Shown here: piece by piece, positions 1 through 35,339 of the stretch
How positions within the stretch are numbered: position 1 is the first letter of the stretch
Layout: every line of letters begins with the position of its first letter
Virus record (IMG/VR): IMGVR_UViG_3300046660_000259
Location: 1-35,339 of that record
DNA from: a virus
Reading direction: 5' to 3' (one strand)
DNA: 35,339 bases
The notes under the pieces: generated by a model
What the model saw: the letters and a program-made list of their open reading frames with translations, nothing else
Database searches by the model: none
Told to the model about the DNA's origin: nothing
Translations under genes and position numbers: made by a program

Positions 1-6
1 AGACTC

Positions 7-38
7 GCGGGGGTGTCTGAGTTGGCATCCCCGCTTTT
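7..38 (+). terminator. Intrinsic terminator upstream of the capsid-associated gene
   Basis: GCGGGGGTG (7-15) pairs with CATCCCCGC (26-34) through one G-T wobble, with a 10-base loop and then TTTT. It lies before the first complete gene and probably ends or attenuates transcripts of an upstream gene, presumably the major capsid gene, which is outside the window. Confidence 0.7.
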
Positions 39-74
39 CATTTCCGTTTTTCGTTTTTTAGGAGTCGAGGCTTA

Positions 75-503
75 ATGCCCATTCGCGATCTTTTCAACAA
101 CATCAATCCCAAGTTCGGTGTTCTTGCAACTACCACGTCCGACAACACCGCTCAGGTTTCCGCGGTTGTGGATACACTTGGCTACGAGTCGGTTACTTAC
201 GTCATTGCCGCCGGCATTCTTGCCGATGCCGATGCTACGTTTGCTGTTACCGTTGACGAAGGCAATCAGGCCAATCTTTCCGATGCCTCCGCCGTTGCGT
301 CTACTGATTTGCTCGGTACGACTGCGCTCGCTAGCTTCACATTTGCCAACGACAATCAGTGCTTCAAGATTGGTTACGTCGGTAACAAGCGCTACGTGCG
401 CGTGACTGTTACGCCTACCAACAACACCGGTTCTGCGCCGATTGCCGGCGTGTGGATCATGGGTCAGCCCGCGCTGAAGCCAACAGCGAATCCGCCGAAC
501 TAA
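75..503 (+). CDS. Capsid-associated (decoration-type) structural protein
   Basis: A 142-residue soluble protein rich in Ala, Thr and Val with a beta-strand pattern. The C-terminal part (DNQCFKIGYVGNKRYVRVTV, then a GQPALKP tail) resembles small phage proteins commonly found between the major capsid gene and the gp6-type connector, which are thought to decorate or stabilise the head. An AGGAG at about 60-64 supports the ATG at 75. The gene is bracketed by two intrinsic terminators (7-38 and 520-551), which would give it its own short transcript, as expected for an abundant virion protein. The family resemblance is from memory; position and the terminator bracket are directly seen. Confidence 0.6.
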   Translation: MPIRDLFNNINPKFGVLATTTSDNTAQVSAVVDTLGYESVTYVIAAGILADADATFAVTVDEGNQANLSDASAVASTDLLGTTALASFTFANDNQCFKIGYVGNKRYVRVTVTPTNNTGSAPIAGVWIMGQPALKPTANPPN

Positions 504-519
504 TAGACGGTTCACTAAT

Positions 520-551
520 ACAGGGCGGCATTCGTGCTGCCCTGTTTCTCT
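520..551 (+). terminator. Intrinsic terminator with TTCG tetraloop
   Basis: ACAGGGCGGCA (520-530), loop TTCG, TGCTGCCCTGT (535-545) form an 11-bp stem with one wobble pair, followed by a T-rich tail (TTTCTCTTT). It sits between the capsid-associated gene and the next small gene and probably attenuates read-through. Confidence 0.8.
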
Positions 552-566
552 TTGGAGGGGATTCAA

Positions 567-731
567 ATGGCTACAGTTCTCAAGAATTTTCCGTACTCGC
601 CTAACGGGTGGGACATCGTACATCTTAAGACAGGTGACGAATACGAAGACTTCGGCGAAGCCACACAGGGCCTTGTCGACGAAGATTATATCGAAGCTGA
701 AGGCTTCACGAAGTCCAAGAAAAAGAAATAA
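567..731 (+). CDS. Small protein of the head-tail region (54 aa)
   Basis: The start at 567 (MATVLKNFPY) is preferred over an upstream in-frame ATG at 534 because a strong GGAGGGG lies just ahead of it and the upstream stretch is inside the terminator. The protein has an acidic middle (DEYEDFGE...DEDYIEAEG) and ends in Lys-Ser-Lys4. Its stop codon shares a base with the ATG of the connector gene (TAATG), so the two are translationally coupled. Short proteins of this sort often sit beside the gp6-like connector; no specific function is recognised. Confidence 0.65.
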   Translation: MATVLKNFPYSPNGWDIVHLKTGDEYEDFGEATQGLVDEDYIEAEGFTKSKKKK

Positions 732-1369
732 TGAAGTCGATTCTTACGGTCGTAACGCCAGCCTCTACGCAAGATTTAACGACGCTTGCGAACGTCAAAG
801 CGGAGATTGGAATCACCGGGACGGCCGAAGATACGAACATCAATCTTTGGATTGACCAAGCAAGTAGCGTGATCGCTGGCGAATGCAATCGTGTGTTTGG
901 TCAAGAAACGGTGTTAGAGTCGTTTCGCGTTCGCGCTCCGATCGGCATGCAATGGCCGGAGTATGAGAGAATCGTTCTGACACGCAATCCTGTTGCGTCA
1001 ATCACAACGTTGGTGGAAGACGGCAACACGTTGGTGTCTGGAACTGATTATGAAGTCGATAAGGACTCCGGAATCATTACTCGCCTGATAGGCGACTTTG
1101 AGCGGCGTTGGTGGTTCCGAACGCTGGCAGTCACGTACGTCGCTGGTTACCAGCTACTCGGTACATTGCCGGAGGCAATTGAGCGAGCATGCATCTCGCT
1201 AGTGAAGCAGTTTAGATACGCTGCGCAACGCGACCCGCTGCTTAAGAGCGAAGACATTCCGGGCGTGCTGTCGCAAACGTTCTGGGTTGGTGGAGTAGGG
1301 GAAAAGTCAAACGGCTTGCCGCTTGATGTCGAGACGCTGATTGCGCCTTACCGGAATCCAGCTATTTGA
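731..1369 (+). CDS. Head-tail connector protein, gp6-like
   Basis: A 212-residue protein with the usual layout of the phage gp6-like/YqbG connector family: an N-terminal helical segment (VTPASTQDLTTLANVKAEIG, residues about 7-26, leading into a WIDQASSVIAGECNR helix), a central beta region (VLTRNPVASITTLVED), and a C-terminal helical part (LPEAIERACISLVKQFRYAA). Such proteins form a ring under the portal through which DNA passes. It begins in a TAATG overlap with the preceding gene. Its 3' end overlaps by 8 bp the convergent HTH gene at 1362, so leftward transcripts of that cassette would be antisense to it. Confidence 0.75.
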   Translation: MKSILTVVTPASTQDLTTLANVKAEIGITGTAEDTNINLWIDQASSVIAGECNRVFGQETVLESFRVRAPIGMQWPEYERIVLTRNPVASITTLVEDGNTLVSGTDYEVDKDSGIITRLIGDFERRWWFRTLAVTYVAGYQLLGTLPEAIERACISLVKQFRYAAQRDPLLKSEDIPGVLSQTFWVGGVGEKSNGLPLDVETLIAPYRNPAI

Positions 1370-1601
1370 TTTCGGTCTCTGCCACGTCAGCAAGCCAGCC
1401 GTCGGAACGCTTCAGGTTCACGAGCACACGAAGCAGGATTTGCAGCGGCCTAGGTAGCTGCAAATCGCCGCTGATGTAGCGCCGCGACGTGCGGGGGTCG
1501 ATACCCAGCCGCTTCGCAGCGCCTACCTGTGACCACCCTAGGCGCTCTACGGCCCGGGCGTACTCAGTTTCTGGGTAATCGTAGATTCGTTCACGTGCCA
1601 T
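1362..1601 (-). CDS. Small helix-turn-helix DNA-binding protein
   Basis: A 79-residue basic protein. Residues about 22-50 (LGWSQVGAAKRLGIDPRTSR, then RYISGDLQLP) read as a Cro/CI-type helix-turn-helix, followed by helical LQILLRVLVNL. It is the last gene of a leftward cassette inside the rightward structural operon, overlapping the gene at 1591-1809 by 11 bp and converging on the connector gene. As the only stand-alone HTH protein in the window, and lying downstream of copies of the TAGGGC operator, it is a candidate for the protein that binds that operator, possibly controlling itself; this is inference. A moron-type regulator with an unrelated target is the alternative. Confidence 0.7.
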   Translation of the reverse strand: MARERIYDYPETEYARAVERLGWSQVGAAKRLGIDPRTSRRYISGDLQLPRPLQILLRVLVNLKRSDGWLADVAETEIK

Positions 1602-1809
1602 TGCACACCATGCCGGAAACGATGCGTCGGGTATCTTGAGCGTAGCCGCGTTCCCAAGCCTTGAATAGCACGGTGCCAGATGCGTAGGGGTTGGCTTGAA
1701 CGATGAACTTGCGTTCGCGCAAAGTTGGACCGTGCCCGCCGAAATCTATTCTGTATGCTCTCTTGCCTTGACCGTAAGCGCGGTCAATTTCGTTCTGAGA
1801 CTCAGTCAT
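1591..1809 (-). CDS. Rmf/CrpP-like small protein
   Basis: A 72-residue protein. The start at 1809 (MTESQNEIDR) is chosen over an upstream ATG because AAAGGA lies ahead of it and because the longer form would begin inside the promoter module at 1829-1858. The pattern AYGQGKRAY...NPYASGT...AWERGYAQD resembles the ribosome modulation factor/CrpP fold (Gly-x-x-Ala helix, Asn-Pro-Tyr, then Trp-x-x-Gly-Tyr/Trp). RMF itself binds and inactivates ribosomes; what phage copies do is not known to me. The similarity is by eye. At least three other small proteins in the window show related spacing. Confidence 0.55.
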   Translation of the reverse strand: MTESQNEIDRAYGQGKRAYRIDFGGHGPTLRERKFIVQANPYASGTVLFKAWERGYAQDTRRIVSGMVCNGT

Positions 1810-1828
1810 TTTTCGAATCCTTTTGCGC

Positions 1829-1858
1829 ACCCTAGGGCACAACGCCCTAGTTCGTCAA
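1829..1858 (-). promoter_or_regulatory. TAGGGC operator-promoter, variant copy
   Basis: Leftward -35 TTGACG (1858-1853), an 18-base spacer and a poor -10 TAGGGT (1834-1829). The dyad CTAGGGC-N5-GCCCTAG occupies 1832-1850. It differs from the eight canonical copies by one extra spacer base and by C/G instead of A/T at the dyad ends. It would drive 1809 and 1601. The stop codon of the 26-residue ORF at 1855-1935 overlaps its -35. Confidence 0.65.
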
Positions 1859-1935
1859 TAAAAAAATAGAAGGTAGATCGCGAGCGCGGGAAAGCCCGGG
1901 ATTGCGAAGAGCAAAGCAACGGCCAGATGCGACAT
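1855..1935 (-). CDS. Tiny hydrophobic membrane peptide (26 aa)
   Basis: Starts at ATG 1935 after AAAGGGGCG and encodes MSHLAVALLFAIPGF followed by a short hydrophobic stretch ending in LLFFY, a single predicted membrane helix. The TGA stop is part of the -35 TTGACG of the next promoter module. Support is the good ribosome site, the snug fit between two dyads and the coherent hydrophobic sequence. At 26 codons it could still be chance. No function assigned. Confidence 0.4.
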   Translation of the reverse strand: MSHLAVALLFAIPGFPALAIYLLFFY

Positions 1936-1957
1936 GACTCGCCCCTTTCGCGGGCAA

Positions 1958-1981
1958 GGCTAGGGCTGGATTGCCCTAGCC
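1958..1981 (-). promoter_or_regulatory. Divergent TAGGGC dyad without a -35
   Basis: GGCTAGGGC (1958-1966) and GCCCTAGCC (1973-1981) form a perfect 9-bp inverted repeat around 6 bases. The core matches the TAGGGC operator half-site, but the spacing is one base longer than usual and no TTGAC stands upstream. It may be a relic of the promoter module, a binding site only, or an RNA hairpin just after the 94-residue gene. Confidence 0.45.
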
Positions 1982-1996
1982 GGGTGGTCGTCTCGG

Positions 1997-2281
1997 TTAC
2001 TGCTTCGGTGCCGGGTATCGGCCGATGAACTCTGCATCTGCGGGAATTTCGTTCACCTCAACCCATTTGCCGCCCTTCACAGAGAAGGAGTCGTTCCGGC
2101 GAGTGAACATCTCGATTGGCTCGCTCTTCAGGATGCGGCCACCCCAGAACAGGGCATAGCGTGTTTCAGTCTGCGCCGCGTTGTTTGCGACAAGCCAGCC
2201 AAGAACAAGAGTCTTGCGATCAGCTTCGTTGAGCCCGCCGATTTTGGTCTCGCCGTTGAGGTACTGTGCGTAGGTGGTCAT
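1997..2281 (-). CDS. Small protein of the embedded leftward cassette (94 aa)
   Basis: Start at ATG 2281 (MTTYAQYLNG) preceded by GGAGACGG; an upstream in-frame ATG at 2320 lies inside the promoter module and is rejected. The protein alternates polar and beta-type segments (TRYALFWGGRILKSEPIEMF, then GGKWVEVNEIP), with no membrane segment. It is the first gene of the leftward cassette, directly behind the canonical operator-promoter at 2308-2336. I do not recognise the family. Confidence 0.65.
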   Translation of the reverse strand: MTTYAQYLNGETKIGGLNEADRKTLVLGWLVANNAAQTETRYALFWGGRILKSEPIEMFTRRNDSFSVKGGKWVEVNEIPADAEFIGRYPAPKQ

Positions 2282-2307
2282 TTTCCGTCTCCGTTTCTGA
2301 TGTTCCA

Positions 2308-2336
2308 TTGATAGGGCCAACCGCCCTATGAGTCAA
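2308..2336 (-). promoter_or_regulatory. TAGGGC operator-promoter copy 1
   Basis: Leftward -35 TTGACT (2336-2331), 17-base spacer, -10 TATCAA (2313-2308). The dyad half-sites TAGGGC (2312-2317) and GCCCTA (2323-2328) fill the spacer and overlap the -10. It drives the cassette 2281-1362 inside the late operon. Confidence 0.85.
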
Positions 2337-2356
2337 CACCTATTTTGAGTAATTTT

Positions 2357-2500
2357 ATGTCGTATGCGGAATCCCTCGCGGCTATCGAAAAGGCGGCCGG
2401 GGATGCCCCTAAGCAACCCGCCTATGAGCCAGCGCCGGGGAGGGGTCAGGCAGCCCAACGTAAACCGGCCGCAGAGGCCACAGAGAGGCCCGCCCATTGA
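2357..2500 (+). CDS. Small Ala/Pro-rich protein (47 aa)
   Basis: ATG 2357 opens a 47-codon frame (MSYAESLAAIEKAAGDAPKQ, then a Pro-, Arg- and Ala-rich low-complexity tail). Its stop TGA (2498-2500) overlaps the TTG start of the next structural gene, the coupling typical of this operon and the main reason to believe it. The ribosome site is weak. It would be the first rightward gene after the leftward cassette. Function unknown. Confidence 0.5.
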   Translation: MSYAESLAAIEKAAGDAPKQPAYEPAPGRGQAAQRKPAAEATERPAH

Positions 2501-2838
2501 CCGTAGAGATTGACGCACTCGACAGGGGACTAGCCAGATCAGGCCAGACAGTGACGCTACGGCGGCTGCCTACGGTTGATCTAACCGGCATCCCGGCAGT
2601 AGTTCGGGGCTACCAGCCAAACGAGCTTACAGAGGGCATTACCCAGCAAGATTCCTTCGTGATCATCAGCCCCACCCAGATCAACGCCGCGGTGTGGCCG
2701 GGTGCGGGGCAATCTCCTATCCCCAGCAAGAACCGGGGCGATATGTGCTTCATCAACGGGGTTCTGCGATCGGTTCAGGCCGGGGTTGGCATCTACGTTC
2801 GCGACGTGCTTGTCAGAATTGAGCTTCAGGTGCGTTGA
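2497..2838 (+). CDS. Head-tail joining (stopper-like) protein
   Basis: A 113-residue protein with a TTG start overlapping the preceding stop (TTGA). The beta-rich sequence (TVTLRRLPTVD, then DSFVIISPTQI...GDMCFINGVLRSVQAGVGIY, then VLVRIELQVR) has the layout of the small beta-barrel head-closure/stopper proteins found between the gp6-type connector and the tail-completion proteins. Its stop overlaps the next ATG (TGATG). The assignment rests on gene order and fold pattern; sequence similarity was not searched. Confidence 0.6.
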   Translation: MTVEIDALDRGLARSGQTVTLRRLPTVDLTGIPAVVRGYQPNELTEGITQQDSFVIISPTQINAAVWPGAGQSPIPSKNRGDMCFINGVLRSVQAGVGIYVRDVLVRIELQVR

Positions 2839-3500
2839 TGGCTATCGCGGTAAAGGTCGACCCCATAGACCGCGATATCAAGGCGTTCATTGACGACACG
2901 CTTTCGACCGCGGCACAGATCAGCGAGCTAGTAGACTTCGCTCTTGAGAGCAAATTAGCCGCCCAACTTATCGACGAACAAATTCTAGAGCATGCCGTCA
3001 CAGTGAAAAGCTGGATTGATGGTGTGCTAGATGCCGGCGAACAGGCAATCAAGCTTCACAGCGTCATCGTGTACGAGTTCGGACTCGTTACCGACGTTCT
3101 GCAGTTCATCTACGACGAATTGCAAAAGCATTCCCCGATCGGTTCGGGCCGTGATCTCCACCCGGGGCTTTATCAGTCGTCGCATATTCTATTTGCGGAC
3201 GGCATCGAAATTCCTGTGACGGACAGGATTCCGGAGGCTCGCGAGTACGTTTTTGTAAACACGCTGCCTTATTCCACCAAGATTGAAAGCGGCCAGTCAT
3301 CGCAGGCACCGCAAGGCGTTTACGAGCTAGTAGCTTTTCAAGCACAGGCAAGATTTGGAAACGTTGCGAAGATTTCGTTCATTGATTACTTGGGTGTCTT
3401 CAGTGGGACGACAGAGTCTTACGCGTTAAGAGGACACAGCACGAAATTGCAGCACAACAAATCTACGAACCGTCACCCTGCAATTAGGGTCGCGGTCTAA
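2838..3500 (+). CDS. Probable neck/tail-completion protein
   Basis: A 220-residue protein starting at the ATG in a TGATG overlap. The N-terminal half is helical and acidic (residues about 1-95); the C-terminal half is mixed (REYVFVNTLPYSTKIESGQS, then a GVYELVAFQAQARFGNVAKI strand-helix unit and a basic tail). Its place between the stopper-like and terminator-like genes is that of HK97-gp10-type tail-completion proteins. The motif TLPYSTKIE resembles the 'pYa..vE' region of that family. The helical N-terminal extension is longer than usual. Confidence 0.5.
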   Translation: MAIAVKVDPIDRDIKAFIDDTLSTAAQISELVDFALESKLAAQLIDEQILEHAVTVKSWIDGVLDAGEQAIKLHSVIVYEFGLVTDVLQFIYDELQKHSPIGSGRDLHPGLYQSSHILFADGIEIPVTDRIPEAREYVFVNTLPYSTKIESGQSSQAPQGVYELVAFQAQARFGNVAKISFIDYLGVFSGTTESYALRGHSTKLQHNKSTNRHPAIRVAV

Positions 3501-3913
3501 TGGCGTCGGGCGCAGTATTCGACGCAATCAAATCTTACATTTCATCCTCTTGGACAACCACACCGGTTCGCTTTGAGAATGAGCCGCTAGACCCACTGCC
3601 TGCCAGCTTCGTTGATGTTGAAATGACAGGCACGTTCTACGGACAAGAGTCGATCGGTGCGAGCCATCAGAAAGATAATCGATGGGATGAGGAGGGAGTC
3701 CTTTGGCTCCGTGTTCTTGTTCCCATCAACACGGGCGGTTCAACCGTCCGAACATACGCGAAGTCACTTGCCGATTTGTTCAGGGGCCTTCTTCTTCTGA
3801 ACGATAGCCTTGAATTCAGAGACGCGTTCATTGGCAAGGGCCAAGGCGGCCACGAGAGCGGCACGAAGTATGCCGTGACTGTCTACATCAACTGGCGCCG
3901 TATGGAAGCCTAG
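3500..3913 (+). CDS. Tail terminator-like protein (DUF4128-type)
   Basis: A 137-residue protein, ATG in a TAATG overlap. The pattern AIKSYISSSWTTTPVRFENE, then PASFVDVEM, WLRVLVPINTGGSTVRTYAK and a closing beta strand (AVTVYINWRR) matches the small alpha/beta tail-terminator family (DUF4128/gpU-like) that caps the tail tube and joins it to the head. The length is typical. It is the last gene before an intrinsic terminator and directly precedes the tube protein. Confidence 0.7.
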   Translation: MASGAVFDAIKSYISSSWTTTPVRFENEPLDPLPASFVDVEMTGTFYGQESIGASHQKDNRWDEEGVLWLRVLVPINTGGSTVRTYAKSLADLFRGLLLLNDSLEFRDAFIGKGQGGHESGTKYAVTVYINWRRMEA

Positions 3914-3940
3914 TCAATTTCAAAATCGAGTTTGTTTGCA

Positions 3941-3965
3941 GCCGCCTTTGTGGGCGGCTTTTTTA
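3941..3965 (+). terminator. Intrinsic terminator before the tail tube gene
   Basis: GCCGCC (3941-3946) and GGCGGC (3953-3958) form a 6-bp stem around TTTGTG, followed by TTTTTTAT. It separates the joining genes from the highly expressed tube gene. Confidence 0.75.
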
Positions 3966-3981
3966 TTGAAAGAATTTACCT

Positions 3982-5451
3982 TTGACTTCTGCAAATCGTA
4001 CACAGTTGGCCATTGTCCGCGAGACCACGCCGGGCACGACTCCCGTAACTCCGCGCATGCGTACAATGCGTATCACCGGCGAGTCGCTTAGCTTCTCCCC
4101 GAATTACGTTGACTCTGATGAGCTTCGCGCAGACCGCATGTTGGGTGACCCCATCAAGAACATGCAGGCTTCGGCTGGCGGTATCAATTTCGAGCTTTCA
4201 TATCCAGATGACAATACGCCGCTGTCTGAGTGTATTCGCTCCGCGATGTTCAATGCGTGGGCAAATCGTCCCGTCTTCTACAACGATGGCGTTGCGGACT
4301 CTATCGTAACCGATGCGGGCACGGTCGCCAACACTTACGCTGTTGCCTCTGGCGGCGCCGCTGTAGTTGCCGGCATGCTGGTTCGCGCAACTGGCTTTAC
4401 AAACTCTGCCAACAATCAGGTTTTCAAGGCCGCGTCTTCGACGGCAACCACGATCGTCGGCACGGCGCTTTCGCTCACTGCAGAAGCTGCGCCACCCGCT
4501 ACGGCCCGCCTTAAGGTAGTTGGCTTCCAAGGTGCTTCGGCGGACATCACCGCAACTTCTACCGGGCTCCACTCCACCGCGCTGAACTTGACAACGCTTG
4601 GTATTGGCCCGGGTGACTGGCTGAAGGTTGGCGGAACTGCCACTGGCGATAAGTTTGCGACGGCAGCCAACAACGATTGGATTCGCGTCTCTGGTACGGT
4701 GACCGCTACGGATATTCCGTGCGACAACCTGCCGGTTGGTTGGGCTGTCGACGCAGGCACCGGCAAGACCATTAAGGTTTGGTACGGCGATCAGATTCAG
4801 AACGGCGTTGTTGCGTCGTCCATGACGATTGAGCGCGGCTTTCTCGGCCAGACCGTTCCTACCTACATCGTCAACACCGGTATGCAGGTTGGTACGGCAA
4901 CGTTCAACATTGTTTCCAAGGCGAAAATTACCGGCTCGTTTGCCTTCACTGGCATGGGCGGCGGCGAGTCCACCGTTACGTTGAGCGCGTCTCCGGACGC
5001 TGCAACTACTGGCCTCGTGATGGCTGCCAACGCAAACGTTGGTCGTCTCGGTGTCAATGGTTCGCAGTTGGTTGGGCCTAATTGGGCGAAGGAAGTGTCT
5101 TTCGTCATCGAAAACAACCTTCGAACGATCGAGTCAGTTGACGCGACCGCACCGGTTGCCGTTCGCGAAGGCGAATGCAAGGTCACCGGCAAGATGTCTA
5201 CCTACTTCGGTAGCGATACCGAGCTTGCTGCTTTCTACGCTGGTACAACCCGGCCCATCAACACGCGTGTTGCGAAGAATGGTCAAGCCATCATCTTCCA
5301 GATTCCGCGTGCAACATATCGTGACGGCGGCAACCCGAATGCTACCGGCAAGAACACAGACGTTATGGCGGACTTCAGCTATCAGGCGAGCTACGACAGC
5401 TTGACAGCATCTCATATCATCGTCGACCGAGTTGAATATTTCGAGAGCTAA
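3982..5451 (+). CDS. Major tail tube protein
   Basis: A 489-residue protein. The N-terminus (ANRTQLAIVRETTPGTTPVT, then MRTMRITGESLSF and DELRADRM) is the signature of the phage tail tube protein family (Phage_tube_2 type), whose subunits stack into the tail tube. The family is often about 300 residues; here the middle (about residues 95-250) carries Thr/Ala/Gly-rich beta material, probably an inserted Ig-like or decoration domain. The start is TTG at 3982, weakly supported by AAAGAA upstream. It follows a terminator and is separated by 134 bases from the chaperone gene. Confidence 0.8.
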   Translation: MTSANRTQLAIVRETTPGTTPVTPRMRTMRITGESLSFSPNYVDSDELRADRMLGDPIKNMQASAGGINFELSYPDDNTPLSECIRSAMFNAWANRPVFYNDGVADSIVTDAGTVANTYAVASGGAAVVAGMLVRATGFTNSANNQVFKAASSTATTIVGTALSLTAEAAPPATARLKVVGFQGASADITATSTGLHSTALNLTTLGIGPGDWLKVGGTATGDKFATAANNDWIRVSGTVTATDIPCDNLPVGWAVDAGTGKTIKVWYGDQIQNGVVASSMTIERGFLGQTVPTYIVNTGMQVGTATFNIVSKAKITGSFAFTGMGGGESTVTLSASPDAATTGLVMAANANVGRLGVNGSQLVGPNWAKEVSFVIENNLRTIESVDATAPVAVREGECKVTGKMSTYFGSDTELAAFYAGTTRPINTRVAKNGQAIIFQIPRATYRDGGNPNATGKNTDVMADFSYQASYDSLTASHIIVDRVEYFES

Positions 5452-5536
5452 GCCCGTTGCCGAACACGGCGGGTACTGAATTGCCTACCGCGTAGGTGCG
5501 CGGGATGCGGCTTGTGGCCGTGGCAACTATAGGGGG

Positions 5537-5566
5537 TGGCATGTCGGTGCCGCCCCCTCCACCTTA
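5537..5566 (+). other. Strong RNA hairpin before the chaperone gene
   Basis: Around 5532-5562, AGGGGGTGGCA can pair with TGCCGCCCCCT over 11 bp (one wobble) with the loop TGTCGG. No T-run follows, so it is not a standard terminator. It lies in the gap between the tube gene and the tail chaperone gene and may be a processing, stability or attenuation element. Boundaries are approximate by a few bases. Confidence 0.5.
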
Positions 5567-5585
5567 TAGAAAGAAACCGATTTCA

Positions 5586-6005
5586 ATGACTATCAAATTT
5601 TCGTCTATCAAGAAGAACGTTGACGCAGAACGCAACGGCGAGTTTATCGAGATTCCGGAATGGCCGGGCGTGAAGCTTGGCGTTCGATCTCTTGAGCTTC
5701 CGGCATACAAGCTTGCTCTTGACCAACTCGTGCAGCGATACGCGCGCAAGTACAAGGGCAAGAACGCGCCTCCGGAGGTTCGTGACTCCGATGTCGGCAA
5801 GTTGCTTGCAGAACATATTCTGTTCGGCTGGAGCGGCTTCGATGAAGAGTACGACGCTCAGACCGCTCTTGACACCATGAGCGCAGCGGAAGGCCGCGAC
5901 TTGGTCAAGCAGACGCTTTGGGCTGCTGCGCAGGTTGGCGAGAGCGATGTAGAGTTCATCGCGGACGCAACAAAAAACTCTGCGACGCCTTCTCTTACGA
6001 GCTAA
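5586..6005 (+). CDS. Tail assembly chaperone, short form (gpG-like)
   Basis: A 139-residue protein starting MTIKFSSIKKNVDAERNGEF; an upstream in-frame ATG at 5496 would add a Pro-rich segment across the hairpin and is rejected. Position between tube and tape measure, size, and the slippery heptamer near its end identify it as the lambda G-type chaperone, which coats the tape measure during tail assembly and is absent from the virion. It ends at TAA 6003-6005, 27 bases after the slip site. Confidence 0.8.
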   Translation: MTIKFSSIKKNVDAERNGEFIEIPEWPGVKLGVRSLELPAYKLALDQLVQRYARKYKGKNAPPEVRDSDVGKLLAEHILFGWSGFDEEYDAQTALDTMSAAEGRDLVKQTLWAAAQVGESDVEFIADATKNSATPSLTS

Positions 6006-6322
6006 ACGAGAAGGCTACGGACTCATTCCTCTTGGATTTGCAGGATGAAGAGTCCGATGCGCCGCAAGTCAATGAAGATGTTGCAGAGTGGCCGTCGTGG
6101 TCCGGCTATCTGCAACACGCGTGGCGAGTTCTCCGCGACGATCGCAGCTTTGGAGCAATGGGCGGCATGGGCGGCATCTATTACGAGTCGTTGAGCCGAT
6201 ATGCTCATGACAACGCAATACCACTAGAACCGTTTGTAACGTTCATGCAGGCCATGGACTCCGTTTATATGAAGTACGCCGCTGAACAAGCGAGCAAGAA
6301 ACCGAACGAACAGGAAGAGTAG
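5586..6322 (+). CDS. Tail assembly chaperone, -1 frameshift product (gpGT-like)
   Basis: Translation shifting -1 at A-AAA-AAC (5972-5978) continues as LCDAFSYELNEKATDSFLLD and on to 6322, giving about 245 residues, join(5586..5978,5978..6322). In frame 0 the codons are ACA AAA AAC, exactly the X-XXY-YYZ phase. The T-like part is acidic and ends ASKKPNEQEE. The downstream frame has no credible start of its own: its first ATG at 5918 lies in the G frame and would encode unlikely residues. The tape measure gene follows two bases later. Confidence 0.85.
5972..5978 (+). promoter_or_regulatory. Programmed -1 frameshift slippery site
   Basis: The heptamer AAAAAAC is in the canonical A_AAA_AAC phase relative to the upstream chaperone frame, and the -1 frame is open from here to 6322. 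The arrangement matches the conserved G/GT strategy of long-tailed phages. Confidence 0.88.
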
Positions 6323-6324
6323 AA

Positions 6325-9300
6325 GTGGCGAACGAAGTTATCCGGCGCCTAACTATCAGCGCCACTTCTACCGGTATCGACGAACAAACCGGTAAGTTAG
6401 AAAAGCTGACAGCCGCCAATCAAAATTTGGCGACGGTCACAGACACGAACGCGAAGCGGGCGCTGTCCGCCGAAGCAGCATATGCCAAGTTGTCGAATCA
6501 AATCGACGATACAGCTAGGTCTCAGAACGCGATTGAGAAGGGAACGCGTACCCTAAACGATGCTCTGGCTCAGGGCCTCATTACGCAGGAAAAATACAAT
6601 CAGAACCTCGCCCTTCTCAAAGAGAAGTACGGCGAGGTCGGAGCGGCGAACGATAACGTCAAAGAAGGCTTCAGTAAGACAGGTATCGAGGCCGCGAGCG
6701 TCGTAAACCATCTGAAGCAGGCCGCAGAGGCAGCCTACGTGCTGTCTCCAGCGTTCCGCGGTCTCGTGAATGCCGGCGTTGCTACTGGCGTAACGGCGAT
6801 CGGTGCCGCCGCTGCGGCCACTACGACGGGCATTCAGGCGCTTGGCGCCGCTACCGTTACCGGCGCTGCGGCGATCGGCAGGTTAGGGCCAGCTTTCACG
6901 CCTATCGCGGGGGCAGTGACAACAGCCGGGACGGCAATGGCCGGGTTCTCTGGCTTCACAGGGCTAGCCGGAAATGCAGTACTCGGACTCACCGGCAGGT
7001 TGCTCTCATTCACTGCCACAATGCTTCGCGTTGCGGGTCCGGTCCTATTGGTTCTTGACGCTATCAAGCTGATTGAATTCGCGTGGTCTTCAGCCGGCGA
7101 AAAGCTGGAGCAGTACAGCACGATTTCTAAGGACGCGCTGTCAGTTGGCGTCACGCCAGAGTACATGCAACGGGTCGGAAAGAGCTTCGAAGATGCAGGC
7201 GGGAAAATTTCAGACGCTACGGACCTTCTGAAGAAGTTCTACGCGGTTAGTACTGACAAGCTTGGCGGTAGCGATCTTCAGAAGAAAATCGACTCGCATA
7301 TTGATGCTGGAAATCTTGACAAGAATTCTGGCGTCGACAAGGTCAGTGACGCTATCGGAACTGAAGACAAGTACCGGGCCGTTCTCGATTTGCTCAAGCA
7401 AATGACGGACGAAGGTAGGAAGTTAGCGGCGTTAGATATTGCTGCAACATTCTCTTCCCCGGATCAGTTGGAAGCTTTCAGACAGAACAGCGAATACTTC
7501 CTGCAGATGCAGGCTTCAGCCGATAAGATCGCGGCAACGAAGCTTGTAAACCAGCAAGATATCGACGATGCGACAGCGCTCAAGAATCGGTACGACGACG
7601 CCGTAAAGATTCTGTCCGAGAAGTGGATTCCGTTTCAGGAAACCATTACCGAAGGCGGAATGGCGCTGCATCGCGCGTGGGTCACGATCGTTGAGGATAT
7701 TGCGGCCGCCGTTAGCGGACTTGAGAAGTTCGCTAGCAAGATCACTAGTATTGAGATTCCGGGTTGGCTGAAGACAGCATGGAGTGCATCAGCCAATGCG
7801 TTGACACCGGCCGCGTTCAAGGTCGCTGGCCAACTTGGCAGTGCCGCTTCGGACCATTTGAACGGTCCCGCGGCCCCGGCCACGAACTACCCGGCCGGTT
7901 TTGCTTCAGGTTTATCGAATCCGAACACGGTATCAGCGGCGCGAAGGCAAACCACTGGAGTCTCTGACTTCATGCGGCCCGACACGTCGAATGAAATCAA
8001 TAAGGCGACACAAGCGACGCAAGACTACAACGACGCTGTAGACCGCGCAATTAACTCCCTGCAGAAGCATGTTCTGCAGCAAGAGGCGGACGCTAAGGCC
8101 GTTGGTCTTGGCGCCGGCCAACTGGCTGCATTCAGGGCACAGGCTGTTGAGACAGCCGCGGTACTTGCCAACGGAGGCAAAGAAACAGACGCTCAGAAAG
8201 AGGCGTTCGCTAGGCTGAAGGATGAAGCGAGTGCGGCTGCCGTTGCCTTGGAAAAGGCAAAGGTCGCTTCCGAAATCAGTCGTGGCAATCAGCTTATGTT
8301 TGCTTCGGCTGAAGACGTAAAGATTGCCAACCAACTGAAGGGAATCTACGGCGACGATATTCCGGCTGCGTTGCATTCTGCAGAGGCAGCCACAATTCGT
8401 TGGCAAGATGCAATGAAAGGTGTTGTTGACGAGATCAAAAACGCCGCTGGAGCTTTCGCTAACAACTTCGTCAGCGGGATCATGAGCGGAAAAAGCGCAA
8501 TGGATTCGCTTAAGAGTTCCGCGAACGATCTTGGCAAAAGCCTAACGTCGGCTGGCATCAACAACATTATCAAAGACCCGACTAGCCCCGTTGGTTATGT
8601 CGAAACTGGAATTGGTGTCATCACGCAATGGCTCTCTGGCGACAGCAAAAAGAAAGAAGAAGAAGCTGCTCGTAAAGCCGCTGCTGATCAGAAGGCGGAT
8701 GCGGAGTATATCTCTGCAAAGCAGAGGACCGAACAGTACAACTCGGAAGCTGCGCTGTCAGGCGTAGATACCAACACACTGTCGGGACAGCTTGCACAGT
8801 TTGACGCGGCTGCACAACAGAAGCGCGCGCAAGAAGCTTTGGCCGGCAATGGGGCAATCATCGCTCTTGAAAAAGACCTAGCGAAGCAGCGGCAGGACAT
8901 CGTTGATAAAGCCAATCAAGCGATTACAAAATCTCTGAATGACTTTCTTGCGTCGATTAAAACCGGCTCGCTTTCGACGTTGTCACCGGAAGATCAGTTG
9001 AAGTTCGCTCAGTCGAAATTCAATACCGATGTTTCATCCGCCCAAAACGGTGATCAGGATGCGCTCAACTCCGTGACTGCAGACGCTCAGAGTCTGTTGA
9101 CGCTGGCGCAGGCGTTCTACGCGTCGTCAACGGGGTACAGCACAATCTACCAGAGTGTTACGGATGCTGTTACTAAGCTGGCTGGTGGCAATAACCTTTC
9201 AGCCTCTACGCAGCTTGCACCGAATACGGCTCAGACTGCCGATCAGCTAGCTTCGGAAGCGTTGAACGTTCGCTACATCGCAAACGGAAATCACTATGCC

Positions 9301-9618
9301 GAAGGCGGTTACGTTACGAACGGAAAGTACGGAGTCGATAGCGTCACGGCGAGGCTTGCCGGTGGCGAGCACGTGACAAAGGCAAGTAGCGTCAATGGCG
9401 CAACTCGCTCGGCTCTCGACTTCATCAACCGAACCGGAAAGGCTCCGACAGAGAGTCCGGAGATTGCGCGAATTCTAACGCAAGGGTTCAACGGACAAAC
9501 CGTCGCAATCGTTGATGCGATTAACGGCATGTCCGATCGCATCAAGAAACTTGAAGATACGACTCGCCAGACGAGCAATCAACGGCGTGTGCCGGGTTCA
9601 AATCAAAAGGCGGCATAA
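6325..9618 (+). CDS. Tape measure protein
   Basis: The longest gene in the window (1097 aa), immediately after the G/GT chaperones. The GTG start at 6325 follows AGGAAGAG. Residues about 20-110 are coiled-coil, about 138-250 hydrophobic Ala/Gly-rich with several possible membrane segments, about 560-960 helical with Lys/Glu/Gln-rich coils. The C-terminal region has YAEGGYVTNGKYGVDSV with a GGEHV motif typical of tape measures. It sets tail length and probably helps DNA cross the membrane. At about 0.15 nm per residue it would specify a tail of roughly 160 nm; this is a rule-of-thumb inference. Confidence 0.92.
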   Translation: MANEVIRRLTISATSTGIDEQTGKLEKLTAANQNLATVTDTNAKRALSAEAAYAKLSNQIDDTARSQNAIEKGTRTLNDALAQGLITQEKYNQNLALLKEKYGEVGAANDNVKEGFSKTGIEAASVVNHLKQAAEAAYVLSPAFRGLVNAGVATGVTAIGAAAAATTTGIQALGAATVTGAAAIGRLGPAFTPIAGAVTTAGTAMAGFSGFTGLAGNAVLGLTGRLLSFTATMLRVAGPVLLVLDAIKLIEFAWSSAGEKLEQYSTISKDALSVGVTPEYMQRVGKSFEDAGGKISDATDLLKKFYAVSTDKLGGSDLQKKIDSHIDAGNLDKNSGVDKVSDAIGTEDKYRAVLDLLKQMTDEGRKLAALDIAATFSSPDQLEAFRQNSEYFLQMQASADKIAATKLVNQQDIDDATALKNRYDDAVKILSEKWIPFQETITEGGMALHRAWVTIVEDIAAAVSGLEKFASKITSIEIPGWLKTAWSASANALTPAAFKVAGQLGSAASDHLNGPAAPATNYPAGFASGLSNPNTVSAARRQTTGVSDFMRPDTSNEINKATQATQDYNDAVDRAINSLQKHVLQQEADAKAVGLGAGQLAAFRAQAVETAAVLANGGKETDAQKEAFARLKDEASAAAVALEKAKVASEISRGNQLMFASAEDVKIANQLKGIYGDDIPAALHSAEAATIRWQDAMKGVVDEIKNAAGAFANNFVSGIMSGKSAMDSLKSSANDLGKSLTSAGINNIIKDPTSPVGYVETGIGVITQWLSGDSKKKEEEAARKAAADQKADAEYISAKQRTEQYNSEAALSGVDTNTLSGQLAQFDAAAQQKRAQEALAGNGAIIALEKDLAKQRQDIVDKANQAITKSLNDFLASIKTGSLSTLSPEDQLKFAQSKFNTDVSSAQNGDQDALNSVTADAQSLLTLAQAFYASSTGYSTIYQSVTDAVTKLAGGNNLSASTQLAPNTAQTADQLASEALNVRYIANGNHYAEGGYVTNGKYGVDSVTARLAGGEHVTKASSVNGATRSALDFINRTGKAPTESPEIARILTQGFNGQTVAIVDAINGMSDRIKKLEDTTRQTSNQRRVPGSNQKAA

Positions 9619-9621
9619 GCC

Positions 9622-10029
9622 ATGGCCTCTCTTACGTCTTATCTGCAAAAGAAACTGCTAGACCATTCACTTGGTCTAGCAGCCTACGCGATGCCTGCCA
9701 CCGTGTACATTGGCCTTCATACGGCCGATCCGACACAGGCGGGGTCGTTCGCTGCGGAGGTGTCGACTACCGGCACGGGATATGCCCGTATTGCTGCAAC
9801 GTCGAAGATGAACGTGACTGATTCAGTAACCGGCATCTCCAACAATAACGCCGCGGTTACGTTCGGACCAGCTTTATCAGATTGGGGAACTATCACGCAC
9901 GTCAGCATCAGTGACAACTCTGGTGGTGGCAATATGATGTTATTTGGGCCTCTAACTATTGTGCAGACGACTCCAATTGGTGAATCGGTACAGTTCTCGG
10001 CTGGCCAGTTCATTATTCAATTCGATTAA
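9622..10029 (+). CDS. Tail fibre-like protein, Gp80 type
   Basis: A 135-residue protein. The opening MASLTSYLQKKLLDHSLGLA, followed by YIGLHTADPTQAG, GTGYARIA and a beta-rich C-terminus (VSISDNSGGGNMMLFGPLTI), is the recognisable pattern of the Gp80-like putative tail fibre family, where an N-terminal helix is followed by a 'YvgLht.dP' strand and a jelly-roll-like domain. It starts three bases after the tape measure stop and is followed by another small structural gene. Confidence 0.7.
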   Translation: MASLTSYLQKKLLDHSLGLAAYAMPATVYIGLHTADPTQAGSFAAEVSTTGTGYARIAATSKMNVTDSVTGISNNNAAVTFGPALSDWGTITHVSISDNSGGGNMMLFGPLTIVQTTPIGESVQFSAGQFIIQFD

Positions 10030-10044
10030 CAAGGAATAGCACCT

Positions 10045-10518
10045 ATGGCCGGTTTCGCGGCTTCCAACCTTAACGCTACGACGCCTGCACAGCAGGCCAT
10101 TACAACAACGTTCAAGACCCTTATTAATCTGTCTGCAGGCGCTACGCCGCGGCGGATCAAGCTGCACGAGTTTGTTTTCGGTACTGACGGTACGCCGGCC
10201 GACAACGCCATGACGTGGGATGTGTCGCGAACTACCGCGGTCGGTACGGGAACGACTGGCAACGTTGTTCCTATTGATGTTGCGGACGCTGCGTTTAGCG
10301 GTGTGTCGACGATCAATCAGACGGTTGAACCAACTTTCACGGCCAACACTTCGCAGTGGGCAGCCGGCATGAACCAACGTGCTACGCATCGTTGGGTTGC
10401 CTATCCCGGGCAGGAATTGGTTATTCCCGCTACGACGGCTGCCGGTCTTGCCTTCCGCGTGAAATCGCCGGGCTATACGGGTACTGCTGTTGCTCAGTTG
10501 GAGTTTGTTGAGCAGTAA
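10045..10518 (+). CDS. Putative tail structural protein (157 aa)
   Basis: A beta-rich protein (MAGFAASNLNATTPAQQAIT, then TPRRIKLHEFVFGTDGTPAD, PGQELVIPATTAAGL, and a closing AQLEFVEQ). The sequence suggests a beta-sandwich minor tail or fibre-associated subunit. AAGGAATAG stands before the ATG, and an intrinsic terminator follows. I know similar hypothetical proteins next to Gp80-like genes but no function. Confidence 0.55.
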   Translation: MAGFAASNLNATTPAQQAITTTFKTLINLSAGATPRRIKLHEFVFGTDGTPADNAMTWDVSRTTAVGTGTTGNVVPIDVADAAFSGVSTINQTVEPTFTANTSQWAAGMNQRATHRWVAYPGQELVIPATTAAGLAFRVKSPGYTGTAVAQLEFVEQ

Positions 10519-10544
10519 TAAGACTGGACTGCACTTTCTTACGA

Positions 10545-10573
10545 CCCGTCACGCTAACGCGTGGCGGGTTTTT
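10545..10573 (+). terminator. Intrinsic terminator
   Basis: CCCGTCACGC (10545-10554), loop TAAC, GCGTGGCGGG (10559-10568) form a 10-bp stem with one wobble, followed by TTTTT. It ends the tape measure/Gp80 transcript and lies just before the zinc-ribbon gene. Confidence 0.85.
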
Positions 10574-10587
10574 CATTGGGGGAGAGA

Positions 10588-10842
10588 ATGAAGAAGTTTG
10601 GTTGCTACGTGATCACAAGCGAATTCGAGACGATCGAAATGCACACGATCACATGCGGTCACTGCAACGGACTCACGATAGTGAAGCCGAAGGAGCGTCC
10701 GGAGGATTTAGGCGGAAGCTGTTCGCTCTGTTGGTCGTTAGTCTGTCCTTCATGCGCCGATCGCGGCAACTGTGACCCATTCGAAAAGAAATTAGAGCGC
10801 GCCGAAAGTCGAGCGCGGACACTTCGCACATACGGATTTTAA
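10588..10842 (+). CDS. Small zinc-ribbon protein
   Basis: An 84-residue protein starting at ATG 10588 after GGGGGAGA; the longer frame from 10561 would begin inside the terminator. Cysteine pairs C23xxC26, C45xxC48 and C53xxC56, with C62, suggest one or two zinc sites, followed by a charged helix (FEKKLERAESRARTLR). It sits between tail genes, with its stop abutting the next ATG (TAAATG). Possible roles are tail assembly or nucleic-acid binding; the sequence does not decide. Confidence 0.65.
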   Translation: MKKFGCYVITSEFETIEMHTITCGHCNGLTIVKPKERPEDLGGSCSLCWSLVCPSCADRGNCDPFEKKLERAESRARTLRTYGF

Positions 10843-12198
10843 ATGGCTGGTCAACTTGACGGTTGCCGCTTCGCCCCCACGGCGGGCGGCACATCAGATT
10901 TCACTTTTTCGTCGGCAGTCGTCGGGTATCAATCGCCTACAGCGGCCGGCGTGGTGAATGGTCGCTTGTATAAATATCGCGCTGAGAGCGCGGACCTTTC
11001 TCAGTGGGAAGTGGGGGAGGGCACGTATAGTTCTGGCGTCCTCTCGCGAACAACTGTGCTTTTCAATTCGTCCGGCTCGACATCGAAGATTAGTTTCACG
11101 CTTACGCCTAGCGTGGCGATTGTATTGCTCAAGGAAGATTTGCTTCTTATCGATGAAGCTAACGCGTGGAGCTATCTGCAAAAGGCGCAAGCCCGCGCGA
11201 ATATCGATGCTCTAAAAAAGAATTATCTCCTAAACGGCGGCATGCAGATTTCGCAAGAGAACGGCACCGCGGCCGGAACTACCAGTGGGTACTTTCTCGC
11301 AGATCAGTGGTCCATTCAGACTTCGTCCCCCGGCACTGCTACATTCTCCGCTGCTCAAGTTGCGTCGGCTACTCCGGGTGGATCAACGCATCGCCTTCGC
11401 GTCACTGTCACGGCGGCGCAGGCTACAGTTGGTTCTACGCTTGTATACTTGCAACAGAAGATTGAAGGCCAGCGAGTTGCAGACCTTATGTGGGGCACTG
11501 CGTCCGCAAAGACGGCGACGTTCTCTGTTGGCTTCAAGCCGCCAGTATCTGGAACGTACGTAGTTCAGGCTACGAACGCATCAGGTGCATCTGCGACATC
11601 TGGCCTCATTACTGTTGCTGCACCGGAAGTCGGAACAGACGTATCGAAGCAGGTTACGCTTGCCGGAATGACGACAGGTACTTGGGCTACGGACAACACT
11701 TCTGGCATCTCAGTGCAGTTGTTCTTGATGCATCCAAGCCAAAGCGCGAACGTGTTCGCCACCAATGGCAACGTGTGTGAAATGTTCGATGCGCTGTTTG
11801 TAGAGGGTGGTTCTGCTCCAGCGTTTGTACTACCGGATTTCAACAACGATATCGTTAGCTGTAAGCGCTACTATGAGAAGTCTTACGACTATGCGACGGC
11901 TCTCGGCACGTCGTCGGCAAATGGCGTGGAAAATATGTTTCTTGCCACGACTTCGGCGACCGTCCTCAATGGAGCACTGACTCCGAGGTTCAAAGTATCC
12001 AAACGTGCGGCCCCGACTGTTGTCGTATATTCAGAAACCGGAGCCGTGAATAAAATACGCGACCGCCAAAACAATGTAGACCTGACTCCCGGAGGCCCTG
12101 ATCTTATCGGCGAAAATGGGTTCCGTGTTTACGGCACTATTACAGCAGGAACTATCTTGGTGCTCTCGTGTCACTGGACCGCTAACGCGAGGTTGTAA
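10843..12198 (+). CDS. Tail fibre / receptor-binding protein
   Basis: A 451-residue protein. The N-terminal 100 residues (WEVGEGTYSSGVLSRTTVLF, then NSSGSTSKISFT) form the attachment module shared by many phage fibres and present again in the protein at 15248-15940. A short helix (SYLQKAQARANIDAL) links to a domain starting NYLLNGGMQISQENGT, typical of carbohydrate-binding tail spike/fibre domains (the 'NG.m.i.qrg' theme). The rest is beta-rich, ending in a small lectin-like domain with two Cys. It probably binds the host surface. Confidence 0.72.
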   Translation: MAGQLDGCRFAPTAGGTSDFTFSSAVVGYQSPTAAGVVNGRLYKYRAESADLSQWEVGEGTYSSGVLSRTTVLFNSSGSTSKISFTLTPSVAIVLLKEDLLLIDEANAWSYLQKAQARANIDALKKNYLLNGGMQISQENGTAAGTTSGYFLADQWSIQTSSPGTATFSAAQVASATPGGSTHRLRVTVTAAQATVGSTLVYLQQKIEGQRVADLMWGTASAKTATFSVGFKPPVSGTYVVQATNASGASATSGLITVAAPEVGTDVSKQVTLAGMTTGTWATDNTSGISVQLFLMHPSQSANVFATNGNVCEMFDALFVEGGSAPAFVLPDFNNDIVSCKRYYEKSYDYATALGTSSANGVENMFLATTSATVLNGALTPRFKVSKRAAPTVVVYSETGAVNKIRDRQNNVDLTPGGPDLIGENGFRVYGTITAGTILVLSCHWTANARL

Positions 12199-12201
12199 GC
12201 C

Positions 12202-12894
12202 ATGCTTTTAGGCGGTGACGCACTAGGGCGTGTTGCGCTAGGCCAGATTACGACCGCTGCGCCGGTCGTGAACGCGAACGAAGACAGTTGGCATCAACCG
12301 TTCAATACGGACATTGTGCGTTCGCGAAAGCCAATGCACACCGGGGCGCAACAGTTCGCTAGTTTTGTTCAGTTCGCTCCGTTTGCTGAAAGGGTATCGG
12401 CAGATAAGTGGTTCGTGCCATTTAACGAACCCACGCGTTTCAAACAACTCCGCTCCTCGCTTCACACGGGTGCGCAGCAATTTGCGTCATTTATTCAGTT
12501 TGCTCCGTTTGCTGAAAGTGTGTCGGCAGACAGATGGTTCGTTCCTCTTAATGAACCGGTTCGGTTTCGTCCTTCGCTGCCAACTAGACTTCAACAGTTT
12601 GCAAGCTTTGTTCAATTCGCACCATTCTATGAAGCTGTTTCGGCCGATCGTTGGTACGCGCCATTCTCGGAGCCGGTACGCTTTAGGCCGCGTCTACCAA
12701 CGCACGCACAATGGTTTGGTCGCGGAATCGAATTCCCGCTTACTACGTCTATCGTGCAATTGTCTGTGGCAATGCTTGGGACTGGCTTTGTTGGCGGCGT
12801 GCCAACATCGAACTACAAAAAAATCTTGGCTACCGACAACAAACGGAAGCTGATCTATGCGGCGGAAATCTCGCCGTGGACTCTATCTCAGTAA
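12202..12894 (+). CDS. Repeat-containing tail protein
   Basis: A 230-residue protein with three clear tandem repeats. The unit QQFASFVQFAPF, about 7 residues, VSADxWFxP, then EPxRF starts near residues 50, 92 and 131, with half-units at about 24-49 and 170-180, so the period is 39-42 residues. The N-terminus (MLLGGDALGRVALGQI) and C-terminus (KRKLIYAAEISPW) resemble short motifs at the ends of nearby tail-tip proteins. The position between a fibre and the hub suggests a tail-tip or fibre-linking role. Repeats of WxxPFSEP type occur in other phage and prophage proteins, as I recall. Confidence 0.6.
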   Translation: MLLGGDALGRVALGQITTAAPVVNANEDSWHQPFNTDIVRSRKPMHTGAQQFASFVQFAPFAERVSADKWFVPFNEPTRFKQLRSSLHTGAQQFASFIQFAPFAESVSADRWFVPLNEPVRFRPSLPTRLQQFASFVQFAPFYEAVSADRWYAPFSEPVRFRPRLPTHAQWFGRGIEFPLTTSIVQLSVAMLGTGFVGGVPTSNYKKILATDNKRKLIYAAEISPWTLSQ

Positions 12895-12903
12895 GGAAAG
12901 ACT

Positions 12904-14469
12904 ATGTTCGGAAGCGAAGCCTTCGGAGAATACACGTTTAGCGACGCGTTTTGGTCCGCTAGGACTTCGCTTCTGAGCGAGTCTCACCTTACTATTTCGC
13001 GCGAGTTTCGAATCTTCTCTGCTACGAATGAATTCGTAACAAACGACAGCGACGCGCCAGCATCGACTCCGTTTTTCGGAACGCTGGTGCAGCCGCTTAG
13101 TTTCACAAGATCGTTGCTTGGTTCAGATATCATTGGAAACTTTTCATCCGGCACGGGCGATCTTGAGATTGCAAATACGGACGGTACGTATGACTTTCTA
13201 ATCCAGAATTTTGCGATCGATGGAAGAGACATTATCGTAAAGGTCGGGCGAGAAGGGGACGCATACAACACGTTCTTCACGGTGTTCAACGGCACGGCTT
13301 CTGATTGGGTTGTTGCCGAAGATGCAGTTAAGATTAAGTTGGTAGACAATGGCTACCTATTGGACGTTGCAGCGCAGCCAAACAACTATGCTGGCACGGG
13401 AAGCACAGAAGGCACGTCCGATCTAAAGGGCAAACGAAAACCGCGTTGCTTCGGCACGTGCTACAACATATCTCCGCCCTTAGTCATTCCATCTTCCTTG
13501 ATGTATCAAGTTCACGACGGCTCGATAAACGCCGTTGTTGCCGTTTATGACCGCGGAACGCCGCTGACATTTCAGGCTGATTTCGCGGATACAACGACTC
13601 TCGCGGCTGCATCGATCACGAGCGGCAAATACGGTACGTGCAAGACGGCCGGTTGGTTCAAACTCGGTAGCTCACCGACAGGCACGGTGACTTGCGATAT
13701 TCAGGGTGACAATAAGGGCGGTGTGTGGTCGCGAACTTCAGCGGCTATCGTTAGACGGTTGCTGCAAACCACAACTATTGCTGATCCGCAGGGCCTGTAC
13801 CTGCCGTCGTTCAATGCAATTTCGAACACGGCAGACGTTGGTTACTACATCGCGCCAGACGATACCAACACGGTTGCCGACGCCATTTCAAATATCATGG
13901 GTGGCATAGGTGGGTGGGGTGGGTTTAGACGCACCGGCCAGTTCGAACTTGGCATTTTCAAAACGCCAACAGGTACGCAACCAAATGCGGTTTTCGATCG
14001 CAGCGACGTGCTGCAAATTTCGCGGGAAGCGTTGCCGTCATCGTTGACGCCTCCGCCGTATAGGTTCCGATGCGGATATCAACATAATTGGACGGTACAG
14101 ACTGACGTTGCCGGCAGCGTTAGCGCGACGATGAAAAGCTTTCTAGCGCAAGCTGATCGCTACTCGGACTCCACTGACTTGACGGTGAAAACTGATCACC
14201 CATTCGCGCATGATAGAGACCCTATTGTCAGCTACTTTGTCAATCAGGCTGATGCGCAGGCCGAGTCAGATCGGCTTCTAGCGCTGTATCGGGCCAAAGC
14301 CGGCTTGTATCGTGTAAGCGTTGGCGTGCAGCCGTTCGCCTTGGACTTAGGTGACATCATTAATCTGACGTACCCACGTTGGGACTTAACAGTCGGTCGA
14401 AACCTTCGCATTGTTGAAATGACGGAGAACGCCAAAGACAACACAATCGAAATGGTAGCTTATGGGTAA
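12904..14469 (+). CDS. Tail-tip / baseplate hub protein
   Basis: A 521-residue protein starting at ATG 12904 after GGAAAG. The N-terminus (MFGSEAFGEYTFSDAF) is like other tip proteins; the middle (SLLGSDIIGNFSSGTGDLEI, then DGTYDFLIQNFAIDGRDI) and C-terminus (LDLGDIINLTYPRWDL, RIVEMTENAKDNTIEMVAY) match the gp27-like tail hub/tip proteins of siphophages, whose C-terminal domains carry the 'lGDvv.l..p' signature. It would form the ring at the tail end to which fibres attach. It overlaps the following gene by 8 bp. Confidence 0.7.
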   Translation: MFGSEAFGEYTFSDAFWSARTSLLSESHLTISREFRIFSATNEFVTNDSDAPASTPFFGTLVQPLSFTRSLLGSDIIGNFSSGTGDLEIANTDGTYDFLIQNFAIDGRDIIVKVGREGDAYNTFFTVFNGTASDWVVAEDAVKIKLVDNGYLLDVAAQPNNYAGTGSTEGTSDLKGKRKPRCFGTCYNISPPLVIPSSLMYQVHDGSINAVVAVYDRGTPLTFQADFADTTTLAAASITSGKYGTCKTAGWFKLGSSPTGTVTCDIQGDNKGGVWSRTSAAIVRRLLQTTTIADPQGLYLPSFNAISNTADVGYYIAPDDTNTVADAISNIMGGIGGWGGFRRTGQFELGIFKTPTGTQPNAVFDRSDVLQISREALPSSLTPPPYRFRCGYQHNWTVQTDVAGSVSATMKSFLAQADRYSDSTDLTVKTDHPFAHDRDPIVSYFVNQADAQAESDRLLALYRAKAGLYRVSVGVQPFALDLGDIINLTYPRWDLTVGRNLRIVEMTENAKDNTIEMVAYG

Positions 14470-15244
14470 CGCCTGCATTGCATATACAAATTTGGTCGAT
14501 ACGGCAGCGCTGATTACTGCAACGTCTTCCAATCTTCTTTTGCCGGTTTCAAATATCACGAATCCTCATATTGCGCGTAAATGGCGCGGGACGACTCCCG
14601 CTCAAGACTCAATCATTATTGATATGGGCGCCATGGTAAATTTCGATACCATGGCTGCCTTTGGTCTAACCGGCAACGCCATTCGCATGAAAGCGTCGGC
14701 GATTGACTCAACCGGCGCTGCCGGTGAGGTCTTTACCCAGCCTGACATGATCGGTTCTGTTAATGGCATATTCTATGACCAGCGATACAATTCGAGTATT
14801 GCGCTGCTTCCAGCCCCATTGAGCGCGCGATATTTTCGCATCGATAAGTTTGACGACAGCGGCGGACTAGTGGAAGTCGGTAGAGTATTCATCGGTCTAA
14901 GAACGCAGTTCAGCTACAATTTTGCGAAGGGCTGGTCGCGGACATACTCCGATCTTTCATTGAGGTCCAAGACGAGAGGTGGACAAACGCAGGTGTTTCC
15001 AGACACCGTGTTTAGAACAATTGATGTCACGTTCGATTTCTTGACTCAATCGGACAGAGACGGGTTTGTTGAAGACGTTGACCGCACGAACGCGCTAAAG
15101 ACTGATGTCCTTTTCGTTACGAACCCTGACAGCGCGAATTTGGCGCGAGACTCAGTGTGGGGCCTGATGACTTCGCTAACGCCAGTCGTGCAGCCGTCCG
15201 TTTCGACATTTACAAAACAGTACACGATTGAAGAGCGACTTTAA
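14462..15244 (+). CDS. Tail-tip protein with possible galactose-binding-like domain
   Basis: A 260-residue protein, ATG overlapping the hub stop. ARKWRGTTPAQDSIIIDMG, then NFDTMAAFGLTG, and RYFRIDKFDDSG followed by VGRVFIG, match the beta-sandwich pattern of discoidin/F5-F8-like domains ('i.iDlG....d.i.l..hn'). The second half (VTFDFLTQSDRDGFVED, TKQYTIEERL) resembles distal-tail/DUF2460-like modules. It probably stabilises the tip or contacts the receptor. Function inferred from position and fold pattern. Confidence 0.6.
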   Translation: MGNACIAYTNLVDTAALITATSSNLLLPVSNITNPHIARKWRGTTPAQDSIIIDMGAMVNFDTMAAFGLTGNAIRMKASAIDSTGAAGEVFTQPDMIGSVNGIFYDQRYNSSIALLPAPLSARYFRIDKFDDSGGLVEVGRVFIGLRTQFSYNFAKGWSRTYSDLSLRSKTRGGQTQVFPDTVFRTIDVTFDFLTQSDRDGFVEDVDRTNALKTDVLFVTNPDSANLARDSVWGLMTSLTPVVQPSVSTFTKQYTIEERL

Positions 15245-15247
15245 GCA

Positions 15248-15940
15248 ATGGCGCATATTCTAAAAGACCGGACTCGCGAAGTAACCTCGACAACTGGAAC
15301 GGGTGCTATCGCTCTAGGTGGAGCGCTTCCGGGCTACAAAACGTTTAGCTCGGGCATGGCTAATGGTGATACCACATTCTATTGCATTGTCTTGCCGGGT
15401 AGTGCTTGGGAGGTTGGATTTGGCACGTGGGTAACTGGCAACACGCTGCAGCGTAGTCAGGTATACGATTCCTCAAATGCTGGCGCTCTTGTCAACTTCC
15501 CCGCTGGAACGAAGGATGTGTTTTGCGCTTTGCCGGCCCAGTTCGGCAACGCGCTTAAAAGCTGCTTCAACTCGGGTGTGCTGATGCTGTTCCAGCAGAC
15601 AACGGCACCGGTCTATTGGACTAAGCAGGTAACGCACAACGACAAGGCGTTGCGTGTCGTTAGTGGCGCCGCTGGGTCCGGTGGTGCCACGGCGTTTTCG
15701 TCTATTTTAAATGGCACGATCGGTACAAATGGCGGCACGCTCAGTGTCTCTACAATGCCTTCGCATAGCCACGCGTACGAGACGTTCTCGCAGGTTAGAA
15801 ACGACGGCACCGCGACCGTTAGTACAATGAGCTTTCACATCCCCGGCACAACGGGAAGCACAGGCGGCGACGGCGCACATAGCCATGGGATCACGATGAA
15901 CATTGCCTATGTTGATTTGATTATTTGTAGCAAAGACTAA
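15248..15940 (+). CDS. Tail fibre / collar-type protein with His-x-His motifs
   Basis: A 230-residue protein. Its first ~100 residues (SAWEVGFGTWVTGNTLQRSQ, then NAGALVNFPAGTKDVF) are the same attachment module as in the fibre at 10843. The C-terminal half (LMLFQQTTAPVYWTKQ, then MPSHSHAYE, GDGAHSHGITMNIAYVDLI) is the phage collar/fibre-tip type, in which repeated HSH motifs bind metal ions along a trimeric needle. It begins four bases after the previous stop. Likely an adhesin or short tail fibre. Confidence 0.72.
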   Translation: MAHILKDRTREVTSTTGTGAIALGGALPGYKTFSSGMANGDTTFYCIVLPGSAWEVGFGTWVTGNTLQRSQVYDSSNAGALVNFPAGTKDVFCALPAQFGNALKSCFNSGVLMLFQQTTAPVYWTKQVTHNDKALRVVSGAAGSGGATAFSSILNGTIGTNGGTLSVSTMPSHSHAYETFSQVRNDGTATVSTMSFHIPGTTGSTGGDGAHSHGITMNIAYVDLIICSKD

Positions 15941-15954
15941 TTTGGAGGATTCGA

Positions 15955-16209
15955 ATGCGCGTAACAATTATCGTTGAAGAAAATCGGGTGAACGTTGAAG
16001 GGTTTTCGCAGGAAGTTGATTGTTCTACTTTATACGATGCGGACATTCATGCTGTGCAGTGGTACGGCGATCACGGTGAAGTCGAGTACTGGCACCCGCC
16101 CGGCGTTACTGTCGGTTTGAAGCCTCCACTGAAAATTGACGACTTCGCACCGTATCAAAAGTTCGTGGATGCTTGGGAATTAGAAGCGAGGAAAGAAATT
16201 GCTGCCTGA
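15955..16209 (+). CDS. Small protein after the fibre gene (84 aa)
   Basis: Preceded by TTTGGAGGA and starting MRVTIIVEENRVNVEGFSQE. Acidic, with a beta-type start, a Trp-rich middle (VQWYGDHGEVEYWHPP) and a terminal helix (KFVDAWELEARKEIAA). Its position at the fibre end suggests a fibre-assembly chaperone or tail accessory protein, but nothing specific is recognised. The next gene starts inside its last codons at TTG 16199. Confidence 0.6.
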   Translation: MRVTIIVEENRVNVEGFSQEVDCSTLYDADIHAVQWYGDHGEVEYWHPPGVTVGLKPPLKIDDFAPYQKFVDAWELEARKEIAA

Positions 16210-16492
16210 TAAGAAAGTTAAATGTCCGTACACCGGCTTTACGAAGACGTGCTTCGACGGCGTGACCAAACACAATTGCCCTAAGTGGGTTCATGTTGTC
16301 GGCATGAGCCCTAACACAGGCCAGCCCGTCGACGCGTACGACTGCACAGACAGGTGGTTGCCAGCGCTTCTGATTGAGAACGCTCAACAGTCGCGCCAGA
16401 CGGGCGCCGCGGTTGAGAGCCTTCGCAACGTGGTAGCGACTGTCAATAATTACGTGCCGATTGACGGCCCCGCGTTCAAGCAACTCAACTAG
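16199..16492 (+). CDS. Small cysteine-containing protein (97 aa)
   Basis: TTG start at 16199, supported by GAGGAAAG and an 11-bp overlap with the previous gene. Cys residues are concentrated in the first half (KCPYTGFTKTCFDG, KHNCPKWVH, DAYDCTDRW), suggesting a metal site or disulfides; the second half is helical (NAQQSRQTGAAVESLRNVVA). The last gene before the lysis block. I know similar uncharacterised proteins beside tail-fibre genes in proteobacterial phages, without function. Confidence 0.6.
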   Translation: MLPDKKVKCPYTGFTKTCFDGVTKHNCPKWVHVVGMSPNTGQPVDAYDCTDRWLPALLIENAQQSRQTGAAVESLRNVVATVNNYVPIDGPAFKQLN

Positions 16493-16502
16493 GGTCCGTT
16501 CA

Positions 16503-16820
16503 TTGCGAGTTCTTCTAGCCGCCCTTGTGGCGGTTTTTTTATTGCCTGCATCAGTGAGCGCGGAAGTCGCTAGCTACTATTCACGCGGACAACAGACGGC
16601 GAGCGGCGAGTATTTCAAGCCGCTGGCCATGACTGCGGCTCACCGTACGTTGCCATTCGGCACGAAGCTTCGTGTCTGTCGTGATGGCTGCGTAACAGTC
16701 CGCATCACCGATAGAGGCCCGTTCATACGTGGCCGCGATATCGATCTTTCATTAGGCGCCGCCAAGGCGATTGGACTCACCGGAGTCGGGGTCGGGCGCG
16801 TCACCATTTCGAGGGAATAA
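16503..16820 (+). CDS. RlpA-like double-psi beta-barrel protein, exported
   Basis: The TTG at 16503 with AGGG nine bases upstream gives a 105-residue protein beginning MRVLLAALVAVFLLPASVSA, a good Sec signal peptide cleaved after SVSA; a longer form from 16461 would overlap the previous gene. The mature part (SYYSRGQQTASGEYF, then MTAAHRTLPFGTKLRV, VRITDRGPFIRGRDIDLS, AAKAIGL) is the complete RlpA/expansin barrel, including the Asp of DRGPF. Bacterial RlpA cleaves denuded glycan strands, so this may help lysis or virion entry. It is about as short as the domain allows. A terminator-like hairpin lies inside its signal-peptide codons. Confidence 0.8.
   Translation: MRVLLAALVAVFLLPASVSAEVASYYSRGQQTASGEYFKPLAMTAAHRTLPFGTKLRVCRDGCVTVRITDRGPFIRGRDIDLSLGAAKAIGLTGVGVGRVTISRE
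16519..16541 (+). terminator. Terminator-like hairpin inside the signal-peptide codons
   Basis: CCGCC, loop CTTGT, GGCGG, then TTTTTTT, about 27 bases after the stop of the 97-residue gene. It closely resembles the terminator at 3941. It overlaps the first codons of the RlpA-like gene, so it may attenuate lysis-gene transcription. Confidence 0.55.
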
Positions 16821-16825
16821 ATTAA

Positions 16826-17641
16826 ATGTCTAGATGGCCGCGCGATAATCAAGCGGACCTATTGCAGTTCTACGGCACCCCCGGCCCGCAGGTTGAAGCG
16901 CAGCTTGTACCGGTCGTTCCGCCGTTCAAGATGTACTATGACGGAAAGCCCGTAGCCTCTATCAAGTTTCACAAGAAGGCAGCCTCTGCGTTGCTTGCTG
17001 CTCTCACTGAGATTTGGGAACACTACGGCAAGGACCAAGAGAAGATTGATGCGCTTGGCATCTCCAAATACAACGGCGCTTACAACCCCCGCTTCATTCG
17101 AGGCAGCACCACCAAGTGGTCAAACCACGCCTACGGCGCTGCGATCGATATCAATGCGGATGCCAACGGATTCGGCGCTGGCCACGGTAACATTCCGCAG
17201 CCGGTGATTGATGCGTTCAAGCGGCAGGGCGCTCGCTGGGGCGGAAATTACAAAAATCGCACAGACCCGATGCATTTTGAGTTCTGCGACGCGGGCGATA
17301 CATACAAGCCGGCTACGCTTCTTGATGACCCGCAGACCGATAACGGTTCCGATGCTGACACAACCGTTGTTCCCAACGACGCGACACCGGCCGAACAGGA
17401 ACAGCAGGTACAGGACAGCGCAGAGCGCGACGCCGAGCCGCGTGCTTCTTGGCTGAAGCGCAAATGGCGCGGCCTTAGCGGTTGGGCCATGGGTGGCGGC
17501 GCTACGGGCTTGCTGGGGTATCTCACTAGCCCTTGGGCAATCGTTGCCGTCTTCGCCTGTCTCTTGGTCATCGCGATTCTAATCGTGTTGTTCATGGGGC
17601 CTAGCGACGTTCGGACGTGGGTTCGAAAGCAGGTTTCGTAA
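16826..17641 (+). CDS. M15-family peptidase endolysin with C-terminal membrane anchor
   Basis: A 271-residue protein. The M15 (VanY/D-Ala-D-Ala carboxypeptidase-like, L-Ala-D-Glu endopeptidase) zinc motif is complete: H101 in SNHAYGAAIDIN, D108, and DPMHFEF with H150. The N-terminal ~160 residues are the catalytic domain; 165-215 is an acidic linker; about 226-257 is a hydrophobic membrane segment (PWAIVAVFACLLVIAILIVL). No N-terminal signal is seen. It is followed by spanins with a TAATG overlap, so it is the lysis enzyme. The tail anchor is unusual for a soluble-type endolysin and suggests membrane-tethered storage until lysis. Confidence 0.85.
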   Translation: MSRWPRDNQADLLQFYGTPGPQVEAQLVPVVPPFKMYYDGKPVASIKFHKKAASALLAALTEIWEHYGKDQEKIDALGISKYNGAYNPRFIRGSTTKWSNHAYGAAIDINADANGFGAGHGNIPQPVIDAFKRQGARWGGNYKNRTDPMHFEFCDAGDTYKPATLLDDPQTDNGSDADTTVVPNDATPAEQEQQVQDSAERDAEPRASWLKRKWRGLSGWAMGGGATGLLGYLTSPWAIVAVFACLLVIAILIVLFMGPSDVRTWVRKQVS

Positions 17642-18030
17642 TGTCGGCTTTGTTGCTCTATCTCGCCTCACATTGGGTTTTGGTGATTATCACCGTGCTT
17701 GCTGTCGTGGCGTTGGGTGCAGCGGCGTACGTCTTCAAGAACTTGAAGTTTGCCTTGGCAGCCATCGCGGTTGCCATCGCAGGCTTCATGTATCAGGGCG
17801 CCGTTATGCATGGCGTAAATCTGCAGATCGAAAGAGACATGGCCATTAAGGTGGCTTTGCTCAACGGCAGAATTACGACGCTGAACACAGCGAGTGAAAA
17901 GGACGCGGCTCTCGCTATTGAGGACGCGAAAGAGATTGAAAGATTGAAAGGGCTATCAAGTGAAACTCCGGCTAATGGCAACGCTTGCCTTGACGTTGAT
18001 GCTGCTAGGCGGGTGCGTAACATCAGGTAG
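17641..18030 (+). CDS. Inner-membrane spanin (Rz-like)
   Basis: A 129-residue protein starting at ATG 17641 in a TAATG overlap; the in-frame ATG at 17617 lies in the endolysin gene. Two hydrophobic segments (about 3-30 and 34-55) are followed by a helical periplasmic part (LNGRITTLNTASEKDAALAI, then EDAKEIERLKGL) and NACLDVDAARRVRNIR, the C-terminal motif I expect of Rz-like proteins. Spanins link inner and outer membranes and fuse them at lysis. The gene for the outer-membrane partner begins inside it in another frame. Two rather than one membrane segment is atypical. Confidence 0.75.
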   Translation: MSALLLYLASHWVLVIITVLAVVALGAAAYVFKNLKFALAAIAVAIAGFMYQGAVMHGVNLQIERDMAIKVALLNGRITTLNTASEKDAALAIEDAKEIERLKGLSSETPANGNACLDVDAARRVRNIR

Positions 18031-18235
18031 CGACTCTGCCAGTCAACTACCGCCCGTGCCGGCTGACATTCAGACGTGCTTCCGGGCGAGTTCTACCACT
18101 GTCCCCGATCGGGCTCTAACCGCATACGACGTTGAGTCGCTGTGGAAGTCTGATCGGGTCAAATTCATCGTAATGAAGAAATGCGGCAATCGCTTCCTTA
18201 GTTGGTACGAGTCGCTAAGAGCAAATTGGAAGTAG
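17960..18235 (+). CDS. Outer-membrane spanin lipoprotein (Rz1-like)
   Basis: GTG start at 17960 inside the Rz-like gene, +1 frame; 91 residues. MKLRLMATLALTLMLLGGC is a lipoprotein signal peptide with lipobox LGGC, Cys19 being the lipidated residue. The mature part is short with PPVPADIQTC, a Pro-rich segment typical of o-spanins, and ends in RANWK. It continues 205 bases beyond the Rz-like stop, so the pair is partly overlapping. It is longer than lambda Rz1. Confidence 0.8.
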   Translation: MKLRLMATLALTLMLLGGCVTSGSDSASQLPPVPADIQTCFRASSTTVPDRALTAYDVESLWKSDRVKFIVMKKCGNRFLSWYESLRANWK

Positions 18236-18236
18236 A

Positions 18237-18587
18237 ATGGAAGTCGCACTTTGGGTCGCGATCGTTGCAACGGTCGGCTTGGTTTTGACCTGCGTTGGCT
18301 ATGTCGTGAAGATCACACGAACAGTCGGAAACGATATCGCTGAAGTTAAGGCCACTGCAGTGGCCGCCTCCGGCCGGGCTGATATTGCCGGCATCAACGT
18401 GGCAGCCAACACGCTGAAGGTTGAGCGCGTCGCCACTGAGCTTGCCAAGCACCGCGAAGATACAGCCAAAGAATATGTTTCGTACAAACATCTCGTAACG
18501 CTCGAAAACCGGCTTGTCGACGCTATCGCCAACTTGGGAACCCGTATCGACGGTATGTTCACGCGTATGGGCGCCACGCACGCCTAA
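18237..18587 (+). CDS. Small membrane protein of the lysis block, holin candidate
   Basis: A 116-residue protein: one N-terminal membrane helix (about residues 5-25, VALWVAIVATVGLVLTCVGY) followed by a long helical, probably coiled-coil part (NTLKVERVATELAKHREDTA, then SYKHLVTLENRLVDAIANLG). It starts one base after the o-spanin stop. No multi-helix holin is seen nearby, so this could serve as an XhlA-like holin accessory or holin, but a structural role is equally possible. Confidence 0.5.
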   Translation: MEVALWVAIVATVGLVLTCVGYVVKITRTVGNDIAEVKATAVAASGRADIAGINVAANTLKVERVATELAKHREDTAKEYVSYKHLVTLENRLVDAIANLGTRIDGMFTRMGATHA

Positions 18588-18590
18588 AGC

Positions 18591-18620
18591 TTGAACGGCA
18601 TTGCTTTTTGTAGCTAAAAT
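18591..18620 (+). promoter_or_regulatory. Possible sigma70-type promoter for the middle operon
   Basis: TTGAAC (18591-18596), 18 bases, TAAAAT (18615-18620), 36 bases before the TTG start of the metallophosphoesterase gene, in the gap after the lysis block. The boxes match consensus well, but no experimental or comparative support is available. Confidence 0.5.
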
Positions 18621-18655
18621 CGGTACATATTCGATCACTGAGAAGGGGATTAGTT

Positions 18656-19942
18656 TTGAGAATTCAGCCGCCGTCCGACGAAGACATGCTAGAGGCCGTT
18701 AGGCTTTATGGAGAGCATGGCTCTAAGCGCGCTGCCGCAACCGCGGCAGGCGTCGCGGAGTCGACCTTCAGAGGCTGGCTTCGTCGGGCGGCTGCATCAG
18801 GATTGATGCTAGACCACAAGCCGGCTTGGCCGGGGTTCGAAATCACCAAGGTTTCGACAGCCCCGAACGGCGGGCAGACGATTACACAAAAGCAGGAAAC
18901 CCGCGGCGAAGTCTTCGAAATGCCGAAGACTCACTTCCTTGGAAAGATGACCGTTCAGCGCGACGCTGACGGGCGCGTGGTTCAAGACTGGATTCGGGCA
19001 ATGCCCGGCGCCGCGTCCCAGATCGCTCTTGGCGAAGCCATCAAAAGCGAGTTCAGCCAATACGAAGGCTACGCGAAATTGGTTCCGCCTCCGAAGGAAA
19101 CGTACGCAGACCTTTGCAATTACTACCCGATCGTTGACCCTCACTTCGGGATGCTTTCCTTCGGGAGAGAAACCGGCGAGTCAAACAATCTTGATATCGG
19201 CATCAACCGGGTACAGGGCACGCTACAGCGCCTTATCGGTTGGTCCCCGCCCGCAGAGACTGCCGTTATCGTCAATACTGGCGACTTCTTCCACGCGGAC
19301 AATCAGCAGAACGTAACCGAAGGTTCGGGCCATCAGCTTGACGTTGACGGACGCGATCAGAAGGTAAAGTGGGCTGGCGTCAACATGCTGCGCACCACGA
19401 TTGACCTAGCCCTACAGCGTCACAAGAAGGTCATCGTAAAGAACCTGAAGGGCAACCACGACAACAATTCGGCTATGTGGCTGAACATAGCTCTCGGTAT
19501 GTTCTATTCCAACGAACCGCGAGTCGAATTGGACCCGGCCGAAGCGAACAACGATCACTTCTTTCATCTGTTCGGCGTGAACTACACTGGCGCGACGCAC
19601 GGCCACACGATGAAGCCCGACCGTATGTATGTCATGATGGCCGAAGACAATCCGGAATACTGGAACGCTTCGCTCTATCGGTGGTGCATCTTCGGGCACA
19701 TCCACCACGAGACCAAGAAGCAAATCGGTTCGCTGATTTGTGAATCATTCTCGCAGCCCGTGCCCCGTGATTCATACGCACATAGCCACGCCTACCGCTC
19801 CGGTAGCGCCATGCAGTCAGTAACGCTGCATCGCTTCGACGGCGAAACCGGCCGGCAGAGACAGAACTTCCCGCCTAGCCGCGGTAAGCCTGCGCTCGCG
19901 GCGAACGACAACCGGCCCGTAGAGCTTCGGCAGGCGGCATGA
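18656..19942 (+). CDS. HTH-metallophosphoesterase fusion protein
   Basis: A 428-residue protein with TTG start after AAGGGG. Residues about 8-48 form a transposase-like HTH (DMLEAVRLYGEHGSKRAAAT, then AGVAESTFRGWLRR). Residues about 155-390 hold a complete calcineurin-like phosphoesterase: D161xH163, GD210FFHADN, GNHDN 267-271, H315GH, and GHIHH 347-351. Such enzymes hydrolyse phosphomono- or diesters and often act as nucleases in recombination or DNA processing. The HTH may target it to DNA. It ends ALAANDNRPVELRQAA and overlaps the next ATG by 4 bp, heading a coupled operon to 23854. Confidence 0.85.
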   Translation: MRIQPPSDEDMLEAVRLYGEHGSKRAAATAAGVAESTFRGWLRRAAASGLMLDHKPAWPGFEITKVSTAPNGGQTITQKQETRGEVFEMPKTHFLGKMTVQRDADGRVVQDWIRAMPGAASQIALGEAIKSEFSQYEGYAKLVPPPKETYADLCNYYPIVDPHFGMLSFGRETGESNNLDIGINRVQGTLQRLIGWSPPAETAVIVNTGDFFHADNQQNVTEGSGHQLDVDGRDQKVKWAGVNMLRTTIDLALQRHKKVIVKNLKGNHDNNSAMWLNIALGMFYSNEPRVELDPAEANNDHFFHLFGVNYTGATHGHTMKPDRMYVMMAEDNPEYWNASLYRWCIFGHIHHETKKQIGSLICESFSQPVPRDSYAHSHAYRSGSAMQSVTLHRFDGETGRQRQNFPPSRGKPALAANDNRPVELRQAA

Positions 19943-20427
19943 GCAAATTCCAAGTCAAGACGATAAGCCTAGCTGCAGCAAACGAGTATGTTGCTAGGCT
20001 TCACCGTCACCACAAGAAAGTGCAGGGTCATAAGTTTTCGATCTCTGCAGTTCAAGACGGTGTCGTTGTTGGCGTTGCTATTGTTGGCAGGCCGGTTGCA
20101 AGGCGTCTTGACGATGGAGTTTCACTGGAAATAACGCGGCTATGCACTGACGGTACAGAACACGTTTGTTCGTTTCTGTATGGCGCTGTTGCTAGGGCAG
20201 GAAAGGCGCTGGGCTATCATCGCATCGGAACGTTTATCCGAGAAGACGAGCCCGGTACATCTCTCAAAGCTGCCGGGTGGCGTTTTACAAACCGAACGCC
20301 CGGTAAGTCGTGGAGCGTAAAAAGCAGGCCGCGCGAAGACAAGACGGAATTACTGCCTAGAAGTAGGTACGAATACGTTTGTGGTGTCGCTGCAAACGAC
20401 AACAAACAAACACAGGTAGCAGCATGA
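19939..20427 (+). CDS. XF1762-family protein (GNAT-like)
   Basis: A 162-residue protein. LHRHHKKVQGHKFSISAV, then VVGVAIVGRPVARRLDDGVS, EITRLCTDGTEHVCSFLYGA, RAGKALGYHRI and SLKAAGWRF form the well-conserved XF1762 pattern, which looks like a GNAT acyltransferase fold: 'VGVAIVGRPVAR' occupies the acetyl-CoA strand and the YGAVARAGKALG helix the pyrophosphate loop. Substrate unknown. It ends GVAANDNKQTQVAA. Coupled to both neighbours through ATGA overlaps. Confidence 0.8.
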   Translation: MSKFQVKTISLAAANEYVARLHRHHKKVQGHKFSISAVQDGVVVGVAIVGRPVARRLDDGVSLEITRLCTDGTEHVCSFLYGAVARAGKALGYHRIGTFIREDEPGTSLKAAGWRFTNRTPGKSWSVKSRPREDKTELLPRSRYEYVCGVAANDNKQTQVAA

Positions 20428-20672
20428 CCGAGCGCGTCTGGACTGTTCAGTATGGCTACCGAATGCCGCACGGACCTTATGCTTATGAAGTCGGTTGCGT
20501 GTGCAGCAAATACAACAGAACTTACGGACTTCCTAAAGAACATTGGGAGCCTCATTACCATCAAGACGGGGCTGTCTATCGCAAGCCGGATCGTATTATT
20601 CGCCACGATTGGGACAAGGACGGTCGCCCGTCGTGGGTGCAATACCCGCCGAAGGAATGGCAGGCCGCGTAA
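20424..20672 (+). CDS. Small Tyr/Trp-rich protein (82 aa)
   Basis: ATG 20424 in an ATGA overlap with the XF1762-like gene; an upstream in-frame ATG at 20379 is inside that gene. The sequence is rich in Tyr, His and Trp (WTVQYGYRMPHGPYAYEVG, then WEPHYHQDGAVYRKPD), with Cys residues at CVCSKYN. No membrane segment. Its stop overlaps the HNH gene start (TAATG). Not recognised. Confidence 0.65.
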   Translation: MTERVWTVQYGYRMPHGPYAYEVGCVCSKYNRTYGLPKEHWEPHYHQDGAVYRKPDRIIRHDWDKDGRPSWVQYPPKEWQAA

Positions 20673-21070
20673 TGAGCGAGTGTCGAATCTACCTGTGTAC
20701 GAGAGATGACAGCATTTTCGCTGTCGTCTCTCCGGAGGATTACAATTGGTGTCAACAATGGAAGTGGCATTACAGATTCGACCGTCACCGGCGCAAGATG
20801 TACGCCACTCGGTCGACCAAGATCAACGGTCGACCAAAGACGCTGTACTTGCACAAGCAGATTCTATCGGAACGCATGGGGGAAATCCCACCATCCGAAA
20901 AACACACTATTGGAGATCACGCCAACTCCGACTCGCTCGACTGCCAGCGCAATAACCTCGAATGGGTAACGCCGGCAGAGAACGCCAGCCGCAAGCGTTC
21001 AAAGCGATGGCGCCACCTTCCGGAGCCGGAAAACGACAATTTAGCAGAGACATTTGAGAAGGCTGCCTAG
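20672..21070 (+). CDS. HNH endonuclease
   Basis: A 132-residue protein starting at ATG 20672 in a TAATG overlap; a much longer upstream in-frame extension lies in the preceding gene. Residues 60-106 carry the HNH core: LHKQIL, HTIGDHANSDSLDCQ (H78, D82, H83, N85, D90) and RNNLEWVTPAENASR. This is the pattern of phage HNH/homing-type nucleases that cut DNA near their own gene. It ends PENDNLAETFEKAA. It may be a free-standing homing endonuclease inserted into the operon, though the coupled overlaps argue for long residence. Confidence 0.82.
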   Translation: MSECRIYLCTRDDSIFAVVSPEDYNWCQQWKWHYRFDRHRRKMYATRSTKINGRPKTLYLHKQILSERMGEIPPSEKHTIGDHANSDSLDCQRNNLEWVTPAENASRKRSKRWRHLPEPENDNLAETFEKAA

Positions 21071-21071
21071 C

Positions 21072-21224
21072 ATGTTTGACGATGACGATATTGAAGATCA
21101 TTGGGATAACGACGACGAATTGAAGTGGCTGGAGTCCATGAATAGACGCGGCAAGCTAAACGCTACCGGCAAGCGAAACCTGTCTCACGCTAGAAAATTG
21201 AAGGCGGAACGGGATTCGGATTGA
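21072..21224 (+). CDS. Small acidic-then-basic protein (50 aa)
   Basis: ATG 21072 two bases after the HNH stop; MFDDDDIEDHWDNDDELKWL followed by a basic half (NRRGKLNATGKRNLSHARKL). The stop overlaps the SprT-like start (TGATG), which supports translation. The charge split suggests a nucleic-acid or protein partner, but no function is recognised. Confidence 0.6.
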   Translation: MFDDDDIEDHWDNDDELKWLESMNRRGKLNATGKRNLSHARKLKAERDSD

Positions 21225-21586
21225 TGACACTTCCACTCACGCCGGAAACGCTGGCAGCCGCATATGACTATCTGCGGACCACGCCGCCTTTCAGTGAGTG
21301 GGGCCTGCCGGAGTCTGAGGAAATCATTTTCAAGGTATCGCGCTCGCGAAGGTGGTTCGCGCGATACCGATGGAACGGCAAGCGACACACTATCGAAATT
21401 TCATCGAACGCCGTTGCACACAGTTCAACGCTTCTTGAGAAAATGAGTCATGAAATGGTTCACCTTCACCTAGAGGAATTGAAGATGGACAGCCGCGGAA
21501 CGCCAGATACGCACAGCGGCGCATTTAGACATCTGGCCGAAGAAGTATGCAGCGTTCATGGCTTTGACCCGAAGGCTTATTACTGA
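21224..21586 (+). CDS. SprT-like zinc metalloprotease
   Basis: A 120-residue protein. The catalytic motif H76EMVH80 in LLEKMSHEMVHLHLEE and the third-ligand region THSGAFRHLAEE (H97) with a C-terminal GFDPKAYY match the SprT/Wss1-like family, here in minimal form. Host relatives act on DNA-protein crosslinks. TGATG overlap at the start and at the stop. A phage-borne role in clearing proteins from DNA is inference. Confidence 0.78.
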   Translation: MTLPLTPETLAAAYDYLRTTPPFSEWGLPESEEIIFKVSRSRRWFARYRWNGKRHTIEISSNAVAHSSTLLEKMSHEMVHLHLEELKMDSRGTPDTHSGAFRHLAEEVCSVHGFDPKAYY

Positions 21587-21822
21587 TGCTTGTTCAATGC
21601 GCAATCGTGTTCGTGGCCTTGTTCGTTCTTGATCTCGTGTGGGCAAAGTACACCGCGGCCATTACGGCACATCGCGCCATGATTGCCGGTGTCTACGCCG
21701 CAGCTATCATAGCGTTGAGCGGGTACGCCGCAATCAACTACGTCAATGATCCGTGGATGCTGCTACCCGCAATGGCTGGAGCATTCTGCGGCACGGTTAT
21801 TGGGACTAGAAAAACGCTTTAG
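21586..21822 (+). CDS. Small integral membrane protein (78 aa)
   Basis: Three hydrophobic segments: about 3-20 (VQCAIVFVALFVLDLVWA), 30-50 (AMIAGVYAAAIIALSGYAAI) and 56-74 (WMLLPAMAGAFCGTVIGT). The ATG shares its A with the stop of the SprT-like gene. No motif of known function; a superinfection-exclusion or transport-modifying role is possible for a small phage membrane protein, but unsupported. Confidence 0.65.
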   Translation: MLVQCAIVFVALFVLDLVWAKYTAAITAHRAMIAGVYAAAIIALSGYAAINYVNDPWMLLPAMAGAFCGTVIGTRKTL

Positions 21823-21835
21823 AGGAGAAAGCAAA

Positions 21836-22354
21836 TTGCTAACGACCATTGATCTGACTACGAAGGCAGAACCGTGTTTCACGCACACGTTAAGCGCATC
21901 CGAATTGCCGTCACAGTCGCACGTTTCTGCGGCTAAGCCGTGGCCTGTAGCGCACGTCCGCAAGCCGTGCATCTACATCATTGGCTCACTGAGAAACAAG
22001 AACATCCCGACAGTAGGCAACGCCGTACGAGCAGCCGGCTTCGAAGCCTTCGATGATTGGTGGGGGACGGGTGAGAAGGCCGACGACCATTGGTTTGAGT
22101 ACGAGAAGATTCGCGGCCGATCGTTCGTGGAAGCTCTGGCCGGTCGGGCGGCTCAGAACACTTTCGCGTTGGACCGTGACAACATCCTTCGAAGCGAAGG
22201 CGTCATTATGGTCATGCCGGCCGGTAGGTCGGGCCATATCGAATTCGGCTGGGCGGCTCGCGGTGGCGTGCCGGCTGTGATCCTATTGGAAGAGGAGCCG
22301 GAGCGCTATGACGTGATGTACAGGACGCTATTGAGCATATCTCCGGACGCGTGA
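21836..22354 (+). CDS. Nucleoside 2-deoxyribosyltransferase-fold protein
   Basis: The TTG at 21836 (MLTTIDLTTKAEP) is preferred because GAGGAGAAAG lies ahead; the longer frame from 21746 overlaps the membrane gene. 172 residues. The CIYIIGSLRNKNIPTVGNAV start, the Trp-rich turn FDDWWGTGEKADDHW, DRDNILRSEGVIMVMPAGRS, then GHIEFGWAARGGVPAVILL form the deoxyribosyltransferase/TIR-like Rossmann fold: the D..NI..S..vi...p.gr....E.g.a pattern includes the catalytic-Glu position (E in HIEFGW). It probably binds or converts a nucleoside or nucleotide-sugar. Confidence 0.75.
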   Translation: MLTTIDLTTKAEPCFTHTLSASELPSQSHVSAAKPWPVAHVRKPCIYIIGSLRNKNIPTVGNAVRAAGFEAFDDWWGTGEKADDHWFEYEKIRGRSFVEALAGRAAQNTFALDRDNILRSEGVIMVMPAGRSGHIEFGWAARGGVPAVILLEEEPERYDVMYRTLLSISPDA

Positions 22355-22364
22355 GGGCGGGGCA

Positions 22365-22745
22365 ATGATGCCGGTGTTCCAAGTTACATCGTCGACTCCC
22401 CTCAACGATCTGGCCCGACATTGCCGGGCCGCTGCGTCCCACTTCTACACCAATCTTGAGACAGGCGAGCCGCTAACTCTCAATAAGGGTGAACGCTTCG
22501 CACTGATGCATTCGGAGCTATCGGAGGCATTCGAGGCCGAACGCAAAAACTTGATGGACGATCACTTGCCGCATCGCAAGGGAGTTGAAGTCGAGTTGGC
22601 GGACGCTCTCATTCGAATCTTCGACTATGCCGGCGACAACGGCCTAGACCTTGACGGCGCGGTTCATGAAAAGATGGCGTACAACGCCACTCGCAAAGAT
22701 CACACCCGCGAAGCTCGTATGGCTGCGAACGGAAAGAAGTGGTGA
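22365..22745 (+). CDS. MazG-like nucleotide pyrophosphohydrolase
   Basis: A 126-residue all-helical protein. NKGERFALMHSELSEAFEAE, then VEVELADALIRIFDYAGDNG and EKMAYNATRKDHT match the MazG/dUTPase-like all-alpha NTP-PPase pattern, with Mg-binding E-x-x-E and E-x-x-D motifs (ELSE and ELAD). It would hydrolyse NTPs or dNTPs to monophosphates. The ATG at 22365 follows GAGGGCGGGG. Consistent with neighbours acting on nucleotides. Confidence 0.8.
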   Translation: MMPVFQVTSSTPLNDLARHCRAAASHFYTNLETGEPLTLNKGERFALMHSELSEAFEAERKNLMDDHLPHRKGVEVELADALIRIFDYAGDNGLDLDGAVHEKMAYNATRKDHTREARMAANGKKW

Positions 22746-22746
22746 C

Positions 22747-23085
22747 ATGAAGATTTACGTTGCTGGCAAAATGCGTGGTTTGCCATATTTCGGCTATCAG
22801 GCATTCAATGACGCGACGGCCAAGCTACGCGCTGAAGGTCACGAGGTGTTCAATCCGGTAGAGAGCGCGGAGAAGATTTACGGCCCGGGTATCTATCGCG
22901 ACAATCCCTCTGGCGACGAGGCAATAGCTGGAATTGATGGCCGACTAGTGTTCGGCAAGGATTTAGAGTTCGTCTGCAGCCACGCCGAAGCCGTTGCGTT
23001 GCTACCGAACTGGACGACCAGCAAAGGCGCGATTGCGGAGAAGGCAGTTGCAGAGGCTCTTGATTTGAAAGTGATGTATCTATGA
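22747..23085 (+). CDS. DUF4406 / deoxyribosyltransferase-like protein
   Basis: A 112-residue protein starting at ATG 22747, one base after the MazG-like stop. MKIYVAGKMRGLPYFGYQAF, then LRAEGHEVFNPVES, and AVALLPNWTTSKGAIAEKAV match DUF4406, a small nucleoside deoxyribosyltransferase-fold family in phages. It is a second member of this fold beside the protein at 21836, though shorter. Its stop overlaps the dNMP kinase start (ATGA). Confidence 0.8.
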   Translation: MKIYVAGKMRGLPYFGYQAFNDATAKLRAEGHEVFNPVESAEKIYGPGIYRDNPSGDEAIAGIDGRLVFGKDLEFVCSHAEAVALLPNWTTSKGAIAEKAVAEALDLKVMYL

Positions 23086-23615
23086 TTATCGGAATCGCTG
23101 GCGAGGCAGGCAGCGGCAAGGGCACCACGGCAGACGTTCTGTTGGAGCGCGGATTTACCCGCGGCAAGTTCGCCAACGCTTTGAAGGAAATGTTTCGCGC
23201 TCTGTTGAGGTATCAGGGCGTTGAGGACATCGAACGATATGTTGAAGGCGATCTAAAAGAACTGCCATCTCCGTACCTGAACAACAAGTCTCCGCGTGAG
23301 TTCATGCAGGGCATTGGCCAGTGGGGCAGGGAGTTCGGCGGCGAAGACTTTTGGGTTGATATCGAGTTCGGGGCGAAGAGCGAAGCAGAGAACCTGCTTT
23401 TCGACGACCTTCGCCACGACAACGAAGAGGCCGCGATTGTGCTGCGGGGCGGTGTGGTGCTGCAGCTTGTCGGGCGAGGCGGCATCAACAGCGATCATGT
23501 GTCGGAGCAGTTCAAGCCAAAGAACCCGGCCGCGGTAATCGACAACAGCGGCACGATTGAAGAGTTGCGCGACAAGGTCAACGAGTTCGCTCGCGATCTG
23601 AGTTGGGCTGCGTGA
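23082..23615 (+). CDS. Deoxynucleoside monophosphate kinase
   Basis: A 177-residue protein with a P-loop at the N-terminus (GIAGEAGSGKGTTADVL; Walker A GEAGSGKGT, residues 7-15). FANALKEMFRALLRY, NKSPREFMQGIGQWGRE, DLRHDNEEAAIVLRGGVVLQ and NSGTIEELRDKVNEF fit the phage dNMP kinase family, which phosphorylates dNMPs to dNDPs, often including modified bases. Together with the MazG-like and deoxyribosyltransferase-fold genes this suggests remodelling of the host nucleotide pool. Confidence 0.82.
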   Translation: MIIGIAGEAGSGKGTTADVLLERGFTRGKFANALKEMFRALLRYQGVEDIERYVEGDLKELPSPYLNNKSPREFMQGIGQWGREFGGEDFWVDIEFGAKSEAENLLFDDLRHDNEEAAIVLRGGVVLQLVGRGGINSDHVSEQFKPKNPAAVIDNSGTIEELRDKVNEFARDLSWAA

Positions 23616-23854
23616 TGGGGCCGGAGCAAACCAAGCTGATGGATCGTCTATTTGGCGATCCATCGCGCAAGTTGGTGAACTTCAAATTCACCCGCGGAGA
23701 CAAGCCGGCAACCGCGGAGGAGATTTGCGAGCAGATGAACAAAGCGTTTGAAGACCTTGAAAGGCGCCGGGCTTCCGGTGAGCTAGGGGACGGCTTGCCG
23801 GTTCGATCAAATAAACCACCTACGGACGTTCGCGAGTTTGTCGCGAACCTATAG
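23615..23854 (+). CDS. Small protein at the end of the middle operon (79 aa)
   Basis: ATG 23615 in a TGATG overlap. MGPEQTKLMDRLFGDPSRKL, then TAEEICEQMNKAFEDLERRR: a soluble helical protein with basic and acidic segments. Last gene before the terminator at 23867. Not recognised; position suggests a partner of nucleotide-metabolism or replication genes. Confidence 0.65.
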   Translation: MGPEQTKLMDRLFGDPSRKLVNFKFTRGDKPATAEEICEQMNKAFEDLERRRASGELGDGLPVRSNKPPTDVREFVANL

Positions 23855-23866
23855 CCTTCGTTACCC

Positions 23867-23897
23867 GCGCCCTGCTCATTCGAGCGGGGCGCTTTTT
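23867..23897 (+). terminator. Intrinsic terminator of the middle operon
   Basis: GCGCCCTGCTC (23867-23877), loop ATTC, GAGCGGGGCGC (23882-23892): an 11-bp stem with one wobble, followed by TTTTT. Confidence 0.88.
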
Positions 23898-23913
23898 CTG
23901 TTTTGGAGATACA

Positions 23914-24447
23914 ATGTACGAACGAATTCAAATGACGAACAGGACTCCGGTACCCATCTGGAACAAGCTCAACCCGCTGTGGTGGCTTGTCGGGCCTGAT
24001 GGGTGGACGGCGCCGACGATCAACAACGGCACGCCATACCTTCCCGGGGTGACCAATCAGCTACTGCGAAACTTCTATTGGTTCTGCCGTAACCCGGGCA
24101 TGAATCTGGTTGGCTATGTGCTGGGGGTGGAAGACAAGAACTATACGGCTGTCGGGCTGGCGCCCGTGCTGCTCACCACATGGCGCGACGCGAGCCCGCC
24201 AGCGCGGGGCTGGAAGTGGTCGGTCCTGTGGACGCCCTTCAGCGCTGGGGCCGCTGTCGTGGCTGCGCTGGCGATCGTAGGCGCTATCTGGTTGTGGTGG
24301 CCTCTGGCGATCTTGGCGGCGTTCGCTGCACTTAAGATCGCGGGGCCTCTGCCGTTCGTGTCGTACAGCGGCCCGGTAGAATTCTATCTCGGCTGGCGAG
24401 CCTACAGCGGCGGGTTCGGGCTGAAGCTGGTTAAGGGCAGCGCATAA
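23914..24447 (+). CDS. Integral membrane protein (DUF7338-like)
   Basis: A 177-residue protein preceded by TTGGAGATA. It has a Trp/Pro-rich N-terminal half (NKLNPLWWLVGPDGW, then RNFYWFCRNPGMNLVGYVLG), two membrane helices at about 108-143 (GAAVVAALAIVGAIWLWW, PLAILAAFAALKI) and a closing PFVSYSGPVEFYLGWRAY. NLVGYVLG...FYLGWR is a conserved pattern in uncharacterised phage membrane proteins. It is the only gene between the middle-operon terminator and the bidirectional terminator, so it probably has its own promoter, not identified here. Confidence 0.65.
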   Translation: MYERIQMTNRTPVPIWNKLNPLWWLVGPDGWTAPTINNGTPYLPGVTNQLLRNFYWFCRNPGMNLVGYVLGVEDKNYTAVGLAPVLLTTWRDASPPARGWKWSVLWTPFSAGAAVVAALAIVGAIWLWWPLAILAAFAALKIAGPLPFVSYSGPVEFYLGWRAYSGGFGLKLVKGSA

Positions 24448-24453
24448 AAGAAA

Positions 24454-24482
24454 AGCCCCGCTTCGGCGGGGCTATTTTTTTT
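24454..24482. terminator. Bidirectional terminator between convergent operons
   Basis: AGCCCCGC (24454-24461), TTCG, GCGGGGCT (24466-24473) with A TTTTTTTT on the right and AAAAGAAAA on the left, so both strands have a T-run after the stem. It separates the rightward membrane-protein gene from the leftward gene ending at 24486. Confidence 0.9.
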
Positions 24483-24485
24483 GAC

Positions 24486-24749
24486 TTACGCCAACCGGGT
24501 GAGGCAATCGAGCGCGGCGAAGTTGACTTCATCGATCCACGCGGCTTCCTTCTTGGTGAACACCGCGGCCAGTTCCTTGGCGAGCGCGGCAATGTGCTTG
24601 CCGGTGAGGCGGGTGGACTTGCCGCCGTTCAGAACCTGCCAAACGATCGTTGCCCCGGTGTTGCTGTTGGCGCCGATGTAGAGGGCGGTTTCGTTGCCGT
24701 TGTTGAAGCGGAGGGTACCGATTTTGGAAGCCGACTTGTTGATGGCCAT
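24486..24749 (-). CDS. Small protein behind promoter copy 2 (87 aa)
   Basis: Starts MAINKSASKIGTLRFNNGNE after AGAAGGAACG, then ALYIGANSNTGATIVWQVLN and a helical, Lys/Ala-rich tail. The beta-rich first half followed by a helix suggests a small beta-sheet domain. It is driven by the operator-promoter at 24774-24802 and ends at the bidirectional terminator. Not recognised. Confidence 0.7.
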   Translation of the reverse strand: MAINKSASKIGTLRFNNGNETALYIGANSNTGATIVWQVLNGGKSTRLTGKHIAALAKELAAVFTKKEAAWIDEVNFAALDCLTRLA

Positions 24750-24773
24750 GTGCTCGTTCCTTCTGTTGAAACA

Positions 24774-24802
24774 AACATAGGGCAGACGGCCCTATGCGTC
24801 AA
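24774..24802 (-). promoter_or_regulatory. TAGGGC operator-promoter copy 2
   Basis: Leftward -35 TTGACG (24802-24797), 17-base spacer, -10 TATGTT (24779-24774). Half-sites TAGGGC 24778-24783 and GCCCTA 24789-24794. The last codons of the preceding gene (LVVDA-stop) are read through the -35 region and its TAG stop lies in the dyad. Confidence 0.88.
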
Positions 24803-25022
24803 CAACTAAATGCGGCAGGATCGAATTTAGTTTTCCCGGGGGCAGGGTGGCCGCATCCATGGACGAGGTCCCATACGCGTCGAAGTGAACTCTGGGGTCT
24901 AGCTCATTCGCCTTAGCCGTGGCCTCTCGGACGGCATCTTTGGCTCGTTGATGGTCTTTAAATGGACCTAGCAACCATGCGGTACGCTCGCCCCGTTGTA
25001 GGGTGACGTAGTAGCCCTTCAT
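24792..25022 (-). CDS. Small protein (76 aa) ending inside a promoter
   Basis: MKGYYVTLQRGERTAWLLGP followed by FKDHQRAKDAVREATAKANE, an N-terminal strand pair and helix like small 'modulator' domains with a basic helix. The ATG overlaps the preceding stop (ATGA). Its C-terminal residues LVVDA and stop are encoded by promoter copy 2. Third gene of the cassette starting at 25473. Function unknown. Confidence 0.65.
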   Translation of the reverse strand: MKGYYVTLQRGERTAWLLGPFKDHQRAKDAVREATAKANELDPRVHFDAYGTSSMDAATLPPGKLNSILPHLVVDA

Positions 25023-25198
25023 TTCCCCATCCTCCCGACTATCTCCCGCAGAGCCTCTAGGCGGCTGCCGGAGGCCGGACGCTTCCCGCCCATGATCGCC
25101 CGGGCTTCATCGGCCAAACGCCCCACGGCCTTCGGCAGCCCCGCCCTGATGGCGTTCTCTAGGGCTATGACTTCTTCCATTCCGGTTGGCTGTTTCAC
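25019..25198 (-). CDS. Small helical protein (59 aa)
   Basis: GTG at 25198 overlaps the previous stop (GTGA) after GGGAGTTGGAG; MKQPTGMEEVIALENAIRAG, then LPKAVGRLADEARAIMGG and EALREIVGRMGK. All-helical and basic at the end. The stop overlaps the start of the 76-residue gene. A later in-frame ATG at 25180 would give 53 residues; coupling favours the GTG. Not recognised. Confidence 0.6.
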   Translation of the reverse strand: MKQPTGMEEVIALENAIRAGLPKAVGRLADEARAIMGGKRPASGSRLEALREIVGRMGK

Positions 25199-25473
25199 GA
25201 CTCCAACTCCCGCAAAAGCTCGTCGTCCGACATGAAGATTTCATCAAGCGACAACGGCGCGTCATCTTCCATCGCATCCATGTAGCTGCGTGCGCTCTGT
25301 CCGCTCGGTGTCGCCTGCATGCGGAGCATCATAGCCCGCTCTTCGCGGGAGGCGGCCAAATCGGCGTCATGCATATCTGCGAACTCTCCGCGGAAGCACT
25401 CAACGCCATTCCAGTCGGTAACCGTCACGGTGAACTTGCCGGTCACCTTGTTCTTCGCGCTGCGGGTGTGCAT
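25195..25473 (-). CDS. Small acidic protein behind promoter copy 3 (92 aa)
   Basis: First gene of a three-gene cassette. MHTRSAKNKVTGKFTVTVTD, then DWNGVECFRGEF, a helix with EERAMMLRMQ, and an acidic tail (SLDEIFMSDDELLRELES). The leader ACGGAGTTAAGCAGATG is nearly identical to that of the gene at 28055. No known family seen. Confidence 0.65.
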   Translation of the reverse strand: MHTRSAKNKVTGKFTVTVTDWNGVECFRGEFADMHDADLAASREERAMMLRMQATPSGQSARSYMDAMEDDAPLSLDEIFMSDDELLRELES

Positions 25474-25500
25474 CTGCTTAACTCCGTTCCTGATAGACTC

Positions 25501-25529
25501 ACCATAGGGCCAACCGCCCTAGGCGTCAA
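25501..25529 (-). promoter_or_regulatory. TAGGGC operator-promoter copy 3
   Basis: Leftward -35 TTGACG (25529-25524), 17-base spacer, -10 TATGGT (25506-25501). Half-sites TAGGGC 25505-25510 and GCCCTA 25516-25521; the outer right base of the dyad is G rather than T. The TAG stop of the gene at 25530 abuts the -35. Confidence 0.87.
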
Positions 25530-25736
25530 CTACCAATTTGCAGAATCGTCAAAAGAAAATTCACGCACCACTTCAGGGCAGGCAAAAACGACAACGTCGC
25601 CCGGGGCTATATCAGCCTCCGCGCGACGGTCATAGAACCGATGAAAGAAATCCGGCTTGCCCCAGACCTTGACCGCGGCGTGGTAGCGATCGTCTTTGAA
25701 GCCGACGAAGTGGAGGAGGGGAGTCACTACCGCCAA
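25530..25736 (-). CDS. Small protein downstream of the RlaP-like gene (68 aa)
   Basis: TTG start at 25736 overlapping the preceding gene by 10 bp; MAVVTPLLHFVGFKDDRYHA, VKVWGKPDFFHRFYDRRAEA, then DIAPGDVVVFACPE. This is a compact alpha/beta protein similar in composition to small hypothetical proteins of rhizobial phages and plasmids, where 'HFVGFrddryw.Av.vwG.PdFiHr.wD.ra' is a recurring pattern. Function unknown. Its stop touches promoter copy 3. Confidence 0.65.
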   Translation of the reverse strand: MAVVTPLLHFVGFKDDRYHAAVKVWGKPDFFHRFYDRRAEADIAPGDVVVFACPEVVREFSFDDSANW

Positions 25737-26467
25737 TGCCTGCTGTGTAGGTCGACCATAAGCCTATTGATGCCGGCCGTATCCGCGTCCCACTGGCAAT
25801 GTTCAACTAGCGCCCTAAGAGTCGACTCCGTCTCTTCGATCAACCGCAAGGCATCGGCCGCGTTGATCTCACCAACTCTCATAGCGCGGAGAGTCGTCAG
25901 GTTCGGTTCTGCAACCGGCAGTGTTAGCGTTCCGCTTCTCATTAGCTCGACACCTTCGAAGCCAAGTCGCAACGCGTGCATGGCGAATTTGGTATCGTAG
26001 CCGTACTTCGCGACCAACTCCGGACGGCTGACGGTATGAGCCTTCTCGCCTTTCATTTTTTGTTTCTGTGCGATCAGGTAACCTAAGAAACGTTCGCCGG
26101 CTTCGCGACTAACAAAACAATCGCGCGCCTTGACCAACATCTTACCTTCATCTGTGATGTTGATATACTCTGGCAGCCAAAGCAAAATCATTACAGACGG
26201 ATTGCCCTTGGCCGCAAGACGGCAAAATTTGCGAAGGCTGTACATCGTCAAATCAAGATCGCCGGGGCCGCTACGAACGCCGTTGGGCTGCGTTCGCCAA
26301 ATGTAATGGTCTAGCGGCTCAAGACCGCAGACATTCTGCGGAGGCTCAATGAAGATTCCGGTTTCGTCGCGGTCGTCTTGACCAATAATGTTGATGCCGT
26401 GCGCTGTAGAGCCGACTAAGCCGCGCAAGATTTCGTTGTTGGTAACTATGTCTTTGTCGCTGGTCAT
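25727..26467 (-). CDS. RlaP-like nucleotidyltransferase
   Basis: A 246-residue protein. ILRGLVGSTAHGINIIGQDD, then RDETGIFIEP, is the active-site region of the DNA polymerase beta-type nucleotidyltransferases of the RlaP family (G-S helix and D-x-D pair). LDLTMYSLRKFCRLAAKGNP and MLLWLP, followed by AHGF-type helices (TKFAMHALRLGFEGVELM), are also typical. The enzymes transfer nucleotides to RNA or proteins; targets are unknown. It overlaps its 38-residue neighbour by 4 bp and lies in the cassette begun at 27598. Confidence 0.8.
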   Translation of the reverse strand: MTSDKDIVTNNEILRGLVGSTAHGINIIGQDDRDETGIFIEPPQNVCGLEPLDHYIWRTQPNGVRSGPGDLDLTMYSLRKFCRLAAKGNPSVMILLWLPEYINITDEGKMLVKARDCFVSREAGERFLGYLIAQKQKMKGEKAHTVSRPELVAKYGYDTKFAMHALRLGFEGVELMRSGTLTLPVAEPNLTTLRAMRVGEINAADALRLIEETESTLRALVEHCQWDADTAGINRLMVDLHSRHWR

Positions 26468-26580
26468 TTCGATTCCTTCACGTCCCGCTCTGCCTGCCGG
26501 ATCATTCTCGCCAGTGCCGCCAGCGTTCTAGCTGACGGCGGCAGGCTGTAGAAGTCTTTCGCTCGTTCCTCCGGCGTCAT
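26464..26580 (-). CDS. Very small protein between ParB-like and RlaP-like genes (38 aa)
   Basis: MTPEERAKDFYSLPPSARTL followed by AALARMIRQAERDVKESK. Its ATG overlaps the ParB-like stop (TGATG), its TGA overlaps the RlaP-like ATG (ATGA), and it has a GAAGGAAT ribosome site for the next gene in its tail. The double coupling is strong support for a real gene. Helical, function unknown. Confidence 0.65.
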   Translation of the reverse strand: MTPEERAKDFYSLPPSARTLAALARMIRQAERDVKESK

Positions 26581-27356
26581 CACGCCACTTCCAAGCTAAG
26601 CTGCGTTACGATCTTCTGAGCGGCGGGCTTGAGACCGCTGTTGCCGGCTGCGATGTCGCGAACGAATTTCACGAGCACCGCGACATTCTTCGGCGTCGGA
26701 TCGAATTCGCCTTTGCTCTGCCGGATGGTCTTCGCTGTCACCTTCCCGCCGCTCTTGGCCGCTGCGGCCAGCGTCGCACCGGCCTTGGCGCCTTCCTTCT
26801 TGACCACCTTGGCCGCGGTGCTGGCCGCAACCTCGCCACTACGCACCATGGCTTGCACGTCCGGAGCCGCACCAAGAAGCGTCACGTATTGGTCGACGGC
26901 GCCGGCAGACTTCCAGCCGAGTCGCTGCGCGATCTTCGCGGCATCCCAGCCGAAGGCCATCAGGCGCCGAACGACTTCCGCGATAGCCAGCGGCGACAAC
27001 GCCTTGCCGGAGTTCGAAATAACAAGATTGATTACGCGCTCAACTTCGTTGGTGCCCTTCGGCTCCGGAATGGTCGGAACGGTTTCGATCTCCGCGCCCT
27101 CGCTGATGGCCAGCATGGTTGCAGCGTGCCGGCAGTGGCCGGCAACAACGTAGATGTCTTCGCCTTCCAAGCGGACTTCCAGCGGCACGCGAACACCGGA
27201 CTCCTTGATTGAGTCGGCCAGCCAGCGAACGTGCGCGATGGTCTCAGGGTCTTTCATGTCCCGCACGTTGTACGTCGGGTCTACCTTCAGCGCCCGCGGG
27301 TCGACGGGGTAGGAGTCGCGCTTGCCCTTGACGGCTTCGTGGTCACGGAATTGCAT
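26580..27356 (-). CDS. ParB-like protein
   Basis: A 258-residue protein, ATG after AAAGAGGA. An N-terminal ParB/Srx domain (about 15-115) contains VVAGHCRHAATML, the altered GxxR nucleotide-binding motif (G-H-C-R-H instead of G-E-R-R), followed by an HTH at about 130-160 (AKIAQRLGWKSAGAVDQYVT) and a basic, Ala/Lys-rich segment (about 180-215). ParB proteins bind CTP and DNA for segregation; phage copies can also be nucleases or transcription regulators. No ParA gene is present, so partition is doubtful. It lies in the cassette controlled by promoter copy 4. Confidence 0.8.
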   Translation of the reverse strand: MQFRDHEAVKGKRDSYPVDPRALKVDPTYNVRDMKDPETIAHVRWLADSIKESGVRVPLEVRLEGEDIYVVAGHCRHAATMLAISEGAEIETVPTIPEPKGTNEVERVINLVISNSGKALSPLAIAEVVRRLMAFGWDAAKIAQRLGWKSAGAVDQYVTLLGAAPDVQAMVRSGEVAASTAAKVVKKEGAKAGATLAAAAKSGGKVTAKTIRQSKGEFDPTPKNVAVLVKFVRDIAAGNSGLKPAAQKIVTQLSLEVA

Positions 27357-27406
27357 GGGGAGTCCTCTTTGGTTGGAAGTGGTGGGGCATTTGCGCCCCG
27401 GCTGTT

Positions 27407-27598
27407 TCAGTAGTGATGGCGGCTGCCAACGTAGTTGAAATCGTCAAGGGCGTTTTCCGCGCCGCACTCGTCGCCGGCTTCGATCCAAGCCACAATGCTG
27501 TGACGAAGCTTGGTGGTGTCTTCCAAGATCGGAAGGCCGGCTTCGCGGGCTGCGGTTTCAAGTTCTTCGCGGCTGGTGTTTTCGTGGATGAAGAGCAT
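27407..27598 (-). CDS. Small protein leading the ParB-like cassette (63 aa)
   Basis: MLFIHENTSREELETAAREA, LPILEDTTKLRHSIVAWIEA, then DDFNYVGSRHHY. Leader AAAGGAACGCCACATG resembles that of the 24749 gene. It is followed by 50 non-coding bases and the ParB-like gene. A soluble alpha/beta mini-domain; no function recognised. Confidence 0.65.
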   Translation of the reverse strand: MLFIHENTSREELETAAREAGLPILEDTTKLRHSIVAWIEAGDECGAENALDDFNYVGSRHHY

Positions 27599-27624
27599 GT
27601 GGCGTTCCTTTGTTCTGATGATTG

Positions 27625-27653
27625 ACCATAGGGCGAGGAGCCCTATGAGTCAA
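27625..27653 (-). promoter_or_regulatory. TAGGGC operator-promoter copy 4
   Basis: Leftward -35 TTGACT (27653-27648), 17-base spacer, -10 TATGGT (27630-27625). Half-sites TAGGGC 27629-27634 and GCCCTA 27640-27645. It heads the ParB-like/RlaP-like cassette. The TAG stop of the gene at 27657 lies in the conserved TTAGTTG stretch next to the -35. Confidence 0.88.
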
Positions 27654-27656
27654 CAA

Positions 27657-27989
27657 CTAATCGATGTAGGTCCAAAACTTTTTGATGGCCTTTTCGTAGC
27701 CGTAAGCAATCAGCACTTCGCGGAATGCCGACATTGAGTCCTGATAAATGTCCGCGCTCTGGCTGCAGACACCGGCCGGGATGAAGTGCTTAACTGAAAT
27801 GTCTCCGCCAGCGGACGCGAAGCCATGGGCGATCGCTTCTTTGGCAAGCTTCGTATTGCCCTTTAGGTACATAATCGCGCTACCGCATGACCCGCGGTCT
27901 TCCTTACCGTCGCGGTCCCAGATAGCCAGCGCCTTGGCTTCGGCTGCGGTGCGGGCGAGGGTGAGAACTTCAAGAGCGGTGATGGTCAT
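27657..27989 (-). CDS. Small protein behind promoter copy 5 (110 aa)
   Basis: MTITALEVLTLARTAAEAKA, DRDGKEDRGSCGSAIMYLKG, then AKEAIAHGFASAGGDISVKH and SAFREVLIAYGYEKAIKKFW. A soluble alpha/beta protein with Cys in the G-S-C-G-S turn and another near residue 73. GGAGACG ribosome site. Single-gene cassette between promoter copies 4 and 5. Not recognised. Confidence 0.7.
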   Translation of the reverse strand: MTITALEVLTLARTAAEAKALAIWDRDGKEDRGSCGSAIMYLKGNTKLAKEAIAHGFASAGGDISVKHFIPAGVCSQSADIYQDSMSAFREVLIAYGYEKAIKKFWTYID

Positions 27990-28016
27990 GTGCGCGTCTC
28001 CGGTCGGTGTGTCTCT

Positions 28017-28045
28017 TATATAGGGCCGTACGCCCTATACGTCAA
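28017..28045 (-). promoter_or_regulatory. TAGGGC operator-promoter copy 5
   Basis: Leftward -35 TTGACG (28045-28040), 17-base spacer, -10 TATATA (28022-28017), the best -10 of the set. Half-sites TAGGGC 28021-28026 and GCCCTA 28032-28037. Confidence 0.9.
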
Positions 28046-28054
28046 CAACTGTTT

Positions 28055-28270
28055 TTAATTCGAAGCAAGGTTGGCGGTGTGCCAACCGTTGGCCCAACCC
28101 TTCCAAACAGCCGTTGAGAGTTTGCAGCCAATCTTTCCAGTGGGGTTAGCTTCGCGAAGCAGAGGCATAACGGCCGGGTCAAGGCAGGGTGCAGACTTGA
28201 TGCCAGCGGCGAAAGCTGCGGCACCTGCGGCCTGTGCCCGGGTGTAGAAAGCGGTCTCTGCCTTGGTCAT
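28055..28270 (-). CDS. Rmf/CrpP-like small protein (71 aa)
   Basis: MTKAETAFYTRAQAAGAAAF, AAGIKSAPCLDPAV, then STAVWKGWANGWHTANLAS. The Ala/Gly helix, Pro-Cys segment and W-x-x-G-W ending resemble ribosome modulation factor/CrpP-type proteins. Single-gene cassette between promoter copies 5 and 6. Its leader ACGGAGTTGAGCAGATG is nearly identical to that at 25473. Assignment by pattern only. Confidence 0.5.
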   Translation of the reverse strand: MTKAETAFYTRAQAAGAAAFAAGIKSAPCLDPAVMPLLREANPTGKIGCKLSTAVWKGWANGWHTANLASN

Positions 28271-28296
28271 CTGCTCAACTCCGTTTCAATGACCAG

Positions 28297-28325
28297 ACGA
28301 TAGGGCAACACGCCCTATACGTCAA
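28297..28325 (-). promoter_or_regulatory. TAGGGC operator-promoter copy 6
   Basis: Leftward -35 TTGACG (28325-28320), 17-base spacer, -10 TATCGT (28302-28297). Half-sites TAGGGC 28301-28306 and GCCCTA 28312-28317. The stop of the methyltransferase gene is a few bases upstream. Confidence 0.88.
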
Positions 28326-28328
28326 CAC

Positions 28329-29639
28329 CTATTTTGCAGTCATCTTCAAAATAGTTGTGTTGGTGTTGGTTCCGCTCTCACTGAAAGAACCAACCGGCAA
28401 ATCAGACCACCGGCCATCAAGGAGTCCATGATCGTATCGAGCCGTAGCCGGCAGGATTGCGGTTAGAACACCACCGGGATTCAGAAACTTTAAGGCGTGC
28501 TCAACGTGCTTTGCATAGTGCTTGCCGTAGAATGGCGGATTCATCACGACTCGGTCGTAGATCGGAGTCGGGACAGTTTCTAGGAAGTTGGCCAGCAACA
28601 CGCTATGCCCCTTGGCTCGCGTTTCCGCGGCCCTACGTGCGTCGACTTCGATTCCGTAGACATCTGCGCCAGCCTTTCGCAGAGCATCCATAAACCGCCC
28701 GCAACCGCACGAGGGCTCTAGAACCTTTTGGCCTTTGATCGGATAAAGATCGGCAATCACGGTCTCAACCACCTTCGCCGGGGTCGGGTAATACTGAAGG
28801 TCTTTTGAAACTGCGGTGCTTGCCCGAGTCTTTTCCGGCTTCTCTTCGGTCGTGTCCGGCAGAACGTTTCCGTAATATTCCGCGAGGGCTCGGTTAATAT
28901 CCTTCAGAGTCTCGGGTTCGAAAATCAAATGTCCGTTGCCGTTGGCGAAGCGACGGAGACGAACGCCGCGGGCGGTTACCTTGACCATTGCGCCGCGGTA
29001 GCCGTATGGCTTTTCGCCGTTCTCTAGCAACGCGCATTCGTCGCTAAGCAGCGCAGAAACTTCGTCATGCTCAACTAGCGGCTTGCCCTGATAGGCCGCT
29101 AAAGCGTTCAGGATGTTAACGACCTGATCACGCCCATAGCTGCCATAGTTGCCAACGCTACGAATGATGACCCGCTTGGGAAGGCCGGCAACTCCAATCT
29201 TGACCTTGTCGTGGCTCTTGTATGCCGGATCAAGGTTGCAAAACACTTCGGCAAGTCCGCGCAAAATGTTGCCGCGGGGGTCTAAGATGAACTGGCCGAA
29301 CGTTGCGCGGATGTTTTCGAGGGTGAACGGCTCCGGCTTCTCTAGCGCCTGATCGAATCGGCGCTTATCGTTGGCGCTGCAAATCCGTTCGATATTGAGC
29401 CCGTCGTAAACGTGGCGCCATGCCGACTTCAAGAGGCTGTCCGACAGAACCGACTCGTAAACGTGGCCGGTATCGATTTGAGTCCGCCCAAAAGTCCCCG
29501 CGATTGTAGCCGCCATCTTGAGCGCATCGCCAGCCGCGTTGAACTCGGCTAGCGCTGCCTGCGCTTGGCTGCGCTTGTGCTCGTACTCCGACACGACATC
29601 GGAAAGGCTGCGCTGCAGGGTGGGTACATGCATATTCAT
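28329..29639 (-). CDS. DUF4942 - DNA N6-adenine methyltransferase fusion
   Basis: A 436-residue protein. The N-terminal ~260 residues match DUF4942 (FGQFILDPRGNILRGLAEVF, then KIGVAGLPKRVIIRSV), a domain often joined to phage or plasmid methyltransferases. From residue 280 (LQYYPTPAKVVETVIADLYP) a class I methyltransferase follows: motif I VLEPSCGCGRF (306-316) and catalytic NPPF (367-370), implying methylation of an exocyclic amino group, most likely adenine N6. No partner nuclease is present, so it looks like an orphan methylase for protection or regulation. It overlaps the preceding gene by 4 bp. Confidence 0.85.
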   Translation of the reverse strand: MNMHVPTLQRSLSDVVSEYEHKRSQAQAALAEFNAAGDALKMAATIAGTFGRTQIDTGHVYESVLSDSLLKSAWRHVYDGLNIERICSANDKRRFDQALEKPEPFTLENIRATFGQFILDPRGNILRGLAEVFCNLDPAYKSHDKVKIGVAGLPKRVIIRSVGNYGSYGRDQVVNILNALAAYQGKPLVEHDEVSALLSDECALLENGEKPYGYRGAMVKVTARGVRLRRFANGNGHLIFEPETLKDINRALAEYYGNVLPDTTEEKPEKTRASTAVSKDLQYYPTPAKVVETVIADLYPIKGQKVLEPSCGCGRFMDALRKAGADVYGIEVDARRAAETRAKGHSVLLANFLETVPTPIYDRVVMNPPFYGKHYAKHVEHALKFLNPGGVLTAILPATARYDHGLLDGRWSDLPVGSFSESGTNTNTTILKMTAK

Positions 29640-29914
29640 GACAGGGCGGCTTCCATCGTCGAAACATCACGGCGCGAACCGCCGTCAAGAGAGTTGGAAG
29701 CGGCAAGGTACAGTTCGCTGTCGACGCCTTGAAAGCCTTTGAAGTGGACACACCAACCGATGGTCTCGCGATAGACGATGAAGGTTTTACCGTCCGCGGT
29801 GACACGGTAGCGGCCGGGCTCGAATTCGAACAACGAGCCGCATGTGCCTTGCGCGGTGCGGCTGCGCAAGTAGCAAAGAACGATCGTTTCGATTTTTTCT
29901 GCGGTGTTCATCAT
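29636..29914 (-). CDS. Small protein upstream of the methyltransferase (92 aa)
   Basis: Starts at MM (29914 or 29911) after GGGGGATAGAG. MNTAEKIETIVLCYLRSRTA, then GSLFEFEPGRYRVTADGKTF and WCVHFKGFQGVDSELYLAAS. The alpha/beta look is of a small single-domain protein. The stop overlaps the methyltransferase start (ATGA), so co-translation and possibly partnership with it are likely. Not recognised. Confidence 0.65.
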   Translation of the reverse strand: MMNTAEKIETIVLCYLRSRTAQGTCGSLFEFEPGRYRVTADGKTFIVYRETIGWCVHFKGFQGVDSELYLAASNSLDGGSRRDVSTMEAALS

Positions 29915-29929
29915 TGCTCTATCCCCCGG

Positions 29930-30172
29930 TTAGATCGCGATGGCTTGCGCCAGATGCTTGAAGTAGTGGCAGACATCGCCGTTACGAAAATCGATCTTGA
30001 CCACCATCGACTTAATCCCGGCCTGTTCGTGAGCGGGTGCGTTCTTGATTGCTTCGATCACGCAAGCGAGGGGAATGTAGTTCGGGCCTGACTTGCCGTT
30101 GACAGTGAACACCTGTTCAAGATCAAGGCCCTTTTCGTTGATGAAAGTTTCAAGCCACTTGGTGAAGGTCAT
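29930..30172 (-). CDS. Small protein behind promoter copy 7 (80 aa)
   Basis: The start at 30172 (MTFTKWLETFINEKGLDLEQ) follows GGGAGCGG; the longer frame from 30226 covers the promoter. Continues VFTVNGKSGPNYIPLACVIE and a helix-strand end (MVVKIDFRNGDVCHYFKHLA). First gene of the cassette that includes the methyltransferase. Resembles small phage proteins of unknown function. Confidence 0.7.
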   Translation of the reverse strand: MTFTKWLETFINEKGLDLEQVFTVNGKSGPNYIPLACVIEAIKNAPAHEQAGIKSMVVKIDFRNGDVCHYFKHLAQAIAI

Positions 30173-30201
30173 TGGTGCCGCTCCCGTTTGCCGATGACCA
30201 G

Positions 30202-30230
30202 ACCATAGGGCGGCACGCCCTATCAATCAA
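30202..30230 (-). promoter_or_regulatory. TAGGGC operator-promoter copy 7
   Basis: Leftward -35 TTGATT (30230-30225), 17-base spacer, -10 TATGGT (30207-30202). Half-sites TAGGGC 30206-30211 and GCCCTA 30217-30222. The upstream gene ends KIVVD-stop across the -35. Confidence 0.87.
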
Positions 30231-30387
30231 CAACTATCTTCGAGTCCGGAAACAATCTTTTTGCGGCCTTGTCGGCGTCTTTAAACAGAGCCTTGCTGTC
30301 GACGCGAACGCCCTTGCTATTGAAGATCAACCACCGGCCGTTGACTCGACGGATAGTTACGGTTGTTGGTTCTTTCCAGACGCTCAT
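30223..30387 (-). CDS. Small basic protein (54 aa) ending inside promoter copy 7
   Basis: ATG 30387 (MSVWKEPTTVTIRRVNGRWL) overlaps the preceding stop (ATGA); a 180-codon open frame extends further upstream but has no support. IFNSKGVRVDSKALFKDADK and AAKRLFPDSKIVVD. A three-stranded sheet plus a helix is plausible. Its last codons and TGA are read from the -35 region of promoter copy 7. Confidence 0.65.
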   Translation of the reverse strand: MSVWKEPTTVTIRRVNGRWLIFNSKGVRVDSKALFKDADKAAKRLFPDSKIVVD

Positions 30388-30554
30388 TCTTCCATGTTCC
30401 TCAAATAGACGGCTTCGACGATCGCACAATGAACGTCTAGGCCAAGGCTGTTGCCAAGAAGCCAAGGCAACCAAGACGGAGACCAGAGCGCGTGCGGGTT
30501 GGTGCGGTCGTTCAAGAGGCCGGCGTGATAGCCGTTGTCGTATGGTGTGGTCAT
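30384..30554 (-). CDS. Small protein, possibly Rmf/CrpP-like (56 aa)
   Basis: ATG 30554 with AGAAGG upstream, in an ATGA overlap with the preceding gene. MTTPYDNGYHAGLLNDRTNP, then SWLPWLLGNSLGLDVHCAIV. The YxxGYxAG-x5-NP opening echoes Rmf-type proteins, with a Trp-rich middle. Tentative. The stop overlaps the next ATG. Confidence 0.5.
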   Translation of the reverse strand: MTTPYDNGYHAGLLNDRTNPHALWSPSWLPWLLGNSLGLDVHCAIVEAVYLRNMEE

Positions 30555-30787
30555 GCCGCAACCTTCTGCTTCTTGCGGGAGCGCCACCAAGCCAGTTCAC
30601 GAATCTTCCGCTCTTCGTCTGAGAGCAAGCCGTTCCCGCAATCACAACGCAGGCTAGCAATCGCTGCCGGCATCGCACCGGCCACGAGACGCCAGTTGCG
30701 CCAATCGGCACCATCTGAATGAACGGAGCGTTCAAGGTCCAGAGTGCCTTTGCCGTGACGATCAACCGTCCGATATTCGATTGCCAT
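30551..30787 (-). CDS. Small protein leading the leftward operon at 30.8 kb (78 aa)
   Basis: ATG 30787 (MAIEYRTVDRHGKGTLDLER) after GGGGGAACG. Continues GADWRNWRLVAGAMPAAIAS with a CDCGNGLLSDEERK segment and a basic tail (WWRSRKKQKVAA). A Cys-x-Cys is present but no full metal site. First gene of the only early leftward operon without a TAGGGC module; it lies behind two TAGC-type operator-like sites. Confidence 0.65.
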   Translation of the reverse strand: MAIEYRTVDRHGKGTLDLERSVHSDGADWRNWRLVAGAMPAAIASLRCDCGNGLLSDEERKIRELAWWRSRKKQKVAA

Positions 30788-30809
30788 TTTCGTTCCCCCG
30801 ATTCCAGTG

Positions 30810-30824
30810 TCGCTAGAATAGCTA
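30810..30824. promoter_or_regulatory. TAGC-type operator-like 15-mer, site 1
   Basis: TCGCTAGAATAGCTA matches site 2 (30856-30870) at 12 of 15 positions in the same orientation. On the minus strand it contains TATTCT, which with TTGCGG 16 bases upstream could be the promoter for the 30787 gene. So a protein bound here would cover the -10. Confidence 0.5.
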
Positions 30825-30855
30825 CACGATCGCGCGCCGCAAAGCAAGCCCCATG

Positions 30856-30870
30856 TAGCGAAAATAGCTA
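30856..30870. promoter_or_regulatory. TAGC-type operator-like 15-mer, site 2
   Basis: TAGCGAAAATAGCTA, with TAGC-N7-GCTA dyad symmetry, 46 bp from site 1 in the intergenic region between the divergent genes at 30787 (-) and 30921 (+). Dyad size is typical of CI/Cro-type operators. Confidence 0.5.
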
Positions 30871-30920
30871 GCGTGTACCCGATGTATCTGCTACCGCTAC
30901 CTTAACGAGTAGGGGGCGGC

Positions 30921-31097
30921 GTGAACAAACCATGGGTACGAACGGCTGGATTCTGGATTGGGATTAGCGCCGGGGCTGCTCTCGCGGCGTGGATGTGGGC
31001 GGGAATGATTTTCGGGCCGCCATCTGGCAGCGCGGAGGCTGGGGACGTTAATCCGCCCCGGGAGCTACATCGGTGCCCGAAACCGACAGGCCCCTAG
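30921..31097 (+). CDS. Small membrane protein (58 aa), rightward
   Basis: GTG start after AGGGGGCGG. MNKPWVRTAGFWIGISAGAA, LAAWMWAGMIFGPPSG: one membrane helix at about 10-32 and a short Pro-rich tail. It is the only rightward gene in the right third of the window, divergent from 30787. It shares a palindromic CTAG stop with the convergent gene at 31094. Its orientation could mark it as a lysogeny-expressed gene; that is speculation. Confidence 0.55.
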   Translation: MNKPWVRTAGFWIGISAGAALAAWMWAGMIFGPPSGSAEAGDVNPPRELHRCPKPTGP

Positions 31098-31438
31098 CGG
31101 GCCGCCTGAGCGGCTGTGACGATGCCGTCTGTCAGGTAGACGTAATGGCCGGTTCCATAAACCCACTGCTCGTGCCGGTGGCCGGCTGTCAGGGTCTCAT
31201 TGACCCGGGCTGGCTTGCCCCAGCATGACTTGCGGACGCCTTCGGCCGTCTGCCCGATCTTCACCCCGCCTAGCCGATCGCACAGCGCCTTTTGATCGGC
31301 CTCACGCTTGACCGTATCGGCTCGCATTACGGCAATCTTCGCCCGCTGTTCGGCTAGCCACTGATCGGCCGCGGCCTGATCCGCGAGTGCTGGCGCGATC
31401 GTGGCGGCAAGGGTGGCGACAACCAAGGCGATACGCAT
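31094..31438 (-). CDS. Exported small protein, BamE/SmpA-like
   Basis: A 114-residue protein with a signal peptide (MRIALVVATLAATIAPALA, cleavage after ALA), a helical segment (DQWLAEQRAKIAVMRADTVK), and a C-terminal domain VKIGQTAEGVRKSCWGKPAR, then HEQWVYGTGHYVYLTDGIVT, which matches the BamE/SmpA-OmlA theme ('i..Gmt..eV....G.P......g....w.Y'). It would be periplasmic, perhaps modifying the envelope of a lysogen. GAGGA precedes the ATG. Separate from both neighbouring operons. Confidence 0.65.
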   Translation of the reverse strand: MRIALVVATLAATIAPALADQAAADQWLAEQRAKIAVMRADTVKREADQKALCDRLGGVKIGQTAEGVRKSCWGKPARVNETLTAGHRHEQWVYGTGHYVYLTDGIVTAAQAAR

Positions 31439-31734
31439 GCGGAATCCTCGCTGAAAGCGAGAGGCTAGCTCAGTAAGAAATACGATGCAAATTTCTGACA
31501 GAGACCTTCATTGCGCCATCGTCTGGGACAAGATAGACAAGCGCCGTTTTCGTCTTGGACTACTTTTCAAGATGTCTTGGAAATTCAATATAGGAAAAAT
31601 TGTCCAAGAGGCTTAAAACTTCAGTGAAATCAATGGGCTGCATTACCGATAGGGTATGACGGAGGTATTACATCATACGAAAAACATTGAGGTTTTTTGC
31701 GTTTTGTCCAAGCTGCTTTTGGCTATTGGACAAT
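31439..31734. promoter_or_regulatory. Gene-free AT-rich region with CTTGGACAA-type repeats
   Basis: No convincing gene. Six related elements occur: GGGACAAGA (31525), TCTTGGAC (31553), TCTTGGAA (31575), ATTGTCCAAGA (31599), TTGTCCAAG (31704), ATTGGACAAT (31725). The last two make an 8-bp inverted repeat (TTGTCCAA/TTGGACAA, 14-base loop). Several are about 21-24 bases apart, two helical turns. GTATGA and TCATAC (about 31656-31680) form another small inverted repeat. It must hold the promoter of the exported protein at 31438; the repeats could also be regulator, replication-initiator or integrase arm sites. Confidence 0.55.
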
Positions 31735-32202
31735 TTAGGTGGCCTTAAATCGAAAAATGAACCCGTCTCCGTGGGGCTTTGGCCTCTGCCCGGTCCACTG
31801 GTAAGTCTTCCCGTTCAGTGTGGCTTCGATCGTATACGAAGCCGCCATGTCAACTTCTGCTACCGGCCCGGTTATCGTCCCCTCCGTGGTCACGTTGACG
31901 GTGATGGGGTCGGTGGAGCGAAGGCCAGCAGCCGCCAAGGGGATATGGGTTCCGTCCCGCCACCCGCAGGGTGTGTCCGCCAACCGATACGCTAGCGCCA
32001 TTGAACTGCCGGGCGGATGGTAGCAGCCAAACTGGTCTATAGCCCCGCCCCGGGCGTCTACAGGGCTCTTTCCGTCCGACAGGTCGTATCGCTCGTACTC
32101 GGACCAACCACACCCCGGGCAGCCGTAGGGGCCGCATTCGACCCCGACTCCAATGTCGACTTCGACCCGGTCGCAGGGCTCATTGCATTTGGGGCAGTTC
32201 AT
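31735..32202 (-). CDS. Zinc-ribbon protein at the end of the integrase operon (155 aa)
   Basis: The start at 32202 (MNCPKCNEPCDRVEVDIGVG) follows TGAGGAA; upstream codons belong to a small membrane gene in the other frame. C3xxC6, C10, C23 and GCPGCGW (C28, C31) make an N-terminal zinc ribbon. The rest is beta-rich (ITVNVTTEGTITGPVAEVDM, then YTIEATLNGKTYQWTGQRPK). The N-terminal type is common in phage 'restriction alleviation'-like small proteins (Lar family), but the C-terminal part is not recognised. Confidence 0.65.
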   Translation of the reverse strand: MNCPKCNEPCDRVEVDIGVGVECGPYGCPGCGWSEYERYDLSDGKSPVDARGGAIDQFGCYHPPGSSMALAYRLADTPCGWRDGTHIPLAAAGLRSTDPITVNVTTEGTITGPVAEVDMAASYTIEATLNGKTYQWTGQRPKPHGDGFIFRFKAT

Positions 32203-32212
32203 GGGCGGTTCC

Positions 32213-32344
32213 TCAGGGAGAGCGAGTAAGTGAATGATATAGGTCGGCCAGATTGGCGCGGACGACCTCTTTCGGCGGCTCGGTGTAGTTGGCAATGAGC
32301 CAGCCGAAGAACAGTCCGGTAGCGAATACGAATATCATTCTCAC
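32213..32344 (-). CDS. Small membrane protein (43 aa)
   Basis: GTG at 32344 (MRMIFVFATGLFFGWLIANY) after AAGGAGCG; one membrane helix at about 3-20, then TEPPKEVVRANLADLYHSLT and RSP. The stop lies in the repeated CTCCCTGAGGAA junction, which serves as ribosome site for the zinc-ribbon gene. An ATG two codons later is an alternative start. Function unknown. Confidence 0.55.
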   Translation of the reverse strand: MRMIFVFATGLFFGWLIANYTEPPKEVVRANLADLYHSLTRSP

Positions 32345-32359
32345 TTCAGCGCTCCTTGC

Positions 32360-32530
32360 TCATGGAGTCTCATCTTCTGAGATCAGCGGATAAGGTGCGA
32401 CTTCCGCCTTGATCGGGGTCGCATCGTCTGGGCGCCTACCTCGGATGAATTTAACAACCCCGCCGTATTTGGGGAACCAAAACACTCCGTGCGCCCAATC
32501 GTCGTCTTCTGGCTTGTTGTGTTCGGTCAT
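32360..32530 (-). CDS. Small protein (56 aa)
   Basis: ATG 32530 overlaps the preceding stop (ATGA), with CTGAGGAA as ribosome site. MTEHNKPEDDDWAHGVFWFP, then KYGGVVKFIRGRRPDD, an acidic N-terminus and a beta-hairpin-like, Trp/Phe-rich core. Resembles short phage proteins of unknown function. Support is from coupling and ribosome site. Confidence 0.55.
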   Translation of the reverse strand: MTEHNKPEDDDWAHGVFWFPKYGGVVKFIRGRRPDDATPIKAEVAPYPLISEDETP

Positions 32531-32724
32531 CGGGGCTTCCTCAGGGAGTATAGGGCGTGGAACGCCGGGACGCAGTTCACCAATCCATCTTGTTCGTTAG
32601 CGGCTCGGCCCATGAGATAGTATGAATCCAACTTTTCTAGCGTACCGGACTCTCTCAATTTTTCAATATCTCGAAGCCCTTGCGGGTTACGTGCAAAAAA
32701 CTCTTTAGCTTCTTGTTTGGTCAT
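32527..32724 (-). CDS. Small helical protein (65 aa)
   Basis: ATG 32724 after CTGAGGAA. MTKQEAKEFFARNPQGLRDI, EKLRESGTLEKLDSYYLMGR, then DGLVNCVPAFHALYSLRKPR. Helical and basic, overlapping the 56-residue gene by 4 bp. No recognised family. Confidence 0.6.
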   Translation of the reverse strand: MTKQEAKEFFARNPQGLRDIEKLRESGTLEKLDSYYLMGRAANEQDGLVNCVPAFHALYSLRKPR

Positions 32725-32734
32725 GCTCGATTCC

Positions 32735-32923
32735 TCAGGGAGAGCGAGGTAGTGGCTGACTAAGAGAACTGGCGGATACTGTTAAGCCGCTAGCAGGCCA
32801 CCGATTTTGTTTTTCGATATACTTGATCGTATACATCAGGGCATCGATCAACTCCTCCCTCGAAAGATCGATAAGAAACTTGCCGCGATATGTGATTTTT
32901 TCAGCGCTCAAAAGGTCCATCAT
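32735..32923 (-). CDS. Small helical protein (62 aa)
   Basis: Begins MMDLLSAEKITYRGKFLIDL at 32923 or 32920, five bases after the previous stop with GTGAGGGA upstream; the frame is open to 32959 but that lies inside the preceding gene. SREELIDALMYTIKYIEKQN is an amphipathic helix. The end (SLSQPLPRSP) is encoded by the repeated CTCTCCCTGAGG junction. Confidence 0.55.
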   Translation of the reverse strand: MMDLLSAEKITYRGKFLIDLSREELIDALMYTIKYIEKQNRWPASGLTVSASSLSQPLPRSP

Positions 32924-32927
32924 TCCC

Positions 32928-33152
32928 TCACTTCGTGACTGATTGCCCATCACTGCCACTCACAAACGAAAACTCTCGAATCTTCCCGGTCCAAAAATCT
33001 TGCGCCTTGGCGGCTGCCTCGCAATCCGCCTTGGTCTTGCCGTAGGTGACGACGTGAGTCCGCTCACCATCCCAGCCGATCAAGAGAACCTGCTTCAGGT
33101 CGTGTTTTTCGGCTACCGCCTTCGCGGTAGCGATCGGGATACGTCTGGGCAT
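32928..33152 (-). CDS. Small protein downstream of integrase (74 aa)
   Basis: ATG 33152 after GAGGGAG, sharing a base with the previous stop (TAATG). MPRRIPIATAKAVAEKHDLK, then QVLLIGWDGERTHVVTYGKT and AAAKAQDFWTGKIREF. This 'IPi..Ak.iA.ky...qViliaWDG...HvvTyG.t..dc..AA' sequence is a well-conserved small family I have seen in phages and rhizobial genomes, without a known function. Confidence 0.7.
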   Translation of the reverse strand: MPRRIPIATAKAVAEKHDLKQVLLIGWDGERTHVVTYGKTKADCEAAAKAQDFWTGKIREFSFVSGSDGQSVTK

Positions 33153-33298
33153 TAATGAATCTCCCTCGTGAGTTCCCGCCAAGCGTCCCGGTGTATGCGC
33201 TGGGCTTCAATGAATTCCGTTTGTGCCGACGCGTAAGCTTTAGTAGCTTTGTCTAGCCGTTCCTTGGTCTTCATCAGGTGGTCGTTTTTGTCGTACAT
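33152..33298 (-). CDS. Small coiled-coil protein (48 aa)
   Basis: ATG 33298 overlaps the integrase stop (TGATG); MYDKNDHLMKTKERLDKATK, then AYASAQTEFIEAQRIHRDAW and a short basic end. Continuous helix with heptad-like spacing. Both ends are coupled to neighbours, which supports translation. It could be an integrase accessory factor, but no such protein is recognised. Confidence 0.6.
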   Translation of the reverse strand: MYDKNDHLMKTKERLDKATKAYASAQTEFIEAQRIHRDAWRELTREIH

Positions 33299-34377
33299 CA
33301 CGCACCCCTCTTTGTTGCAGCCGCAGCAAGCTTCTTCTGATTGGCGGCCTTCGTGTAGCGCTCAACTTCCTTCATGGTCGTGTGTCCGGTGATAGACATA
33401 ATTTCCTTTTCGGTCGCGCTGTTGTCGGCAAGCCGGGTTGCTGCAGCCTTTCGCAAGCCGTGCGATCGGCCGGGGACGTTCGCAGCTATGCAGGCGCCCG
33501 CGAAAAACTCGGTGAAGCTCGCCCGCGTGTGAGGCTTGCCGCTCGCTTGAGCCAGAAACGTCTTCGTTTCAATTCCATCAATCAATTTTTCAAGCTCCGG
33601 ACGAAGCGGGATTTGCAAATGAACCGGCTTGCTATTCCTGTTTTTGTGTTGCGTGAAATCCAACCATTTGCCGTCTTCGTGCTGCTTCACGTGCTCCGGC
33701 CCGAACTGCCGAACGTCGGAAGCCCGCTGCCCGGTGTAGAGCAGCAAGCCAAGTGCTAGCCGTTCTTGCGTCCCCATGGCCCATGTAGATTCGAACGTCT
33801 CGACTTCCTCAAGAGTCCACGTGTGGTGACCGTCAGCATTCTTCGGCTTCAATCGACGGAAGGCCGCAGCCGGATTCGTCTCGATATGATCGGCGTCGAC
33901 AGCCCAACGAAAGAGAACATGCAGCGCCTTCACGATCTCGTTTGACATGCTTGGCGTTTCGGCGTGCCGGTCGCGGATGGCGCGGACAGCTTGCCGGTTC
34001 CAAGCTGTCAACGGCACGTCACCGAAGAGAACCTTGCTGCCGTCTTTGATCGGCATGCGAGCGACGCGGCGATAAATGCGACCACGCATCGGCTTTGACA
34101 ACGCGTCGTCAAGCCCCTTCCACTCGCCAGTTTCGTAATACTGTTCAAGAAGCCAATTGAAATCGTTCACCTTGCGCGGCACGATCGGCCCGGGTGTGAT
34201 CGCCACAACGTTTTCGCCACCCATCGCCGCGGCCCAACGGGCCATGAACGCTGGAGTCCACGGCACGCCTTCAATGCGAACCTTCGGCTTCTTTGGGCGG
34301 CGAAAATAGAATCGCTCTTTCTTGTCCGGCCCGATGTCGCACGTGATGTATTTGGGCAGCTTGCGGCGGGTGGTCAT
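33298..34377 (-). CDS. int: Tyrosine recombinase integrase
   Basis: A 359-residue protein with all catalytic residues: R218 in TGQRASDV, K245, H306xxR309 in HGLRK, H332 in GHTT and Y341 in ERYTKAA. The N-terminal part has arm-binding-like segments and a core-binding SAM-like domain (about 70-175). It integrates or excises the phage at an attachment site. It is the sixth gene of a leftward operon beginning at 35238, not preceded by its own promoter. No attP core was identified. Confidence 0.92.
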   Translation of the reverse strand: MTTRRKLPKYITCDIGPDKKERFYFRRPKKPKVRIEGVPWTPAFMARWAAAMGGENVVAITPGPIVPRKVNDFNWLLEQYYETGEWKGLDDALSKPMRGRIYRRVARMPIKDGSKVLFGDVPLTAWNRQAVRAIRDRHAETPSMSNEIVKALHVLFRWAVDADHIETNPAAAFRRLKPKNADGHHTWTLEEVETFESTWAMGTQERLALGLLLYTGQRASDVRQFGPEHVKQHEDGKWLDFTQHKNRNSKPVHLQIPLRPELEKLIDGIETKTFLAQASGKPHTRASFTEFFAGACIAANVPGRSHGLRKAAATRLADNSATEKEIMSITGHTTMKEVERYTKAANQKKLAAAATKRGA

Positions 34378-34383
34378 TGTGAA

Positions 34384-34611
34384 CTAACCGTTATCAGCGT
34401 GGTTGGCGTAGCGATTCAGAGCGTGCAAAATTCCAACCCGAGTCGGCTCAACATCGATTAGCTCAATGTCGCCTTGTTGGTCTATTACGTCTCCGGGGCT
34501 GTTCTTTCTCCAAACGTTTAGGGCCTTTTCGGCCTCGCGCCTACTTGCGAAGTATTCGTAGCCTGCGCTGGTCCCACCCTCACAGATGCGGTGAAGTTGA
34601 TAGAATTTCAT
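34384..34611 (-). CDS. Small protein upstream of integrase (75 aa)
   Basis: The start at 34611 (MKFYQLHRICEGGTSAGYEY) follows CAGGAAC; an in-frame extension upstream overlaps the next gene. FASRREAEKALNVWRKN is a helix and IELIDVEPTRVGILHALNRY a strand-helix end. This is a recognisable style of small phage protein ('f.s..eA......w') of unknown function, possibly an excisionase-like helper by position only. It ends six bases before the integrase. Confidence 0.65.
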   Translation of the reverse strand: MKFYQLHRICEGGTSAGYEYFASRREAEKALNVWRKNSPGDVIDQQGDIELIDVEPTRVGILHALNRYANHADNG

Positions 34612-34817
34612 TGTGATTGTTCCTGATAAATCTGGCCGTACATAAAAACCGGGGCTGCCGGCGGCAACTTGCACTCGTCCCAATGACGTGCGCCGCATGT
34701 GCTACAATAGAAATCGCAGCCAGAAAATTTGTCGAAGCGAATATCTGCGCTCGGGCACTCGCCCTCTTGTGCAAACCGCTTTCCGTCTCGCCTTGTGTAT
34801 CTTCTCGCGGTCATCAT
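34608..34817 (-). CDS. Small cysteine-rich protein (69 aa)
   Basis: MMTARRYTRRDGKRFAQEGE, then DFYCSTCGARHWDEC. Cys at about 21, 34, 38, 41 and 49 suggests a zinc-binding site in a basic protein. It overlaps both neighbours by 4 bp (ATGA). Either of two adjacent ATGs may be the start. Could be a DNA-binding accessory protein; not recognised. Confidence 0.6.
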   Translation of the reverse strand: MMTARRYTRRDGKRFAQEGECPSADIRFDKFSGCDFYCSTCGARHWDECKLPPAAPVFMYGQIYQEQSQ

Positions 34818-35014
34818 TTGCCTACCGTAACCTTTTCGCTTCTAACTCCAACGGGACGACTGTCGTTGGCATCAATCCATTTTTGAGCGTACGCCACCGC
34901 TTCAACGCGAGTTTTAAAATTCTTTTGAATCGGTATGTGCGTGCGGCCATCGTACACAACAACAGCCTTGTAGCCACACACGCCGTTCTTTCTGGCCGAT
35001 GCCGTCTTGTTCAT
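34814..35014 (-). CDS. Small basic alpha/beta protein (66 aa)
   Basis: MNKTASARKNGVCGYKAVVV, then YDGRTHIPIQKNFKTRVEAV and AYAQKWIDAND. A three-stranded sheet followed by one helix with an 'F.tr.eA..yA..wi' end looks like an AP2/LSD1-type small DNA-binding or arm-binding fold. It overlaps both neighbours by 4 bp. Tentative. Confidence 0.6.
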   Translation of the reverse strand: MNKTASARKNGVCGYKAVVVYDGRTHIPIQKNFKTRVEAVAYAQKWIDANDSRPVGVRSEKVTVGK

Positions 35015-35238
35015 TTGTAATACCTATTTTGCTTGCGACGGAAAGAAGAGACGGCTGGAAACTGTTTTGACATTGAGTCATTCTGATCGCGCCATCCGAC
35101 TGCCCAATCAGAACCGTCCTGCTCTTGGCCGGCCATGTAACGCTGAATACCGCGGACAACTTCGCCGCGGTGCGGATTAGCGTCCGACTTGGCGCCGCTA
35201 AGGCGGGCATTCTTTCCGGCTTCGTACTGGGTTGTCAT
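35011..35238 (-). CDS. Rmf/CrpP-like small protein leading the integrase operon (75 aa)
   Basis: The start at 35238 (MTTQYEAGKNARLSGAKSDA) follows AAGGGATGG; an ATG nine bases earlier is possible. The pattern YxxGxxAxxSG, ANPHRGEV and SDWAVGWRDQND resembles the Rmf/CrpP fold, here with a longer middle (MAGQEQDG). First gene behind promoter copy 8, heading the operon that contains the integrase. Assignment by pattern only. Confidence 0.55.
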   Translation of the reverse strand: MTTQYEAGKNARLSGAKSDANPHRGEVVRGIQRYMAGQEQDGSDWAVGWRDQNDSMSKQFPAVSSFRRKQNRYYK

Positions 35239-35263
35239 TGGAGCCATCCCTTGCTGCTCACCC

Positions 35264-35292
35264 TTAATAGGGCGATTCGCCCTACGAGTCAA
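35264..35292 (-). promoter_or_regulatory. TAGGGC operator-promoter copy 8
   Basis: Leftward -35 TTGACT (35292-35287), 17-base spacer, -10 TATTAA (35269-35264). Half-sites TAGGGC 35268-35273 and GCCCTA 35279-35284; the outer base pair next to the -35 is C rather than T. Drives the integrase operon. The TGA of the partial gene at 35289 lies in the -35. Confidence 0.87.
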
Positions 35293-35339
35293 GCGGCAAA
35301 ATCGTAGACTTCTTCGCCTGCGAAGTCAGTCTGCGTATT
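35289..35339 (-). CDS. Partial gene running off the window's right edge
   Basis: An open leftward frame from the window edge encodes NTQTDFAGEEVYDFAA and stops at TGA 35291-35289, inside the -35 of promoter copy 8. The same stop-in-promoter arrangement is seen at the other copies, which supports it as the 3' end of a real gene. Only 16 codons are visible, so function cannot be judged. Confidence 0.5.
   Translation of the reverse strand, partial: NTQTDFAGEEVYDFAA

What the first reader, a model, noticed from the sequence alone, without database searches (positions are those of the whole stretch)
24774..35292. A family of near-identical operator-promoters drives the whole leftward region
Eight copies (2308, 24774, 25501, 27625, 28017, 28297, 30202, 35264) share: -35 TTGAC or TTGAT, exactly 17 spacer bases, -10 TATNNN, and a dyad TAGGGC-N5-GCCCTA positioned identically. 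The five central bases differ in almost every copy, as expected for a dimeric protein footprint and not for an RNA hairpin. Binding would cover the -10 and the spacer, so repression is the simplest model. One protein would thus co-control integrase, methyltransferase, ParB-like and RlaP-like proteins and many small genes. Most temperate phages use one or two operators; a dispersed set resembles the stoperator idea of mycobacteriophage L5 but sits inside promoters. I know of no description of this motif.
Basis: partly seen in the sequence, partly recalled or inferred. Interest (0 to 1): 0.9.

Follow-up and report, generated by a model that had tools for sequence, protein, structure and literature searches.

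The report
Phage-wide regulon of an Aca-type repressor
Nine near-identical switch-like promoters scattered through this bacterial virus are most likely all turned off by one small virus protein of the type that normally controls a single anti-CRISPR operon, and the same protein-switch pairing recurs in dozens of other viruses, plasmids and prophages, so the switch could serve as bait to find unknown anti-defence genes.

Summary
The window holds nine exact TAGGGC-N5-GCCCTA dyads (0 in 100 shuffles). Eight are as reported; a ninth lies at 1833-1849. All sit between -35 and -10 of leftward promoters. Within the phage lineage the half-sites never drift.

Of 112 viral sequences holding the motif (the window plus 111 stretches fetched by DNA pattern alone), 75 also encode one family of small helix-turn-helix proteins, in 65 within 1.2 kb downstream on the promoter's strand. 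Conversely, 20 of 52 loci fetched by that protein alone carry the operator with at most one mismatch upstream (3 of 520 shuffles do). Symmetric half-site changes track recognition-helix residue 41. The closest solved relatives are the anti-CRISPR-associated repressors Aca10, Aca1, Aca3 and Aca2. The window's only member (1601-1362) lies second in the operon behind the ninth operator. Host chromosomes hardly carry the motif.

Best reading: an Aca-type autorepressor whose operator spread to nine promoters, giving an early burst and then shut-off of integrase, methyltransferase, ParB-like, RlaP-like and many small genes. New variant of a known kind; archaeal viruses give a precedent. Binding and repression are inferred, not shown.

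The parts
1833..1849 (-). Promoter-operator 1 (ninth copy, not in the finding): TTGACG (1858-1853), dyad TAGGGC-GTTGT-GCCCTA, 18-base spacer, -10-like TAGGGT; drives 1809-1591 and the HTH gene
   Evidence: same longer spacing and TAGGGT in relative L015 at 1628
2312..2328 (-). Promoter-operator 2: TTGACT (2336-2331), dyad, TATCAA; drives 2281-1997
   Evidence: same gene behind the same operator in L015
24778..24794 (-). Promoter-operator 3: TTGACG, 17, TATGTT; drives 24749-24486; the TAG of the dyad is the stop codon of the upstream gene 25022-24792
25505..25521 (-). Promoter-operator 4: TTGACG, 17, TATGGT; drives 25473-24792
27629..27645 (-). Promoter-operator 5: TTGACT, 17, TATGGT; drives 27598-25530 (small gene, ParB-like, RlaP-like)
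28021..28037 (-). Promoter-operator 6: TTGACG, 17, TATATA; drives 27989-27657
28301..28317 (-). Promoter-operator 7: TTGACG, 17, TATCGT; drives 28270-28055
30206..30222 (-). Promoter-operator 8: TTGATT, 17, TATGGT; drives 30172-28329 (two small genes, DUF4942 methyltransferase)
35268..35284 (-). Promoter-operator 9: TTGACT, 17, TATTAA; drives 35238 leftward through small genes and integrase to about 31735
1362..1601 (-). Proposed regulator: 79-aa Aca-type helix-turn-helix protein, recognition helix 36-44 with R37, R40, R41
   Evidence: the only family member in the window; no other HTH_3-type match; closest solved relatives Aca10, Aca1, Aca3, Aca2; AF2 model and Foldseek
1591..1809 (-). 72-aa small protein, first gene of the regulator's operon (weak ribosome modulation factor-like match)
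   Evidence: PF04957, E 1.6e-5, below the curated cut-off
1997..2281 (-). 94-aa small protein behind operator 2
   Evidence: homologue behind the operator in L015
24486..24749 (-). 87-aa small protein behind operator 3, followed by a terminator-like hairpin at 24473-24454
25195..25473 (-). 92-aa small protein, first gene behind operator 4
26580..27356 (-). ParB-like protein behind operator 5
   Evidence: phrog_1033, E 1.2e-48; HTH_ParB
25727..26467 (-). RlaP-like nucleotidyltransferase behind operator 5
   Evidence: PF10127, E 1.3e-25
27657..27989 (-). 110-aa small protein behind operator 6
28055..28270 (-). 71-aa small protein behind operator 7
29930..30172 (-). 80-aa small protein (phrog_6004), first gene behind operator 8; a 60% identical gene lies behind the same operator in the otherwise unrelated contig L028
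28329..29639 (-). DUF4942 plus methyltransferase domain protein behind operator 8
   Evidence: (PF13708, E 2.6e-36)
33298..34377 (-). Tyrosine integrase in the operon behind operator 9
   Evidence: phrog_1, E 3.6e-33

Best explanation
The dyads are operators of a small phage-encoded HTH repressor of the anti-CRISPR-associated (Aca) type, encoded at 1601-1362. A dimer binds the two TAGGGC half-sites between -35 and -10 and blocks RNA polymerase. All nine promoters therefore fire at once when the phage DNA enters a cell without the repressor, then shut down together as the repressor, made from its own operator-controlled operon, accumulates. In most other mobile elements with this operator it controls a single small-gene-plus-repressor operon. 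In this phage lineage, and in at least two other contigs, the operator has spread to many promoters. Shown: the sequence pattern, the two-way linkage of motif and HTH family, the conservation of half-sites, the Aca-like sequence and fold. Inferred: binding, repression, timing, anti-defence role of the small genes.
For: Nine exact dyads, none in shuffles. Forward test: of 112 sequences (window plus the 111 stretches), 75 encode the HTH family at E<=1e-10; in 65 of these it starts 0-1.2 kb downstream on the promoter's strand (binomial against a generous 25% gives 4e-29). Reverse test: 52 loci fetched by the HTH protein alone; operator with 0-1 mismatch within 1.5 kb upstream in 20 of 52, against 3 of 520 shuffles, nearly all with the -35 in place. 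Named bacterial genomes with the motif: 11 of 18 loci also hold the HTH, among them Rhodoblastus, a Xanthobacteraceae MAG, Variovorax, Sedimenticola, Thiobacillus. Specificity covariation: with RRW in the recognition helix 18 loci are closer to TAGGGC and 1 to TAGGCC; with RKW 5 are closer to TAGGCC and 1 to TAGGGC (Fisher p 6e-4), and the changes are dyad-symmetric. Those two helix positions align with Aca10 Q37 and Q38, corresponding to Aca2 Q33 and Y34, residues important for promoter recognition (PMC9410881). Closest solved sequences: Aca10 (4e-7), Aca1 (3e-6), Aca3, Aca2. Foldseek: the nine best are Aca1, Aca2 and Aca7, among them Aca1 bound to a 19-bp palindrome (probability 0.99-1.0 but E only 0.08-0.17). 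Aca1's operator TTAGGCACAATGTGCCTAA (in PMC9410881) has the same 17-bp outer geometry. All tested bacterial Aca families repress promoters with the dyad in the core promoter (PMC9410906).
Against: No binding, transcription or reporter data. The window's protein has L where Aca10 R44, critical for its DNA binding, aligns. The covariation has exceptions: an RHGRKW subfamily (L025, L033, L058 and others) stands with TAGGGC; the RQRW trend (TACG in L153 and L230) fails in L231 and in Pseudanabaena phage Pan3; the related RKW loci are not all independent. The 16-copy contig G003 has only a weak HTH match (E 3e-4). L014 and L084, relatives with 3 and 5 copies, show no HTH, but they are fragments. 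No known anti-CRISPR gene was seen.
Confidence: 0.82

Rival explanations
1. A host regulator uses this site, and the phage borrowed it, so the phage genes answer to host physiology.
For: The motif occurs in many unrelated contigs, and four Bradyrhizobium genomes have it upstream of rpmB.
Against: Only 18 stretches in 85,000 species genomes carry the full pattern, about 7 expected by chance alone; 3 of 398 genomes of the order have it. The viral loci yield 70 sites with the same stricter pattern. The linked HTH gene lies on the element itself.
Confidence: 0.05
2. The dyads are sites for the phage's own ParB-like protein (27356-26580), i.e. dispersed centromere-like parS sites that overlap promoters.
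For: The window encodes a ParB-like protein with an HTH_ParB domain, and relatives L014 and L084 keep it.
Against: Among more than 100 motif loci only those two relatives have a detectable homologue, whereas 75 have the Aca-type HTH. The fixed register to the -35 in all copies is unneeded for partition.
Confidence: 0.04
3. The HTH protein binds the dyads but activates, or both activates and represses, rather than simply represses.
For: The -10 elements are only moderate (TATNNN), which leaves room for an activator; the HTH's own promoter differs in spacing (18) and -10 (TAGGGT).
Against: The dyad covers the spacer and the -10 start, not the usual activator position upstream of -35; spacing is already the optimal 17; all tested Aca relatives repress (PMC9410906).
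Confidence: 0.1
4. The repeats are RNA hairpins (terminators or leader elements) or mobile repeat sequences, not protein operators.
For: Perfect 6-bp stems with a 5-base loop; one copy scores as a terminator-like site; symmetric changes in variants would also keep a hairpin.
Against: The dyad lies upstream of the transcription start of its own promoter and in fixed register with -35; only one of nine is followed by a T run; changes track recognition-helix residues.
Confidence: 0.03

Closest known systems
Aca autorepressors of acr-aca operons (Aca1, Aca2, Aca10; PMC9410906, PMC9410881)
   Same: Small HTH protein encoded behind small variable genes; inverted repeat inside the core promoter; closest solved sequences and folds; Aca1 operator TTAGGCACAATGTGCCTAA has the same 17-bp outer geometry.
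   Different: Known cases control one operon with one or two repeats; here nine promoters in one phage (16 and 5 in two other contigs). Different half-site. No known anti-CRISPR gene seen.
Aca8-linked early regulatory sequence of archaeal viruses (PMC11065993)
   Same: One short regulatory sequence in front of many small early genes and of the aca gene; proposed early burst then repression; used as bait for anti-defence genes.
   Different: Archaeal TATA/BRE promoters and wHTH Aca8; here bacterial sigma-70-type promoters with a defined palindrome in the spacer, and linkage tested in both directions.
Stoperators of cluster A mycobacteriophages (PMC9283540)
   Same: Many copies of one repressor site spread over a phage genome.
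   Different: Asymmetric sites bound by a monomer that stop elongation; here symmetric dyads inside promoters.

Membership tests
Anti-CRISPR-associated (Aca) autorepressor system, in the broad sense | Small single-domain HTH protein related to known Aca proteins | tested here: met
   79 aa; family profile's best solved matches are Aca10 4e-7, Aca1 3e-6, Aca3, Aca2; Foldseek top nine all Aca
Anti-CRISPR-associated (Aca) autorepressor system, in the broad sense | Inverted repeat within the core promoter of its own operon | tested here: met
   copy at 1833-1849 upstream of the operon; same in L015 and in many unrelated loci
Anti-CRISPR-associated (Aca) autorepressor system, in the broad sense | aca gene lies downstream of small variable genes in the same operon | tested here: met
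   72-aa gene then HTH in the window; different small gene in L015; 118 near-distinct first genes, median 81 aa, in 108 families
Anti-CRISPR-associated (Aca) autorepressor system, in the broad sense | Operon encodes a known anti-CRISPR protein | not tested
   No anti-CRISPR library at hand; Pfam hits on first genes include ArdC, Antirestrict and RadC but no Acr. PMC9410906 reports that only 15% of Aca-like genes sit with known acr genes
Anti-CRISPR-associated (Aca) autorepressor system, in the broad sense | The protein represses its cognate promoter | not testable with these tools
   needs a reporter or shift assay
A named Aca family (Aca1 to Aca12) | Matches the family's own HMM and operator sequence | tested here: inconclusive
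   Similar to several solved Aca proteins but no named Aca model in Pfam or NCBIfam was passed; half-site differs from Aca1, Aca2 and Aca10; HMMs for Aca4 to Aca12 not at hand
Mycobacteriophage stoperators | Asymmetric site, mostly outside promoters, that stops elongation | tested here: not met
   perfect dyad, always within a promoter
parS-type centromere of the ParB-like protein | Site occurs with the ParB gene | tested here: not met
   ParB-like homologue in 2 of more than 100 other motif loci, both relatives of the window

The most novel reading that the evidence does not exclude
An Aca-type repressor family shared by phages, prophages and plasmids of alpha-, beta- and gammaproteobacteria has, several times, been promoted from autorepressor of one operon to master switch of a dispersed immediate-early programme. 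Its operator is a ready bait for unknown anti-defence genes, and two recognition-helix residues (40 and 41) largely set the half-site, so operators could be predicted from protein sequence.
Probability: 0.45. Interest if true: 0.78.

Novelty: new variant of a known kind. Interest (0 to 1): 0.62.

Why it matters
Aca proteins are known as local brakes on single anti-CRISPR operons. A single brake acting on nine promoters, including integrase and DNA-modifying genes, would make Aca-type control a genome-wide timing device in tailed phages, as proposed for archaeal viruses. Because the operator is short, exact and rare in host chromosomes, scanning for it picks out small, mostly unannotated genes next to antirestriction genes (ArdC, Antirestrict, RadC), a direct route to new anti-defence functions. 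The residue-to-base correlation makes the specificity of this large protein group testable.

Tried and rejected
Megablast of the whole window against phage records: no match. Window HTH by tblastn in phages: one weak hit. A profile scan with the broad alignment A1 failed for lack of a conserved stretch, so a subfamily (A2) was used; row 6 of A2 had its N-terminal residues mistyped by me, which does not touch the patterns used or the confirming sequence. Host-regulator, ParB-site, hairpin and stoperator readings were tested and set aside. Literature search for the half-site strings gave nothing relevant. Searches for a clean RQRW to TACG rule gave 2 supporting loci (L153, L230) and at least 2 that do not fit (L231, Pan3 L240), so that rule is only a lead. 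Pfam and PHROGs give no function for most small genes behind the operators. The one-mismatch copy at 12224-12240 lies inside a coding gene without a -35 and was dismissed.
Full report
WHAT IS THERE. The window is an IMG/VR virus record of 35,339 bases, 55% G+C. Rightward head, connector and tail genes fill 75 to about 24,400 and a leftward block runs from the right end to 24,486. It is a fragment: overlapping near-identical contigs add a head protease and major head protein gene to the left (L037) and a DNA helicase gene to the right (L056). The dyad TAGGGC-N5-GCCCTA occurs nine times exactly and never in 100 shuffles. On the minus strand eight copies read TTGAY-N3-TAGGGC-N5-GCCCTA-T with a 17-base spacer. 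The ninth has one extra base and a TAGGGT in place of TATNNN.

ANATOMY. The promoters are packed at gene ends. The TAG of the dyad at 24794 is the stop codon of gene 25022-24792, and the -35 of the copies at 24794 and 30222 encodes the last residues VVD of the upstream gene (read). Start codons follow 23 to 33 bases after the dyad, mostly with a GGAG or AGGA-like ribosome site. The nine units are: 1809-1362; 2281-1997; 24749-24486, ending in a terminator-like hairpin; 25473-24792; 27598-25530 with ParB-like and RlaP-like genes; 27989-27657; 28270-28055; 30172-28329 with a DUF4942 methyltransferase; and 35238 leftward through the integrase. Genes 31438-30223 have no copy directly in front of them.

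FINDING THE PROTEIN. A scan of viral contigs with the DNA pattern alone returned 111 stretches. I built a profile from three HTH proteins seen near the motif and iterated it over all open frames of these loci. Of 112 sequences (these 111 plus the window) 75 have a member at E<=1e-10. In 65 of the 75 the domain starts 0 to 1.2 kb downstream of the motif on the promoter's strand. Some loci without a hit are cut close to the motif. In the window there is exactly one member, 1601-1362, second gene behind the ninth dyad, and no other HTH_3 match. The same arrangement, with a 68% identical HTH and a different small gene in front, sits between the same head-tail genes in the related contig L015.

REVERSE TEST. 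I then fetched loci by protein sequence only. Within 1.5 kb upstream of the HTH, 20 of 52 have the operator with at most one mismatch, against 3 of 520 shuffled controls. A search that asks only for a palindrome at the right distance from a TTG box, without naming its half-site letters, gives 25 sites against 5 in shuffles, and nearly all are TAGGGC-like.

COVARIATION. Fetching loci whose recognition helix reads RKW in place of RRW gave symmetric TAGGCC operators in L151/L224 (the same contig), L218 and L222, and GGCC-core variants in L165, L210 and L220. RR: 18 loci nearer TAGGGC and 1 nearer TAGGCC. RK: 5 nearer TAGGCC and 1 nearer TAGGGC. Fisher p is 6e-4, with the caution that some loci are related; at least two distinct subfamilies show it. 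These residues align with Aca10 Q37 and Q38, corresponding to Aca2 Q33 and Y34, which were found important for promoter recognition (PMC9410881). Exceptions exist (an RHGRKW subfamily with TAGGGC), so this is a trend, not a code.

HALF-SITES DO NOT DRIFT. In the window and its relatives L014, L015 and L084 (integrase about 54%, ParB-like 73-83%, HTH 68% identical) all 20 promoter-linked copies are exact. Allowing three mismatches adds only a few matches that look like chance, while the centres differ.

NOT A HOST REGULON. One genome per species for 85,000 species gives 18 stretches with the stricter pattern. Four of them are the same site upstream of rpmB in Bradyrhizobium (identified as ribosomal protein bL28 by eye). 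Eleven of 18 carry the HTH close by (the match in L122 is weak, the other ten are 1e-9 or better). In 398 genomes of the order only three have the pattern.

WHAT IT IS. The family profile's best solved matches are Aca10, Aca1, Aca3 and Aca2. The AlphaFold2 model (pLDDT 86) is a helical HTH with the recognition helix at 36-44, and its nine best structural matches are Aca1, Aca2 and Aca7, though with weak E-values as expected for a 79-residue protein. Bacterial Aca families have their inverted repeat in the core promoter and repress it (PMC9410906). Published cases have one or two repeats per promoter of one operon. In archaeal viruses 11 of 13 early SIRV2 genes share a regulatory sequence thought to be shut down by Aca8 (PMC11065993). 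The present case is the same idea in a tailed phage, with a defined palindrome and a two-way linkage test.

WHAT IT CONTROLS. First genes behind the operator in other elements are small (median 81 aa) and diverse (108 families among 153 genes). Those with Pfam matches include ArdC, Antirestrict (2) and RadC (2). In the window one 80-aa gene behind the operator has a 60% identical homologue behind the same operator in the otherwise unrelated contig L028, which suggests that gene and operator travel together. An anti-defence role for the small genes is an inference by association.

OTHER DISPERSED CASES. Contig G003 has 16 exact copies in 17 kb and G004 has 5 in 16 kb, the latter with a clear HTH. 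In the stretches held, neither shares other proteins with the window.

LIMITS. No experiment shows binding or repression. The direction (repression) rests on position and on Aca precedent. The record is incomplete, so a further regulator outside it cannot be excluded.

Noticed in passing
window 30815-30880: Upstream of gene 30787 two similar words TAGCTATTTTCGCTACATGG and TAGCTATTCTAGCGACACTGG lie about 40 bases apart; perhaps a second, different operator pair for the genes without the main motif.
   Followed up: partly
window 31440-31740: Intergenic stretch with several copies of CTTGGACAA or its complement; could be a replication, attachment or regulatory site.
   Followed up: no
window 19939-20427: Mom-like DNA modification gene (phrog_1384, E 2.8e-35) in the rightward block; together with the DUF4942 methyltransferase it suggests protection from restriction.
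   Followed up: no
window 32213-32760: Three small genes are preceded by nearly the same stretch CTCTCCCTGAGGAA before their start codons, a repeated ribosome-site cassette.
   Followed up: no
window 1362-2328: Two leftward units are inserted between rightward head-tail genes, kept at the same place in L015; a moron-like position for the regulator.
   Followed up: partly
L123, L124, L126, L129: The full promoter-operator pattern stands upstream of rpmB (ribosomal protein bL28) in four Bradyrhizobium genomes without an HTH nearby; shared by descent, meaning unknown.
   Followed up: no
L238 and L239 at 2934 to 3651: Bradyrhizobium plasmids carry a longer HTH protein of this family next to Fic and abortive-infection genes, with TAGGGC and CTAGGTCC dyads in tandem upstream (one mismatch in L238).
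   Followed up: partly
L018 and L067 (one 17-kb contig, G003): Sixteen exact operators in 17 kb, several with almost identical promoters, but only a weak HTH candidate (STSTMQRYL).
   Followed up: partly
window 1591-1809 and 35011-35238: Two small proteins behind operators have weak ribosome modulation factor-like matches.
   Followed up: no
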